Shown: one piece after another, positions 1 through 51,519 of the stretch
How the letters are laid out: every line of letters begins with the position of its first letter
Numbering within the stretch: position 1 is the stretch's first letter
Source of the DNA: Muribaculaceae bacterium Zag1
GTDB lineage: Bacteria > Bacteroidota > Bacteroidia > Bacteroidales > Muribaculaceae
Direction of reading: 5' to 3'
NCBI GenBank assembly: GCA_002633115.1
Contig: NWBJ01000132.1
Coordinates: 17,506-69,024 of the forward strand
Length of the DNA: 51,519 nt
Made by a program: the position numbers and the translations under genes
The notes under the pieces: model-generated
Seen by the model: the letters and a program-made list of their open reading frames with translations, nothing else
The model's database searches: none
Told to the model about the DNA's origin: nothing

Positions 1-391
1 TGGCTTTTGGAAATATTGCAAAAAGCTTTTGGTCTTTGGTCTTTGGTTTTTGGAAATGTTACCAGAAACTTATAATAAATTACAACAACCACCAATAAGA
101 AAATGTTTTTACCTCCTTAAGTAAGTTTTCATTTTAATTTTAAGTTAACCACGAAGGCCACGAAGAATTCACGAAGGCCACGAAGTCTTATTTTTCTCTC
201 GTTGGGGAAAAGCCCAAGGCCACGAAGTCGCAAGGCTCTAAAAGTTCACGAAGACCATCCGGATGGCCTTCGTGAACTTTGCTAAGCGTCAGCGGCTTAG
301 AGACCTTGCACCATTCCAGAACGCAAGATTAGAAGGTAGAAAACTTCGTGGCCTTCGTGAATTCTTCGTGGCCTTCGTGGTTAATTTGGGG
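1..391. repeat. Palindromic intergenic repeat region, word CACGAAGGC, core CCATCCGGATGG
   Basis: No gene is visible here. Positions 1-60 are a run of TTTTTGG-like words. Positions 145-186 and 343-384 form a perfect 42-bp inverted repeat made of CACGAAGGC words. Inside it a second palindrome runs through 256-267 (CCATCCGGATGG) with AAGTTCACGAAG arms and no loop. The outer arm ends eight bases beyond the stop codon of the leftward ribonucleotide reductase gene, so the structure would fold in the 3' end of that mRNA and may act as its terminator. Several other gaps in the window have the same architecture with different arm words. Confidence 0.85.
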
Positions 392-2905
392 TTAGCCGCA
401 TTTGCTGGTGCCGCAGGAGGTGCAGATGAGGCAGCCCTCTTGATAGACGAGGGTGTCGTTGCCGCACTTGGGACAGCGCTGCCCCGAGGCGCGCGTGCCG
501 TTGGGGATGTACTTCTTGAGGGCGCGCTCAACACCCATCTTCCAGGTATTGATCGACTGGCTATCCAGCTCCAGGCCGTTGACCAACTTGATCACCTGAT
601 CGATAGGCATGCCATAGCGCAGCACGCCTGAGATGAGCTTGGCGTAGTTCCAGAACTCCGGGTTGAATTTGTAAGACAGACCCTCAATGGTGGTCTTGTA
701 GCCGCGCTTGTTGATAAACTGGAAGTCGTAGCGCTTGTTGCCCTCGGCATCGACAGCCTTGATGATCTTGCCATGGGTCACCGACTTGGGACAGAAGATG
801 CCATCATCGTCGTCGGCCAGACCGGTAAAGATCTCGTAGGGTTCGCCATCGATAAGGCCCACGAATGCGATCCATTTCTCTTTGTTGTTCTGGAAGCGCA
901 CCACATCAGCCTCAAGCTCGATGGGTCGCTTTGCCACGTGGGGCTTGATTTCGCTCTCCTTCTTATTGTCGATGGCAAGCAGCACGCCGTCGCGCGAACC
1001 GTCGCGATATACTGTGCAACCCTTGCAACCGTTTTTCCAAGCCTCGAGATACAGTTGGCCCACGGTCTCCTCGGTGATGTCATTGGGCAGGTTGATGGTG
1101 ACCGAGATCGAGTGGTCGACCCATTTCTGCACGGCTCCCTGCATGCGCACCTTTTCGAGCCAGTCGATATCGTTGGCCGAGGCATTGGCGTAGGGCGACT
1201 GAGCCACCAGTTCGTCAATCTCGGCCTGGGTGCAGCGGTCGAGCTGCTTACGGCCGGTGATGCGCATCCACTCGAGGAATTTGGGATGGTACACGATGTA
1301 CTCCTCAAAAGCGTCGCCAGTCTCGTCAACAAAGTCGATATGCACATCAGCATCTGACGGGTTTACCTTGCGGCGGCGCTTGTAGACCGGCTTGAACACC
1401 GGCTCGATACCCGAGGTTGTGCGGGTGAGGATGCTGACCGTGCCAGTTGGGGCGATGGTGAGGCAGGCGATGTTGTGGCGCCCGTATTTGACCATATCCT
1501 CGTATAGCTGGGGCGACGCATCCTTGAGGCGGTTGATAAAGGGATTATTCTTCTCTCTCTCGGCATCGAAAATCTCGAATGCGCCTCTCTCCTTGGCCAT
1601 CTGTACCGATGCGCCGTAGGCGGCAAGAGCCAGAGCCTTGTGGACGCTCACCGAGAAATCAGTAGCCTCGGGAGTGCCGTATCTCAGGCCCATGGCGGCG
1701 ATCATATCGCCCTCGCCGGTGGTGCCCACGCCGGTGCGGCGACCCTTGAGGGTCTTTGAGCGTATCTTCTCCCACAGGTGTCGTTCGCTCCACTTGATTT
1801 CCTCCGGCTCGGGGTCGGCATCGATTTTGGCAATGATGGTGTCAATCTTCTCCATCTCCAGGTCGATGATGTCATCCATCATGCGCTGTGCCTTGGCCAC
1901 GTGCTGAGCGAATAGGTCGAAGTCGAAGCGAGCCTCGGGCGTAAACGGATTTTGCACGTAGCTATACAGGTTGATGGCGAGCAGACGGCAGCTGTCGTAT
2001 GGGCAAAGAGGAATCTCGCCACAGGGATTGGTCGAGATGGTCTTGAAGCCGAGGTCGGCATAGCAGTCAGGCACTGACTCGCGGGTGATGGTGTCCCAGA
2101 AAAGCACGCCGGGTTCGGCTGACTGCCAGGCATTGTGTATAATCTTGTCCCACAGGGCTTTGGCATTGATGTCCTTGTGGTATAGGGGTTCGGCAGCGTC
2201 GATGGGAAATTGCTGGGTGTAGGGCTTCTCATCAAGCACTGCTTGCATGAAATCGTCGGGGATGCGTACCGACACATTGGCGCCGGTCACCTTGCCCTCG
2301 GTCATCTTTGCGTCGATAAACGACTCTGAGTCGGGGTGCTTGACCGACACTGTGAGCATCAGGGCGCCTCGGCGACCGTCTTGGGCAACCTCGCGGGTCG
2401 AGTTGGAGTAGCGCTCCATAAACGGCACGATGCCGGTCGAGGTCAGGGCCGAGTTGTTGACGGGGGTACCCTTGGGGCGCAGGTGGCTCAGGTCGTGGCC
2501 CACGCCGCCACGGCGCTTCATCAGCTGCACTTGCTCCTCGTCGATGCGGATGATGCCGCCGTAGGAGTCGGGGGTGCCGTCGATGCCGATCACAAAACAG
2601 TTGGAGAGCGAACCGATCTGGTGGTTGTTGCCGATGCCGCTCATGGGGCTGCCTTGCGGCACTACGTAGCGGAAATCGTCGAGCAGACCCATGATCTCGT
2701 CTTGCGACATCGGGTTGGGGTATTTCTGCTCGATGCGTGCAATCTCAGAGGCGATGCGTTGGTGCATGTGGGCCGGGGTGAGCTCGTAGATATGCCCCTC
2801 AGAATCCTTAAGGGCATATTTGCTCACCCACACCTTGGCGGCGAGCTGGTCGCCGCCAAAGTATTGGAGCGAGGCTTCGTAAGCCTCATCATACGTATAT
2901 GTCAT
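392..2905 (-). CDS. nrdJ: Vitamin B12-dependent ribonucleoside-diphosphate reductase (class II)
   Basis: Reduces ribonucleotides to deoxyribonucleotides in the cytoplasm, using adenosylcobalamin to generate the active-site thiyl radical. The 837-residue protein has the class II core. The counts here start two residues before the chosen ATG: SNCF with a redox cysteine near 105, NPCGE at 295-299 carrying the radical cysteine and catalytic glutamate, and PTGTVS further on. After the barrel comes a TSCPD-like region and a C-terminal CPKCG...CTSCGTSKCG zinc-ribbon/redox tail. The open frame starts two codons earlier at a TTG; the ATG at 2905 (MTYTYDEAY) is preferred. It lies downstream of the DUF4301 gene on the same strand, separated by a CACAGATT-word palindrome. 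I saw no B12 riboswitch upstream. Length and motifs fit the family, and the function is secure. Confidence 0.95.
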   Translation of the reverse strand: MTYTYDEAYEASLQYFGGDQLAAKVWVSKYALKDSEGHIYELTPAHMHQRIASEIARIEQKYPNPMSQDEIMGLLDDFRYVVPQGSPMSGIGNNHQIGSLSNCFVIGIDGTPDSYGGIIRIDEEQVQLMKRRGGVGHDLSHLRPKGTPVNNSALTSTGIVPFMERYSNSTREVAQDGRRGALMLTVSVKHPDSESFIDAKMTEGKVTGANVSVRIPDDFMQAVLDEKPYTQQFPIDAAEPLYHKDINAKALWDKIIHNAWQSAEPGVLFWDTITRESVPDCYADLGFKTISTNPCGEIPLCPYDSCRLLAINLYSYVQNPFTPEARFDFDLFAQHVAKAQRMMDDIIDLEMEKIDTIIAKIDADPEPEEIKWSERHLWEKIRSKTLKGRRTGVGTTGEGDMIAAMGLRYGTPEATDFSVSVHKALALAAYGASVQMAKERGAFEIFDAEREKNNPFINRLKDASPQLYEDMVKYGRHNIACLTIAPTGTVSILTRTTSGIEPVFKPVYKRRRKVNPSDADVHIDFVDETGDAFEEYIVYHPKFLEWMRITGRKQLDRCTQAEIDELVAQSPYANASANDIDWLEKVRMQGAVQKWVDHSISVTINLPNDITEETVGQLYLEAWKNGCKGCTVYRDGSRDGVLLAIDNKKESEIKPHVAKRPIELEADVVRFQNNKEKWIAFVGLIDGEPYEIFTGLADDDDGIFCPKSVTHGKIIKAVDAEGNKRYDFQFINKRGYKTTIEGLSYKFNPEFWNYAKLISGVLRYGMPIDQVIKLVNGLELDSQSINTWKMGVERALKKYIPNGTRASGQRCPKCGNDTLVYQEGCLICTSCGTSKCG

Positions 2906-2920
2906 TTTCAATGGCAGATT

Positions 2921-3013
2921 TTATGGGAGAAACCACAGATTTACACAGATTTACACAGATTTACACAGATTCTTATTTTGACCTAATCAGTGAAAATCTG
3001 TGTTAATCTGTGG
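2921..3013. repeat. CACAGATT-word inverted repeat, probable terminator
   Basis: Three tandem CACAGATTTA words are followed, after a short spacer, by the reverse-complement arm AAATCTGTGTTAATCTGTGG. The structure lies between the stop of the leftward DUF4301 gene at 3022 and the start of nrdJ at 2905. It could terminate or attenuate transcription between the two. The same word builds the elements at 4603-4792 and 51371-51519. Confidence 0.7.
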
Positions 3014-3021
3014 TTTTGTGC

Positions 3022-4548
3022 TTATGCCTGGTGGGCAGGGCGGAGGAGGTCGTTGACAGTCTTTACGGGGTTGAAGCTCTCAGCAGGCACTTCGACGAAG
3101 ATGGTCAGCCAGTCGCTCATGGCTCCGTTCCAGAGGCCAGGGAGTTCGAGGGCGCGGAGTTCGCGGCCGTCGAGCGACTTCTGCGAGATGAAGCCGGTAT
3201 CGGGGTCGACATGCTTTGGCAGGTCAAATTTCTTGCCGTCGATGTCGCGGATGTAGCATACCAGGTCGACCGGGTTGAAGTGGGTAGCCTCGGCCATGAT
3301 GTTGGCGTAGGCTGGCACTGAGGTGTCGATTTGGGTAGATTCGAGGATTTGGGGCGAGGCAGTGCCGTCGGGATTGTAGGCTATGAACGGTCCACCGCCG
3401 GGTTCGCCTTCGTTCTTGACCATGCCGCAGGCGCGCATCGGGCGGTTGAGCAGCTTGATGAGGAAGTCGGCCAGCTCCTTGCCCTTAAGTTCGTCGAATT
3501 GCGGAGCCTTGATTGAGAATTGGTTGGCGAGGAAGTCGCAGATTTCCTTGAGTTGGGCATCGGTAGCCTTGCCGCTCTGCAGCAGGCGCAGATACTCCTC
3601 AACCTTGTCGTGAGCCAGGATGAGGGTGCCAGCGAGCACCTTCTTTGACCAGATTGTGGCCTCGCGCTGCGAGTCGGGCACCACGTTGTCGATATTCTTG
3701 ATGAAGACTACGGTTGAATCCATGTCGTTGAGGTTCTCGATTAGGGCGCCATGGCCGCCGGGACGGAACACCATCTTGCCGTTCTTGTCGCGGAACAGCT
3801 GGTTGTCGAGGGTAGCGGCGACGGTGTCGGTCGAGGGTTTCTGCTGCGAGGTTGTCACTTCATATTTCACGCCGGTAGCCTTCTCAAAGGCGGGCACAGC
3901 CTTGGCGAGCTTGTCGTCAAATAGCTTCTGGTGGTTGGCCGAAACGGTGAAGTGTAGCTTGACCTTGCCATCGACAGCGGCTGTCTGGGCGCCCTCCATG
4001 AGTTGCTCCTCAAGCGGGGTGCGCACTGTGCCGTCGGCGTATTTGTGGAACGAGAGGACAGCCTTGGGCAGGGCTCCGTAGTTGAGGCCCTCGGGCAGGA
4101 TGATGCCGGCGATTACGTCTTTGTAGCGGCCATCGGCGATCAGCTCTTGGGCGTCCTTGCCGTGCTTAGCACGCAGCACTTCGTTTAGTTCTTCATAGAA
4201 AGGAGTCTTGGTGATGTTGAGGATCAGTTTCTCAACGTCGCTGCCGGGCTTGGGAGTGGGCTCGTCGCCGTTGACGAATGAGAAGAGAGCCTTGAACATG
4301 CGCGATGCGGCACCCGAAGCGGGGACGAATTTGCACACGTCGCCGCCGTCGGCCAGGTATTTCTCCCAGCGCTCGACAGCTTGCTGCTGCTGAGCCTCGG
4401 TGAGACGTTCGATACCGGCTCCAGCCTTAGCCGAAGCGTAGAGCTTGAGGTAGGGGAAACCCTTGGAGAAGCGAGCGAGTTGCTCCTCGATGCGCTCGGG
4501 AGCGATGCCTTTTTCGTTAAGGAAGGCAAGATCTTCGTTGGTGAGCAT
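3022..4548 (-). CDS. DUF4301 family protein, nucleotidyltransferase-like
   Basis: A 508-residue protein of the Bacteroidota-specific DUF4301 family, with no established function. Visible features recall sugar-nucleotide pyrophosphorylases: VPASGAASRM near residue 77 resembles the glycine-rich NTP-binding signature of that fold, and RPGGHGALIENLND followed by VFIKNIDNV resembles the sugar-binding part of UDP-sugar pyrophosphorylases. It has no signal peptide, so it is probably cytoplasmic. The ATG at 4548 (MLTNEDLAFL) is clear. It is read in the same direction as nrdJ, with about 116 bp of palindromic DNA between. The family call is firm; the enzymatic activity is inference from motif resemblance. 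Confidence 0.85.
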   Translation of the reverse strand: MLTNEDLAFLNEKGIAPERIEEQLARFSKGFPYLKLYASAKAGAGIERLTEAQQQQAVERWEKYLADGGDVCKFVPASGAASRMFKALFSFVNGDEPTPKPGSDVEKLILNITKTPFYEELNEVLRAKHGKDAQELIADGRYKDVIAGIILPEGLNYGALPKAVLSFHKYADGTVRTPLEEQLMEGAQTAAVDGKVKLHFTVSANHQKLFDDKLAKAVPAFEKATGVKYEVTTSQQKPSTDTVAATLDNQLFRDKNGKMVFRPGGHGALIENLNDMDSTVVFIKNIDNVVPDSQREATIWSKKVLAGTLILAHDKVEEYLRLLQSGKATDAQLKEICDFLANQFSIKAPQFDELKGKELADFLIKLLNRPMRACGMVKNEGEPGGGPFIAYNPDGTASPQILESTQIDTSVPAYANIMAEATHFNPVDLVCYIRDIDGKKFDLPKHVDPDTGFISQKSLDGRELRALELPGLWNGAMSDWLTIFVEVPAESFNPVKTVNDLLRPAHQA

Positions 4549-4809
4549 GGTGGTTGGTATTTAGTTTTTGGTTTTTGGTTTCTTCAGATTAATGATACAG
4601 GGATACACAGATTACACAGATGTCACACAGAACTTTGGTTGATGACTAATCGATTTCATAGAGGTGCATAGCACCAATAGATGCCACAGATTCCATCCGG
4701 ATGGTAATCTGTGAAATCTATTGGTGCTATGCACCTCTGTGAAATTGTCCTTATTATGGGGAGTCTGTGTGACATCTGTGTAATCTGTGTATTGCTGTTG
4801 AAGAGGTAT
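4549..4809. repeat. Nested palindrome with CACAGATT arms and CCATCCGGATGG core
   Basis: A roughly 190-bp nested inverted repeat. Outer arms at 4603-4631 and 4764-4792 are perfect (29 bp, words ACACAGATT and GTCACACAGA). Middle arms begin near 4652 and end near 4744 with one mismatch, and each arm contains its own mini-palindrome (GGTGCATAGCACC). The centre is CCATCCGGATGG at 4693-4704. It lies between two leftward genes and no coding sequence is visible. Transcribed, it would form a very long hairpin downstream of the TPR gene. Confidence 0.85.
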
Positions 4810-6801
4810 TTAGTTTTTGGAGATTCGTTTGATTAGGTTGTAGGCTGAGACGATGCCGAGTTCGCCAGCTTTGCTCAGGTCGGCGATGCCGGCTCGCTGG
4901 TTGCCGAGCTTGAGATGCACGTAGCCACGGTTGTAGAACGCCTCGCCCATCTCCGGCTCGAGAGCGATGGCCTGGTTGTAGGCGGCGATGGCCGAGGTGA
5001 AGTCGCCCAGCTCAAACAGTATGTTGCCCTTGTCAAACCATGCCACTGCCGAGCGTGGGCTGAGCTCGAGAGCCTTGTCGAGGTCGCGCAGCACCAGGGC
5101 GAGGTTTGACGGCATCGCATCGGGCATGCCCAGCATGCGGTTGTCGCTGTTGGTAGGCTCGGGGCGCTGATGGTATCGGGCTTGGGCGCGCAGCAGGTAC
5201 ACCACCGGCTGATCGGGGGTCACCTCGGCGGCGCGGTCGAGGTCGGCTATTGCCGCGTCATAATTCTTGACGGTGATAAAGTCGAGGGCGCGCCCCAGGT
5301 AGTCGATAGCGCGCGGGGTATGTGTGGCGAGGTAAGAATTGTAATATTCTATTGATGAGAAGTGGCGCTGTATCAAGTCCTCATCGTTGAGCTGCGGCGG
5401 GTTGCTTGTGACCACGATCACGAATCGCAGCATGCGCGTGGCGTTGATGTCGTCGACCTCTTTAATATAATAGGTATTAGGCTTGAGTTCGGTGGGCGAG
5501 GAGTAGTAAGACAACTCCATCAGAGGCTCGATCTCGATGGTGAGGTTGCGGTCTTGCACTCGGCCATGGATGGCCGAGTTGTTGTATTCCTCGCTGAGCG
5601 GGGTCTCGGTGTCGATGGTCAGCAGGGTGTTGAATCGGCGCGATGCCTCCTCGGGCTTGAGCTCTTCCGGGGTTACTTCTACCTCAGAAGCCTCAGAATT
5701 GACGGCCGACTTGGCTAGGGCGAGGCCCTTGTCGTAGTCAGCCTTGGCTTGGGCGAGCTTGCCGCTTTCGCGGAGGAACTCGCTGCGCATGTAGTAGGCG
5801 CTCGAGAAGTCGGGGAACTGGTCGATCACCATATCGATGTCGGCGATGGCGTCGGCGAAGTTGTGCTTCAGGCCGTTTACCACGGCTCGGTTGTATCGGG
5901 CGCGGTATTCGGTGGGGTCAAGCCGGAGTATGCGCGACAGGTCGGTGAGGGCGCGGTCGTTGTCGCCCACCTCCATCAGCAGCAGCGAGCGGTTGAATAG
6001 GGCGGTGGTGTTGAGTGGCTCGAGCTCGAGGGCGTAGTCGTAGTCGGCCATTGCGCCAAAATAGTCGTCGAGCATGTATCGCAGATAGGCGCGGTTGATG
6101 TAGAGGCCGGCCAGGCGCGGCTCAAGCTTGACGGCGCGGTTCATGTCTGAGAGTGCCTGGTCATAGTCGCGCTTCTGGTCGATGGCGATCGAGGCTCGCA
6201 TCAGGTAGGCGTTGAGCAGATTTTGGTCTATGGATAGGGCCTTTTCGATGTCGGCCGATGCGGCCACGGTGTCGGCGAGGGCCAGGTTGAGGCGGGCGCG
6301 GCCCATGTATCCGTTGGCGAAGCCGGGGTAATAGGTGAGCAGGTCGCGAAATGTGGAATCTGCCTCTTCGTAACGCTTGGTGTCGCTAAGGGCGAGGGCC
6401 ATGTTGAACATTATCTGCCTATTCCGGGGCAACAGCTTGAGGGCCTCCTTGTAATCGTTGATGGCCTCGATGTCGCGGCCCAGGTTCTGGCGGGCCACGC
6501 CTCGCACCTCCCAGGCGTCGGTGAGGAAGGGGTTTAGCTCGAGGGCCTTGGTGGCGTCGGCCTCAGCGCCCCGGTAGTCGTCGAGGTTGACCTTGGCGAT
6601 GGCTCGGTACAGGTAAGGCTGTGCCAGATAGGGTTTTGACTGGATTGCTTGGTTGAAATATTGGATGGACAGGACGTAATCCTCAAAGTACAAAACATTT
6701 TGGCCTACCCTCATCACTTGCTCGGTGTTGATTTGGGGGTAGGCTTGAAAAGCGAAGGCTGAGGTCAGCAACGCTAACAGGTATATAATCTTACTGCGCA
6801 T
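4810..6801 (-). CDS. Secreted tetratricopeptide-repeat protein
   Basis: A 663-residue protein with an N-terminal signal sequence (MRSKIIYLLALLTSAFAFQA) followed by many tandem TPR units, recognisable from the recurring pattern of an aromatic or Ala at the end of helix A and LDP/LEP turns such as ALELNPFLTDA and ALELEPLNTTA. A non-TPR segment of roughly 100 residues around 390-500 precedes a second TPR block to the C-terminus. Such proteins scaffold complexes at the cell envelope; no partner can be named. The frame is open to 6840, but the ATG at 6801 is chosen because the signal peptide starts there. A good promoter ends only a few bases upstream, so the mRNA may be nearly leaderless. Confidence 0.85.
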   Translation of the reverse strand: MRSKIIYLLALLTSAFAFQAYPQINTEQVMRVGQNVLYFEDYVLSIQYFNQAIQSKPYLAQPYLYRAIAKVNLDDYRGAEADATKALELNPFLTDAWEVRGVARQNLGRDIEAINDYKEALKLLPRNRQIMFNMALALSDTKRYEEADSTFRDLLTYYPGFANGYMGRARLNLALADTVAASADIEKALSIDQNLLNAYLMRASIAIDQKRDYDQALSDMNRAVKLEPRLAGLYINRAYLRYMLDDYFGAMADYDYALELEPLNTTALFNRSLLLMEVGDNDRALTDLSRILRLDPTEYRARYNRAVVNGLKHNFADAIADIDMVIDQFPDFSSAYYMRSEFLRESGKLAQAKADYDKGLALAKSAVNSEASEVEVTPEELKPEEASRRFNTLLTIDTETPLSEEYNNSAIHGRVQDRNLTIEIEPLMELSYYSSPTELKPNTYYIKEVDDINATRMLRFVIVVTSNPPQLNDEDLIQRHFSSIEYYNSYLATHTPRAIDYLGRALDFITVKNYDAAIADLDRAAEVTPDQPVVYLLRAQARYHQRPEPTNSDNRMLGMPDAMPSNLALVLRDLDKALELSPRSAVAWFDKGNILFELGDFTSAIAAYNQAIALEPEMGEAFYNRGYVHLKLGNQRAGIADLSKAGELGIVSAYNLIKRISKN

Positions 6802-6809
6802 AATCACGG

Positions 6810-6841
6810 CAAAATTACTATTTTTTTCCGAAACCACCAAA
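6810..6841 (-). promoter_or_regulatory. Bacteroidota promoter of the TPR gene
   Basis: On the minus strand, TTTG (6841-6838), a 20-bp spacer and TAATTTTG (6817-6810) match the Bacteroidota -33/-7 consensus. Transcription would start around 6804, only about three bases before the ATG at 6801. Confidence 0.65.
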
Positions 6842-6912
6842 CATACCCTAAAAAAAGCACTGTGTCCTCAGTGTTAAACCTAAGACCGGATAAAAATATT
6901 TTGTAATTATAT

Positions 6913-6943
6913 TTTGTGGAGTGGGAAAAAATGCGTACCTTTG
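6913..6943 (+). promoter_or_regulatory. Bacteroidota promoter of rplS-rpmH
   Basis: TTTG at 6913-6916, a 19-bp spacer and TACCTTTG at 6936-6943 match the Bacteroidota consensus. The predicted leader to the L19 start at 7026 is about 75 nt, enough for ribosomal-protein autoregulation, although I see no defined structure. It lies back-to-back with the TPR-gene promoter. Confidence 0.75.
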
Positions 6944-7025
6944 CAGTCGGAATTCGCAATCTCTGGCGGGACGTGCTGCCCGCGCATATTGCGCTAATGA
7001 TAACAATTACAACAAACAACGAAAA

Positions 7026-7394
7026 ATGGACTTGATTAAGATTGCCGAGGAAGCATTTGCAACCGGCAAGAAAAGCAGCGACTACAGCTTCGAGCCGGGC
7101 GACACCGTGACCGTAGCTTACCGCATCAAAGAAGGCAACAAGGAGCGTATCCAGCAGTATCGCGGCGTTGTAATCCGCATCTCTGGCGAAGGCGACAACA
7201 AGCGCTTCACCGTTCGCAAAATGAGCGACAACGTAGGTGTAGAGCGTATCTTCCCCATCAACTCGCCCTTTATCGACTCAATCACCGTCAACAAGTACGG
7301 CAAGGTGCGCCGCGCCAAACTCTACTATCTGCGCAAACTCACCGGTAAGAAGGCCCGCATCAAAGAGCGCCGCGTAGTGAAGCCCAACGCTTAA
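7026..7394 (+). CDS. rplS: 50S ribosomal protein L19
   Basis: Large-subunit ribosomal protein located at the interface with the 30S subunit. The 122-residue product has the family's signature run: [20 protein letters not shown] near residues 21-40, [10 protein letters not shown], then [13 protein letters not shown] and the basic C-terminal [17 protein letters not shown]. The frame is open upstream to 6921, but the ATG at 7026 ([11 protein letters not shown]) matches the normal N-terminus and follows a clear promoter. L34 follows 60 bp downstream and probably shares the transcript, which then ends at a strong terminator. The usual rpsP-rimM-trmD neighbours are absent here. Confidence 0.97.
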
Positions 7395-7454
7395 CACGGA
7401 GGCGTAGAGCCACAGCTAATTCATTATTGTCGAACACTCAAATCTCACTGAGCA

Positions 7455-7610
7455 ATGAAACGCACTTACCAACCCCACAACCGCAAGAGAGTAAACAAGC
7501 ACGGCTTCCGCGAAAGAATGGCCACCCCCAACGGCCGCAAAGTGCTGAGCCGCCGTCGCGCCAAGGGCCGTCAGCGCCTGACCGTTTCGAGCGAAATCGG
7601 CTCGAAGTAA
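7455..7610 (+). CDS. rpmH: 50S ribosomal protein L34
   Basis: A 51-residue, very basic protein starting [18 protein letters not shown] and continuing [20 protein letters not shown], which is the L34 family in full length. It binds 23S rRNA in the large subunit. It is 60 bp downstream of rplS in the same direction and is followed about 30 bp later by a textbook intrinsic terminator, so rplS-rpmH is probably a two-gene operon. In many bacteria rpmH lies instead near dnaA/rnpA; neither is visible here. Confidence 0.96.
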
Positions 7611-7640
7611 ACCAAGCCACACCACACTTGCACAGATACA

Positions 7641-7677
7641 AGCCTCGACCCCGTCAACGCGGGTCGAGGCTTTTTTT
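7641..7677 (+). terminator. Intrinsic terminator of rplS-rpmH
   Basis: An 11-bp GC-rich stem (AGCCTCGACCC pairing with GGGTCGAGGCT) with a 9-nt loop is followed directly by a run of seven T. It is the clearest rho-independent terminator in the window. Confidence 0.92.
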
Positions 7678-7687
7678 CGCTCACAGT

Positions 7688-7718
7688 TTTGTGATATCAG
7701 GAATTTTACGTAACTTTG
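7688..7718 (+). promoter_or_regulatory. Bacteroidota promoter of the Wza-like gene
   Basis: TTTG at 7688-7691, a 19-bp spacer and TAACTTTG at 7711-7718 fit the consensus exactly. The start codon at 7749 lies about 25 nt beyond the predicted transcription start. Confidence 0.8.
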
Positions 7719-7748
7719 CACCTACTTTATCGTTTCATACGTTTTACT

Positions 7749-8537
7749 ATGTCTTTTTCACGATATTTCACCATAGCAGTGGCTGCTTTAGCCCTCGCCT
7801 CTTGCCATACTCCTAAGGACATCGCCTACTTCACCGACACCGAAGCGGGTTCGACCGTTGTGGTCAAATCAGCCTACCAGCTGGTAATCCAGCCCGGCGA
7901 CAAGCTGAGAATCGTAGTCTCGACCCCCGATGAGCGACTACTCACCCAGTTCAACCTGCAGACCGGCACCCAGCGCCTCTACACCAACAACAACGACCTC
8001 ACCAACCAGCTCGGCTACACAGTCCAGGCCAACGGCACAATCCTGTTTCCCGTGCTCGGCGAGATACCCGTGCAGGGCATGACGCGCGACGAAGTGGCCA
8101 TGTTTATCCAGCGCTCGCTCAAGGAGGAGGACCTGGTGAGAGACCCGATCGTGCTGGTTGACTTTCTCAACATGGGCGTGACCGTGCTGGGCGATGTCAA
8201 GAATCCCGGCAACCGCCAGATCCTGCGCGATGGCTACACCGTGCTCGACGCCATCACCGATGCCGGCGACCTCAACATCACCGGCGACCGCAAGAATGTG
8301 AAGGTGATACGCGAGGAGGTAGGCAAGCAGAAAGTGTATGAGATCGACCTGACCGATGCCAAGTCGCTGACCGAATCGCCAGTCTACTTCCTGCAGCAGA
8401 ACGATGTGGTGTACGTGACCCCCAACGAGAAGCGCCTGCGCGACTCAACGACCAACGGCAACACGCCGTACTCGTATGCCTTCTGGATTTCGATCGGCTC
8501 ATTCTTGATTTCTACAGCAACACTTATTTGGAAATAA
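7749..8537 (+). CDS. Polysaccharide export (Wza-like) outer-membrane lipoprotein
   Basis: A 262-residue lipoprotein of the polysaccharide biosynthesis/export family. The signal peptide ends in the lipobox LASC (Cys19). It is followed by the conserved start of the export domain (YQLVIQPGDKLRIVVSTPDE near 38-57), a SLBB-like part (TVLGDVKNPGNRQILRDGYT) and a C-terminal hydrophobic segment (YAFWISIGSFLISTATLIW) that could cross the outer membrane. Proteins of this family form the outer-membrane channel for capsule or exopolysaccharide together with a Wzc-type inner-membrane partner. No Wzc lies beside it; a second Wza with Wzc is at 34.8-38.2 kb. The start at 7749 is chosen because the upstream open frame begins inside the promoter -7 box. 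Confidence 0.88.
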   Translation: MSFSRYFTIAVAALALASCHTPKDIAYFTDTEAGSTVVVKSAYQLVIQPGDKLRIVVSTPDERLLTQFNLQTGTQRLYTNNNDLTNQLGYTVQANGTILFPVLGEIPVQGMTRDEVAMFIQRSLKEEDLVRDPIVLVDFLNMGVTVLGDVKNPGNRQILRDGYTVLDAITDAGDLNITGDRKNVKVIREEVGKQKVYEIDLTDAKSLTESPVYFLQQNDVVYVTPNEKRLRDSTTNGNTPYSYAFWISIGSFLISTATLIWK

Positions 8538-8561
8538 TCTAACCCTTGCACCCCTCACATT

Positions 8562-9173
8562 ATGGCCAACAAGACTGATTACAAAGAAGAGTTCTGCGAG
8601 CTGCTGCGCTCGACAGGACGCGATGGCATCGACGAGGTAATCGAATACCTCGAATCGGTGGGATTTTTCAAGGCCCCGGCTTCGGCCTCGCACCACCTCG
8701 CTGTCGAGGGCGGTCTGGTCGAGCATTCGGTCAACACCTGCCGCGCGGCTCTGGCTATATGGGAATCCATGAGCCAGTTCGACACTTCGCTGCAGTTTGT
8801 GGTGAAGCGCGACAATGTGATCATCGCCGCGCTGCTGCATGATGTGTGCAAAAGCGACAGTTATGAGAAATCGATGCGGCGCCGCAAAAACGACCTGGGC
8901 CAGGACGAGATGGTGCCGGGATTCAAGGTTGTCAATTCGGCGCTGCCGATAGGGCATGGCGAGAAGTCGCTGGTGATGCTGCTGTACAATACCAGCCTCG
9001 ACCTGACTAATCCGGAGATGCTGGCCATACGCTGGCACATGGGTCCGTGGGGACTTAATTTCAACAGCGGCGAGGAGACGCGCCTCTACGATGCCGCCAA
9101 CGATAATCCCCTGGTGCCCATAATATATGCGGCCGACCTATTGGCCAGCCGCATTATAGAGAGGACGCAGTAA
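8562..9173 (+). CDS. HD-domain phosphohydrolase-like protein
   Basis: A 203-residue cytoplasmic protein with metal-binding HD-domain signatures: LVEHSVNTCR (first His, near 52), AALLHDVCK (the HD pair, near 89-97), a GHGEKS element near 131 and AADLLASRI near the C-terminus. HD proteins of this size hydrolyse nucleotides or other phosphoesters, but the substrate cannot be told from sequence. It starts 24 bp after the Wza-like gene and is likely co-transcribed with it. It ends 3 bp short of the converging porin gene, with no room for a conventional terminator. The domain call is firm; the substrate is unknown. Confidence 0.83.
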   Translation: MANKTDYKEEFCELLRSTGRDGIDEVIEYLESVGFFKAPASASHHLAVEGGLVEHSVNTCRAALAIWESMSQFDTSLQFVVKRDNVIIAALLHDVCKSDSYEKSMRRRKNDLGQDEMVPGFKVVNSALPIGHGEKSLVMLLYNTSLDLTNPEMLAIRWHMGPWGLNFNSGEETRLYDAANDNPLVPIIYAADLLASRIIERTQ

Positions 9174-9176
9174 AGT

Positions 9177-10472
9177 TTAGAAATTGACTTGGAGCATGGT
9201 CTGGATGCGGTTGTCGTGCTCTTGCAGGCCCGAGTAGTTGACTCGACGGCCCCATATGTACTCAATGCCCCAGGTTACTACCGAATTGATATTGTAGAAG
9301 AGGTTGCCCACTACATACTGCGCATAGCGGTATTGGTTGTCCCACGAGATGGCGCCACCCGAGTATTTCTTGGCGTAGGTGCGCACTTGGCTGTATGTGC
9401 CGGTGCAGTAGAGGTTGGGGGTGAAATTGTATTGGAGACCACCGTAGGCGCCCCACGATTTCACGGCCTTGAGTTTGCCCATATTGTCGGGGTCGGGGGT
9501 AAGGTCGAGGTTGCACCCATTCAAGTCCTGATAGTAGCTCGACACGCCCTGGCCGTAGACTCCCTGGTAGTAAGCGGTGAAACCGCCACCCAGTTGGGCG
9601 CTGCCGCTGGCCTTTACGCCCCAGCCAACGATGTCGTGATTCTTGTCCTTAACCTCGTTGCGATAGTAGAGGTTGCGCAGGATGCCCGAGAAGCGAATCC
9701 ATGACGAGCCGCCTCCCCATGCGAATTGCACGTAAGCCGGGATGTCAGGCACGCGCTGATTGACAGTGGCAGTGTAGCTTGAGTTGGTGTAGCTGTCTTG
9801 CGGCAGCTCAGCGCCGATACCCACGCTGACAGTCTTGTTGAACGAGTGGCGATAGTCGAACACCGCATTCGGGATAGCCGTGAATGCGTTAGGACCCTCA
9901 TAGTCGATGGTGGGCACGCCGGCTGCCACGTCGGTGAAGAGGCTGTAGTCATAACCAACCGTGAATCCGCGATAGTTGATGTAACCGTACTGGAGTTGCA
10001 GTCCGTAGCCGTCGCCCATAAAGTTGGCGCTGATATACACGCCCACTCGATCCTTGGTGCCAGGCAGAGCGATAAAGTTGAGGAAGATTCCAGACTGTTG
10101 GGCCGAGAATTGCACCAATCCGCCGTTGCCGGGGGTGGGGCTCATGTTGATGGCCGAGGTTGTGAACTCGTTGGCGTTGGTGATAGGATCGCCAAAGTCA
10201 AAGCTGCCGGTGCCCTTGAGCGTACCGCCTATGCCCAAGTAGAATTTTGAATCTTTGCCCACGATGGCAAACCGAGGGGCGTTGGGGATGTTGAATGCCT
10301 TAGGGGCGACCTCCGCAAACTCGCGGTAGATCTGAGCGGCGCTGACCGAGTCGCTGTTGATAACTGACACCTTGCCGGTAGTCGATTTTGTCGGATGCTG
10401 CTGAGCCGAGGCTACTGGGGCGGTTCCCAATAAGGCCGTTCCGACCAGGATTAAAAGTGAAACGTGTTTCAT
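9177..10472 (-). CDS. Outer-membrane porin-like beta-barrel protein (DcaP-like)
   Basis: A 431-residue exported protein: signal peptide to about residue 24 (ending VASAQQ), a short periplasmic N-terminal region, then alternating amphipathic strands rich in Tyr/Gly and a terminal phenylalanine (MLQVNF), the classic barrel-assembly signal. The strand pattern KFYLGIGGTLKGTGSFDFGD near the start of the barrel resembles DcaP-type trimeric porins. It would allow passage of small, perhaps anionic, solutes across the outer membrane. The ATG at 10472 (MKHVSLLIL) is preferred over a TTG two codons upstream. It lies 33 bp downstream of the MFS gene on the same strand, suggesting one operon importing or exporting the same compound. 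The barrel call is firm; the DcaP assignment is moderate. Confidence 0.82.
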   Translation of the reverse strand: MKHVSLLILVGTALLGTAPVASAQQHPTKSTTGKVSVINSDSVSAAQIYREFAEVAPKAFNIPNAPRFAIVGKDSKFYLGIGGTLKGTGSFDFGDPITNANEFTTSAINMSPTPGNGGLVQFSAQQSGIFLNFIALPGTKDRVGVYISANFMGDGYGLQLQYGYINYRGFTVGYDYSLFTDVAAGVPTIDYEGPNAFTAIPNAVFDYRHSFNKTVSVGIGAELPQDSYTNSSYTATVNQRVPDIPAYVQFAWGGGSSWIRFSGILRNLYYRNEVKDKNHDIVGWGVKASGSAQLGGGFTAYYQGVYGQGVSSYYQDLNGCNLDLTPDPDNMGKLKAVKSWGAYGGLQYNFTPNLYCTGTYSQVRTYAKKYSGGAISWDNQYRYAQYVVGNLFYNINSVVTWGIEYIWGRRVNYSGLQEHDNRIQTMLQVNF

Positions 10473-10505
10473 AGTCAAATAAAATTAGGTCTAATATTCA
10501 ACCAG

Positions 10506-11771
10506 TTAATAATAAGATTTATCGATATTGAAGGCAAACGAGTTGCGCTTCCAGAGGGTCAGGAAGAAATAGAGGAGCAGCAGCGCTGCGGACAGAGCGA
10601 AGGAGAAGGCTGGATACTTGCCTCCGCCGAGCAAAGCCCGGAATCCATCCACGATGGGAGCCGTCAGCACGATAGCGACATAGCTGGCTGTCAGCACTAT
10701 GGCGAGGGCGAGGGTGGATTTGCGAGTGGTGACCACTGTGCGCGAGGCCTTGTCATAGACCAAAGGCTGGCACACCCCATAGCCCAAGCCAGCCAAGGCC
10801 GAACCCAAGCAGAGGCTCCACTGAGCGTGCAAAAATCCCATCAGCGCCATCCCTATCGCCATGATAAAGGTGCAGATGATAATGGTCGACCCTTTCATCA
10901 GTTTTACGATTGGCCCGAGGAAAAATCCCGGCAAGAAGATGAAAAGGTAGAATAGCGAGATGATGGTGCCCGAGATGGTGTCGTCCCAGTGGTATTTTTG
11001 CACCACAAATGACGCATAGTAGGTGATTGTCATCACAGCGAAGGTGATGAAAAAATATGAGGCCACCATTTGCACGGTGCGCCCAATATAGAAGCCTTTC
11101 ACCACTTTCTCTCCAGGGATGGGCGAATATTCTGGTGCCTTGTCATTCTTGGGGTCATTCTCTTGGGCAGCAGTCAGGCGCGGAGCCATCAAATCTTGTT
11201 TGGGGATGCCTCCAAGCTTAAATGAGAAAATCAAGGGGATTATACTCACCAAATACACCACAAAGGGCAGATGCCAATTCACCCCGCTCAGCCAGCCCAC
11301 GGCGTAGGTGCCAATGACCAAGGCTATGTTTGACACACCCGACTGTATGCCCATCATATTCATGCGGTATCGGCCAGCGAATGTGTCGGCCAGCAGGCCC
11401 GTGCAGAATGGCGTCAGCAGTCCGGCTCCTAACCCGAACACGCAACTAATCACAATCAGGGCCACCATCGACTTGGCGAAAAGATAGGCCACGCCTGCGC
11501 CGGTGAAAATCACCAATGATAGGATGATTACCGCCACCTTATGGGTCGAAAGCGACAATTTGCCCGAGAGCAGCACAAAGGGTATGATTACCAGATTTGG
11601 CAGCAGGGTGAGCAATTGCTTTTCGAGTTGGGTTGTAGAGGGGAAAATCGTAGACAAGGTCGACAACATCGGCGACACCGCCAATCCTGGTAGGTTGACT
11701 ATCAACGACAGTGACAATATCGCAGTCAGTGTCATCGCAGTAAGGGGTGCTTTGCCGGTGGTTATGCTCAT
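10506..11771 (-). CDS. Major facilitator superfamily transporter
   Basis: A 421-residue inner-membrane protein with about twelve hydrophobic helices in two halves, separated by a charged loop (PKQDLMAPRLTAAQENDPKN near 195-220). The motif-A-like loop is degenerate (SGKLSLSTHK), while GLGAGLLTPFCTGLLADTFAGRYRM carries the conserved gate pattern of drug/metabolite MFS members. The substrate is not identifiable. The ATG at 11771 is clear. The porin gene begins 33 bp beyond its stop, and the pair probably forms an inner- and outer-membrane route for one substrate. The upstream gap is filled with palindromic repeats and I could not place its promoter. Confidence 0.85.
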   Translation of the reverse strand: MSITTGKAPLTAMTLTAILSLSLIVNLPGLAVSPMLSTLSTIFPSTTQLEKQLLTLLPNLVIIPFVLLSGKLSLSTHKVAVIILSLVIFTGAGVAYLFAKSMVALIVISCVFGLGAGLLTPFCTGLLADTFAGRYRMNMMGIQSGVSNIALVIGTYAVGWLSGVNWHLPFVVYLVSIIPLIFSFKLGGIPKQDLMAPRLTAAQENDPKNDKAPEYSPIPGEKVVKGFYIGRTVQMVASYFFITFAVMTITYYASFVVQKYHWDDTISGTIISLFYLFIFLPGFFLGPIVKLMKGSTIIICTFIMAIGMALMGFLHAQWSLCLGSALAGLGYGVCQPLVYDKASRTVVTTRKSTLALAIVLTASYVAIVLTAPIVDGFRALLGGGKYPAFSFALSAALLLLYFFLTLWKRNSFAFNIDKSYY

Positions 11772-12191
11772 AGTCGAAACGTCTAAAACGAGCGGTTAGC
11801 TCAGGGTTAGTAAAGTGCCGAGGCCCTGTTTATCCCTCGCACATAGTTAAAACATTCACACATATTAAAAAGTTTGTAAAACCATTTTGGTTTCAAAGCA
11901 AATCCCCATAGAATATTAGCGAGGCTTCCCCGCTCAGCTGCCTGAAACAACCCCCACGGGGTAGCAGGGCTGGCGTGGCCATGGCGGGCTAGATGAAACA
12001 TCCCCCACGGGGTAGCAGGGCTGGCGTGGCCATGGCGGGCTAGATGAAACATCCCCCACGGGGTAGCAGGGCCACGCCAGCCTGCTACCCCGTAGGGGTT
12101 GTTTCATCTAGCATTTTTGGCATCCCCGTCCAAGCTACCCCGTAGGGGTTGTTTCAGGGTGCACTAAGGTTAGAGGGTGAAGATTATTTCT
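11772..12191. repeat. Array of ACCCCGTAGGGG palindromes with a 51-bp tandem repeat
   Basis: From 11944 a 51-bp unit containing CCCCCACGGGGTAGCAGGG and GGCGTGGCCATGGCGGGC is repeated twice, and a third copy turns into its own inverse (CTGCTACCCCGTAGGGG). A further ACCCCGTAGGGGTTGTTTCA copy ends near 12156. The same palindrome occurs at 13153-13172, 16151-16374 and 29380-29599. A leftward open frame overlaps the array but is only repeat sequence. No gene is supported here. Confidence 0.8.
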
Positions 12192-12488
12192 TCATGCTAA
12201 TGAAATCAAGGGCGTATGTAATGCCTCTTGAATGGCAAAAATGGTTTTGAGCTCAAAATTGGCCTTACCACTCAACAGTTTATTAACTTGACACGCCGAT
12301 GTGTCCATACGTCGAGCCAGCTCCAGTTGAGTGATGCCCTGCTGGCGCAATATCTTCCTTATCTTCAAAGCCATCGAGGCAGAGAATTTAAGCCATTCTG
12401 AGTTCTCACGCCTAAACTTCCTCTCTTGAATCTCCTCCTCGCTTAATGGCTCTGCAATTTGTATAAGTCGTTCTACATTAAATTTCAT
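12192..12488 (-). CDS. XRE-family helix-turn-helix antitoxin-like regulator
   Basis: A 98-residue protein with a classic HTH_XRE domain at about 43-95: KIRKILRQQGITQLELARRM is helix-turn-helix entry, followed by DTSACQVNKLLSGKANFELKTIFAIQEALHTPLISL. Such proteins bind operator DNA and in toxin-antitoxin modules neutralise the partner and repress the operon. Its ATG overlaps the stop of the upstream gene (ATGA), indicating translational coupling. The toxin-first order recalls HigBA-type modules. Base composition is more AT-rich than the flanking genes and repeat arrays lie on both sides, suggesting an acquired module. The regulator call is firm; the antitoxin role is inferred from context. Confidence 0.85.
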   Translation of the reverse strand: MKFNVERLIQIAEPLSEEEIQERKFRRENSEWLKFSASMALKIRKILRQQGITQLELARRMDTSACQVNKLLSGKANFELKTIFAIQEALHTPLISLA

Positions 12489-13051
12489 GATACATTGTTT
12501 TTAGTGTCCTCTTGATCATAAATTCCATTATCACGTAAGAATGACAAGGTTAAGTCTATTCTTTTAAACAACTCCTTGGTCAATTCTGGGTCATCTTGAA
12601 TTGTATGGGTAGTTTTTAAGGCTCCGCATACAACTATATAACAATTAGACGCCATCTTAATTGAGTATAATCTCAAAAAAGTTGGATATTCTCGTCCATA
12701 AGCCTTCATAGGGGTTAATTGGAACATATACTGATACTTACCTCCCAAGGCTTCGAACAAATCGTCAAAATCTGGTTTCTTTCCCTTCAAACTATTCTTA
12801 GCTAAGGTCTCGATGTATTTTTCCAGATTATCAGCGTCATTTATCACCAGTTCGGCTAAGTCTTCAGGTTCGGAAGGCAAATTGAATGCTTTCCAGAATG
12901 ATTCTTCTAAGTCTTTAGCCTTAGATTCAAAGAATCGAGAAAGATAATCCAAATCATTCCATTGATTGAAGGCTTCATCGTAGGCATTATCTTTCTTACC
13001 ATCAAACTTAATGGCAAAAAGGTTAGGGCTATATACTGCTTTAATTCTCAT
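12485..13051 (-). CDS. Putative toxin component, RelE/HigB-like uncharacterised family
   Basis: A 188-residue cytoplasmic protein paired with an XRE regulator. The N-terminal part (AVYSPNLFAIKFDGKKDN, then FNQWNDLDYLSRFF) is mostly helical and charged. The C-terminal part carries FLRLYSIKMASNCYIVVCGALKTTHTIQ, a strand pattern like that of RelE/HigB-type ribonucleases, and ends in a helical segment, ELTKELFKRIDLTLSFLRDNG. I recognise similar Bacteroides proteins of unknown function next to HTH genes; no catalytic residues can be assigned. The ATG at 13051 is preferred over a TTG six codons upstream because the promoter lies there. The toxin function is inference. Confidence 0.65.
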   Translation of the reverse strand: MRIKAVYSPNLFAIKFDGKKDNAYDEAFNQWNDLDYLSRFFESKAKDLEESFWKAFNLPSEPEDLAELVINDADNLEKYIETLAKNSLKGKKPDFDDLFEALGGKYQYMFQLTPMKAYGREYPTFLRLYSIKMASNCYIVVCGALKTTHTIQDDPELTKELFKRIDLTLSFLRDNGIYDQEDTKNNVS

Positions 13052-13066
13052 AAACTCAATTTGCGG

Positions 13067-13098
13067 CAAATATACAAACTATTTTTATCTCTACCAAA
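13067..13098 (-). promoter_or_regulatory. Promoter of the toxin-antitoxin-like operon
   Basis: On the minus strand, TTTG (13098-13095), 20 bp and TATATTTG (13074-13067). The predicted start lies only about 10 nt before the toxin ATG at 13051, giving a very short leader. Confidence 0.65.
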
Positions 13099-13320
13099 GG
13101 ATTGGGTAAAAAAAATTATCTTATAATATAATTTAAGCCTCTAAGAAAGGTCCAAGCTACCCCGTGGGGGTTGTCCGGATGGATAGTGCGTAGCACGGCT
13201 CTTGTCTGTTAACCCCACATTCCGTGCTACCGCACTCCATGCGGGGTTAACAGACAAGAGCCGTGCTACGCACTGATAAAGGCTTCGCCACAACGCAATG
13301 CGTCTCTGTATAACAATAAA
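13070..13320. repeat. Perfect 32-bp inverted repeat and a lone ACCCCGTGGGGG palindrome
   Basis: Arms at 13185-13216 and 13243-13274 are perfectly complementary (32 bp) around a 26-nt loop. The stem contains GTAGCACGGCTCTTGTC. Just before it, 13157-13172 carries a single ACCCCGTGGGGGTTGT copy next to a CCGGATGG core. The region separates the toxin-antitoxin promoter from the GIN gene promoter; no gene is visible. Confidence 0.85.
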
Positions 13321-13352
13321 TTTGGAGGGGTCGGGGAAAAGTTGTAAATTTG
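13321..13352 (+). promoter_or_regulatory. Bacteroidota promoter of the GIN-domain gene
   Basis: TTTG at 13321-13324, 20 bp and TAAATTTG at 13345-13352. The ATG at 13394 lies about 36 nt beyond the predicted start of transcription. Confidence 0.7.
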
Positions 13353-13393
13353 CGGGAGTGAAACAAATGTGGAACTAAAAAAACTTTTTGATA

Positions 13394-14311
13394 ATGAAGA
13401 AACTGTTTGTGATTATGATGGCGGCGATAGTGGGCTTGGGTGCCAGCGCCGCCGAGAAGATGAGCCATAAGAAGATGGACTGGGATGGGACCATAACCGG
13501 AATCTCGCTGGTGGGCCCATTTGACGTAAAGGTCGAGACCGGGGCCAAGAAAGAATACCTCGACGTGGTGGCCACCGAGAAGGGCCTCGAATACCTGAAC
13601 CTAAAGGTCAAGAACAATACCCTCTACCTCTCAATCGAGAGCACCTCGACCTGGAACCAAATCTGGAACAACCCCAGCAACCAGTACAGCCAGTTCACCC
13701 TCTACGTTGCCCAACCGCTGACCAGCATTGAGATTTGCGGCACTGGCGATGTCATCGGCACTACCTTCGGCCGCGAGGGCGAAGACCTCTCAATCAGCGT
13801 GGTGGGCACTGGCGACCTCAAGGCCACCAACCTGGTAGGCGACAAGATCAACATATCCGTTGCCGGCACTGGTGATGTCAAGGCCAACAAGGCCACTGCT
13901 TCGCGCAAGGCCCTGATGTCGGTGGCTGGCACCGGCGATGTGGAAATCAAATACGTGACCGCTCCCAAGCTGTCGGTATCCGTGGCTGGAGCGGGCGAAG
14001 TTGATGTCAACTGCTACGACACCGAGGATGGCATCCTCGATGCCTCAGTCTCTGGCACTGGCGACGTAGAAATCGAAGGCATCAACTGCGCCGAGGTCAA
14101 CGCCTCAGTCTCTGGCACCGGCGACATCGAGCTGCAAGGCACAACCCCCAATGCTTACCTCTCGGCCAACGGCACTGGCACCATCAAGGCCAAGAGACTC
14201 CGCGCCAACCGCATCACTGCCGAGGCAGGGCGCCGCGCCGACATCTATGTCAACAGCTACGGCAAACTCATCATCACTGGAGATGAGGGCTCGGTCCATA
14301 TCGCAGATTAG
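13394..14311 (+). CDS. GIN-domain (DUF2807) secreted adhesin-like protein
   Basis: A 305-residue exported protein with signal peptide MKKLFVIMMAAIVGLGASA and then a DUF2807 putative auto-transporter adhesin head domain. It begins with the family pattern ISLVGPFDVKVETG and continues as a right-handed beta-helix built from repeats of about 20-24 residues carrying SV-x-GTGDV (VVGTGDL, VAGTGDV, VSGTGDV, VSGTGDI, ANGTGTI). It would sit in the periplasm or at the cell surface; its ligand is unknown. The ATG at 13394 follows a TTG two codons upstream. Its last 38 bp overlap the 3' end of the converging phosphoethanolamine transferase gene. The fold is secure; the role is not. Confidence 0.87.
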   Translation: MKKLFVIMMAAIVGLGASAAEKMSHKKMDWDGTITGISLVGPFDVKVETGAKKEYLDVVATEKGLEYLNLKVKNNTLYLSIESTSTWNQIWNNPSNQYSQFTLYVAQPLTSIEICGTGDVIGTTFGREGEDLSISVVGTGDLKATNLVGDKINISVAGTGDVKANKATASRKALMSVAGTGDVEIKYVTAPKLSVSVAGAGEVDVNCYDTEDGILDASVSGTGDVEIEGINCAEVNASVSGTGDIELQGTTPNAYLSANGTGTIKAKRLRANRITAEAGRRADIYVNSYGKLIITGDEGSVHIAD

Positions 14312-16010
14312 AATGTTTTAGTTCGAGTAGCTCGAGCATTTCGTCATCGGGGGTGTCCCAGCCGCTTTGGCTCACGGGCACCCCTTCGTTATGGTCGGTG
14401 GTGTATAGGCGCATAGGCTCTTTGTAAGCTGGGTTGATCAACGACTCTATAGCTCGGAAATACGGCGACTTTATCCCGGCCAAGTCGAGCGTGGTGTGGA
14501 ATAGCGCCTGGGTCGACGAGGCATCCATGGCCTGATGGGCTTGGGCTTGCTTGTAAGCCTCGGGATGCTCAGCGCGGTATGCCGACGACATCCACACTAC
14601 CATCGGCACATGCAGCTGATAGTAAGTGGGTGTGGGCGAGGCATGTAGGAATCGACCTCGTTGGTCGTCGTAGATATCCTCGCCATGGTCAGAGGCGTAG
14701 ATCAGCGCGGCCGGCAGCCCTGTGTCTTCCAGCTCTTGTATTAAGCCGTCGAGCAGATAGTCGGTGTAGTAGATCGTGTTGTCGTAGGCATTGATCAGCT
14801 GGGTGCGAGCCGAAGGCGAGGCCGACAGATACTTGTGGTCGGGGAAGTAAGCGAACTCCGCCGGCACGCGGTCGAGGTAGTTGAAATGCGAACCGTAGGT
14901 GTGCATCACCACAAAGAGTTTGGGCGCCTGGGCCGAGGCGATGAACGAGCGCAGATGCGCCAGCATGTCTGCATCGGTCTTGAGCGAATCCTCAAAGATA
15001 AGGAAATGGGCCGTCGAGGCCTCCTTGCCGAAATAGTCGATGTAGGAATTGTTGGGGTGCTGCGTCGAGTAGAACCCCGTCTCATACCCAGCATCGTTGA
15101 ACGCCGAGATGATGCCCTTGGTGTAAGCTATCGAATCGCCGAAGGTGCGCGAATCGAGCCACGACATCAGCATAGGCACGCTCTTGTGGGTGGTGTTGCT
15201 CTCCGACATCGTGAATGGGTAGCCGACCAGGCCCTCGCGTTGGGCAAGGCGCGGCGTGGTAGGGCGGTCATAGCCGAGCAATTGCCAATTGTCGGCGCGG
15301 GCGGTTTCGCCGATAACCATCACGTAAATCTCGCGCTCGTCGGCCGGACGAGTAGTTGAGGCATGATAAGAGAAATTCTGTGAGGTCCCTGGCCAATGCC
15401 GCGACAAGCCCTCGCGCTGATAGGCCTCGGCTATGTTGAAGCCAACGTTGACGGGAAAGAGTTCGCGCGAGGCACGGTATTTCGGATAGACTGTGTAGCA
15501 GCCGAGCAGTAGCACCAGGCCCACCGAGGCTATGCAATCGCCAGTGATGCGCAGAGGCCTGAGGCGCAGCATCGATAGGCGCTTATCCTTTTGGAATAAT
15601 TTCCAGATTGCCCATACGATGGGCGGAATGTAAAGCACTACCACCCAGAACATTGCCCAAAACATATTCATCAACAGTTCGGATACCTCAGTGGCATTGG
15701 TTGTTACCACATTGAGCAGCATGTCAACGGCGAGTACGCCTCCGCCGTAAAGGAACAGCAGCACGATCTGGAAGGCGGCAAAGAAGGATAGGGGAAAGCA
15801 GAGCAGCACCACTAAGGCGGTGCGCTTAGTAATGCTCATGATCAGGTAATAGACGCCGAGGGGCAGGACGATGTTGACCAGCTTGTACAGAGCGGGCACG
15901 TGCTCGGTGCATGCCAGTGCCACATTCGGCACTATCAGCAGCAACGGGAACACCCACGGCAGCGCCAGTTGCACTCGGTCCCAATATCTATGTATGTTAC
16001 TATTCATCAT
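14274..16010 (-). CDS. Phosphoethanolamine transferase (EptA/sulfatase superfamily)
   Basis: A 578-residue inner-membrane enzyme that probably transfers phosphoethanolamine from phosphatidylethanolamine to lipid A or another glycan. The N-terminal part has about five membrane helices (to ~175). The periplasmic alkaline-phosphatase-like domain follows, with VIGETARADN (nucleophilic Thr near 236), SNTTHKSVP near 272-280, HTYGSHFNY near 370 and the metal ligands SDHGE near 440-444. This is the normal layout and size of the EptA family. The ATG at 16010 (MMNSNIHRYW) is preferred to an upstream GTG. The gene converges with and overlaps the GIN gene by 38 bp. Family and reaction type are firm; the acceptor (lipid A or other) is inferred. 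Confidence 0.88.
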   Translation of the reverse strand: MMNSNIHRYWDRVQLALPWVFPLLLIVPNVALACTEHVPALYKLVNIVLPLGVYYLIMSITKRTALVVLLCFPLSFFAAFQIVLLFLYGGGVLAVDMLLNVVTTNATEVSELLMNMFWAMFWVVVLYIPPIVWAIWKLFQKDKRLSMLRLRPLRITGDCIASVGLVLLLGCYTVYPKYRASRELFPVNVGFNIAEAYQREGLSRHWPGTSQNFSYHASTTRPADEREIYVMVIGETARADNWQLLGYDRPTTPRLAQREGLVGYPFTMSESNTTHKSVPMLMSWLDSRTFGDSIAYTKGIISAFNDAGYETGFYSTQHPNNSYIDYFGKEASTAHFLIFEDSLKTDADMLAHLRSFIASAQAPKLFVVMHTYGSHFNYLDRVPAEFAYFPDHKYLSASPSARTQLINAYDNTIYYTDYLLDGLIQELEDTGLPAALIYASDHGEDIYDDQRGRFLHASPTPTYYQLHVPMVVWMSSAYRAEHPEAYKQAQAHQAMDASSTQALFHTTLDLAGIKSPYFRAIESLINPAYKEPMRLYTTDHNEGVPVSQSGWDTPDDEMLELLELKHSNLRYGPSPHLQ

Positions 16011-16523
16011 AAAAAGCACGTAATCTAAAACGTAATCTAAAACGTAAGCACGTAAGCTTTACGTAAGCACACTATTGGTGTTATCGTTTTTTTATAAAAG
16101 TATTTTATAAGTTGAGGGTTAATTTGAATTAAGTTTCATTCTTGGAAGTCCCCGGATGGCTACCCCGTAGGGGTTGTTTCATCTAGCATATAGGTTAACA
16201 CCCGGATGGCTACCCCGTAGGGGTTGTTTCATTCTAGTTCTCCGAGGGTTAGTTAAACAACCCCTACGGGGTAGGAGGGGAAGGGGTATGCGCACATAGC
16301 TAGATGAAATAACCCCTACGGGGTAGCCATCCGGGCGACCTCCATATTTAACTAATTGACCCATTACTTATTGTAGATAAAATTAAAAATTGAATTCATA
16401 ATTAAAACAAAAATGTGGTTGGTTTGTGCTTACGTTAAGCTTACGTGCTTACGTTTTAGCTTACGTTCTATGAAACAAAAAAGTGGCTGGTTTGTGCTTA
16501 CGTAAAGCTTACGTGCTTACGTT
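16011..16523. repeat. GCTTACGT-word inverted repeat around a 220-bp dispersed palindromic element
   Basis: The gap begins with ACGTAAGC words (16018-16070) and ends with the complementary GCTTACGT words (16427-16523), forming a large inverted repeat. Inside, 16151-16374 holds four ACCCCGTAGGGG palindromes, two forward with the tail TTGTTTCAT and two inverted, each flanked by a CCGGATGG or CCATCCGGG core. This inner block is nearly identical to 29380-29599. No gene is visible. Confidence 0.85.
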
Positions 16524-17666
16524 TTAGAACGCTTCGTTGATGCTGAAGATGAAGGAGGAGCAGTGGCGGCCAATGCCGTAGTCGAGGCGCACGTTGACGC
16601 GCTTTTTAAACTCCCACCGATACCCCACGCCGAAGTTGGGCAGCAGGTGATTGAACCTCAGCTCCTGGAAATTAGGAAAGATCTTACCGGCTCCAGCCCA
16701 CACGACAGCCCCGGAGCGCTTCCAGACATGCTGGCGCAGCTCCACGGTCAGCACCATGGCGCATTTGTCGCGATAGCGCCCCTCGTAATAGCCGCGCATC
16801 AGGTCGCTGCCGCCAAATGTCGACAGCAACGCCCACGGCGTGGCCCCATACGTGAAGCGGCCGTGGAATAGCGCGGCCACGACGCCGCCTTTCCACACCG
16901 GCTCATAGTGCGAAGCGGTAATCTCGGATACCGAGAAGTTGCCGCGATTGTACCAGCGCAGGAAGAACATCTGCGTTAGGTTGAGATACCAGCCGCTGTA
17001 GGCGTTATGTACATAGTCGCGAGTGTCGTAGCTGAGTATCGCGCCAAAGCCGAGCGCGGCGGTGCGATGGGGTTGGCCCTCCCACAGCCATACATTCTCG
17101 CGGTGCTTGCCGTTGACGTAGGCGTACTCGATGCGCGGACCCACAAACAGACGCCGCGCCACCTGGGCGGTGAAGCTCAGGTCAGCCTCGAGCTTGAAGT
17201 ATTTGTAGCTCGACTTGTTGGCATCTGAGCGCTCGCGGGCGTAGCCGATACCCCAAAAGTCGGTGTCGAACGATTGAAAATTGATGTCGTAGGCCAGGCG
17301 GAAGCGGTCGGCGGGAAATATGTTGAGGCCCTCGATGCCGATGTCGTAGAAGTTGCCGGTGGTAGCGTCGGCGGTGAGGGCCACGCTCGATGGCTGCAAC
17401 AGCGAGTCGGCCTCGTCGGTGCGGTACAGGCCAGCGGCCACCAAGCCGATGCCGAAGCCACGGTCGGAGGAGTAATGGGGTCCGCCGATGACGCTGAAGT
17501 CAAATTTCTTGTAGTCTTTGGGTTTGTTGGCCTCATCGAAGTAGCTGATGAATTTCCCAATGAGTCCCTTGCGCTGGACAGCAGTAGAGTCGGGGGCTGC
17601 CGCCGAGGCAGCCCATGGCCAGAGGGCCACGGCGAGGATGAACACTGTCACTGTGTAGGTCTTCAT
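16524..17666 (-). CDS. Omp85/BamA-superfamily outer-membrane beta-barrel protein
   Basis: A 380-residue exported barrel without POTRA domains. The signal peptide (to ~23) is followed by a short linker (GLIGKFISYFDEANKP) and a barrel beginning FDFSVIGGPHYSSDRGFGIG, the usual first strand of the surface-antigen (D15) fold. The L6-loop signature is visible as FGGSDLMRGYYEGRYRDK near 290, and the chain ends in phenylalanine (SINEAF). Bacteroidota have several such short Omp85 proteins; most are of unknown function, acting in lipid or protein handling at the outer membrane rather than as the essential BamA. Flanking gaps on both sides are repeat-rich, so it appears to be transcribed alone. Confidence 0.82.
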   Translation of the reverse strand: MKTYTVTVFILAVALWPWAASAAAPDSTAVQRKGLIGKFISYFDEANKPKDYKKFDFSVIGGPHYSSDRGFGIGLVAAGLYRTDEADSLLQPSSVALTADATTGNFYDIGIEGLNIFPADRFRLAYDINFQSFDTDFWGIGYARERSDANKSSYKYFKLEADLSFTAQVARRLFVGPRIEYAYVNGKHRENVWLWEGQPHRTAALGFGAILSYDTRDYVHNAYSGWYLNLTQMFFLRWYNRGNFSVSEITASHYEPVWKGGVVAALFHGRFTYGATPWALLSTFGGSDLMRGYYEGRYRDKCAMVLTVELRQHVWKRSGAVVWAGAGKIFPNFQELRFNHLLPNFGVGYRWEFKKRVNVRLDYGIGRHCSSFIFSINEAF

Positions 17667-17912
17667 TGTTGAAACGTAATTACAACATAAATAACAAATA
17701 TCAGTTTTTTATGTTGTGTAGTGTGCTTTCGTTTCACCAATTCGACCAAAAATCCCGCACCTCACACCAACGGTGAAATGAAAAATAAAGAATGAAAAAT
17801 GAAAAATGGCCATCCAGTGGAATGAAAAATGAATAATGAAAAATGAAAAATGGCCATCCGGGTGGGGGTCCGGATGGCCATTTTTCATTATTCATTTTTC
17901 ATTATTCATTCC
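17667..17912. repeat. ATGAAAAATG-word inverted repeat with CCATCCGG core
   Basis: ATGAAAAATGAATAATG words run from about 17776 to 17851. The centre at 17854-17877 reads CCATCCGGGTGGGGG then TCCGGATGG, and the complementary CATTTTTCATTATTCAT words follow to the prs stop codon. It lies 3' of prs and would form a long AT-rich hairpin. The same words and core recur at 35628-35675. Confidence 0.8.
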
Positions 17913-18857
17913 TCATTTGATGAGGTATTGCGAGGAGATGGATTCGTTTTCGTGGACGCGGCGGATGGTGTCGGCAAAGAGGCGAGCCACGGAGATGACC
18001 GTGCACTTGTGGCAATCCTTGGTGTAAGGGATTGAATTGGTGAAGATTATCTCCTGCAGCGGACTGGCATTGACCCTCTCCGTTGCCGGGTCGCTCATGA
18101 TGGCGTGGGTGCACAGGGCGCGCACGCTGGTAGCCCCATTCTCCACCATCAGCTCGGCAGCCTTGGTGATGGTGCCGGCCGTGTCGACCATGTCGTCGAT
18201 CAATATGATGTCTTTGCCCTCGACATCGCCAATCACCGTCATCTTCTCGACAACGTTGGCCTTGGCTCTCTGCTTGTGGCATAACACCAATGGCACATCG
18301 AGATATTTGGCGTAGCTGTTGGCGCGCTTGGCACCGCCCACGTCGGGGGTCGCGATCACCAGGTTGGGCAGGTGCAGCGACTGGATGTAGGGAATGAAAA
18401 CCGATGAGGCATAGAGGTGGTCGAGCGGGATGTCAAAGAATCCTTGTATCTGGTAGGCATGCAGGTCCATGGTGATCACGCGGTCAACCCCGGCAGTGGT
18501 GAGCAGGTTTGACACCAGCTTGGCTGCTATCGACACGCGAGGCTTGTCCTTGCGGTCCTGTCGAGCCCAGCCGAAGTAGGGGATTACAGCGATCACCGAC
18601 TTGGCCGAAGCCCTCTTGGCAGCGTCAATCATCAGGAGCAGCTCCATCAGATTGTCGGTGTTGGGGAAGGTCGACTGCACCAAGTACACTTCATGGCCTC
18701 GGATTGATTCTTCGAAGGATACCTCGAATTCGCCATCGGCGAAATGGAGGATGTTCATTTGGCCGAGTGGAACTCCGAGTTCTTGGCATATCTCTTCGGC
18801 TATGTACTTTGACTTAGTCCCAGAGAATACCTTTAATGGTGGCAAAGAATAGTTCAT
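17913..18857 (-). CDS. prs: Ribose-phosphate pyrophosphokinase (PRPP synthetase)
   Basis: Makes phosphoribosyl pyrophosphate from ribose 5-phosphate and ATP, feeding purine, pyrimidine, NAD, His and Trp synthesis. The 314-residue length is normal. Seen are FADGEFEV near 39-46, PYFGWARQDRK near 93-103 (ATP/flexible-loop region), DVGGAKRA near 172-179 and the PRPP-binding loop DDMVDTAGT at 221-229. The ATG at 18857 is unambiguous. A TAACTTTG element at 18908-18901 upstream on the same strand may be its -7 box, although no good -33 is seen. The 3' side is an ATGAAAAATG-word palindrome. Confidence 0.97.
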   Translation of the reverse strand: MNYSLPPLKVFSGTKSKYIAEEICQELGVPLGQMNILHFADGEFEVSFEESIRGHEVYLVQSTFPNTDNLMELLLMIDAAKRASAKSVIAVIPYFGWARQDRKDKPRVSIAAKLVSNLLTTAGVDRVITMDLHAYQIQGFFDIPLDHLYASSVFIPYIQSLHLPNLVIATPDVGGAKRANSYAKYLDVPLVLCHKQRAKANVVEKMTVIGDVEGKDIILIDDMVDTAGTITKAAELMVENGATSVRALCTHAIMSDPATERVNASPLQEIIFTNSIPYTKDCHKCTVISVARLFADTIRRVHENESISSQYLIK

Positions 18858-18900
18858 ATATGTTTTAGAAGTGAAAAGTCGTCTTTTCAGAAGTCTGGCA

Positions 18901-18908
18901 CAAAGTTA
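18901..18908 (-). promoter_or_regulatory. Possible -7 element of prs
   Basis: TAACTTTG on the minus strand, about 44 nt upstream of the prs ATG. No convincing TTTG is found at the right spacing, so only the -7 box is supported. Confidence 0.45.
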
Positions 18909-18950
18909 GAGATTTTTTAGGAAATCATTACTCTGTTTAGGCAAAAATTT

Positions 18951-20648
18951 TCAACTTCTCGACATTTTTTTGTGCGTGAACTTCCACACCATGGCTGAGC
19001 GGGGCTTAATCTTGACCTCGACAGGCCGTTCCCAGGTGATATTTCTGGTCGAGCTCTCGCCCGTGAGCAGGTCGGTGCCGCGATAGCGCCCAGGCGCCAT
19101 GTCGTACATGTCAAATGCCAGCTGCGGCAGGTTGACCTCGGCATCGGCCTCCATATTCGAGAAATTGGCCACAATCAGGATTGTGGTAGAGCCGTGGTGG
19201 CGCATGAAGGCGTAGAGCGAGTGGGGGTTGAATGACGGGTTGGCGTAGTTGACATACATCAGGTCGAAGAAATCGCCCTCCGAGATAGCCTTCTCGCGGT
19301 TGCACAGCGTCAGCACGCGGGTGTACAGGGCGCGCAGGCACTCCTGCTCGGCAGTGAGTATGCCGTTGCACTCGCCATGGTTGAGCCATTGCTGTATGGT
19401 GGGAATCACCCAGTAGTCAAATATGGTGGTGCGTCCATCGTCGCCGCTGTATCCGGCCTCGCCATGGGCATCCTCGCCCAGCTCCTGGCCGGCGTAGATC
19501 ATTACGGCTCCACGGTTGATCATCGCCGTCACAACAAGCGACGGCTCAACTTTCATGGCATCCCCGGCAAAGAATGGCGAGGCGTAACGGACCTCATCGT
19601 GATTCTCGAGGAAACAGAGCATATTCTGGTTGATGCCTTCGACCGACTGCCAGCACGATGTGATATTGGCAGCCGACACATTGTTGCGGTCTATGCCGTA
19701 GAGCGTGTCGTAGAGGCTAACCTTGTCGTAGAGATAGTCGAAGCCGCCCACCTCGATAAACGGGCGATACAGGCTGACGTCGTAGATCTCGGCTATGAAT
19801 TGCATCTTGGGGTATTTCTCCTTGATATTCGAGATTGCCCAGTGCCAGAAATCGAGCGGCACCATGTGGACCATGTCGCAGCGGAAACCGTCGACGCCCT
19901 TGGCCGACCAATAGCGCAGGATATGCAGCATCTTGAACCATGTGGGCGGTATCGGCGAGAAGCAGTGGTTGCCATTCCAGGGGTCTACGCCGTAGTTGAG
20001 CTTGACAGTGTCATACCAGTCATTCTTGCCGGGGTATGCGGTGTAGCAGTCGTTGCCCGACGCCTTGGCCGGAAACTCGACGTAGGCGTTGCGACCGTGG
20101 CCGAGGTCGACATCGACAGGTGAGAATTGCTGGCGGGTGATGTAGAAGAAATTGTTGCTGGGCGAGAAGAACATATCCACATTGTCGCCTTGGCCCAGAT
20201 CGCGGATGCCCACCGGCTTGGCGTCGCTGTGGTATTGGCGAGCCACATGGTTGGGCACAAAGTCCATGATCACCTTGAGCCCGGCCTCGTGGGTGCGCTT
20301 GATCAGAGCCTCAAATTCGGCAATGCGGTTGGGCACGTCGACAGCCAGGTCGGGGTCGATGCCATAGTAATCGGTGATGGCGTAGGGACTGCCGGCATGG
20401 CCCTTGATCACATGGGGGTTGTGGCGGGGTATGCCGTAGGCGGTGTAGTCGGCATCGTGGGCGTGCTCGATCACACCGGTGTACCATACGTGGGTGGCTC
20501 CCAACTTCTTGATTTCACTCAGGATGTGGGGAGTGATGTCGTTGAGCTTTCCTGAACCATTGTGCATAATGGTGCCATTGCGCAGAGGATTCTCGCAATA
20601 GTTGGTGAATAAGCGTGGTATTAGCTGATAGATTACTGGCTTTGCCAT
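18951..20648 (-). CDS. Cytoplasmic GH13 alpha-amylase-family glycoside hydrolase
   Basis: A 565-residue enzyme of glycoside hydrolase family 13, acting on alpha-glucans. Conserved regions are in order: DFVPNH at 129-134 (region I), GFRCDMVH with the nucleophile Asp258, FIAEIYD with the acid/base Glu287, and LENHDE with Asp351. The C-terminal beta domain (YAFMRHHGSTTILIVANFSN) is typical. It has no signal peptide, so it likely acts on internal glycogen-like or imported maltodextrin substrate, unlike the secreted Sus amylases. It starts directly after the stop of the patatin gene, with which it is probably co-transcribed. Family and catalytic residues are secure; the exact specificity is not. 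Confidence 0.92.
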   Translation of the reverse strand: MAKPVIYQLIPRLFTNYCENPLRNGTIMHNGSGKLNDITPHILSEIKKLGATHVWYTGVIEHAHDADYTAYGIPRHNPHVIKGHAGSPYAITDYYGIDPDLAVDVPNRIAEFEALIKRTHEAGLKVIMDFVPNHVARQYHSDAKPVGIRDLGQGDNVDMFFSPSNNFFYITRQQFSPVDVDLGHGRNAYVEFPAKASGNDCYTAYPGKNDWYDTVKLNYGVDPWNGNHCFSPIPPTWFKMLHILRYWSAKGVDGFRCDMVHMVPLDFWHWAISNIKEKYPKMQFIAEIYDVSLYRPFIEVGGFDYLYDKVSLYDTLYGIDRNNVSAANITSCWQSVEGINQNMLCFLENHDEVRYASPFFAGDAMKVEPSLVVTAMINRGAVMIYAGQELGEDAHGEAGYSGDDGRTTIFDYWVIPTIQQWLNHGECNGILTAEQECLRALYTRVLTLCNREKAISEGDFFDLMYVNYANPSFNPHSLYAFMRHHGSTTILIVANFSNMEADAEVNLPQLAFDMYDMAPGRYRGTDLLTGESSTRNITWERPVEVKIKPRSAMVWKFTHKKMSRS

Positions 20649-21455
20649 TTATTCAGGATTTTGTGGATTCTCCCACCAACCCTTTTCGATCAGAGCTTTG
20701 CGGGTCTGGGAGTATCCGGCGTTGAACATTTTATTCACTTCCTTGAGATTGAACACGTTGTATTGCGTAATCTCTTGGGTCACAATCGATAGGTCACACA
20801 TCTCCATGTCGAGATGCTGGTTGCTCTTGGCCATGAGCGAATATGTGCGCATAGCCATGTCGAAGATTGATGAGGGAGAGTAATCGCCATGGGCAACGGG
20901 GCTGACGTTGATGCCGATCAGCCTCTGGCATTTGTCACGTATGGTCCAGGCCGGCAGGTTGCGCAGCACCCCGCCGTCGCTGTAATTCACACCGTTGATA
21001 TTGACCGGAGGCATGACCACCGGTATGCTGCACGAGGCCATTATCCTCGGGCCTATCTCTCCAGTATGAAATTCTTCGGCTATCCCCTGATCCATATTTG
21101 TAACCCCTATGTAGCAAGGCATCCTCAAATCTTCGATCATCTTGTTGTGCCCTAAAGCTCGTGTGATGTAGCGAATAAATTTGTCGATGCGGATGATGCC
21201 GCCTTTGCCCCATGTAAGTTCTGTAAAGTCGGATACCTTGACGTCGGTGAACATGTCCAGTATCCTCTGTGGCCTGACGCCCGCCGCGTAGAGCACAGCC
21301 ACTATCGAGCCCGCACTCACCCCGGCCACTATGTCGGGTTTGAGTCCGGCCTCCTCTATGGCTTTTAGCGCCCCGGCTTCGGCCAGGCCTCGCGCGCCTC
21401 CGCCGCTCAGCGCAACCCCTAATTTGTAGGGTTTGCCCTGGGTAAGCTGTAGCAT
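20649..21455 (-). CDS. Patatin-like phospholipase
   Basis: A 268-residue lipid acyl hydrolase of the patatin/RssA type. The chain begins with [20 protein letters not shown] (oxyanion hole GGGARG), then the nucleophile elbow GVSAG, and later the dyad aspartate in the DGG motif ([13 protein letters not shown]). No signal peptide is seen, so it is a cytosolic or inner-face esterase. The frame is open to 21713 through the divergent valS start region. An ATG at 21476 is possible but would be nearly leaderless, so the ATG at 21455 ([11 protein letters not shown]) is preferred, matching the usual family N-terminus. The amylase gene begins immediately downstream. Confidence 0.88.
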
Positions 21456-21484
21456 ATTTGATAACAAGTGTATCATCGCGGACG

Positions 21485-21492
21485 CAAAATTA
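21485..21492 (-). promoter_or_regulatory. -7 element of the patatin-amylase operon
   Basis: TAATTTTG on the minus strand. The predicted start near 21479 gives a leader of about 20 nt to the ATG at 21455. It is divergent from the valS promoter, the two -7 boxes being about 65 bp apart. Confidence 0.6.
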
Positions 21493-21537
21493 CGAAATTT
21501 TTCTGTCTTTAAAAGTATATTCTTTAATAAAGAACAC

Positions 21538-21565
21538 TTGAATTGGGAAAAAATCCGTAATTTTG
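21538..21565 (+). promoter_or_regulatory. Promoter of valS
   Basis: TTG at 21538-21540, 17 bp and TAATTTTG at 21558-21565. The leader to the valS ATG at 21646 is about 75 nt. No T-box motif was recognised in it. Confidence 0.6.
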
Positions 21566-21645
21566 CACCCAGAAATAACAAAATAAAGCCGAAGTCAGGC
21601 CCGGAGGGTCTAAACAGAGGCGTTTTCAAAAGAATTTTTACCGCA

Positions 21646-24366
21646 ATGGAAGAACTCGCTACAAAGTACAATCCTGCTGAGGTGGAAGAGAAATGGTACC
21701 AGTACTGGGACAAGCACGGGATGTTTCGCTCAGTGCCCGACCAGCGCCAACCCTACACCATAGTGATACCCCCGCCAAATGTGACCGGCATCTTGCACAT
21801 GGGCCACATGCTCAACAATACAATCCAGGACATACTCGTGCGCCGCGCCCGCCAAGAGGGCAAAAACGCCCTGTGGGTGCCCGGCACCGACCACGCCTCA
21901 ATATCGACCGAGACCAAGGTGATACAGAAATTGGCCAGCGAGGGCATCAAGAAGACTGACCTGACACGCGAGCAATTTCTCGAGCACGCCTGGGAGTGGA
22001 CACGCAAGCACGGCGGCATCATCCTGCAGCAGCTGCGCAAGCTCGGAGCCTCGTGCGACTGGGAGCGCACCGCCTTTACGATGGACGATGTGCGCTCCGA
22101 GAGCGTGATCCGCGTATTCTGCGACCTGTACGACAAGGGCCTCATCTATCGCGGCCTGCGCATGGTCAACTGGGACCCGCAGAACCGCACCGCCATCAGC
22201 GACGACGAGGTATTCTATGTCGAGGAGCACTCAAAGCTGTACTATCTGAAATATTACGTGGCCGACGATGATATGAGCGGCGAGACTGGCGAGGAGGGCG
22301 AGGTCGTGCATCGCGATGCCGAGGGTCGCCGCTACGCCGTGGTGGCTACCACTCGCCCCGAGACCATCATGGGCGATACCGCAATGTGCATCAACCCCAA
22401 GGACCCCAAGAACCAATGGCTCAAGGGCAAGAAGGTGATCGTGCCTCTGGTCAATCGAGTGATCCCCGTGATTGAGGACCGCTATGTCGAGATTGAATTC
22501 GGCACTGGCTGCCTCAAGGTGACCCCGGCCCACGACAAGAACGACTATATGCTGGGCAAGACCCACGACCTCGACACCATCGACATATTCAGCGAGGACG
22601 CTACCGTGTTGCCCATCGCCGCTGAGAATGCTGACGGCACAGTCAACCCTCTGACTGAGAAATATGTGGGCAAGGACCGATTTGAGGTGCGCGAGATGAT
22701 TACCAAGGACCTGGTAGATGCCGGCCTGATGGAGAAGATTGAGGACTACCAGAACAAGGTAGGCTGCTCAGAGCGCACTAAGGTGCCCATCGAGCCGCGC
22801 CTGTCGCTGCAATGGTTCATCAAGATGAAGCATTTCGCCGACATCTCGCTCAGCCCCGTGATGGAGGACTACATCAAATTCGTGCCGGAGAAGTACAAGA
22901 CCACATACCGCACTTGGCTCGAAAACATCCAGGACTGGTGCATCAGCCGCCAGCTGTGGTGGGGCCATCGCATCCCGGCCTACTATTTCACCGATGCCAA
23001 CGGCGAGCAGCAAATCGTCGTGGCCGAGACCCCCGAGAAAGCCCTCGAGAAGGCTCGCGCAATCATGCCTGAGCTAAAGGCTGAAGATTTGAGGCAAGAC
23101 CCCGACGCGCTCGACACTTGGTTCTCGAGTTGGCTGTGGCCGGTGTCGCTATTCAACGGCATCCTCGATCCGGGCAACGAGGAGATGAAATATTACTATC
23201 CCACCGCCACGCTGGTGACAGGGCCGGATATCATCTTCTTCTGGGTTGCCCGCATGATTATGGCCGGGTATGAGTACGCTGGCGACAAACCTTTCTCAAA
23301 TGTCTACTTCACCGGCATCGTGCGCGACAAGATTGGCCGCAAGATGTCGAAGATGCTCGGTAATTCGCCTGACCCGATCGAACTGATGGAGACCTACGGC
23401 GCCGATGGCGTGCGCATGGGCCTGATGCTTGCCGCCCCAGCTGGAAATGACATCATGTATGATGACAAGCTGGTGGAGCAGGGTCGCAATTTCTGTAATA
23501 AGATTTGGAATGCCTTCCGTCTGGTCAAGGGCTGGGAAGTTGACGATAAGCTGGAGCAGCCCGAGAGCTCGCGGCTCGCCGTCGAGTGGTTCGGCCACAA
23601 GCTCAACGAGGCTCTCGCCGAGATGGAGGATAGCTTCGGCAAGTTCCGCCTCAACGAGGCGCTGATGGTGGTGTACCGCTTGTTCTGGGACGAGTTCTCA
23701 TCGTGGTACCTCGAGATGGTCAAGCCGGCCTACCAGCACCCAATCGACAAGGCAACCTACGAGGCTACGCTCAACTATTTCGACATGCTGCTGCGTCTGC
23801 TGCACCCGTTCATGCCCTTTATCACCGAGGAGCTGTGGCAGCACCTGGCAGAGCGCGGAGCCGAGGAGTCGATAATGTACGCTCAGGTGCCTCTGGCAGC
23901 CGAGTATGACGCCAAGAAGGTTGCCGACATGGAATTTGCCAAGGAGATTATCACCGGAGTGCGCGGCGTGAGGGCCCAGAAGAATATCGCGCAGAAAGAG
24001 CCGCTGCAACTCAATGCTGTGGGCGCTGTGGATATGCCGCTTGAGAGCATCGTCAAGAAGCTCGCAAATCTCGAGACCCTCGCCGTGGGAGCAGAAAAGG
24101 ACCCCGCTGCCGCTACGTTCATGGTCGGTACGACCGAATTTAACGTGCCTCTCAAGGCTCAGATTGATGTGGCTGCCGAGCTCGAGAAGTTGCAAAAGGA
24201 ACTGACCCGCCTGCAAGGCTTCCGCGCCGGGGTGGAGAAGAAGTTGAGCAACGAGCGGTTTGTCAACAATGCTCCGGCTGCCGTGGTCGAGGTCGAGCGC
24301 CAGAAGCTGGCCGATGCCACCAGCAAGATCGAGAATATCCAGGCCACGATTGCTGCCTTGAAGTAA
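21646..24366 (+). CDS. valS: Valine--tRNA ligase
   Basis: Charges tRNA-Val with valine, a class Ia synthetase with an editing domain. The 906-residue protein has the HIGH motif as HMGH at 51-54 within [13 protein letters not shown], the CP1 editing domain with [12 protein letters not shown] near 230, and the KMSKS loop as KMSKM near 566-570 followed by LGNSPDP. The anticodon-binding domain and C-terminal coiled coil ([23 protein letters not shown]) complete it. The frame extends upstream to 21433, but the ATG at 21646 ([21 protein letters not shown]) is the family start. Its stop overlaps the ATG of the chromate transporter gene (TAATG), so the two are translationally coupled. Confidence 0.97.
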
Positions 24367-24944
24367 TGTTGTGGCAGTTATTCATAACCTTTTTTAAGAT
24401 TGGCGCATTCACCTTCGGTGGTGGATGGGCCATGATTTCTATTATCGAGAAGGAAGTGGTAGACAAGCGCCATTGGGTGACCAAGGAGGATTTTCTTGAC
24501 CAGCTCATTGTGGCTCAGTCGCTCCCGGGCCTGTTGGCAGCTAATATTGCCGTAGGCGTGGGCGATAAGATACGCGGTCGCATAGGCAGCATTATCTCGA
24601 CCATTGGCATCGTCCTCCCTTCTTTCTTGATGATTCTGATTATCGCCATATTCCTGACGCCTGACCTGATCAACCATAATCCCACATTGGCTGCCATCTT
24701 CAAGGGCATACGGCCAGCCGTGGTGGCTCTGATTATCGCACCGGTAATCACCACCGCCAAGACGGCAAAACTGAAGTGGAGCACAGCGTGGATTCCGGTC
24801 ATCGTGGCCCTGCTCATCTGGAGCAAATGGCCCATAGTCTCTAACCCCATCCTCTGGGTCGTCCTCGGAGCATTGCTCGGCGTGTGCTATGCACGCCGAG
24901 CAATGCTCCGAAGTCAAAAGTCAAAAGTCAAAAGTCAAGAGTGA
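24366..24944 (+). CDS. Chromate transporter half-protein (CHR family), N-terminal partner
   Basis: A 192-residue membrane protein of the short-chain CHR family, in which two homologous half-proteins encoded in tandem make one transporter for chromate or another oxyanion. The N-terminal signature FFKIGAFTFGGGWAMISIIEKE and LIVAQSLPGLLAANIAVGVG match the family, followed by about five hydrophobic helices. The natural C-terminus is disturbed: 24866-24910 is a perfect 19-bp inverted repeat inside the coding sequence, and the protein then ends in SQKSKVKSQE encoded by the AAAAGTC repeat, which also supplies the TGA stop. It overlaps valS by one base and is followed 68 bp later by its partner. Confidence 0.9.
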   Translation: MLWQLFITFFKIGAFTFGGGWAMISIIEKEVVDKRHWVTKEDFLDQLIVAQSLPGLLAANIAVGVGDKIRGRIGSIISTIGIVLPSFLMILIIAIFLTPDLINHNPTLAAIFKGIRPAVVALIIAPVITTAKTAKLKWSTAWIPVIVALLIWSKWPIVSNPILWVVLGALLGVCYARRAMLRSQKSKVKSQE

Positions 24945-25010
24945 AAGTTACTTTTGACTTGATACTCTTGACTTGATACTTTTGACTTTTGACTTTTGAC
25001 TTTTGACTTG
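24866..25010. repeat. Perfect 19-bp hairpin plus AAAAGTC-word inverted repeat
   Basis: 24866-24884 and 24892-24910 are perfectly complementary with a 7-nt loop and lie within the 3' end of the upstream CDS. They are followed at once by AAAAGTC words (24911-24936), the stop codon and reverse-complement GACTTTT words up to 25010. The whole region spans the end of one chromate-transporter half-gene and nearly touches the next start codon at 25013. Confidence 0.85.
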
Positions 25011-25012
25011 AT

Positions 25013-25585
25013 ATGATATATCTACGGCTTTTCTGGAGTTATCTTAAGATCGGACTCTTTGGGTTCGGTGGGGGATATGCCATGCTTGCTCTCATCGAGA
25101 ATGAGATTGTGGGCTCTGGGTGGATTACGGAGAAGATGTTTACCGACATCGTGGCTATCTCGCAGATGACCCCTGGCCCGATAGGCATCAACTCGGCCAC
25201 ATACATCGGCTATGTCGTGCCAGCCGAGTCGTCAGCGGCATTCTCTAATCCGTTTTGGGGGGTGCTGGGGGCTATTCTGTGCACCTTTACGGTGGTGCTG
25301 CCATCGTTTTTGTTGGTTGTCTACACGAGCCATCTGATCAGGAAGCATCATGACAGTTGGGTGGTCAAGGGCTTGTTTTCGGGCTTGCGTCCGGTGATTG
25401 TGGGCATGATCGCCTCGGCGGCAATGCTGCTGATGAATGGCGAAAACTTTGGCACCGATACGCGTGATGTCGTCTGGAGCATCTCGCTCTGCGCCGCGGC
25501 CTTTTGCGTCGTCTATTTCGCCAAAATCCACCCCATCTGGGTAATCATCGCTGCCGGCCTCGCCGGCTACTTCATCTTCATCTAA
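25013..25585 (+). CDS. Chromate transporter half-protein (CHR family), C-terminal partner
   Basis: A 190-residue membrane protein homologous to the preceding gene product. It has YLKIGLFGFGGGYAMLALIENE near the start and MTPGPIGINSATYIGYVV near 53-70, the second conserved CHR motif, then about five hydrophobic helices to the C-terminus. Short-chain CHR pairs work together as a heteromer in the inner membrane; the physiological substrate in anaerobic gut bacteria is uncertain. Its ATG comes right after the last GACTTTT repeat word. The stop at 25583-25585 touches a large TAAGGACATAA inverted repeat. Unlike its partner it has a normal-looking C-terminus. Confidence 0.9.
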   Translation: MIYLRLFWSYLKIGLFGFGGGYAMLALIENEIVGSGWITEKMFTDIVAISQMTPGPIGINSATYIGYVVPAESSAAFSNPFWGVLGAILCTFTVVLPSFLLVVYTSHLIRKHHDSWVVKGLFSGLRPVIVGMIASAAMLLMNGENFGTDTRDVVWSISLCAAAFCVVYFAKIHPIWVIIAAGLAGYFIFI

Positions 25586-25685
25586 GACCGTAAGGACACA
25601 AGCTACATAAGGACATAAAAATTGAAAACTACGTCATGAGTGTTTGGCCTTTTATGTCCTTATGTGGCTTATGTCCTTACGGTCT
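25585..25685. repeat. TAAGGACATAA-word inverted repeat
   Basis: Arms at 25585-25620 and 25650-25685 (36 bp) are complementary except for two positions, around a 29-nt loop. Each arm contains the word TAAGGACATAA. The structure fills the gap between the chromate transporter and folC and leaves about 14 bp before the folC start, so it may act as a terminator or attenuator. Confidence 0.85.
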
Positions 25686-25699
25686 AAAAAATTACTACT

Positions 25700-26959
25700 A
25701 TGACTTATCAGGACACGATAGGGTGGCTGTATGAGCAGCTGCCGATGTTTCAGAGGCTGGGAGCCGGGGCGTATAAGCCCGGGCTGGGCACCAGCCAAGC
25801 CTTAGACGATGCCTTCGGCAATCCGCACCGCCGCTTCAAGACCATCCATGTGGCTGGCACCAACGGCAAGGGCAGCGTGAGCCACTCCATCGCCTCGGTG
25901 CTGATGGCTGCCGGGTATAGGGTGGGGCTGTACACCTCGCCGCATCTGTTCGATTTCCGCGAGAGGATTCGCATCAATGGCCAGAAAATCACCGAGGCAG
26001 CCGTAACTGACTTTGTCGAGCGCTACCAGAGGCTGGGGCTCGACTGCTCGCCATCGTTTTTCGAGCTGACCACCATCATGGCATTTGACTACTTCGCGCA
26101 GCAGGGGGGTGATTTTGCCGTGATCGAGGTGGGCCTCGGCGGCCGATTGGATACCACCAATATCATCACGCCCGAGCTGTGCGTCATCACCAACGTCTCG
26201 CTCGACCATACCGAACTGCTCGGCGACACCCTGGCGCAGATTGCTGGCGAGAAGGCTGGCATCATCAAGCCGGGCATACCGGTGGTGATTGGGGAGACCA
26301 CCCCCGAGACGCGGCCAGTGTATGCTCGCAAGGCCGAGGAGGTGGGCGCGCCGATCACCTGGGCTGAGGAATCGCCTCGGTCGGTGCCGTGCGACTTGCA
26401 GGGCGAGTGGCAGGGGCGCAATGTCAACACTGCGCTGCATGCCTTGGATATATTGTTTAGGGATGTGCTGCCCACGCCGCTGCCATCGGGTCTGACGGCC
26501 GACGAGGCGATTGCCCTCGGCATGGCCGATGTGGCAGGACGCACGGGGCTGATGGGCCGCTGGACCAAGCTGCAGGACAACCCCACGGTGATCTGCGACA
26601 CCGGGCATAATCTGGGCGCATGGCAATACCTCGCGCCGCGCCTGGCGCGGATAGCGCAGGAGCTGGGCGAGCGCGGCGCTACGCTGCGCGTAGTGCTTGG
26701 CTTTGCCAATGACAAGGATGTGGAGCATATCTTCCCGATGCTGCCCCGGGATGCCGAATATTACTTTGTGCAGCCCGATGTCAAGCGGGCGCGGCCCTCG
26801 GCCTCGCTGCTCGCCCTGGCCCAGTCCCACGCTCTCACCGGCCGCGACTGCGGCCCCGTCCTCACCGGCTACCACCAAGCCCTCGCCGCCTCTATCCCCA
26901 CTGACACCATCTTTGTCGGCGGCTCAAATTTTGTGATAGCCGAGCTACCAGTAGGGTAG
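25700..26959 (+). CDS. folC: Folylpolyglutamate synthase / dihydrofolate synthase
   Basis: Adds glutamate to dihydropteroate and to reduced folates in the cytoplasm. The 419-residue protein has the Mur-ligase-type P-loop GTNGKGSVSHS at 53-63, TSPHLFDFRERIRING, the Mg/ATP region FAVIEVGLGGRLDTTNI, TNVSLDHTELLGDTLAQIAGEK with the carbamylated-lysine neighbourhood, and CDTGHNLGA in the C-terminal domain. Length and order are standard. The ATG at 25700 (MTYQDTIGWLYEQLPMF) follows the TAAGGACATAA palindrome. It converges with the thioredoxin gene across a duplicated bidirectional hairpin. Confidence 0.95.
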   Translation: MTYQDTIGWLYEQLPMFQRLGAGAYKPGLGTSQALDDAFGNPHRRFKTIHVAGTNGKGSVSHSIASVLMAAGYRVGLYTSPHLFDFRERIRINGQKITEAAVTDFVERYQRLGLDCSPSFFELTTIMAFDYFAQQGGDFAVIEVGLGGRLDTTNIITPELCVITNVSLDHTELLGDTLAQIAGEKAGIIKPGIPVVIGETTPETRPVYARKAEEVGAPITWAEESPRSVPCDLQGEWQGRNVNTALHALDILFRDVLPTPLPSGLTADEAIALGMADVAGRTGLMGRWTKLQDNPTVICDTGHNLGAWQYLAPRLARIAQELGERGATLRVVLGFANDKDVEHIFPMLPRDAEYYFVQPDVKRARPSASLLALAQSHALTGRDCGPVLTGYHQALAASIPTDTIFVGGSNFVIAELPVG

Positions 26960-27039
26960 GAATCCTAAGTTGCCTAGGATTCCTACTTTGATAACTGGGT
27001 AGGAATCCTAAGCTGCCTAGGATTCCTACTTTGATAACT
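26954..27039. terminator. Duplicated bidirectional hairpin between folC and the thioredoxin gene
   Basis: A 43-bp unit occurs twice in tandem (26954-26996 and 26997-27039) with one difference. Each contains the palindrome GTAGGAATCCTA...TAGGATTCCTAC followed by TTTGATAACT. The second copy includes the last codons and stop of the leftward thioredoxin gene, so the duplication copied that gene's 3' end together with the hairpin. It suits a terminator serving both converging genes. Confidence 0.7.
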
Positions 27040-28033
27040 GGGCAGCCACGATTGATTTGAGGTCGGCGCCGACGTGGTCGCGGGCCAGGATGGTGCCGTC
27101 AGGGCCAAAGAGGATGATGCAGGGGATGGCCGGGATGCCGTAGGCATCCGTGGCAATATTCTGGCTATTGATGATGCACGGCCATGGGATGTCTAAGCGC
27201 TGTATGGCGGCGACAGTATCCTCGGGCTTGTCCCACACGGCTACGCCGAGCACCTGCAGCCCCTTGTCGCTATACTCTTCATAAATCTCCTTGAGCGTCT
27301 TGATTTCGCGTATGCGCGGCCCGCACCAGCTGGCCCAGAAATCAACCAGCACGTATTCGCCCTGGCCGACATAGTCGCTCAGGTTCTCGGTGTGCCCTTC
27401 CCATTCGACTGAGAAACCCACCATGGGCATGCCCTCGGCGGTGGCGCGCTTGGTCTGTATCGACTTGAGCAGCCCTTGCACTCGCTGATAGCGGTCCAGT
27501 CCGTACTTGCCCACTGCTTGCTCAAACGCATCGGGGTCAACATACGACAGTTCGAGGCTGAGCACATAGCCGATGGGGTCATCGGCGTGCTCGGCTATCT
27601 GGCTGTTGAGGTAAGAGATCCACTCGTCTTGCTTCTGCTCGAGCGCGCTGCCAGTCAGGCTCTCAAATTGGCTCTCCATCGACATCAGCGAGTCGCTGAT
27701 CAGATTGAGCTGGTCGTTGAGCATCGAGCCCACGCCTCGGCGCTGCTTGGGATTGATGGCTACGCTCCCCAGCTCGACAATGAATGTGCCGTGGCGCCTG
27801 CCGTCCTGGCCGATCAGGCGAGCCGGGAACGGCTCATCGAGCTCGCCAGCGAATGTCACAGCCTTGTCTGAACTGACGATGGCGCTGTCGAGTTTCTCAC
27901 CAGTATCAAAATTAGTCAGGTAGATGGTCGTGCCGGGCTCGGCCTCGACTGGGGCAATGACCTTGTAGGGGTCTAATGCCAAAGCGGCCACGCTGAGCGC
28001 GGCCGCTGATATCGTTAGGGCAATCTTTTTCAT
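27026..28033 (-). CDS. Periplasmic TlpA-like thioredoxin-fold protein lacking the second CXXC cysteine
   Basis: A 335-residue exported protein: signal peptide to about residue 20, a DUF4369-like N-terminal domain (PVEAEPGTTIYLTNFDTGEKL), a helical middle, and a C-terminal TlpA/ResA thioredoxin fold (YVLVDFWASW, then YGIPAIPCIILFGPDG with the cis-Pro). The active-site motif, normally WCxxC, reads WCGPR at 236-240: a single TGC-to-CGC type change replaces the resolving cysteine with arginine. Disulfide exchange by the normal mechanism should be impaired, so it may bind or mix disulfides only, or be decaying. The ATG at 28033 overlaps the rpoZ stop (TAATG). It is the last gene of the bamD-rpoZ operon. 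Confidence 0.88.
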   Translation of the reverse strand: MKKIALTISAAALSVAALALDPYKVIAPVEAEPGTTIYLTNFDTGEKLDSAIVSSDKAVTFAGELDEPFPARLIGQDGRRHGTFIVELGSVAINPKQRRGVGSMLNDQLNLISDSLMSMESQFESLTGSALEQKQDEWISYLNSQIAEHADDPIGYVLSLELSYVDPDAFEQAVGKYGLDRYQRVQGLLKSIQTKRATAEGMPMVGFSVEWEGHTENLSDYVGQGEYVLVDFWASWCGPRIREIKTLKEIYEEYSDKGLQVLGVAVWDKPEDTVAAIQRLDIPWPCIINSQNIATDAYGIPAIPCIILFGPDGTILARDHVGADLKSIVAAQLSK

Positions 28034-28368
28034 TAATCCATGCTGGGTTTGTCCTTGGCCGGGTTGCGGAAATGGATCTTGTGGTCCACATACTCCTGTG
28101 CGGCAATGAGGGTGGGTTTGGGGAGCTTCTCGTAGTAGCGCGAAATCTCGATCTGTTCGCGGTTCTCCGACACCTCTTCCATGTTGTCGTTGAGCGAAGC
28201 GAACTCTTGGAGCTTCTTCTCCAGGTCGTGCTTCATTTCCATAGCGATCTGGTTGGCGCGCTTGGCGATGATGCACACGGTCTCGTAGACGTTGCCGGTA
28301 TCTTCTGAGAGCTCAATCATGTCACGCGTGACGGTATTGAGCGGGGCGTTTGTCTTCTTGTAATCCAT
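28033..28368 (-). CDS. rpoZ: DNA-directed RNA polymerase omega subunit (Bacteroidota type)
   Basis: A 111-residue small protein of the Rpb6/omega family, assisting assembly of the RNA polymerase core. The Bacteroidota-specific pattern is clear: MDYKKTNAPLNTVTRDM, TGNVYETVCIIAKRANQIA near 25-43 (the conserved omega helix) and a C-terminal extension with YYEKLPKPTLIAAQEYV. It starts 17 bp after bamD and its stop overlaps the next start codon, so bamD-rpoZ-thioredoxin is one operon. The bamD-rpoZ neighbourhood is common in the phylum and supports the call. Confidence 0.92.
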   Translation of the reverse strand: MDYKKTNAPLNTVTRDMIELSEDTGNVYETVCIIAKRANQIAMEMKHDLEKKLQEFASLNDNMEEVSENREQIEISRYYEKLPKPTLIAAQEYVDHKIHFRNPAKDKPSMD

Positions 28369-28385
28369 AGATTGTGATTATAGAG

Positions 28386-29186
28386 TTAGTCTTTAACGTA
28401 TTTCTGAGCAATTTTGAGGATGTTGTCGGCCTCTTGGCGGTTTTTGCTGTCAGGGTAGTTGTTGACGAAGCTGTAGTACTCGTCGATCACCTCGCGGAAT
28501 CGGTCAACCTTCCTCTCATCGACACTGAGGTTGGCTTCTTGGAAACGCGATTTCAGCACCAATAGTTCGAGTTCTTCCTTGTATTTTGAGTAGGGATAGT
28601 CCTTGATGGCGTTGCGGGCCACGATGATGGCGCTCTCGTAATTGTTGCCGAGGTATGTGCCCAGGTTGTAGTAGAGCTGGGCGTTTTGCAGCTGCTTGAG
28701 GGTGAGCTTGTCTTGCAGCTCAAAGATGGCTTGCTGGGCCAATGGCACTTTCTCGCTGCGGGGGAAGTAGTCGAGAAATGCTTGCAACTCGTTGATGGCC
28801 TGGATGGTAGTGGTCTGGTCGAGTTGGGGCTCGGGCGAATCGAGGTAGTATCCGTAGCCGCTGTAGTAGCGGGCGAGCTCGGTGTATTTGCCCTTGGGGT
28901 AGCGGGTGTAGTAGCTCTTGAAGAATGCTCCCGAGCTGATGTAGTCTTTGTTTTCGTATTCGCTCATGGCCAGCAGGTATAGGGCCTCTTCGGCCTTGTC
29001 AGAGCCTTTGAAGACGGTGCTGCACTCCTTGAGCAGGGTAGAGGCTTGGACGTACTTTTTCTGTTCGAAAGCGCGCTTGGCGTAGTCGAACTTATAGTTG
29101 TAGTCGGTGCTCTTTTGTGCCTTTTGGTATTCTCCGCAGGAGCAGAGCAGAGGGATAATGAGTAGGTATAATAGTCGTTTTAGCAT
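28386..29186 (-). CDS. bamD: Outer-membrane assembly lipoprotein BamD
   Basis: Lipoprotein component of the BAM complex that inserts beta-barrels into the outer membrane. The 266-residue chain has a lipobox LLCSC (acylated Cys17) and then TPR-like helices: YNYKFDYAKRAFEQKKYVQAS, LLAMSEYENKDYISSGAFFKSY, YYSGYGYYLDSPEPQLDQT, which are the family's signature segments. The ATG at 29186 (MLKRLLYLLIIPLL) is chosen over a start eight codons upstream, since that lies by the -7 box. First gene of the bamD-rpoZ-thioredoxin operon. Confidence 0.93.
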   Translation of the reverse strand: MLKRLLYLLIIPLLCSCGEYQKAQKSTDYNYKFDYAKRAFEQKKYVQASTLLKECSTVFKGSDKAEEALYLLAMSEYENKDYISSGAFFKSYYTRYPKGKYTELARYYSGYGYYLDSPEPQLDQTTTIQAINELQAFLDYFPRSEKVPLAQQAIFELQDKLTLKQLQNAQLYYNLGTYLGNNYESAIIVARNAIKDYPYSKYKEELELLVLKSRFQEANLSVDERKVDRFREVIDEYYSFVNNYPDSKNRQEADNILKIAQKYVKD

Positions 29187-29207
29187 ACTCGTTTGCAAAT
29201 TATCGTG

Positions 29208-29215
29208 CAAAGTTA
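29208..29215 (-). promoter_or_regulatory. -7 element of the bamD operon
   Basis: TAACTTTG on the minus strand, 22 bp before the bamD ATG. The -33 region is weak (TTG at a 23-bp spacing), so only the -7 box is confidently seen. Confidence 0.55.
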
Positions 29216-29760
29216 CAAAAAATTTTCCAATCCCAGCGCAACCTTTCTCTACATATCCCCAATTTTAAGATTTTTTGTTACACCTCCTCCGCTGCAACCC
29301 GTATCCGGATGTCTATTGCTACGCACTGAGAAATGTCAGGGATTGATAAGTAAAGGGGCGAGCCTCCTTCTCAGATGTACCCGGATGGCTACCCCGTAGG
29401 GGTTGTTTCATTCTAGCATAGAGGTTAACACCCGGATGCCTACCCCGTAGGGGTTGTTTCATTCTAGTGCTCAGAAAGTTAGTGAAACAACCCCTACGGG
29501 GTAGGAGGGGGAGGTAGGCGCCCATAGCTAGATGAAATAACCCCTACGGGGTAGCCATCTGGGCGACCTCCAATTTAACTAATTGAGCCCTTACTTACCA
29601 TGGGATTTTTCAAACCACGGAGAAACGGAGGACCACGGAGAGCCAAGGCTAAAACACGGAGGCGCTGACGCTTAGCTGAGATCACGGAGGCCATCCGGCT
29701 GGCAGCACGGTGGCCATCCGCATGGCCTCTGAGGGCGAGGCTCAACAATGAAAAGTTAAT
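29216..29760. repeat. Second copy of the 220-bp palindromic element, then CACGGAGG words
   Basis: 29380-29599 carries two forward and two inverted ACCCCGTAGGGG palindromes with CCGGATGG cores and is nearly identical to 16151-16374, including the trailing CTCCAATTTAACTAATTGA. It is followed at 29612-29740 by CACGGAGG words, GGCGCTGACGCTTAGC and two GGCCATCCG cores, a block with a close copy at 38460-38550. No coding sequence is visible. Confidence 0.85.
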
Positions 29761-30200
29761 CTATGCTAATTCAGACTCCCTTGTAAACTAAAATGGCGTT
29801 TAGTGCGTTAAAGGGGTGGATTTTTGTTGTGGTTTACCCTAAAGGGTAGACCAAAAAATAGTGACTTAATAAAATTTAAATAATAACCATTATCCAAGTG
29901 TAATCTATCAGATTACACTCTGTAATTTCATAGATTACAAACCTGTAACAACTTATCGATAAAAAATCCGTAACTTTGCATCGGATTTTTGTTAATACTC
30001 ATTTCCATAGCTGACGCACAGGCCGATGCCCGCCCTCAAAACCCCGAGCTGAGCGCCTGAGGCGAACCATTTTTGTTTAATACTTAATTTTACTTTCACC
30101 GACTAATCAGACATAAACCGAGACCAGTCGTTTTCAACCACATATCTTAACATAATAGTAAGCCAACACCCAAGGGCCAAGCGTGGCCCCACATAGCGTG
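29761..30200 (+). promoter_or_regulatory. Upstream control region of the exopolysaccharide locus
   Basis: No gene is seen. A palindrome TACCCTAAAGGGTA lies at about 29835-29848. Two dyads follow, 22 bp apart centre to centre: AGTGTAATCT-ATC-AGATTACACT (29897-29919) and TGTAAT-N7-ATTACA (29921-29939). A -7 box TAACTTTG is at 29971-29978 without an obvious -33, which fits an activator-dependent promoter. The leader to the first start codon is over 200 nt long, and no known antiterminator or riboswitch element was recognised in it. Confidence 0.6.
29897..29939. promoter_or_regulatory. Tandem TGTAATCT/AGATTACA operator-like dyads
   Basis: Two inverted repeats with the same half-site (TGTAAT/ATTACA), the first with perfect 10-bp arms, are spaced about two helical turns apart and end about 30 bp before the -7 box of the exopolysaccharide operon. 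This looks like a pair of binding sites for a dimeric regulator, most likely an activator given the missing -33 element. The regulator is not encoded in this window as far as I can tell. Confidence 0.6.
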
Positions 30201-31403
30201 ATGATAGAAAAGAAAAGAAATACTAACGACGCAAAGCACACCGTCGCCTCCGCCTCCGGGCGCCAGAGCGCTCGCGCTCAGCACCTCGCTGACATGCGCG
30301 TGCTCCAGCTCGGCAAATTCTACCCGCTGCGCGGAGGCGTGGAGAAGGTGATGTACTCCCTGATGGAGGGCCTCTCGGCCCGAGAACTCAGGTGCGACAT
30401 GCTGTGCGCCTCGGAGACCGGCTCGCGCCTGCGCGAGAACCTGAACCCGTGGGCCACGCTGATGTGCTCGCCCTCGTGGGGCAAGCTCAACGGCACCATG
30501 ATGTCGCCCCGCATGATCTCGGCCATGCGCCGCATCGCCTCGACTTACGACATCGTGCATGTGCACCATCCCGACCCGATGGCCGCACTCAGCCTGTGGC
30601 TGAGCGGATTCAAGGGCCGGGTAGTGCTGCATTGGCACAGCGATATCGTAAAGCAGCATCGCATGCTTCAGGCTTACAAACCGCTCCAGCGCTGGCTGTT
30701 GCGCCGCGCCGACGTCATAGTATGCACCACCGAGCCGTACATGCGCGGCTCGGAATAACTCAAGCCATACCTGCAGAAATGCACCGTGGTGCCCATCGGC
30801 ATCCCGGCGCTGCAACCCGACCAAGAGCTGACCCGCAGCATCACCGAGCGCTACGCCGGCCGCAAGCTGCTCTTCGCCCTCGGGTGCCTCGTCCCATACA
30901 AGGGATTTGAGCACCTGGTCGAGGCCGCAGCCCTGCTCCCTGACGAATACGTGGTGGTGATCGGCGGCACTGGCCCCCTGCGCTCCAACCTGGAGCACGC
31001 CATCGCCGAGCGCGGCTTGGGCGGCAAGGTCATCCTGGCCGGATACCTGAGCGACCAAGAGGTGGGCGCCTATTTTGGCGCTTGCACGATGTTCTGCTTC
31101 CCCTCGGTGCAGAAGACCGAGGCTTTCGGCATCGTCCAGCTCGAGGCCATGTCGGTGGGCAAGCCGATCGTGGCAACCGACATTCCCGGTTCGGGCGTGT
31201 CGTGGGTCAATGCCCACGGCGTGTCGGGCCTCAACGTGCCGGTAGGCGATGCCCAGGCCCTGGCCGATGCCATCCAGCAGATATCCTCAACGCCCGAGGC
31301 GCTCAGCCGGTTCGCCCAGGGCGCTCAGCAGCGCTACCAGGATACCTTCACCCACGACAAGATGGTGGAATCAACAATCCGAATTTACTCCTCAATCTTA
31401 TAA
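30201..31403 (+). pseudogene. GT4-family glycosyltransferase interrupted by an in-frame TAA
   Basis: A glycosyltransferase of the GT-B/GT4 type acting in exopolysaccharide assembly. The N-terminal half has MRVLQLGKFYPLRGGVEKVM (an alternative start at 30294) and YDIVHVHHPDPMAALSLWLS. The C-terminal half has ALGCLVPYKGFEHLVEAAALL, VVIGGTGPLRSNLE and FPSVQKTEAFGIVQLEAMS with the nucleotide-sugar-binding glutamates. Both halves are in the same frame, separated only by the TAA at 30756-30758 in ...MRGSE-stop-LKPYLQKC. The codon was probably sense originally (for example Leu or Glu). A GTG at 30786 could restart translation of the second half, but a split GT-B enzyme is unlikely to be normal. Sequencing error is possible. 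It is first in the locus, so polar effects matter. Confidence 0.85.
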
Positions 31404-31415
31404 ACCCTTGCTGAT

Positions 31416-32129
31416 ATGACCAACCATTACACCGACCTCGATAACCTGAAGACCTGCTACGAGAAGGACTACCTGTCCTTCCCGCTGCGCAGCGCCTTCG
31501 CCCAAGAGCGCCCCCAAAAGCTCAAGTCAAAGGCTTCGCCGATGTCGTACAAGGCCAAGCGCGCCATGGACATCGCCGTGGCGGTGGCGGGGCTGATATG
31601 CATCTCGCCGGTGTTTGCGGTCATATACATAGCAATCCGATGGAGCGACGGCTGCAATCCCATATTCAGCCAGGAGCGCATCGGCATGCACGGCAGGGAA
31701 TTTTACATCTACAAATTCAGGTCGATGCGCGTCGATGCCGAGAGCGCGGGAGCTCCCCAGCTCTGCAACGGCGACGACGATGACCGGCTCACGCCGATCG
31801 GCCGCTTCCTCAGGGCCCACCATCTCGATGAGATCCCACAGCTGTGGAATGTGCTCAAGGGCGACATGAGCCTCGTCGGCTACCGCCCGGAGCGCAAATT
31901 CTTCATCAACCAGATACGCGCCCTCGCCCCCGAGTACGACCTGCTCTACTCGATGCGTCCCGGAGTATTCTCCTACGCTACCCTCTACAACGGATACACC
32001 GACACCATGGCTAAGATGCTGACGCGTCTGAGAATGGACCTCGACTATCTGCGCGATTTCTCAATCACCACCGACCTGAGGATCATCTCGCTCACGCTGA
32101 CCTCGATCCTCACCGGCAAGAAATTCTGA
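31416..32129 (+). CDS. Undecaprenyl-phosphate sugar phosphotransferase (WcaJ/PglC-like)
   Basis: Transfers a sugar-1-phosphate from a nucleotide sugar to undecaprenyl phosphate, the first membrane step of exopolysaccharide repeat-unit synthesis. The 237-residue protein has one membrane segment at about 51-74, then the bacterial sugar transferase domain: FSQERIGMHGREFYIYKFRSM (conserved YKFRSM at 99-104), TPIGRFLR at 126-133, and DEIPQLWNVLKGDMSLVG beginning at 138. The long polytopic N-terminal part of WbaP/WcaJ is missing, so it is the short monotopic form. The ATG at 31416 lies 12 bp after the glycosyltransferase stop and 5 bp separate it from the PqqD-like gene. Confidence 0.92.
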   Translation: MTNHYTDLDNLKTCYEKDYLSFPLRSAFAQERPQKLKSKASPMSYKAKRAMDIAVAVAGLICISPVFAVIYIAIRWSDGCNPIFSQERIGMHGREFYIYKFRSMRVDAESAGAPQLCNGDDDDRLTPIGRFLRAHHLDEIPQLWNVLKGDMSLVGYRPERKFFINQIRALAPEYDLLYSMRPGVFSYATLYNGYTDTMAKMLTRLRMDLDYLRDFSITTDLRIISLTLTSILTGKKF

Positions 32130-32134
32130 AACCG

Positions 32135-32401
32135 ATGCGTATTAAAAAAGACATAAAACTCAGAAAGATTGGCGGGGTCTATATGATAGTCAACCTGTCG
32201 GACCCCACGGTGAATCTGGCCAATGTGCTCTCGCTCAACGAGACGGCAGCCGAGCTATGGCGCGAGTTTCGCGACCGCGACTTCCAGCCTAGCGACCTGG
32301 CCTCCTGGCTCTGCGCCCACTACGACGTCGACGCCCCCACCGCCCAATCAGACATCAATCGCCTGCTCGACACCTGGCGCGAGGCGGGGATTTTTAATTG
32401 A
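32135..32401 (+). CDS. PqqD-family peptide-binding protein (RRE-like)
   Basis: An 88-residue protein with the PqqD fold: an N-terminal beta pair (LRKIGGVYMIVNLSDPT), the signature LNETAAELWREF at 34-45, then FQPSDLASWLCAHYDVD and AQSDINRLLDTWREAG. PqqD proteins bind leader peptides of ribosomally made, modified peptides and present them to enzymes. In HPr-rel-A type loci a PqqD relative accompanies an HprK-like kinase in polysaccharide clusters. Here it lies 5 bp after the sugar transferase gene and directly before the nucleotidyltransferase and kinase genes, so the three probably work together. No precursor peptide is evident. The fold is secure; the partner is unknown. Confidence 0.85.
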   Translation: MRIKKDIKLRKIGGVYMIVNLSDPTVNLANVLSLNETAAELWREFRDRDFQPSDLASWLCAHYDVDAPTAQSDINRLLDTWREAGIFN

Positions 32402-32445
32402 ATAATAAACCCATTAACAACCCAATCCGTACGGCGGCCTCTTGT

Positions 32446-32466
32446 GTTAGGCCGTTCCGCGGCCTA
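32446..32466 (+). promoter_or_regulatory. Small hairpin between the PqqD and nucleotidyltransferase genes
   Basis: TTAGGCCG and CGGCCTAA pair around a 5-nt loop immediately before the nucleotidyltransferase start at 32472. A similar GCTCCGCGGCCTA word occurs at 35688-35704 before wzc. There is no T-run, so attenuation or an mRNA-processing role is more likely than termination; this is inference. Confidence 0.4.
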
Positions 32467-32471
32467 ATTAT

Positions 32472-33581
32472 ATGATAAATTACCGACATACCGACCTGCT
32501 GCTGGCGCTCCTGCGCCTGGCCCTCTGGGCCGACAAGGAGCCGTTCCTGGCCCTCTCCCCGGTTAGCCCCGAGGAGTGGCAGGCTGCCTACAACCTGGCG
32601 GCATGCCATGCCGTGACCGGCGTGGCCTGGCAGGGGATATGTCAGCTTGACGCCGCCGAGCTGCCCCCAACCGAGCTGCTCTGCATCTGGACTGCCAAGG
32701 CTACCGCCCTCGAGAAATCGTCAGAGCGCATGAATCAGGTGCTCTCGGCCCTGATGGAGCGCCTCGGCTCAGCCGGCCTGCGCCCGGTGGTGATGAAGGG
32801 CCAGACCGTTGCCGCCCTCTACCCCAAGCCGCTGCTGCGCGAGACGGGCGACATCGACCTGTACTTCCCCGAGCGCGCCGACATGGATGCTTGCATCTCG
32901 GCCCTCGAGCCGGCCGCCGCCAGCCCCGACGGCAGCTACCGCGCCCGATACATGGGCGTAGAGGTAGAGATCAATCCGACCCTGATCGACCTGACCTCGG
33001 GCCGCAAGACCCGCAGCGTCAGCGCCTCGATAGCTCCCGAGCAGTTTGTCGAGGTCGACGCGGCCCCCGGGCTGCGCCTCCGCGCCTCGGCTCCGCAGGT
33101 CAACCTGCTGCTGCTCAGCTCGCATATCCTCAAGCACACCTTCGGTCGCGGCATCGGGCTGCGCCAGATGTGCGACTTGGCGATGGCTTGCCGCGCCTAT
33201 CGCGGCAAGATCGACCCGGCTCACCAGGCGCGCGCCTCGCGCCGCATGGGGCTCCGGGCCTGGGACCGGCACCTCTACTCGTTCCTGGTGCGCCAATTGG
33301 GCATGCCCACCGAGTATGTGCCCTACAAGATACGGCTCTCAAAGAGCCACACGCTCTCGCAGCGGGTGCTGCTCGGCGGCAACTTCGGCCGCATGGTCTA
33401 CAGCCCCTCGGCCAACAGCGTGAAGAGCAAGGGCGTCACCGCCCTCTCGCTGCTCCGCTCCTCGCTCTGGAGCCTGCGCATCGCCCCCAGAAAGTATCTC
33501 AAATGTATTTCCAGTTTGGCCATCGGCCAATTCCGATTGCTAAAGCCAAGTCAAAAGTCAAAAGTCAAAAGTCAAGAGTGA
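32472..33581 (+). CDS. Nucleotidyltransferase family protein (NTP_transf_5-like)
   Basis: A 369-residue protein of the uncharacterised nucleotidyltransferase family (PF14907 type). The polymerase-beta-like core is visible: VVMKGQTVAALYPKPLLRET leading into GDIDLYF at 126-132 with the two metal-binding aspartates, then VEVEINPTLID with a third acidic site. The rest is helical. Relatives occur in lasso-peptide clusters together with HprK-like kinases. The product ends in the tail SQKSKVKSQE, encoded by the AAAAGTC repeat that also supplies the TGA stop. The genuine end of the domain was probably ten residues earlier. It lies between the PqqD-like and HprK-like genes and its acceptor is unknown. 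Confidence 0.82.
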   Translation: MINYRHTDLLLALLRLALWADKEPFLALSPVSPEEWQAAYNLAACHAVTGVAWQGICQLDAAELPPTELLCIWTAKATALEKSSERMNQVLSALMERLGSAGLRPVVMKGQTVAALYPKPLLRETGDIDLYFPERADMDACISALEPAAASPDGSYRARYMGVEVEINPTLIDLTSGRKTRSVSASIAPEQFVEVDAAPGLRLRASAPQVNLLLLSSHILKHTFGRGIGLRQMCDLAMACRAYRGKIDPAHQARASRRMGLRAWDRHLYSFLVRQLGMPTEYVPYKIRLSKSHTLSQRVLLGGNFGRMVYSPSANSVKSKGVTALSLLRSSLWSLRIAPRKYLKCISSLAIGQFRLLKPSQKSKVKSQE

Positions 33582-33695
33582 AAGTTACCATTCGCCTTTT
33601 GAATTTGACGATAACCAGCGATTTCCCGCGTTAGCCTACTTTTGACTTTTGACTTTTGACTTTTGACTTCAACTTTTGACTTTTGACTTTTGACT
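33548..33695. repeat. AAAAGTC-word inverted repeat between nucleotidyltransferase and kinase genes
   Basis: Starts inside the 3' end of the nucleotidyltransferase gene (AAGTC words, 33548-33576). The middle, from about 33590 to 33638, is unrelated spacer. It ends in ten or so GACTTTT words that reach the kinase ATG at 33697. It is the second copy of the element seen at 24911-25010, with the same frame and the same TGA stop. Confidence 0.85.
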
Positions 33696-33696
33696 T

Positions 33697-34821
33697 ATGA
33701 CTTACAGCATAGCAGGATTTGATGTAGAGCTGAATTTGCCACAGGATGTGGCAAAGAGGCTGTTGCCGACGATGGAGCCGTTCCGGGCTCCGGCGTCGGG
33801 CGATCCGCTGTGCCGTATCCAAATATCAGATTCTCCTTCTCTTCCTCAGCCCAAGGGCGAACTGCTCGGCGACTATCCATCGGATACTGGCCGCGTGCTT
33901 GCCTATCGGGACCCTGCCGGATATCTCCTTATTGTATCATACCCCGACGGCACCGAGGTGGCCGTCGTGGCCAACCCGGCATTCACCTCGGCGCTGGTAG
34001 CCCTCAGCTTCTCGGCCCCGCTGGCGGGCGAGATTCTGGCGGCTGCTATTCGCCTGGTTTTCACCCAGGCCATCACCCCATACCAGGCTTTTGCCATCCA
34101 CGCCTCTTGCACAGTGGCTGAGGGCATGGCCTACCTGTTCTGCGGCGTAAGCGGCGCCGGCAAGAGCACCCACTCGGCAATGTGGCTTCGCGCCATCCCC
34201 GGCGCTTGGCTGCTCAACGACGACTGCGTGATCGTGCGCCTCGACGAGGACGGCACGCCCCGCGCCTACGGTTCGCCGTGGAGCGGCAAGACTCCCTGCT
34301 ACCGCGCAGCGTGCGCCCCGGTCGCTGCCATGGTGCGCGTCGACAAGGCCCCGGCTAACAGCTACGAGCCGCTCTCAGACATCGCCGCCTTTGGCGCAGT
34401 GCTGCCCGGTGTATCGGCCATGCGCGCCGAGGGCGACTATTTCGCCCACGTCTGCGACACCCTCGCCGCCACCCTCAACCGTATCCAGGTCGGCATCATC
34501 CACTGCCAAGCAGTCCCTGAGGCAGCTGTCGCTTGCCATCAGGGATTAAGTCAAAAGTCAAAAGTCAAAAGTCAAGAGTGGAAATTACCATCGGCTGATG
34601 ACACGGCTGCTGGCTCGATAGGCGATCACCCTGGCCCCACTGTTCCTCGCGCTTCGGGCGCGAGTATAGTGATTAACGATGACTCGATAGGCGATCACCC
34701 TGGCACCACTGTTCCTCGCGCTTCGGGCACGAGTATAATGATTAACGATGACTCGATAGGCGATCACCCTGGCACCACTGTTCCTCGCGCTTCGGGCGCG
34801 AGTATAATGATTAACTCATAA
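33697..34821 (+). CDS. HPr-kinase-like P-loop protein with a stop-loss C-terminal repeat extension
   Basis: A 374-residue protein related to the catalytic domain of HPr Ser kinase (HprK-related kinase type). Seen: FAIHASCTV near 132-140, the Walker A loop GVSGAGKST at 150-158, a Walker-B-like LLNDDCVIV at 172-180 and GSPWSGKTP at 192-200. Such kinases phosphorylate serine on a protein or peptide; no HPr is encoded nearby. The domain ends near residue 284. Next comes SQKSKVKSQE, as in two other proteins of this window, but the following TGA is TGG here, so translation continues for 80 residues. That extension includes three 23-residue repeats (SIGDHPGTTVPRASG...). The gene follows the PqqD-like and nucleotidyltransferase genes. 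Phosphorylation of envelope export proteins or of an unseen peptide is inference. Confidence 0.8.
   Translation: MTYSIAGFDVELNLPQDVAKRLLPTMEPFRAPASGDPLCRIQISDSPSLPQPKGELLGDYPSDTGRVLAYRDPAGYLLIVSYPDGTEVAVVANPAFTSALVALSFSAPLAGEILAAAIRLVFTQAITPYQAFAIHASCTVAEGMAYLFCGVSGAGKSTHSAMWLRAIPGAWLLNDDCVIVRLDEDGTPRAYGSPWSGKTPCYRAACAPVAAMVRVDKAPANSYEPLSDIAAFGAVLPGVSAMRAEGDYFAHVCDTLAATLNRIQVGIIHCQAVPEAAVACHQGLSQKSKVKSQEWKLPSADDTAAGSIGDHPGPTVPRASGASIVINDDSIGDHPGTTVPRASGTSIMINDDSIGDHPGTTVPRASGASIMINS
34614..34818 (+). repeat. Three tandem 69-bp repeats in the 3' end of the kinase gene
   Basis: Units begin at 34614, 34683 and 34752 and differ at only a few positions. Each contains a CTCGCGC-TTCG-GGCGCGAG hairpin with a TTCG tetraloop (imperfect in the second unit) and ends in GATTAAC. 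In frame they encode 23 residues each. They lie downstream of the mutated stop codon, so they are probably former intergenic DNA now translated. Confidence 0.85.
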
Positions 34822-34837
34822 CTGCTATACTACTCAA

Positions 34838-35623
34838 GTGAAGACATTAAGATTCATATTAATCTCGGCAATGTGCGCGGCGATGGTGTCATGCGGCAGT
34901 CACAAGAAGAAGAGCTTTGTGTACCTGCAGGACATGACCCCGGGCCTGGGCTACCCAAGCGAGATCGCGGCTCAGACCACGGTCCGCCCCGGCGACAAGC
35001 TCAGCATAACCGTCACCTGCAAGAACCCGGAGCTGGCTGCCCCGTTCAATGCCAGCACGGTCACCATGGGCTCGGACGGCTCGGTCCGCTCGGTCGACCT
35101 CGACAACACATACCGCGTTGACCCCAACGGCTACATCGACTTCCCGGTGCTCGGCGAAATCCGAGTCGAGGACAAGACCCTGGCCCAGGTGCGCGAGTTG
35201 ATCAAAGAAAAGATAGAGGAGGGGAACTACATCAAGAATCCCATCGTCAAGTGCGAGCTCCTCAACCTAAGATATACAGTGCTTGGCGCTGTGGGCAGCA
35301 ACGGCAACTTCTCGACCGACGAGGGCCGCATCACGCTGCTCGAGGCGATAGCCAACGCCGGCGATATCACCGCCAACGGCCGCATCGACAATGTGGCTGT
35401 GATACGCGAGGAGGATGGGGGACGCACCCTGTACACTCACGACCTCAAGTCGCACGAGTTGTTTGACAGCCCCTGCTTCTATCTGCAGCAAAACGATATC
35501 GTCTACGTTGAGCCCAAGCGCAACAAGGACACCCACTCCGAGGACCTATCCTGGAAGGTGATCACCGTCGCCCTCTCAGCGATATCAACCGTGACCGCCG
35601 TCCTCTGGTACACAACCAAATAG
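34838..35623 (+). CDS. Polysaccharide export outer-membrane lipoprotein (Wza-like)
   Basis: A 261-residue lipoprotein, the outer-membrane channel partner of the following Wzc. The signal peptide ends in the lipobox MVSC (Cys19). The export domain starts near 48 (TTVRPGDKLSITVTCKNPEL), with YIDFPVLGEIRVEDKTLAQV in the middle and an SLBB-like TVLGAVGSNGNFSTDEGRIT. A C-terminal helix (VITVALSAISTVTAVLWY) would cross the outer membrane. It is a clear paralogue of the gene at 7749. The start is GTG at 34838, 16 bp after the kinase stop; no closer ATG gives a signal peptide. Confidence 0.92.
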   Translation: MKTLRFILISAMCAAMVSCGSHKKKSFVYLQDMTPGLGYPSEIAAQTTVRPGDKLSITVTCKNPELAAPFNASTVTMGSDGSVRSVDLDNTYRVDPNGYIDFPVLGEIRVEDKTLAQVRELIKEKIEEGNYIKNPIVKCELLNLRYTVLGAVGSNGNFSTDEGRITLLEAIANAGDITANGRIDNVAVIREEDGGRTLYTHDLKSHELFDSPCFYLQQNDIVYVEPKRNKDTHSEDLSWKVITVALSAISTVTAVLWYTTK

Positions 35624-35799
35624 TTAAAAATGAATAATGAAAAATGAAAAATGAATAATGGCCATCCGGATGGCTTCCCTAAGAGTAGGGCGCTCCGCGG
35701 CCTAAATATAATCCGTTATGGCGGCTACCGTGTAGGTCCACTTCGTGGCCCGAGCCTCCGCCTCAACCGGCCTAATAAAATAGACCTAATAAAGTAGAC
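35624..35799. repeat. ATGAAAAATG words with CCATCCGGATGG core between wza and wzc
   Basis: Contains ATGAATAATGAAAAATG words (35628-35660) directly followed by CCATCCGGATGG at 35662-35673. The complementary arm is missing, so this is a half-copy of the element at 17776-17912. A GCTCCGCGGCCTA word and TAGACCTAATAAA words precede the wzc ATG. No coding sequence is visible. Confidence 0.75.
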
Positions 35800-38250
35800 A
35801 TGACTAACAACCAAAATATAAAAATCGACTCGAGCCTCAATGTCTCGGATGTCCTCGGCTTCTTGCTCAGCAAGTGGCCCTGGTTCGTGCTGTCGATCTT
35901 GATCTGCGTCGGGGCGGCCTACTACAAATACGCCACCGCGCCCCTGGTCTACTTCCAGCAGACCACGGTCATCATCAAGGACCCTGCCAACAAGACATCG
36001 ACCGCGGGCCTCGACCGCTACGACAACCTTATAAATAAGGTAAATGTCGCCAACGAAATACTGCAGTTCCGATCCAAGCGCCTGATGGCCGAGGTGGTGA
36101 CAAGGCTAAACGCCGACATCGACTACAAGTACAAACAGGGCCTCCGAGAGGTCGAACTCGCAAACCAAGCACCATTCAAAATCACATTGTCAAACGTACT
36201 TCCTCAACGCCATTTCTCATTCAAAGTGACCGAGAAGTCTCCCGACGAAGTTGTCTTTACCGATTTTTCTGGCTTCGGCGGGGAGATCGAACCGATGACC
36301 GTGAGCTTCGGCCAGACCATCCAGATTGGCGATGAGCAGATCACTATCAACAAGACCGACTACTACCGCGACCTGTGGGTAGGCAAGGAGATTGACGTCA
36401 CCAAGTGGCCGGTGGCTTGGGTGGCAGCACGCTACCTCGGCAACCTGGGCATCTCGCAGGCCAACGACGAGGCTTCAATCCTCACCCTGCGTCTCAAGGA
36501 CAACAATCCCAGCCGTGGCATCGACGTGCTCAACACCCTGGTGGCTGTATACAACGAAGAGGCCATCAACGACAAGAACAAGGTGGCTGTCAACACCGCC
36601 GAGTTTATCCGCGAGCGTCTCCAGATCATCGAGTCTGAGCTCGGCGACGTAGAGTCGGAAATCGAGAATTTCAAGCAAGAAAACAAGATAATCAGCGTCA
36701 GCTCGGCTGCCTCGCAATACATGGGCGAGAGCCAGCGATACAACGCTGAGAGCCTCGAGCTGGAGACCCAGCTCAAGCTGGCAGCCTACATCAAGGAATA
36801 CCTGCAGGACGCATCTAAGCAGAACGACCTGATTCCTACCAACACCGGCATCTCGGACGGCTCGATCGAGGCGCAGATTGCCAACTACAACGCTGCCAAG
36901 CTCAAGCGCGACCGCCTGCTGGCCGACAGCAGCGATGCCAACCCCGTGGTCGAGGAGCTGACCAAGTCGCTCCACTCGATGCGCCAGACCATCGTGCGCT
37001 CGATCGACAATATGGTGGTTTCGCTCAATGTGAAGCGCGACGACGCTATGCGCCGCACCGCCTCGGCTCAGACCCGCGTGTACCAAATCCCGACCAAGGA
37101 GAGGCAGATGCTCTCGATCGAGCGTCAGCAAAAGATCAAGGAGAGCCTGTATATGTTTCTGCTCAACCGCCGCGAGGAGAACGCTCTGTCTCAGGCCCTG
37201 GCCGACAACAACGCTTACGTCATCGACAGCGCCGAGGGCTCGAACAGCCCAATCTCGCCGGTGCGCAACAAGATTCTGCTCTGCGGCTTGCTCGTGGGCG
37301 TGGCTATTCCGCTGGTGATCTTCCTGGTGCGCCTGTTCTTTGACACCCGCGTGCGCAGCCGCAAGGACATTGAGAATCTGGTATCCATCCCATTCCTCGG
37401 CGAAATCCCCCAAGGCCCCAAGGGCAAGAAGGGCGAGAAGCTGCCCGAGATCGTGACTCCGGCCAGCAACGAGGACAAATCGCTCGACCGCTCGCTGCTG
37501 GGCGAGGCATTCCGCATCGTGCGCTCAAATATCTCGTTCATGTCTAAGAAGAAGACTGGCGCTCAGGTCATTACCTTCACCTCGTTCAACGAGGGCGCCG
37601 GCAAGACCTTCATCTCGCGCAACCTGGCTCGCTCTCTGGCGCAGACCAAAAAGCGCGTGGCGCTCATCGACTTGGATATCCGCAAGCGCACGCTCAGCCA
37701 TCAGTTCGACAAGCACCAGTATGGCGTGACCAACTTCTTGGCCGACCCGATGCTGTGTGTCGAGGATATCACCATTCAAGACAAAGACTTTGACAACCTG
37801 CATATCATCCCTGGCGGCACTCCGGCTCCCAACCCGGCAGAGTTGCTGATGGATGACCGTCTCGACGAGCTCATCGCTGAGCTGCGCGAGCGGTACGATT
37901 ACATCGTGGCCGACAATGTGCCTGTTGGCGTGGTGGCCGATGCCTCCATCACCAACCGCATCAGCGACCTGACTATTTTTGTGGCTCGCGCCGGCAAGAT
38001 TGACCGACGCCAGCTGCCCGACCTCGAGGCCCTGTACCAAAAGGGCAAGCTCCACAACATGGCCATCATCCTCAACGGCGTGTCGGTCTACCACCACCGC
38101 TACGGTTACGGATATGGCTACGGTTACGGCTATGGTTACGGCTACGGTTACGGCTATGGCCACTCCTACGGCTACGCCTACGGCACCGATGGCCACCGCT
38201 CCCACAAAAAGAAGAAAAAGCAAAAGGAACCCGTGGAAGCAACCCCATAG
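35800..38250 (+). CDS. Wzc-type tyrosine-protein kinase / polysaccharide co-polymerase
   Basis: An 816-residue inner-membrane protein controlling chain length and export of the polysaccharide. The Wzz domain starts at the N-terminus with a membrane helix (WPWFVLSILICVGAAYYKY near 26-45). A long periplasmic coiled region follows, then a second helix near 489-508 and a cytoplasmic BY-kinase domain: Walker A NEGAGKT near 597-603, A' VALIDLDIRK near 620-629 and the Walker B region YIVADNVP near 699-706. The C-terminus is an extreme tyrosine cluster, about fifteen Tyr-Gly steps (767-794), then a lysine-rich end. Autophosphorylation of such clusters regulates assembly in the family. No Wzx or Wzy gene is nearby. 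Confidence 0.95.
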   Translation: MTNNQNIKIDSSLNVSDVLGFLLSKWPWFVLSILICVGAAYYKYATAPLVYFQQTTVIIKDPANKTSTAGLDRYDNLINKVNVANEILQFRSKRLMAEVVTRLNADIDYKYKQGLREVELANQAPFKITLSNVLPQRHFSFKVTEKSPDEVVFTDFSGFGGEIEPMTVSFGQTIQIGDEQITINKTDYYRDLWVGKEIDVTKWPVAWVAARYLGNLGISQANDEASILTLRLKDNNPSRGIDVLNTLVAVYNEEAINDKNKVAVNTAEFIRERLQIIESELGDVESEIENFKQENKIISVSSAASQYMGESQRYNAESLELETQLKLAAYIKEYLQDASKQNDLIPTNTGISDGSIEAQIANYNAAKLKRDRLLADSSDANPVVEELTKSLHSMRQTIVRSIDNMVVSLNVKRDDAMRRTASAQTRVYQIPTKERQMLSIERQQKIKESLYMFLLNRREENALSQALADNNAYVIDSAEGSNSPISPVRNKILLCGLLVGVAIPLVIFLVRLFFDTRVRSRKDIENLVSIPFLGEIPQGPKGKKGEKLPEIVTPASNEDKSLDRSLLGEAFRIVRSNISFMSKKKTGAQVITFTSFNEGAGKTFISRNLARSLAQTKKRVALIDLDIRKRTLSHQFDKHQYGVTNFLADPMLCVEDITIQDKDFDNLHIIPGGTPAPNPAELLMDDRLDELIAELRERYDYIVADNVPVGVVADASITNRISDLTIFVARAGKIDRRQLPDLEALYQKGKLHNMAIILNGVSVYHHRYGYGYGYGYGYGYGYGYGYGHSYGYAYGTDGHRSHKKKKKQKEPVEATP
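38098..38190 (+). repeat. Tyr-Gly codon repeat tract in the wzc 3' end
   Basis: A run of TACGGT/TACGGC/TATGGC hexamers encodes the tyrosine-rich tail of Wzc. Gain or loss of one 6-bp unit keeps the frame and changes the number of phosphorylatable tyrosines. Confidence 0.85.
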
Positions 38251-38796
38251 TGGCATCCCGTAGCAACGGAGTGGGGCCCAGGCGCCCTCGCGGGCCCGAT
38301 CCTCCTCAGCAACCCCCATCCGCATGGCCTCCGTGTCCTCAGCAGCGGCCCAGCCGCCTCCGTGAGAAGGGCATCCCCTCCGTGGCCCTCCGTACCTCCG
38401 TGGTTTAAAAAATCCCCACGGTGGTTATAACTCTGAGTAATCCCCTAAGGGACTGAATTTTAACCACGGAGAAACGGAGGACCACGGAGAGCCAAGCGGC
38501 AATCCACGGAGGCGCTGACGCTTAGCGGAGCACACTGAGGCCATCCGGTCAGCAACCCGAAGCAATAAATTCGGGGCATCAGCAATCTCGCCTGTTGGTG
38601 GCCCAGCAAGCGGGGCCACCTCCGAATTTATGAACCCTCATCCCCCTTAGGGGGCTCTCCAATCTCTTTCCCTCCTCAGCATTCCAAATGCTGAGTCGAC
38701 CATAATAGAATACCAATCAACTATCAACTGCCCCATCCACCCCTCCCTGGATGGCAACTCCCCCTTTAGGGGGGTGGGGGGCCAACACCTATAACT
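38251..38796. repeat. Repeat-filled gap between the exopolysaccharide locus and the surface-protein island
   Basis: 38271-38297 is a GGGGCCCAGGCGCC...CGCGGGCCC block that recurs three times at 51117-51282. 38319-38410 and 38460-38550 carry CACGGAGG/CCTCCGTG words, GGCGCTGACGCTTAGC and CCATCCG cores, the second being a near copy of 29614-29700. Two CCCCCTTTAGGGGG-type hairpins follow (38644-38780). No gene or promoter is visible up to the small ORF at 38797. Confidence 0.75.
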
Positions 38797-38976
38797 ATGA
38801 ACAAAAAATCTTATCTCCCTCCCCTCTGCTCCATGACCCATGTGGTCCTGGAAATGGGCCTATGTGCTACCGATTCAGGTCTCCCTGCTAATGTAACGAC
38901 TGAAGGAACCATTAAAGTACAGGAATATAAAGCAGTTGGTGACAATGACGGCTTTAACGATATAACTTTTGATTAA
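38797..38976 (+). CDS. Small 59-residue peptide heading the surface-protein island
   Basis: An open frame from ATG at 38797 to TAA at 38974-38976. The product starts MNKKSYLPPLCSMTHVVLEM, then has LCATDSGLPANVTT and ends in an acidic GDNDGFNDITFD. It resembles small Bacteroidales proteins of the MKK-Y-x-P type with a VLC/ILC-A-S motif in the middle and an acidic aromatic end, often found before fimbrial or surface-protein genes; this likeness is from memory. There is no clear signal peptide. It ends 19 bp before the first DUF4906 gene, so co-transcription is likely. Its function is unknown; a role as leader peptide, chaperone or secreted signal is speculation. Confidence 0.6.
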   Translation: MNKKSYLPPLCSMTHVVLEMGLCATDSGLPANVTTEGTIKVQEYKAVGDNDGFNDITFD

Positions 38977-38995
38977 CATTTAAGAATCAATCTCT

Positions 38996-41900
38996 ATGAA
39001 TTTTATCAAAAAACACCTATGGGTGGGGTGTGCACTTTTTATTGCTGCCCTTACTCCGAGCTGCCACGATGACATAAAGTTATCGTCTACACCCGATGGT
39101 TTGCCAGCTACAGTCAAATTGGAATTTCAAGTTCCAACTGGAGTCACTATAGAAAGCAGCCGCGCCGTGGATGATAGTGAGAGTGAAGTGTCAGAATTAT
39201 ATCTGGTTATGTACTCACAAACCAATAGAGTAGAAGTAATTCCGATAACTGGACTTACTACGACTAAAATCGGAGAAAATAATGGCTACAGAGAATACAC
39301 GCTTGAGGCTACAGTATCGACCCTATCAGGAGACTATACGGTGTATGCTATAGCCAATCCATCATCTAATTTCTGTAATTTATTGGATGAAATTCAGGCT
39401 TATCCCTCAAAAGAAAAATTAGCGTCACTATTGAGCAATAGTGCTAATGTTATCCAAATGTCTGGAAGCAACCGCATCCCAATGAGTGGAAAATGCACGA
39501 GTAATGGGAGTGAAACTATCTCCATACAACCTGATGGTGATGACTATTCATCGACTAATCCTCAAAGTTTAAATATTGAGTGTACTTTAGAGCGCTTGAT
39601 GGCTCATATAGAGTTTACATTTACAAGCGATACTGAGGGTGTGACCTTTACTCCGGTTTCCTATAGGGTCTACAATCTTCCAAAGAATGCTAGGCTGATT
39701 AATTCTGGATCTTCAAGTGGTAACATGCTTTCAGAGGATGAAAACCCGGAATATTTTAATATGTCGGAAGCTATTACCATAACTGAGGATGACTTCTCAT
39801 TCTTAATGCTGGAGAATGTTCAAGATGATGTAACGAATCAGCTACCATCTTCTTATACAAATGGCGATGAGACTGTAGAGGTAGGAAAAGTATTCTTCAG
39901 AGAGCAATGGAGCGGTGGAGATTTAGGCACTAGTGATGGCACAAATTTTGAAACTGTAGATCCAGCTAAAAAGGTATTTGACTACGCTCCTGAGAATTCT
40001 ACGTTCGTGGTAATATCCGGTACTTATGAAGGCCCCTATTTTGAGGCTGGTGCCACTACCCCTACCAATTATCGCGGAACAGTAACCTATACCGTACACT
40101 TAGGCGATTTTGGCGCTAGTTCTACCACCGGAGGAAGTGCTGGCAATTACACAGTGAATCGTAATGAGATTCATAAATATCGTATCCATGTCAACGGCGT
40201 ATCAAGCATTATTGCAGAATCGAATGTTACTGACCTCACTAAGAAGCATCAATTCAATCAGGGAGCCGAAGGTGTGCTGATTCGATCTGAAAATGAGTTT
40301 GTATTGGATGCCCATTATGAAACCTTGTTGATTACCCTGACTGAGACTGATATTACCACTATAAAAAATGGTTGGACTAATCGTACTCTTACGCTAGGAA
40401 TTTCTTCCCCATACAATTCTTTTAATTATACTGTTTACAAGCAGGATGATGACAGCAATGACTACTACGATGCGAACTTAAAGGGATCAAATTGGCTAAA
40501 AAATCCTGCTATCGATTACACTTGGCTTCAGTTTATGAAGCCTATTGAACAAGGCGTAATTCCTCGTTTCCCTGGATATCAGTATGATAGCAATGGAAAT
40601 TTGCTAACCGATCAAACATATACTGACCAGGTGTTGTTGAACCAAGCCTACCCCAGCAGTACAATTTATACTTCTGGAAGTTACGGTGAAGGAGAAAGTG
40701 TGACTATTGGTTACCTTTGTGATTTCTGTGCCAATCCAGAAGCTTACTGCTATAAGTATACAAAGAATGAGGAAAATTATTATGAAGTTGCCATATTCGT
40801 TGATGAATATGTTTATGGCTCTCATAATCCCAAGAATGCAGCACTCAGAATTAACCGTTGGGTAAATACAGCGAATCGTGAGTTAATTCTTAATCCTGTT
40901 AAAATCGCAATATCGGGAGATCAACAATCAGTGACTTACGATCAGTTTATTTTCAGTATTGCTCAGCGCTCTATCAAGACTCCCTATAATCTGACTGTGC
41001 TTATGGATGCAACAGATAATTCATTCAATAGTGCTTTCGGTCTTGAAACATGGGATGAAACTTCAGAATTCGCTTGTGAAACGGGCAGACCTTATGGGGG
41101 TATTGAAGCCTATGATGCTCTTACTACCTCTTATGTAAGAACTGTTACCAAGAGTGATGGCTCTACTGAGACTATTACAATATCTCCCTATAACTCTAAT
41201 AATACGGGCCCAGCCTATCATGAAATGTATGGTCGTCTGAACACATTGGCCCTTCATCAGATGTCAGGTAATAAAGCTCCTGATGACTATTGGAAATATG
41301 CAGGATATAATGGGGCGCGTGATAACAATAACCTTAAGAGCCATACTTGGGAATTGTATAAACGAGGCGGTGTTTATGCCCAAATTAATGCCATGCAGGC
41401 AATGATGATGCGAAATCGCGATCTCAATGGCAATGGCCAGTTGGATGAAAATGAAATCAAGTGGTATCTTCCCGCAATAGCTCAGATGTATACTGTATGG
41501 CTTGGCCAAACTGCACTCCCAGGCGATACGCGATTGATGGATTTGACCTATTTTAATAACAATACGTTATATGATGATACCAGTTATTCCCTAACCTATA
41601 AGAACTATACTGATAGTTATAGTAATAAAACTCTCACTTCTGATTTTATGAACTTATTTCCTCATTATTTCACAAGCACAGGTGGTGATGCGCTTGTATA
41701 TTGGCAAGATCAAGGTACTTCTATTTCTTCAAGAAAAGATATGACTGGATCTTGGTGCCAGCCATATAATTATGCGCGTGCGGTACGTAATATCCCTAAC
41801 TATAATACGGTGCCTGACTTCCCAGTTGATGGAGAAAGAATGAGGAGCGATAACGTAATTCTTGTCGAGGGCCTCTCTCAGGAATTCCTGCGCACATCCA

Positions 41901-42505
41901 GTTTTACGGGTAACGTATACGACTTCCATAATGAGCGTGATGATGAGAATTACTTGTATAAAGCAATTCAAGTGTCAGAGAATGAGTATACAATTGCCCC
42001 GTATACAAAATCTGATGGCACTACTTATAGCTTAGAGAACTGTCAAAACGATATAAATTGTACCACTACGAGTAATGGTAGTACAGTGTTAGCTGATGAA
42101 GATGATATAAAAGCCAAATGGCAGACCATTTATAACAATGTGATTAAGGAACAACTGTCTGGAAATGATGCTCAGTATTCAGATTGGAGATTTCCCAATC
42201 AGCGTGAGCTTATGCTCCTCTATAGATACAAGGATAAAAATGGCAATGCTTATTATAATGAAATAAGCACTACTATTTATTATCTGTGTAGTACTTATTT
42301 CACTCACTATAAGGTTCGAGCCTATCCCTTCACTATCAATAATGGACGTATGAATCTTGTTGGAGATTCCAATTTTAAAGCAGCATCAGAATATAAGGTG
42401 AGACTTGTGCGCGACTATACTGGACCCATCACGGAGAGTACCTCTACCAATACTAGCACTAACACCACTTATCAGCCTGGTGGTGCTGCAGGAGGTGTCT
42501 ATTAA
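38996..42505 (+). CDS. DUF4906-type large surface lipoprotein (first copy)
   Basis: A 1169-residue lipoprotein with signal peptide and lipobox TPSC (Cys23), followed by HDDIKLSSTPDGLPA. The N-terminal third is built like fimbrillin-type beta domains (VKLEFQVPTG, ELYLVMYSQTNRVEVI, YTVYAIANPSSNF). The middle has the family block ERLMAHIEFTF...FLMLENVQDDVTNQLP. Near the C-terminus WRFPNQRELMLLYRYK and VRLVRDYTGP recall the Lcl/FISUMP-like C-terminal domain. It is homologous over its length with the gene at 43783. The coding sequence is distinctly AT-richer than the exopolysaccharide genes. It is probably a surface-exposed fimbria-associated or tip protein; that role is inferred from its neighbour. 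Confidence 0.82.
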   Translation: MNFIKKHLWVGCALFIAALTPSCHDDIKLSSTPDGLPATVKLEFQVPTGVTIESSRAVDDSESEVSELYLVMYSQTNRVEVIPITGLTTTKIGENNGYREYTLEATVSTLSGDYTVYAIANPSSNFCNLLDEIQAYPSKEKLASLLSNSANVIQMSGSNRIPMSGKCTSNGSETISIQPDGDDYSSTNPQSLNIECTLERLMAHIEFTFTSDTEGVTFTPVSYRVYNLPKNARLINSGSSSGNMLSEDENPEYFNMSEAITITEDDFSFLMLENVQDDVTNQLPSSYTNGDETVEVGKVFFREQWSGGDLGTSDGTNFETVDPAKKVFDYAPENSTFVVISGTYEGPYFEAGATTPTNYRGTVTYTVHLGDFGASSTTGGSAGNYTVNRNEIHKYRIHVNGVSSIIAESNVTDLTKKHQFNQGAEGVLIRSENEFVLDAHYETLLITLTETDITTIKNGWTNRTLTLGISSPYNSFNYTVYKQDDDSNDYYDANLKGSNWLKNPAIDYTWLQFMKPIEQGVIPRFPGYQYDSNGNLLTDQTYTDQVLLNQAYPSSTIYTSGSYGEGESVTIGYLCDFCANPEAYCYKYTKNEENYYEVAIFVDEYVYGSHNPKNAALRINRWVNTANRELILNPVKIAISGDQQSVTYDQFIFSIAQRSIKTPYNLTVLMDATDNSFNSAFGLETWDETSEFACETGRPYGGIEAYDALTTSYVRTVTKSDGSTETITISPYNSNNTGPAYHEMYGRLNTLALHQMSGNKAPDDYWKYAGYNGARDNNNLKSHTWELYKRGGVYAQINAMQAMMMRNRDLNGNGQLDENEIKWYLPAIAQMYTVWLGQTALPGDTRLMDLTYFNNNTLYDDTSYSLTYKNYTDSYSNKTLTSDFMNLFPHYFTSTGGDALVYWQDQGTSISSRKDMTGSWCQPYNYARAVRNIPNYNTVPDFPVDGERMRSDNVILVEGLSQEFLRTSSFTGNVYDFHNERDDENYLYKAIQVSENEYTIAPYTKSDGTTYSLENCQNDINCTTTSNGSTVLADEDDIKAKWQTIYNNVIKEQLSGNDAQYSDWRFPNQRELMLLYRYKDKNGNAYYNEISTTIYYLCSTYFTHYKVRAYPFTINNGRMNLVGDSNFKAASEYKVRLVRDYTGPITESTSTNTSTNTTYQPGGAAGGVY

Positions 42506-42564
42506 GGAAATGAATAAAACGTTTGCTTAGAATTTAAGAACTAAACTTGTTCAAGAATAGAGAA

Positions 42565-43662
42565 ATGAGAAATAAACTATCATATATCACACTGGCTACA
42601 GCCCTACTTGGGCTGTCAGCCTGTTCATCTGATGAGGGCCCATCTCTGGATACCCAAAGCCAAGTCACCATAAAAGCAAATTTGGTCACAGCTAATGAGA
42701 ACCGGAATTCAAGAACAGAGATTCTGGAGCTTGATGGCTGGGGGCTGCACATGGCTTGGACCTCTACGGATCAAATTGGAGTTTTTAATAGCTCCAATTC
42801 CCAATCGGTATTCACCCCCAATCTCAGCTCAGGGACAACCGCAGAAACTGCTTATTTCACAGGTAACGTTTCTGGTGAAATATCTGCGGCCTATTATCCC
42901 TACAGCTCGTCTGTCACTGATCCAACCGCTATCCCTTATACCATAGGCAATCAGACCTACTCTGGTGTTTCCTCCTTGAGTGATACCGATGTAAAGGTAG
43001 GTGTTAAAAATGGCACCACTGACGATGGAGAATACGATATTGATTTCTATCCGATTGCAACGATGTTGTATTTCATAGTAAATACAGATGGATGCACTGC
43101 CTTTAATTACACTTCGAGTGAAACCTCAAGTTCGGATTATTGGCCAACCACGACTACTACAACAATTGAACCCTATACTTTGAGCAGCGTAAAAATCCAG
43201 GATGCTAGTAAAACAAATGGTATTTGGGCCGGATCATTCACTTTTGATGCGACTGCTGGGACGGAGGCAACTTTGGTTAGTGATACCCCCAGTGATAAAA
43301 TTACCGTGACTCTTGGTAGCAGTAGCACAGGCTTAGAGATAAGCAGTAACCAAGTTGCTTTTTATGTGGCTATTGCACCAGGGCTCAATCTGCAAGATAA
43401 ACTGAGACTTTCAATTATAGGTAAAAATAAGAAATCTGTTGTGACTACTAATTATTGGGGACAAACCTCAAGTACTTCAAGTTATGTAGAGGTGCAAGTC
43501 CACCTCACATTAACGTTGTCTCAAACCCTGAAAAAGGGGTATGTCTATACTGTGCCACTGAATCTCTCAAGAGCTGAGGAAAATCCCACAGACTATGAAT
43601 ATGTCTCTGGCGATGATACCTGGAAGCTCGATTCGAGTATCGGTGATGAGGAGGATTATTGA
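42565..43662 (+). CDS. Fimbrillin family lipoprotein (Mfa-like)
   Basis: A 365-residue exported lipoprotein (lipobox LSAC, Cys20) with the fimbrillin-like N-terminal domain: MAWTSTDQIGVFNSSNSQ near 59-76, AYFTGNVSGEISAAYYPYSS, then IPYTIGNQTYSG and EYDIDFYPIATMLYFIV. It ends with TLSQTLKKGYVYTVPLNLS, the usual closing strands. Proteins of this type polymerise into, or decorate, Bacteroidales fimbriae after outer-membrane transport and processing. The frame also opens at a TTG (42547); the ATG at 42565 gives the better signal peptide. Its N-terminal 270 residues are clearly paralogous to the N-terminal domain of the CotH fusion at 48422. It lies between the two DUF4906 genes and is followed by a hairpin. 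Confidence 0.83.
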   Translation: MRNKLSYITLATALLGLSACSSDEGPSLDTQSQVTIKANLVTANENRNSRTEILELDGWGLHMAWTSTDQIGVFNSSNSQSVFTPNLSSGTTAETAYFTGNVSGEISAAYYPYSSSVTDPTAIPYTIGNQTYSGVSSLSDTDVKVGVKNGTTDDGEYDIDFYPIATMLYFIVNTDGCTAFNYTSSETSSSDYWPTTTTTTIEPYTLSSVKIQDASKTNGIWAGSFTFDATAGTEATLVSDTPSDKITVTLGSSSTGLEISSNQVAFYVAIAPGLNLQDKLRLSIIGKNKKSVVTTNYWGQTSSTSSYVEVQVHLTLTLSQTLKKGYVYTVPLNLSRAEENPTDYEYVSGDDTWKLDSSIGDEEDY

Positions 43663-43713
43663 TATCCCATCCCTCTCGACCATGCTAAAACAATAGCCAA
43701 AATTAAATATCCC

Positions 43714-43744
43714 GAGGAAACAGGGGTCGGGCCCCTGTTTCCTC
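43714..43744. terminator. Hairpin after the fimbrillin gene
   Basis: A perfect 13-bp stem (GAGGAAACAGGGG pairing with CCCCTGTTTCCTC) with a 5-nt loop. No T-run follows, so it may stabilise or process the mRNA rather than terminate it. Confidence 0.6.
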
Positions 43745-43782
43745 CATTAATATTCAACTATTTTATCTTTTACGGCTGACCT

Positions 43783-46700
43783 ATGAGTTCGATCTTCAAA
43801 TCACTGGCCATTGGCGTTTGCGCCCTCATGGCCACGGCTTTGCATAGCTGCCACGACGACATCAAAATTTCAAGTATTCCCGAGGGCCTCCCCGCCAAAA
43901 TCAGCTTCAAGGTAGTAGTCCCAACTGCCACCAACACCACTGTAGACAATAGCCGCTCGGCCGAACCAGAGGAAAGCATAGTTGATGATTTCTACCTCCT
44001 GCTGGCTTGCACCACCAGCGATAGGGTAGAGGTGCTGCGATTGTCGCTGACGGAGGTGGCTTCAAGCGTTACGGAGTCGAACAATGCCATAGGTTATCGT
44101 GAGTATGAATATTCTATTGAGGATGTAGATACAAAATCTGGCACATATTATGTGTATGCTCTTGCCAATCCTCTGTCGAAATTCTCCAAATTATCAGAGT
44201 TGGATGGAATTGATAAGATAGATGATGGAGCCCAGGATATAAGTACCACTTCATTCAGTTCATTAGATGTCGAAAGGCTGATGGCTAATGCTACCACATC
44301 GGATATCCAGCTTGATGCGACTAATTTCATACCCATGAGCTTTAAAAAAGCGGACACAATCGATATCTATCCCAATACGGATGCCAACGCCGCGGTCAAC
44401 AATGATATTGATTTGGGCACAATCACCCTTGAGCGCCTGATGGCCCGCATCGAGTTTTATCTGATTAATCAGGATGACGCGGGCAATGATTTGGGCACTT
44501 TCACCCCTAAGACATACAGGGTGTACAATGTACCAAAGAAGGCCAATGTAATCTCGCAAGGCAACAATAAGCTCTCAGACGACTACCTGGTGGCCACAAA
44601 CTATTTCAATGTCAGCACCCCTGTCACCATCTCTGAGACAAACACCTACACCAAAGATTCCAAATCCTACGATTGCGACTTCTTCTCCTTCCTAATGCTG
44701 GAGAATGTGCAAGACGATGTAACATCCTCTTTCCCCACAACTACAATCGATGACAATGGCAATCCAATCTTAGATTCAGATGGAAACACCACTGCGGTAT
44801 CTGACCTCACGATTTGGCGCGAATATTGGGATTATAGCAATGTGACTGGCGTAATCGATCCGGCCCAAAAGACATTTACATACGCCCCAACATATTCGAC
44901 CTTTGTGGTAATCGATGGATATTATGAGGGCTTGGATGAGGGTGGCCTCACAACCTATTCAGGCAATGTAAGCTACACTATACACTTAGGCGATTTCAGT
45001 ACGTCCCCAACAGCAACTTCGTCAACGCCTGGCAACTATACTGTTAATCGCAATGAGCTGCACAAATATCGCGTCAATGTAAAGGGCGTAAACAGCCTGG
45101 TATCTGAGAGCGATGTGACTGTGCTGGGCAAAGTGAACCAAGCGGTTGAGGGCGAGATTACTCAGTCGCTCAATTCGTTTGAGCTCGATGCCCACTATGA
45201 GGCAGTAATGCTCACGATGAGTTATGATCAGCTGAAAGATATTGAAACTCTATGGAAAGAAGGCAAACTGACGCTCGGCGTAAGGAGCCCGCTGAATAAT
45301 AATGTTTACGCTGTCTATGCTCAGAATGATACTCTGGTAGCTGACCGTAGCGATAAATACATACTTGGATATCAATGGATTAAAAATGATGATATTGATT
45401 ATTCGTGGATTGAATTCATGCAACCATTGGAGAAGGGTGTCATACCTCGATTCCCAGGCTATTCTATCGAAAGCGTAGAGTCAAATGGTGATATTACCTA
45501 TAATATGAGAGATGGACGGCCAGGTGAGATTGTGTTGAACCAGGAATATCCAAGCAGTAGTATTTATAATTCATCTTTAAGCTCTAGTGAAGGGTGCAGT
45601 TTGTATTTGGCAGGTCAGTCGGTAACGATTGGATATTTGTGTGATTTCTGCGCCAATCCCTTTAATTATGCTCGAGAAACCTCCTCGGGAAGTAAAACTT
45701 ATGAAGTGGCGGTATTCGTGGATGAATATGTCTATGGCAAGAACAACCCTAAGAATGGTGAAGAAACATTGGATATTGAATCTTGGGTAAATATCGAAAA
45801 TCCGCGACTGATTGTGCTCAATCCTGAGACACCTTCTACTTCGGCCGACAAACAATCAATCGTAAATAACAACCGATTCTTCTCCATCTCTCAGCGCTCG
45901 ATCAAGACTCCTTATGACTTGGATAATGTAGGCGACAATGCGACATTCTCAAGCGTATTCGGAATAGAGACATGGGATGAAACATCCGAGTATGGCAATA
46001 ATGATTATACCTCTACATATGGGGGATTGAAAGTATATGAATCTTTAACTTCTCAGAAGACTATCACCGTATACAAAAGTGACGGCACGAATACCAGTGT
46101 AACTATTAATCCGTACAGTGCTGGCACCACCGGCCCTGCTTACCATGAGCTTTATGGCCGTGCCAATACCATAGCATTGCACTCTGAGGCTAAGAATAAA
46201 GCTACATATTATCCAGCTTTCTTTAAGAATGCTGGATATAACAATAGAAACCTGACAAACTTGAAGAGCGACCATATCTGGAAAATGATTAATGTCCCCA
46301 ATGCTCTTCAAGCGGTAGTAATGCGCAATCGTGACCTTGATGGAGATGGTGAAATCGAAGATTTCGAGCTCAAATGGTATTTGCCAGCTATTGCACAGTT
46401 CTACACCATTTGGCTTGGTCAAACTGCACTCCCCGAGGAGACATATCTGATGGATTTGGATGATTTCTATAGCTCAATTTATGGAACTTCGGGATACTCG
46501 ATGAAATATACTGCTTATGCGACTCAGCCAAATGAAGAAGGAGTAGGATCAGGAACTGGTTCGGGATTATTTTCTGACCTTTATCCTCACTATTTTTCCA
46601 GTAGTGGTGGCGATGCTTTGGTTTACTGGCAAGATCAAGGCACATCTATTTCATCTCGTGGTGACCTTACGGGGGGATGGTTTCAGCCCTACCACTATGC

Positions 46701-47352
46701 TCGAGCTGTGCGCAATGTGCCTCATTTCAACGTAGCTCCGGAATTCCCAGTTGACTATACTACTAAGCAAAGCGAAAGGGTAATCCTTATCAATGGTTTG
46801 ACCGACCAATTCTTGAGAAAGGAGAAGTTCACGGGCCTTTATCCCCCTCATACTGAGCGAGATTCTTACTATAACCAGATTCCTGAATCTGGAATACAGG
46901 TTTCCTCTCGAGAGTATTGCTTCGCTACTTCTGTAGCTGATGCTAAAGTAATCTCTTATGATGGCTATACTAAAGAGCAAATACAAGCTAACTGGGAAAC
47001 GATTTTAAATGACATCCTAGACAGCAGTGAATTTAAAAATAGTGAGGATTCTGGGAAAACTGGTTGGCGTATCCCTAATCAGAGAGAACTGATGCTATTG
47101 TATAGAGGCGGATATTTAACCCCTACTGTAGCCCCATATTCCTATTCCTACAATATACCTAATACTTTCTTTTTCTGCTCTACGTATTTTACTTACAATG
47201 ACATTAAGAAATGGCCGTTTACTGGTATTAATAATCGTCTGAATTTGGTGAATGTGGATTATGGAAGCTTTTATGTTGTTCGTCTTGTCCGTGACTACAC
47301 TCCATCAACCGCTACCTACACATCGAGCGGGTCGATAGCCGGAACTGATTAA
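43783..47352 (+). CDS. DUF4906-type large surface lipoprotein (second copy)
   Basis: An 1189-residue lipoprotein, paralogue of the gene at 38996. It shares the lipobox position (HSC, Cys23) and HDDIKISSIPEGLPA, the ERLMARIEFYL block, FLMLENVQDDVTSSFP, PLEKGVIPRFPGYS, FCANPFNYA, QRSIKTPYDL, VMRNRDLDGDGEIED (an EF-hand-like DxDxDG calcium loop; the first copy has a weaker form), and WRIPNQRELMLLYR...VRLVRDYTP at the end. The first roughly 300 bp are more GC-rich than most of the gene, suggesting a mosaic origin. It is probably a surface or fimbria-associated protein; duplicate copies may present different variants. The function is inferred. Confidence 0.82.
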   Translation: MSSIFKSLAIGVCALMATALHSCHDDIKISSIPEGLPAKISFKVVVPTATNTTVDNSRSAEPEESIVDDFYLLLACTTSDRVEVLRLSLTEVASSVTESNNAIGYREYEYSIEDVDTKSGTYYVYALANPLSKFSKLSELDGIDKIDDGAQDISTTSFSSLDVERLMANATTSDIQLDATNFIPMSFKKADTIDIYPNTDANAAVNNDIDLGTITLERLMARIEFYLINQDDAGNDLGTFTPKTYRVYNVPKKANVISQGNNKLSDDYLVATNYFNVSTPVTISETNTYTKDSKSYDCDFFSFLMLENVQDDVTSSFPTTTIDDNGNPILDSDGNTTAVSDLTIWREYWDYSNVTGVIDPAQKTFTYAPTYSTFVVIDGYYEGLDEGGLTTYSGNVSYTIHLGDFSTSPTATSSTPGNYTVNRNELHKYRVNVKGVNSLVSESDVTVLGKVNQAVEGEITQSLNSFELDAHYEAVMLTMSYDQLKDIETLWKEGKLTLGVRSPLNNNVYAVYAQNDTLVADRSDKYILGYQWIKNDDIDYSWIEFMQPLEKGVIPRFPGYSIESVESNGDITYNMRDGRPGEIVLNQEYPSSSIYNSSLSSSEGCSLYLAGQSVTIGYLCDFCANPFNYARETSSGSKTYEVAVFVDEYVYGKNNPKNGEETLDIESWVNIENPRLIVLNPETPSTSADKQSIVNNNRFFSISQRSIKTPYDLDNVGDNATFSSVFGIETWDETSEYGNNDYTSTYGGLKVYESLTSQKTITVYKSDGTNTSVTINPYSAGTTGPAYHELYGRANTIALHSEAKNKATYYPAFFKNAGYNNRNLTNLKSDHIWKMINVPNALQAVVMRNRDLDGDGEIEDFELKWYLPAIAQFYTIWLGQTALPEETYLMDLDDFYSSIYGTSGYSMKYTAYATQPNEEGVGSGTGSGLFSDLYPHYFSSSGGDALVYWQDQGTSISSRGDLTGGWFQPYHYARAVRNVPHFNVAPEFPVDYTTKQSERVILINGLTDQFLRKEKFTGLYPPHTERDSYYNQIPESGIQVSSREYCFATSVADAKVISYDGYTKEQIQANWETILNDILDSSEFKNSEDSGKTGWRIPNQRELMLLYRGGYLTPTVAPYSYSYNIPNTFFFCSTYFTYNDIKKWPFTGINNRLNLVNVDYGSFYVVRLVRDYTPSTATYTSSGSIAGTD

Positions 47353-47472
47353 GAGGGAGAGGGGCCCAGCCCCCTAACCCCCTAAATGGGGAAGGCTACC
47401 GCCGGATGGGGGTTCCACCCGCATGGCAACTCCCATTTTGGAGGTAGGGGATTAATCTTTTGGCCAACGACA

Positions 47473-47502
47473 TTGTTATTTAAATAAAATGTCGTATATT
47501 TG
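47473..47502 (+). promoter_or_regulatory. Promoter of the MntA-HepT pair
   Basis: TTG at 47473-47475, 19 bp and TATATTTG at 47495-47502. The ATG at 47526 lies about 18 nt beyond the predicted start. Confidence 0.7.
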
Positions 47503-47525
47503 CGGATGATGTAATTATTAATGGC

Positions 47526-47834
47526 ATGATCAGTCAACAAGTAAAGTCATATTTGCCCAAGATACGGGAGTATTTCGCCACCCAGCCTATCATTCGGGCA
47601 TGGCTCTTCGGGTCATGTTCACGTGGCGAGGAAACTCCCCACAGCGACATCGACCTTTTGGTATGCTATGACAAAGAGTCGCACGTGTCTCTGTTGACTG
47701 TCTGCCATATCATCAACGAACTCGAAGACTTGCTGGGGCGTCCTGTAGACCTTGTAGAGGATGGCTTCCTCCTTCCATTCGCTGTGCCCTCTGCTCATCG
47801 CGACAAAATCCTCATCTATGAGAGAGAAAGTTAG
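47526..47834 (+). CDS. mntA: MntA-type antitoxin nucleotidyltransferase
   Basis: A 102-residue minimal nucleotidyltransferase. The catalytic motif GSCSRGEETPHSDIDLLV fits GSx10DxD exactly, and a third acidic site is in RPVDLVED. Antitoxins of this family neutralise HepT toxins by adding AMP to a tyrosine near the toxin active site. It overlaps the following hepT gene by 17 bp, the usual arrangement. It has its own promoter in a short gap after the second DUF4906 gene, so it appears to be an independent module lying between the fimbrial genes and the CotH gene. The ATG at 47526 is used; one at 47521 is out of frame. Confidence 0.88.
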   Translation: MISQQVKSYLPKIREYFATQPIIRAWLFGSCSRGEETPHSDIDLLVCYDKESHVSLLTVCHIINELEDLLGRPVDLVEDGFLLPFAVPSAHRDKILIYERES

Positions 47835-48162
47835 AGACAAAGACCGTTTGCTCCATATCGATTCAACTATACAACTGTTGCTGGATGCCAAAAAGAAGTA
47901 TACACGTGATGAAATACTTTCTGATCCGATTACATTCTTTGGTTTTTCACGTGGGCTGGAGATTATAGGAGAGGCCGTCTATATGATCACTAAGGAATTT
48001 CGGGAGGAACATCCTGAGGTGCCATGGCGAGATTGGGAGAAATTTCGTCACGTAATGGTGCATGGCTATTACAAAGTGAATCCTGAAATAGTTTGGGAAG
48101 TGCTCGAAAAGGACATCCCAGTCTTACTACCCAGAATACAATCTCTCCTTCAACAAACATAG
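47818..48162 (+). CDS. hepT: HepT-type HEPN ribonuclease toxin
   Basis: A 114-residue helical protein of the HEPN (DUF86) family. The signature RX4HXY is present as RHVMVHGY near residue 87-94 in FRHVMVHGYYKVNPEIVW, the RNase active site and the tyrosine that MntA adenylylates. Upstream helices carry GLEIIGEAVYMITKEFRE, also family-typical. The ATG at 47818 (MREKVRDKDRL) is preferred; the frame is open to 47761 within mntA. Together with mntA it forms a toxin-antitoxin module that may act in plasmid or phage defence or stabilise the region. Confidence 0.87.
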   Translation: MREKVRDKDRLLHIDSTIQLLLDAKKKYTRDEILSDPITFFGFSRGLEIIGEAVYMITKEFREEHPEVPWRDWEKFRHVMVHGYYKVNPEIVWEVLEKDIPVLLPRIQSLLQQT

Positions 48163-48421
48163 CTATTTTAAAGGATAACCATCAGAATTCCAATCCGTAT
48201 GGCCTCCGTGCCCACCGCAAAGCCCTGCGCCACCGTGTAAAAGGGATTTGCCTCTCCGTGCTTCCCCGTGCCTCCGTGGTTAAAAAAGCCCCATGGTGGC
48301 ATATACCAAGAAAAAACTATGCTGGTATTTACCTTGGAAAAATCCACGCAGTAGCAGTGACACTAGGAAAAATAATCCTAAGCTATAAGATTACCTCTAA
48401 TTCCTCTCCCTTAAAAACCCT
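48163..48421. repeat. CCTCCGTG-word region upstream of the CotH fusion gene
   Basis: Contains GGCCTCCGTGCC and CCGTGCCTCCGTGG words (48200-48285) of the same family as 29612-29740 and 38319-38545, then an AT-rich stretch. I see no convincing TAnnTTTG box before the start at 48422, so the promoter of the CotH gene is not assigned. Confidence 0.55.
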
Positions 48422-51094
48422 ATGAAGATATACCGAGTGATTGGCTTGGCTGCCGCTGCGGCAGCCATGGCGTTGACCGCTTGTAGCGACGACGACGCGC
48501 AATTTGTTAATGCTCCCAGGCAGGTGAGCGTTAACGCCAGAAATGTAGCCGCCAGCGCCGACGGCGCCTCAAGAGACAATGCCAGCGCCCTCCTGGCTGG
48601 CACCCCAGCCGGCGATGAGTGCGCCTCGCGCACCCAGATCGGCAACACCACCGACGGCAACCTCCACATCGAGTGGGTCAGCGGCGACAAGATCGGCGTA
48701 TTCGGCTCGGGGAGCGCCGAGCAGTCCGAACTCACCCCGAGCCTCAGCTCGGGCCAGACAGCCGAGCAGACCCTCTTCACCGGCACCGTCAGCGGCGACA
48801 TCACCGCCGCCTACTACCCCTACCAGGGCGCGGCTACCGCCACCAGCGTGCCCGTCGCCATCGGCGACCAGACATACACCGGCGTCGCCTCGATCGCCGA
48901 CACCGACATCAAGGTCGGCGACATTGCCACCATGGGCAGCGACGGCTCAAGCTACGACATCGACTTTTACCCCTTAGTCTCGATGATCTGCATCCAGGTC
49001 AGCGCCGGCAGCACCGAAATCGCCAACACCGAGACCCTCAACAGCATCAAGATTGCCAACACCGAGGGTGCCCGCAACGGCGCCTGGGCCGGCTCATTCA
49101 CCTTCAACCCCACCGACGGCAAGGATGCCGCCCTCAGCGTCACCGATGCGCAGGACAATATCTCGATCGGCCTCGGCAGCGGCGTCGGCCTAACCCAGAC
49201 AACCGAGATATATTGCGCCATGGCGCCGGGCCTGAAGCAGGGCGACCTCATCGATGTCACCCTCACCACCGACCAGTGGGATGTGACCATGACATTCACC
49301 GTGCAGCAGGATGTGGTGGCGGGTGCATTCTACACCATGCCCATCGACATGGCTGTGGCTGAGCTGAATAAGGACAAATACAACTACCGCATCAACCCCG
49401 TCAGCAAGAGCGACGAAAGGCTCTCGTCAGGCGCCCTGCAGAGCCTGACCTTCGCCCTGGCCGACAATGCCGACCTATGCACCAAGGAGGTCAAGGTCAG
49501 GGTCAACTACAACTCCAGTACCACCGTCAGCGATGCCAGCGACTACACGCTCGACATCACCGAGGGCGACGACGGCGGCACTATCAACCTATGCATTCCT
49601 TATCTATACAACTTCACGATCGTGCCGCGATTCACGCTCGGCAGCGCCGACTACACCCTGCGCACGAGCCGAGGCGTGATCACCTCGGGCGAGACGGCTG
49701 TGGATTTCTCCGAGCCGGTGACCCTCACGGTGAGGGACTCAGAGGGTAGGGAGCGCGACTACGTCGTTACGGTCACCAATTCGGGGCTGCCCGTGGTGGT
49801 GCTGAATACCAACGGCGATGACGGCACGGTGACCTACAGCTGGGCACACACCACGGTGGCCGACAAGACGAGCGATTGGCCGAGCGCCAACACGTTCGCA
49901 CTCTACGACCACTCAAAGCCGAGCAACAATATCGAGACGATGGACTGCGGCTTCCGCCTGCGCGGCAACTCATCAAAGAGTATGCCCCAGAAACCCTTCG
50001 CCATCAAGCTGAGCTCGAAGCAGAAGGTGCTGGGCATGGCCTCGCACAAGCGCTGGTGCCTGCTGGCGGGGTGGCAGGACAATTCGCGCATCCGCAATCA
50101 GGTAGCATTCGAGGTGGCAAGGGTGATACAGGAGCATTTCGCCAGCCTCGACGGCTTTGACCCGGGCCTGGTGTGGAACCCCTCGGGCAAGAATGTCGAG
50201 GTGGTGCTCGATGGCGCGCACATCGGCAACTATCTGCTGTGCGAGCAGATCAAGATCGGCTCGAAGCGCCTCAACATCGCCGACTGCTATGAGGACAGGC
50301 TGGCCGAAGGCCTCGACTGCGGGTTTGGCGATTGCGGCTATCTGCTTGAGTTTGATACCAATTATGACGAGACGTATAAATTCTATACCTCATCGCGGGG
50401 GTTGCCCTGCATGAGCAAAGATGATGTGCTGACCGACGATATCTGGAATCAGCTTAAGGCATATATCAATACAGTGGATGCGTGCATTGTCAATGGGCAA
50501 TATGTTGAATCTCAGCAGTATCTTGACTGGGCATCGGTGATTGACTGGTGGTTTGTGTACGAGCTGACTATGAACGATGAGTACAAGCACCCCAAGAGCG
50601 TGTATATGTACAAGGATGGCGCCGGGCTGCTTTGCGCCGGCCCGGTCTGGGACTTTGACTACCAGACATTCCCGGATATCTCGGCTATCAACAGCAACCG
50701 GGTGCTCAACAATAATGGCAGCAACACTTATGGCTATACTTATCAGTCGCTGATGTGCCAGGAGAATAGCAGCGGCGTGTACATGTGGTATCCCTTGCTG
50801 CTGCAGAGCTCCGAGTTTAAGACCATGCTCAAGGAGCGCTGGGAGTCGGTGTATTCCTCGCTGTCATCAGTAACCTCGGTAATCGATGAGCTCGGCGAGC
50901 TCAACGCCCTCAGCTGGGAGTACAACCACGCTCAGTGGTGGGTATCGCCCACAGATGCCCGCACCATCATGAACTGGTTCATCGACTGCGCCGGCGACGA
51001 GCTCCTCACCGACTACCCCACCATCATCTCCACCCTCAAAGCCAGCTACCAATCCCGCCTCTCCGGGCTTAACACGGCTATCAACAACCTGTAA
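48422..51094 (+). CDS. Lipoprotein fusing a fimbrillin-like domain to a CotH kinase domain
   Basis: An 890-residue exported lipoprotein (lipobox LTAC, Cys21). Residues ~80-305 are a fimbrillin-like domain with IEWVSGDKIGVFGSGSAEQ, LFTGTVSGDITAAYYPYQ and YDIDFYPLVSMICIQV, closely matching the fimbrillin at 42565. Residues ~320-455 look like an Ig-like linker. Residues ~460-885 are a CotH kinase domain: GFRLRGNSSKSMPQKPFAIKL near 509-530, KRWCLLAGWQDNSRIRNQVA, VVLDGAHIGNYLLCEQIKIG, and GPVWDFDY near 741-748 with the metal-binding DFD. CotH proteins are secretory kinases that phosphorylate spore-coat proteins in Bacillus. Here the kinase may be anchored to, or act on, the fimbrial structure. GC content is high, unlike the DUF4906 genes. 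The fusion is seen directly; the target is inference. Confidence 0.87.
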   Translation: MKIYRVIGLAAAAAAMALTACSDDDAQFVNAPRQVSVNARNVAASADGASRDNASALLAGTPAGDECASRTQIGNTTDGNLHIEWVSGDKIGVFGSGSAEQSELTPSLSSGQTAEQTLFTGTVSGDITAAYYPYQGAATATSVPVAIGDQTYTGVASIADTDIKVGDIATMGSDGSSYDIDFYPLVSMICIQVSAGSTEIANTETLNSIKIANTEGARNGAWAGSFTFNPTDGKDAALSVTDAQDNISIGLGSGVGLTQTTEIYCAMAPGLKQGDLIDVTLTTDQWDVTMTFTVQQDVVAGAFYTMPIDMAVAELNKDKYNYRINPVSKSDERLSSGALQSLTFALADNADLCTKEVKVRVNYNSSTTVSDASDYTLDITEGDDGGTINLCIPYLYNFTIVPRFTLGSADYTLRTSRGVITSGETAVDFSEPVTLTVRDSEGRERDYVVTVTNSGLPVVVLNTNGDDGTVTYSWAHTTVADKTSDWPSANTFALYDHSKPSNNIETMDCGFRLRGNSSKSMPQKPFAIKLSSKQKVLGMASHKRWCLLAGWQDNSRIRNQVAFEVARVIQEHFASLDGFDPGLVWNPSGKNVEVVLDGAHIGNYLLCEQIKIGSKRLNIADCYEDRLAEGLDCGFGDCGYLLEFDTNYDETYKFYTSSRGLPCMSKDDVLTDDIWNQLKAYINTVDACIVNGQYVESQQYLDWASVIDWWFVYELTMNDEYKHPKSVYMYKDGAGLLCAGPVWDFDYQTFPDISAINSNRVLNNNGSNTYGYTYQSLMCQENSSGVYMWYPLLLQSSEFKTMLKERWESVYSSLSSVTSVIDELGELNALSWEYNHAQWWVSPTDARTIMNWFIDCAGDELLTDYPTIISTLKASYQSRLSGLNTAINNL

Positions 51095-51519
51095 CACGGG
51101 CCTCATGCGTCAGCAGTGGGGGGCCCAGGCGCCTCGCGGGCCCATTCCGCGACCCGTAGCGAAAACCCGAATCGGTGTGCCGCGTCAGCAGTGGGGGGCC
51201 CAGGCGCCTCGCGGGCCCATTCCGCGTATCCATAACCATAGCCTCGCCTGACCGGGCCCGCGAGGGCGCCTGGGCCCCCCACGCCATCCGGCTACGGGTT
51301 GTTGGTAGGGCTATGGAGCGAATTTGTTGGCGTAGGCGCGTGTCTCAGACCATTAGCGGTGCGTTGTCGGCCAGATACACAGATGACACAGATGTCACAC
51401 AGAAACCAAGGCTGGGAAATCAATTCCTCAGAGGCGCAAAGCGCCGACAGATGGCACAGATGCCATCCGGATGGTCTGTGGAATCTGTCAGAGCCCTTGG
51501 CTCTCTATGAAATTTTAAC
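51095..51519. repeat. GGGCCC-rich repeats and a truncated CACAGATT palindrome at the window end
   Basis: A 75-bp-period pair of GTCAGCAGTGGGGGGCCCAG... blocks (from 51108 and 51183) is followed by an inverted copy (51254-51282), all sharing GGGCCCAGGCGCC...CGCGGGCCC with 38271-38297. From 51371 CACAGATG words begin, with GGCGCAAAGCGCC as an internal palindrome and the core CCATCCGGATGG at 51463-51474. The right arm is cut off by the window edge. No gene is supported. Confidence 0.8.

Follow-up and report, generated by a model that had tools for sequence, protein, structure and literature searches.

What three adjacent genes for a PqqD-fold protein, a nucleotidyltransferase and an HprK-like kinase are doing inside an exopolysaccharide operon is the question raised by a 51,519-nucleotide stretch of Muribaculaceae bacterium Zag1 DNA (hereafter the window). 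The original prediction proposed that they bind a leader and phosphorylate and nucleotidylate an unrecognized peptide or an envelope export protein, and it regarded the system as undescribed. The same five-enzyme set was, however, published in May 2026 in Nat Commun (PMC13381572) as the pathway of linear polyphosphorylated peptides (LPP), a RiPP pathway of Bacillota (LppA-K-B-S-D-N). Its core comprises an RRE, an HprK-like kinase, an NTP transferase, a SipW-like leader peptidase and an MsbA-like exporter. We consider it probable that the three genes encode the cytoplasmic core of a Bacteroidota pathway for RiPP peptide phosphorylation and processing that resembles LPP, on the basis of gene content, intact catalytic residues, conserved gene order, co-occurrence, a conserved leader and the retention of residues that read the leader motif YxxP.

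The trio and its genomic setting

The trio lies between a priming sugar transferase gene upstream and Wza and Wzc genes downstream, as had been described, and its coordinates proved right (Table 1); PF05402, PF14907 and Foldseek fold matches bear out the identities of the three proteins. The three genes stand together in 21 of the 80 loci fetched, which is more than chance and confirms the conserved neighborhood on which the original prediction depended. An ABC gene intervenes within the trio in one locus (L032) and the trio order differs in another (L069); the order trio-Wza-Wzc is conserved. Among the exopolysaccharide-type loci, which we call type A, 19 of 21 have a PGT match and 20 of 21 a Wza match. 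The GT4 gene further upstream, split in the window, is an intact single ORF of 406 aa in the relative L002, where it is of equal length and aligns without gaps.

Table 1 Features of the operon, in window positions (L002 is a relative's locus).
Feature	Position	Strand	Remarks
GT4 glycosyltransferase gene with in-frame stop	30183..31403	+	two ORFs
Priming sugar-phosphate transferase (Bac_transf)	31416..32129	+	PF02397, 191 bits
PqqD-fold protein, predicted discrete RRE (LppB/B1-like)	32135..32401	+	PF05402, 53.3 bits, cut-off 23.4
PF14907 nucleotidyltransferase (LppN/PsmN-like by name)	32472..33581	+	113.2 bits, cut-off 31.2
AAGTCAA heptamer arrays in facing orientation, nucleotidyltransferase-kinase border	33548..33703		
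HprK/PEPCK-fold kinase (LppK/PadeK-like)	33697..34821	+	folded domain ~33697-34560; tail repeat-derived
AAGTCAA array and three 69-nt tandem repeats encoding the kinase C-terminal tail	34548..34815		
Wza-like polysaccharide export protein	34838..35623	+	PF02563 (Poly_export), 70 bits
Wzc-like tyrosine autokinase	35800..38250	+	TIGR01007, 145 bits, cut-off 108
Candidate precursor, 59 aa, YxxP leader	38797..38976	+	3' of Wzc gene
Predicted leader, 28 codons	38797..38880	+	0 non-synonymous, 3 synonymous changes vs L002
Predicted core, 31 codons	38881..38973	+	15 non-synonymous, 8 synonymous changes vs L002
Large lipoprotein-like surface protein	38996..42505	+	Lcl_C 31.5 bits, below cut-off 34.9

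In a sequence alignment, N35, Y63 and D73 of the PqqD-fold protein correspond to N33, Y60 and D70 of LppB, the match to the LppB structure (9x8z_B) being weak (14.7 bits, E 0.22), and the three residues are invariant in 74 of 74 aligned relatives. These LppB residues read YxxP, N33 and D70 having been tested by mutation and Y60 assigned from the structure (PMC13381572). Judged from sequence, the window protein appears to keep the YxxP-reading residues of LppB, and may bind a leader in the same way. Its fold search matches TbiB1 and TfuB1, and its best NCBIfam score is to a lasso B1 model (27.5 bits against a cut-off of 70; a second such model gives 12.1 against 80).

No Pfam model reached its cut-off with the kinase, AAA_33 scoring highest at 21.7 of 27 bits, and its solved relatives were weak by sequence, so a fold search was used. 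Most of the AlphaFold model up to about residue 285 has a pLDDT above 90, the tail falls below 50, and Foldseek matched it to PEPCK (1oen; E 3.7e-6) and to HprK/P (1kkl_B; E 1.1e-4) with modest TM-scores of 0.40 and 0.23, respectively, by query length. Residues H135, K156, D175 and D176, which we read as the published His-Lys-Asp-Asp motif, are invariant in 80 of 80 aligned relatives. Most aligned relatives stop near residue 290; residues 291-374 of the window kinase are repeat-derived and modelled as disordered. For the nucleotidyltransferase, a search of solved structures gave no meaningful relative, and a plasmid search yielded hits in 3 of 72,556 records, from Segatella and Prevotella, with identities of 23-28%; K109, G110, G126, D127, D129, E166 and H222 are invariant in 21 of 21 aligned relatives. 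The loss of catalytic residues that had been raised as a danger to the original prediction is thus seen in none of the relatives aligned for the two enzymes. All of these residue alignments exclude fragments shorter than 60% of the reference (for PqqD, that of L064), L001, which is the window itself, and the PqqD of L039, which lies on the other strand.

HPr-rel-A systems, as their model names indicate, bring together a kinase (TIGR04352) and a PqqD relative (TIGR04353). Membership in this group fails at the NCBIfam cut-offs, the window kinase scoring 17 of 200 bits and the PqqD protein 18 of 35. Membership in SynChlorMet (ScmC, ScmD) was likewise rejected, with kinase scores far below cut-off (16.4 of 125 bits for the window, 21.2 for L007).

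Peptidase and exporter homologs

All five LPP core enzymes have homologs in the window's genome. The SipW-like serine peptidase is encoded on contig C67 and the MsbA-like ABC exporter on contig C45 (426 bits, compared to 125 for the runner-up), both outside the operon; the peptidase keeps Ser-His-Asp, and its catalytic residues are invariant in 63 of 63 aligned relatives. The earlier statement that a protease is missing was therefore wrong or incomplete. In eight relatives both genes are present at the trio's locus, either inside it or 7-15 kb away. Of 18 stretches downstream of the trio in relatives, 12 showed neither gene.

We then considered 249 genomes, a single draw from the family of G167 in which the window's genome is not listed. 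Of these, 188 carry the kinase, and the peptidase occurs in 188 of 188 kinase-positive compared to 2 of 61 kinase-negative genomes, as raw genome counts that ignore kinship. Two genomes, G259 and G379, match the peptidase and the leader but not the kinase, the G259 peptidase being marginal (2.3e-7). Kinase, peptidase and nucleotidyltransferase lie within ~3.5 kb in at least five of the 249 (G320, G353, G359, G360, G419). In 59 of the 80 fetched loci the kinase adjoins the peptidase, with no match to the nucleotidyltransferase, Wza or Wzc in the examined flank; five of these or similar loci, inspected closely, sit after an rpoD-like gene (rpoD-like, GT2, fimbrillin-like and HU-like are names given by eye where there is no family score).

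A candidate precursor peptide

The peptide gene downstream of Wzc is a small ORF of the kind the original prediction had called for and had itself overlooked. Its product, in which Tyr and Pro of YxxP are residues 6 and 9, matches no Pfam or NCBIfam model, and a second copy on contig C39 also follows a Wzc. The leader of the window's copy is conserved relative to L002 and the core is not (Table 1), the boundary at codon 28 being the point where the two diverge and not a known cleavage site. This contrast is confounded because the next gene has diverged as well (42% protein identity over 425 residues), and it may reflect a recombination break.

Defining type A genomes by a nucleotidyltransferase hit that scores 429 bits or more and lies next to a kinase hit (in G228 the adjacency is absent from the matches listed), we found that the peptide is strongly matched in 21 of the 22 such genomes and in 1 of 227 others, or 17 of 18 and 1 of 227 after removing four genomes that contributed rows to the model; these are again raw counts, and we fixed what counts as "type A" or "strong" after seeing the lists. 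The contig of the sole type A genome with no peptide, G313, ends ~460 bp past Wzc. Four of ten type B genomes had no match to the strict peptide model even at E≤0.05, and in an order-wide sample of 148 genomes the strict peptide appeared only in the window's genome and, weakly, in G049. At E≤1e-3 a broader YxxP leader was detected in 95 of the 190 genomes with a peptidase match, leaving the other 95 with no leader match at that threshold, and in none of the 59 genomes that lack one; once the 19 seed genomes are set aside, the figures become 76 of 171 and 0 of 59. Related peptides reach 34 matches in one genome (E≤0.1).

The Y and P of YxxP are invariant in all 14 peptides of alignment A4; in the candidate set gathered by script they are invariant by construction, because that script required the YxxP register. 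The motif is weak by itself, and the loose form [YW]xxPx[LVIFAM] was dropped after it occurred near the N-terminus of 151 small ORFs in 24 loci; most candidates have Thr after Px, outside [LVIFAM]. Of the LPP precursor motif YxxPxVLxHQxIxFETxxS the candidates keep YxxP and differ in the remainder. Searches with the Bacillota motif, in a strict form over 24 loci and a second form over all loci collected by then, each produced a single match that looks like chance (L033 and L080, respectively).

The candidate peptides adjoin lipoprotein genes, usually upstream, in 59 of 75 cases against a baseline of 42 of 262, a comparison in which some peptides come from overlapping loci, ten come from one genome, and the simple lipobox pattern missed clear cases including the window's own. 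There, the surface-protein gene starts 20 bp past the peptide gene, and its product has a lipobox-like start when judged by eye.

Proposed pathway and alternative explanations

From these observations we infer an LPP-like course of binding, phosphorylation, cleavage and export. The PqqD protein would bind YxxP in the leader of the window's peptide, and probably also in that of the C39 copy; the HprK-fold kinase would phosphorylate a serine or threonine close to where leader and core meet; the SipW-like peptidase would remove the leader, and the MsbA-like protein would export the product, both acting in trans. The nucleotidyltransferase may join the phosphate to a sugar or nucleotide, and such a step would account for the polysaccharide-gene setting. 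That part of the original prediction which saw a module acting on an unrecognized peptide has gained a conserved neighborhood, intact catalytic residues and a candidate substrate, with the modification itself still presumed from sequence. Several observations count against the LPP-like reading: the precursor motif beyond YxxP is absent, YxxP is weak by itself, peptidase and exporter lie outside this operon, half of the peptidase-positive genomes have no leader match, G259 and G379 have no kinase match, the leader-core contrast is confounded, the peptides track lipoprotein genes, and the second copy follows a Wzc in a genome with only one PF14907 gene.

One may postulate, as a possible but doubtful variant, that one kinase-RRE-peptidase set per genome serves an entire YxxP peptide family in trans, most members being encoded just upstream of their own lipoprotein, and that the mature phosphopeptide acts on this lipoprotein as its partner, plug or tag, linked through phosphoserine to a sugar or exopolysaccharide where the nucleotidyltransferase is present. 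If this were true, the role of the RiPP system would be a structural one at the cell surface rather than an antibiotic one.

The association with lipoprotein genes rather than with the trio could also mean that the peptide is a lipoprotein partner unrelated to the trio, whose kinase and PF14907 protein would then act on sugar-phosphates of a glycan or lipid-linked sugar with PqqD as a scaffold. The frequency of PGT and Wza in type A loci fits this, as does the linking of PsmN, described as a nucleotidyltransferase homolog, to hexose addition (PMC9266682). We nevertheless consider it unlikely, given the many kinase-peptidase loci with no nucleotidyltransferase match, the invariance of the YxxP-reading residues and the presence of a leader peptidase, for which a glycan would presumably offer no evident task. 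The kinase-peptidase loci weigh in the same way on the notion that the module phosphorylates Wzc or Wza and so tunes capsule export: the conserved trio-Wza-Wzc order speaks for it, but in these loci neither Wza nor Wzc is matched within the examined flank, and those inspected sit after an rpoD-like gene. We judge it very unlikely, and neither an export protein as target nor a coupling of capsule export to metabolism, both part of the original prediction, is supported by any result. That the trio belongs to an incomplete lasso-peptide cluster, its cyclase and B2 protease having been lost, seems extremely improbable; the PqqD protein does score best against a lasso B1 model, and paeninodin-type clusters share the combination of kinase, nucleotidyltransferase, RRE and exporter, but a SipW-type peptidase co-occurs, and asparagine-synthase and transglutaminase-like families were absent from the 23 window ORFs scanned with Pfam.

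Under the LPP-like reading, a RiPP pathway that its authors call restricted to Bacillota would be carried into Bacteroidales, with a concrete precursor family linked to surface lipoproteins. The same source gives the role of LPP as unknown (PMC13381572), and the pairing with lipoprotein genes offers a direct handle on it.

Comparison with known systems

In the open-access literature, preprints excluded, we found no LPP-like pathway reported in Bacteroidota; in the available part of PMC10352776, PqqD occurs once, in the reference list, and signal peptidase, nucleotidyltransferase and polysaccharide do not appear. Phosphorylated lasso peptides (paeninodin and pseudomycoidin, with PadeK, ThcoK, PsmK and PsmN) share with the window system an HprK-like His-Lys-Asp-Asp kinase, a nucleotidyltransferase homolog, a discrete B1 and an exporter. 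They differ in having B2 and a cyclase, which the scanned window ORFs lack, and paeninodin RREs carry Gly/Gln and read WxxP, whereas the window RRE carries Asn/Asp.

The LPP pathway is closer (PMC13381572): both systems have the five-enzyme set (spread over several contigs in the window's genome), occurrence in capsule loci, a YxxP leader, the RRE residues N33/Y60/D70 and the Ser-His-Asp peptidase. The likeness of the window's PF14907 protein to LppN is one of name, PF14907 being labelled an uncharacterized nucleotidyltransferase family. Unlike LPP of Bacillota, the window-type leader is without the HQxIxFET part, the Bacteroidota precursors are dispersed and usually beside a lipoprotein gene, and the five enzymes are often split between loci, many of which hold just kinase, peptidase and PqqD.

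Trio conservation and catalytic residues

The original prediction placed genes for a PqqD-fold protein, a nucleotidyltransferase (NTase) and an HprK-like kinase side by side between the sugar transferase and Wza/Wzc, and these positions were confirmed. The first two products pass Pfam cut-offs; the third passed none in the Pfam scan, and its NCBIfam scores show weak similarity to HprK-related kinases. An AlphaFold model of the kinase, built from 23 sequences, is confident up to about residue 285; in a Foldseek search the model resembles PEP carboxykinases and HPr kinase/phosphatase, though TM-scores are modest. AAGTCAA heptamers together with three 69-nt repeats gave rise to residues 291–374, which are disordered in the model and missing in most of 22 aligned relatives (the related locus L002 has a portion). 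The functional kinase therefore probably stops near 34560. A 21-base exact probe from the 69-nt repeats matched, among 198 loci, only the window's own, at the same place. The AAGTCAA arrays (17 overlapping matches vs 0 expected) face each other at two places, and one extends into coding frame.

Features of the window and of related loci
Feature	Location	Coordinates	Strand	Evidence or remark
AAGTCAA arrays	window	24909-25011, 33546-33698, 34546-34580
GT4 glycosyltransferase gene	window	30183-31403		in-frame stop; single intact ORF in L002
PqqD-fold protein	window	32135-32401		Pfam
NTase	window	32472-33581		Pfam, PF14907
Kinase	window	33697-34821		NCBIfam, Foldseek
Three 69-nt repeats	window	34614-34815		lengthen kinase frame
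Candidate precursor peptide	window	38797-38976	+	small-ORF comparison and profile search
Lipoprotein-like gene	window	38996-42505
CotH-type kinase domain fused to fimbrillin-like region	window	48422-51094		fimbrillin-like by eye; downstream of operon
Small protein, signal-like start	L044	9435-9911		type B locus; also in relatives
PqqD-NTase pair without kinase	L197	1116-2615
Two facing surface-protein units near that pair	L197	3996-16797		large genes; each unit ends in a near-identical peptide gene

A scan of genome contigs for the kinase yielded at least 570 relatives; the best 80 loci were retained, and two arrangements cover them. Type A (21/80) has PqqD, NTase and kinase together in a conserved neighbourhood; 19 of these loci contain a sugar transferase match and 20 contain Wza. 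In type B (59/80), mostly labelled Prevotella or Prevotellaceae, the kinase adjoins a gene for a roughly 160-residue peptidase; PqqD is present in 55, and the flanking sequence examined contained no NTase match. The genes follow a sigma-factor-like gene (judged by eye) in five type B loci examined closely. The small protein found between that gene and the kinase had no match in Pfam or NCBIfam. Outside these 80 loci, kinase, peptidase and NTase lie within about 3.5 kb in at least five genomes (G320, G353, G359, G360, G419). As for the GT4 gene upstream of the trio, its in-frame stop reflects either sequencing error or real loss.

In keeping with the originally proposed phosphorylating module that includes a nucleotidyltransferase, a comparison of aligned relatives found the catalytic residues of the kinase (H135, K156, D175, D176; 80/80) and NTase (K109, G126, D127, D129, E166, H222; 21/21) invariant, as are PqqD N35, Y63 and D73 (74/74) and peptidase S25, H66 and D81 (63/63). 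Lasso-type kinases require a His-Lys-Asp-Asp motif according to a review (PMC9266682), in which PsmN is said to add hexoses to phosphoserine, an alternative being left open. On our reading, H135 and D175/D176 may correspond to the His and Asp positions of this motif.

Peptidase and exporter

Measured against the Peptidase_S24 (PF00717) cut-off, the peptidase scores higher in L007 (36.2 bits) and L032 (28.6 bits) but lower in L044 (20.6 bits); it retains Ser, His and Asp. Together with an MsbA-like exporter it accompanies the trio in L007, L016, L032, L077 (= L159), L156, L157, L162 and L165, inside the trio's locus in L032 and 7–15 kb away in the others, on the other strand in L157; L158 has the peptidase alone and L041 the exporter alone. 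Neither occurs in 12 of 18 downstream stretches examined, three of these 12 being short. The window's genome holds the parts split between loci. It has a single PF14907 match and a single peptidase match, the latter on contig C67, some 2–5 kb from genes resembling (by eye) the glycosyltransferases that precede other type A loci; contig C45 carries the one clear exporter homologue. We infer that these parts were formerly together.

A candidate precursor peptide

When all small ORFs of 24 loci were compared, 12 loci proved to share a peptide family encoded downstream of Wzc; a profile search raised this to 14 plus one weak match in L046. Tyr6, Pro9, Val16 and Glu19 are invariant in the 14 aligned members, and 57 members registered on YxxP follow the pattern KKxYxxPxTxxxxVExExxFMxAS, after which the core has a median length of 34 and a net charge of -5. 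No Pfam (five members tried) or NCBIfam (six tried) match was found; the L033 peptide has one unrelated Pfam match far under cut-off. Between the window and L002, 28/28 leader residues are identical and 15/31 core residues differ, with upstream flanking genes at 93–96% DNA identity; this leader/core contrast is not clean, however, because the following lipoprotein-like gene is also divergent (42% protein identity over 425 residues). Core and lipoprotein diverged together, through either rapid change or cassette exchange.

The family is tied not only to the trio, as a second copy in the window's genome follows another Wzc. A lipobox gene follows the peptide in 59/75 cases vs 42/262 baseline ORFs, which suggests a surface role; in L194 and L197 the peptide gene comes last, behind large surface-protein genes. 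Genome G244 (loci L183–L191) has 34 leader matches at E ≤ 0.1, and all nine examined immediately precede lipoprotein genes; several of them are close to a small HU-like gene (by eye) as well.

Co-occurrence was assessed in one draw of 249 genomes (the family of G167), and all counts may be inflated by shared ancestry. Kinase was found in 188, peptidase in 190 and NTase in 178. Peptidase occurs in 188/188 kinase genomes vs 2/61 without kinase (one marginal), and NTase in 171/188 vs 7/61. Strong peptide matches (E ≤ 1e-8) occur in 21/22 type A genomes, a class defined after viewing the lists, vs 1/227 others (17/18 vs 1/227 without genomes contributing to the model). With a broader 26-position leader model, 148 genomes have a match at E ≤ 0.1: 146/190 with peptidase vs 2/59 without. 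At E ≤ 1e-3 the counts are 95/190 vs 0/59, or 76/171 vs 0/59 minus 19 seed genomes. The two genomes with peptidase but no kinase match, G259 and G379, are matched by the leader model at E values of 3.3e-8 and 0.014, respectively. Among the 30 genomes behind chosen loci, the strict model matched 25 at E ≤ 0.05 (19/20 type A, 6/10 type B).

Comparison with linear polyphosphorylated peptides

Linear polyphosphorylated peptides (LPPs) of Bacillota are located in capsule loci and made by the leader-binding domain (RRE) LppB, HprK-like kinase LppK, NTP transferase LppN, SipW-like leader peptidase LppS and MsbA-like exporter LppD (PMC13381572, May 2026). LppK polyphosphorylates core Ser, LppS depends on LppB and uses S29, H68 and D93, and lppN deletion caused no detectable change. 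The authors consider LPPs restricted to Bacillota, and no word beginning 'Bacteroid' occurs in the main text. On our reading, peptidase S25/H66/D81 may correspond to LppS S29/H68/D93. PqqD N35, Y63 and D73 correspond to LppB N33, Y60 and D70 in a weak profile alignment to chain 9x8z_B (14.7 bits, E 0.22; numbering shifted by 18 to match the published residues), and the PqqD model is closest to lasso B1-leader complexes in fold search.

What is observed is that the parts exist, are conserved and are associated with one another; the best-supported reading is that the set works like the LPP pathway. The RRE would bind YxxP, the kinase would phosphorylate near the leader-core junction, the peptidase would cut the peptide, the NTase may add a sugar or nucleotide, and the exporter would secrete the product. 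Position 21 counted from Tyr is Ser in 66% of members; the window reads CATDSG there, so the phosphorylated residue could be Thr, or Ser at a shifted position. The window family keeps YxxP of the LPP precursor motif, whereas the remainder of the defining motif was tested and differs; for this reason, and as the product chemistry is predicted, we do not class it as an LPP proper. The machinery is better described as LPP-like, found in a phylum new to such systems and with a precursor family that is also new.
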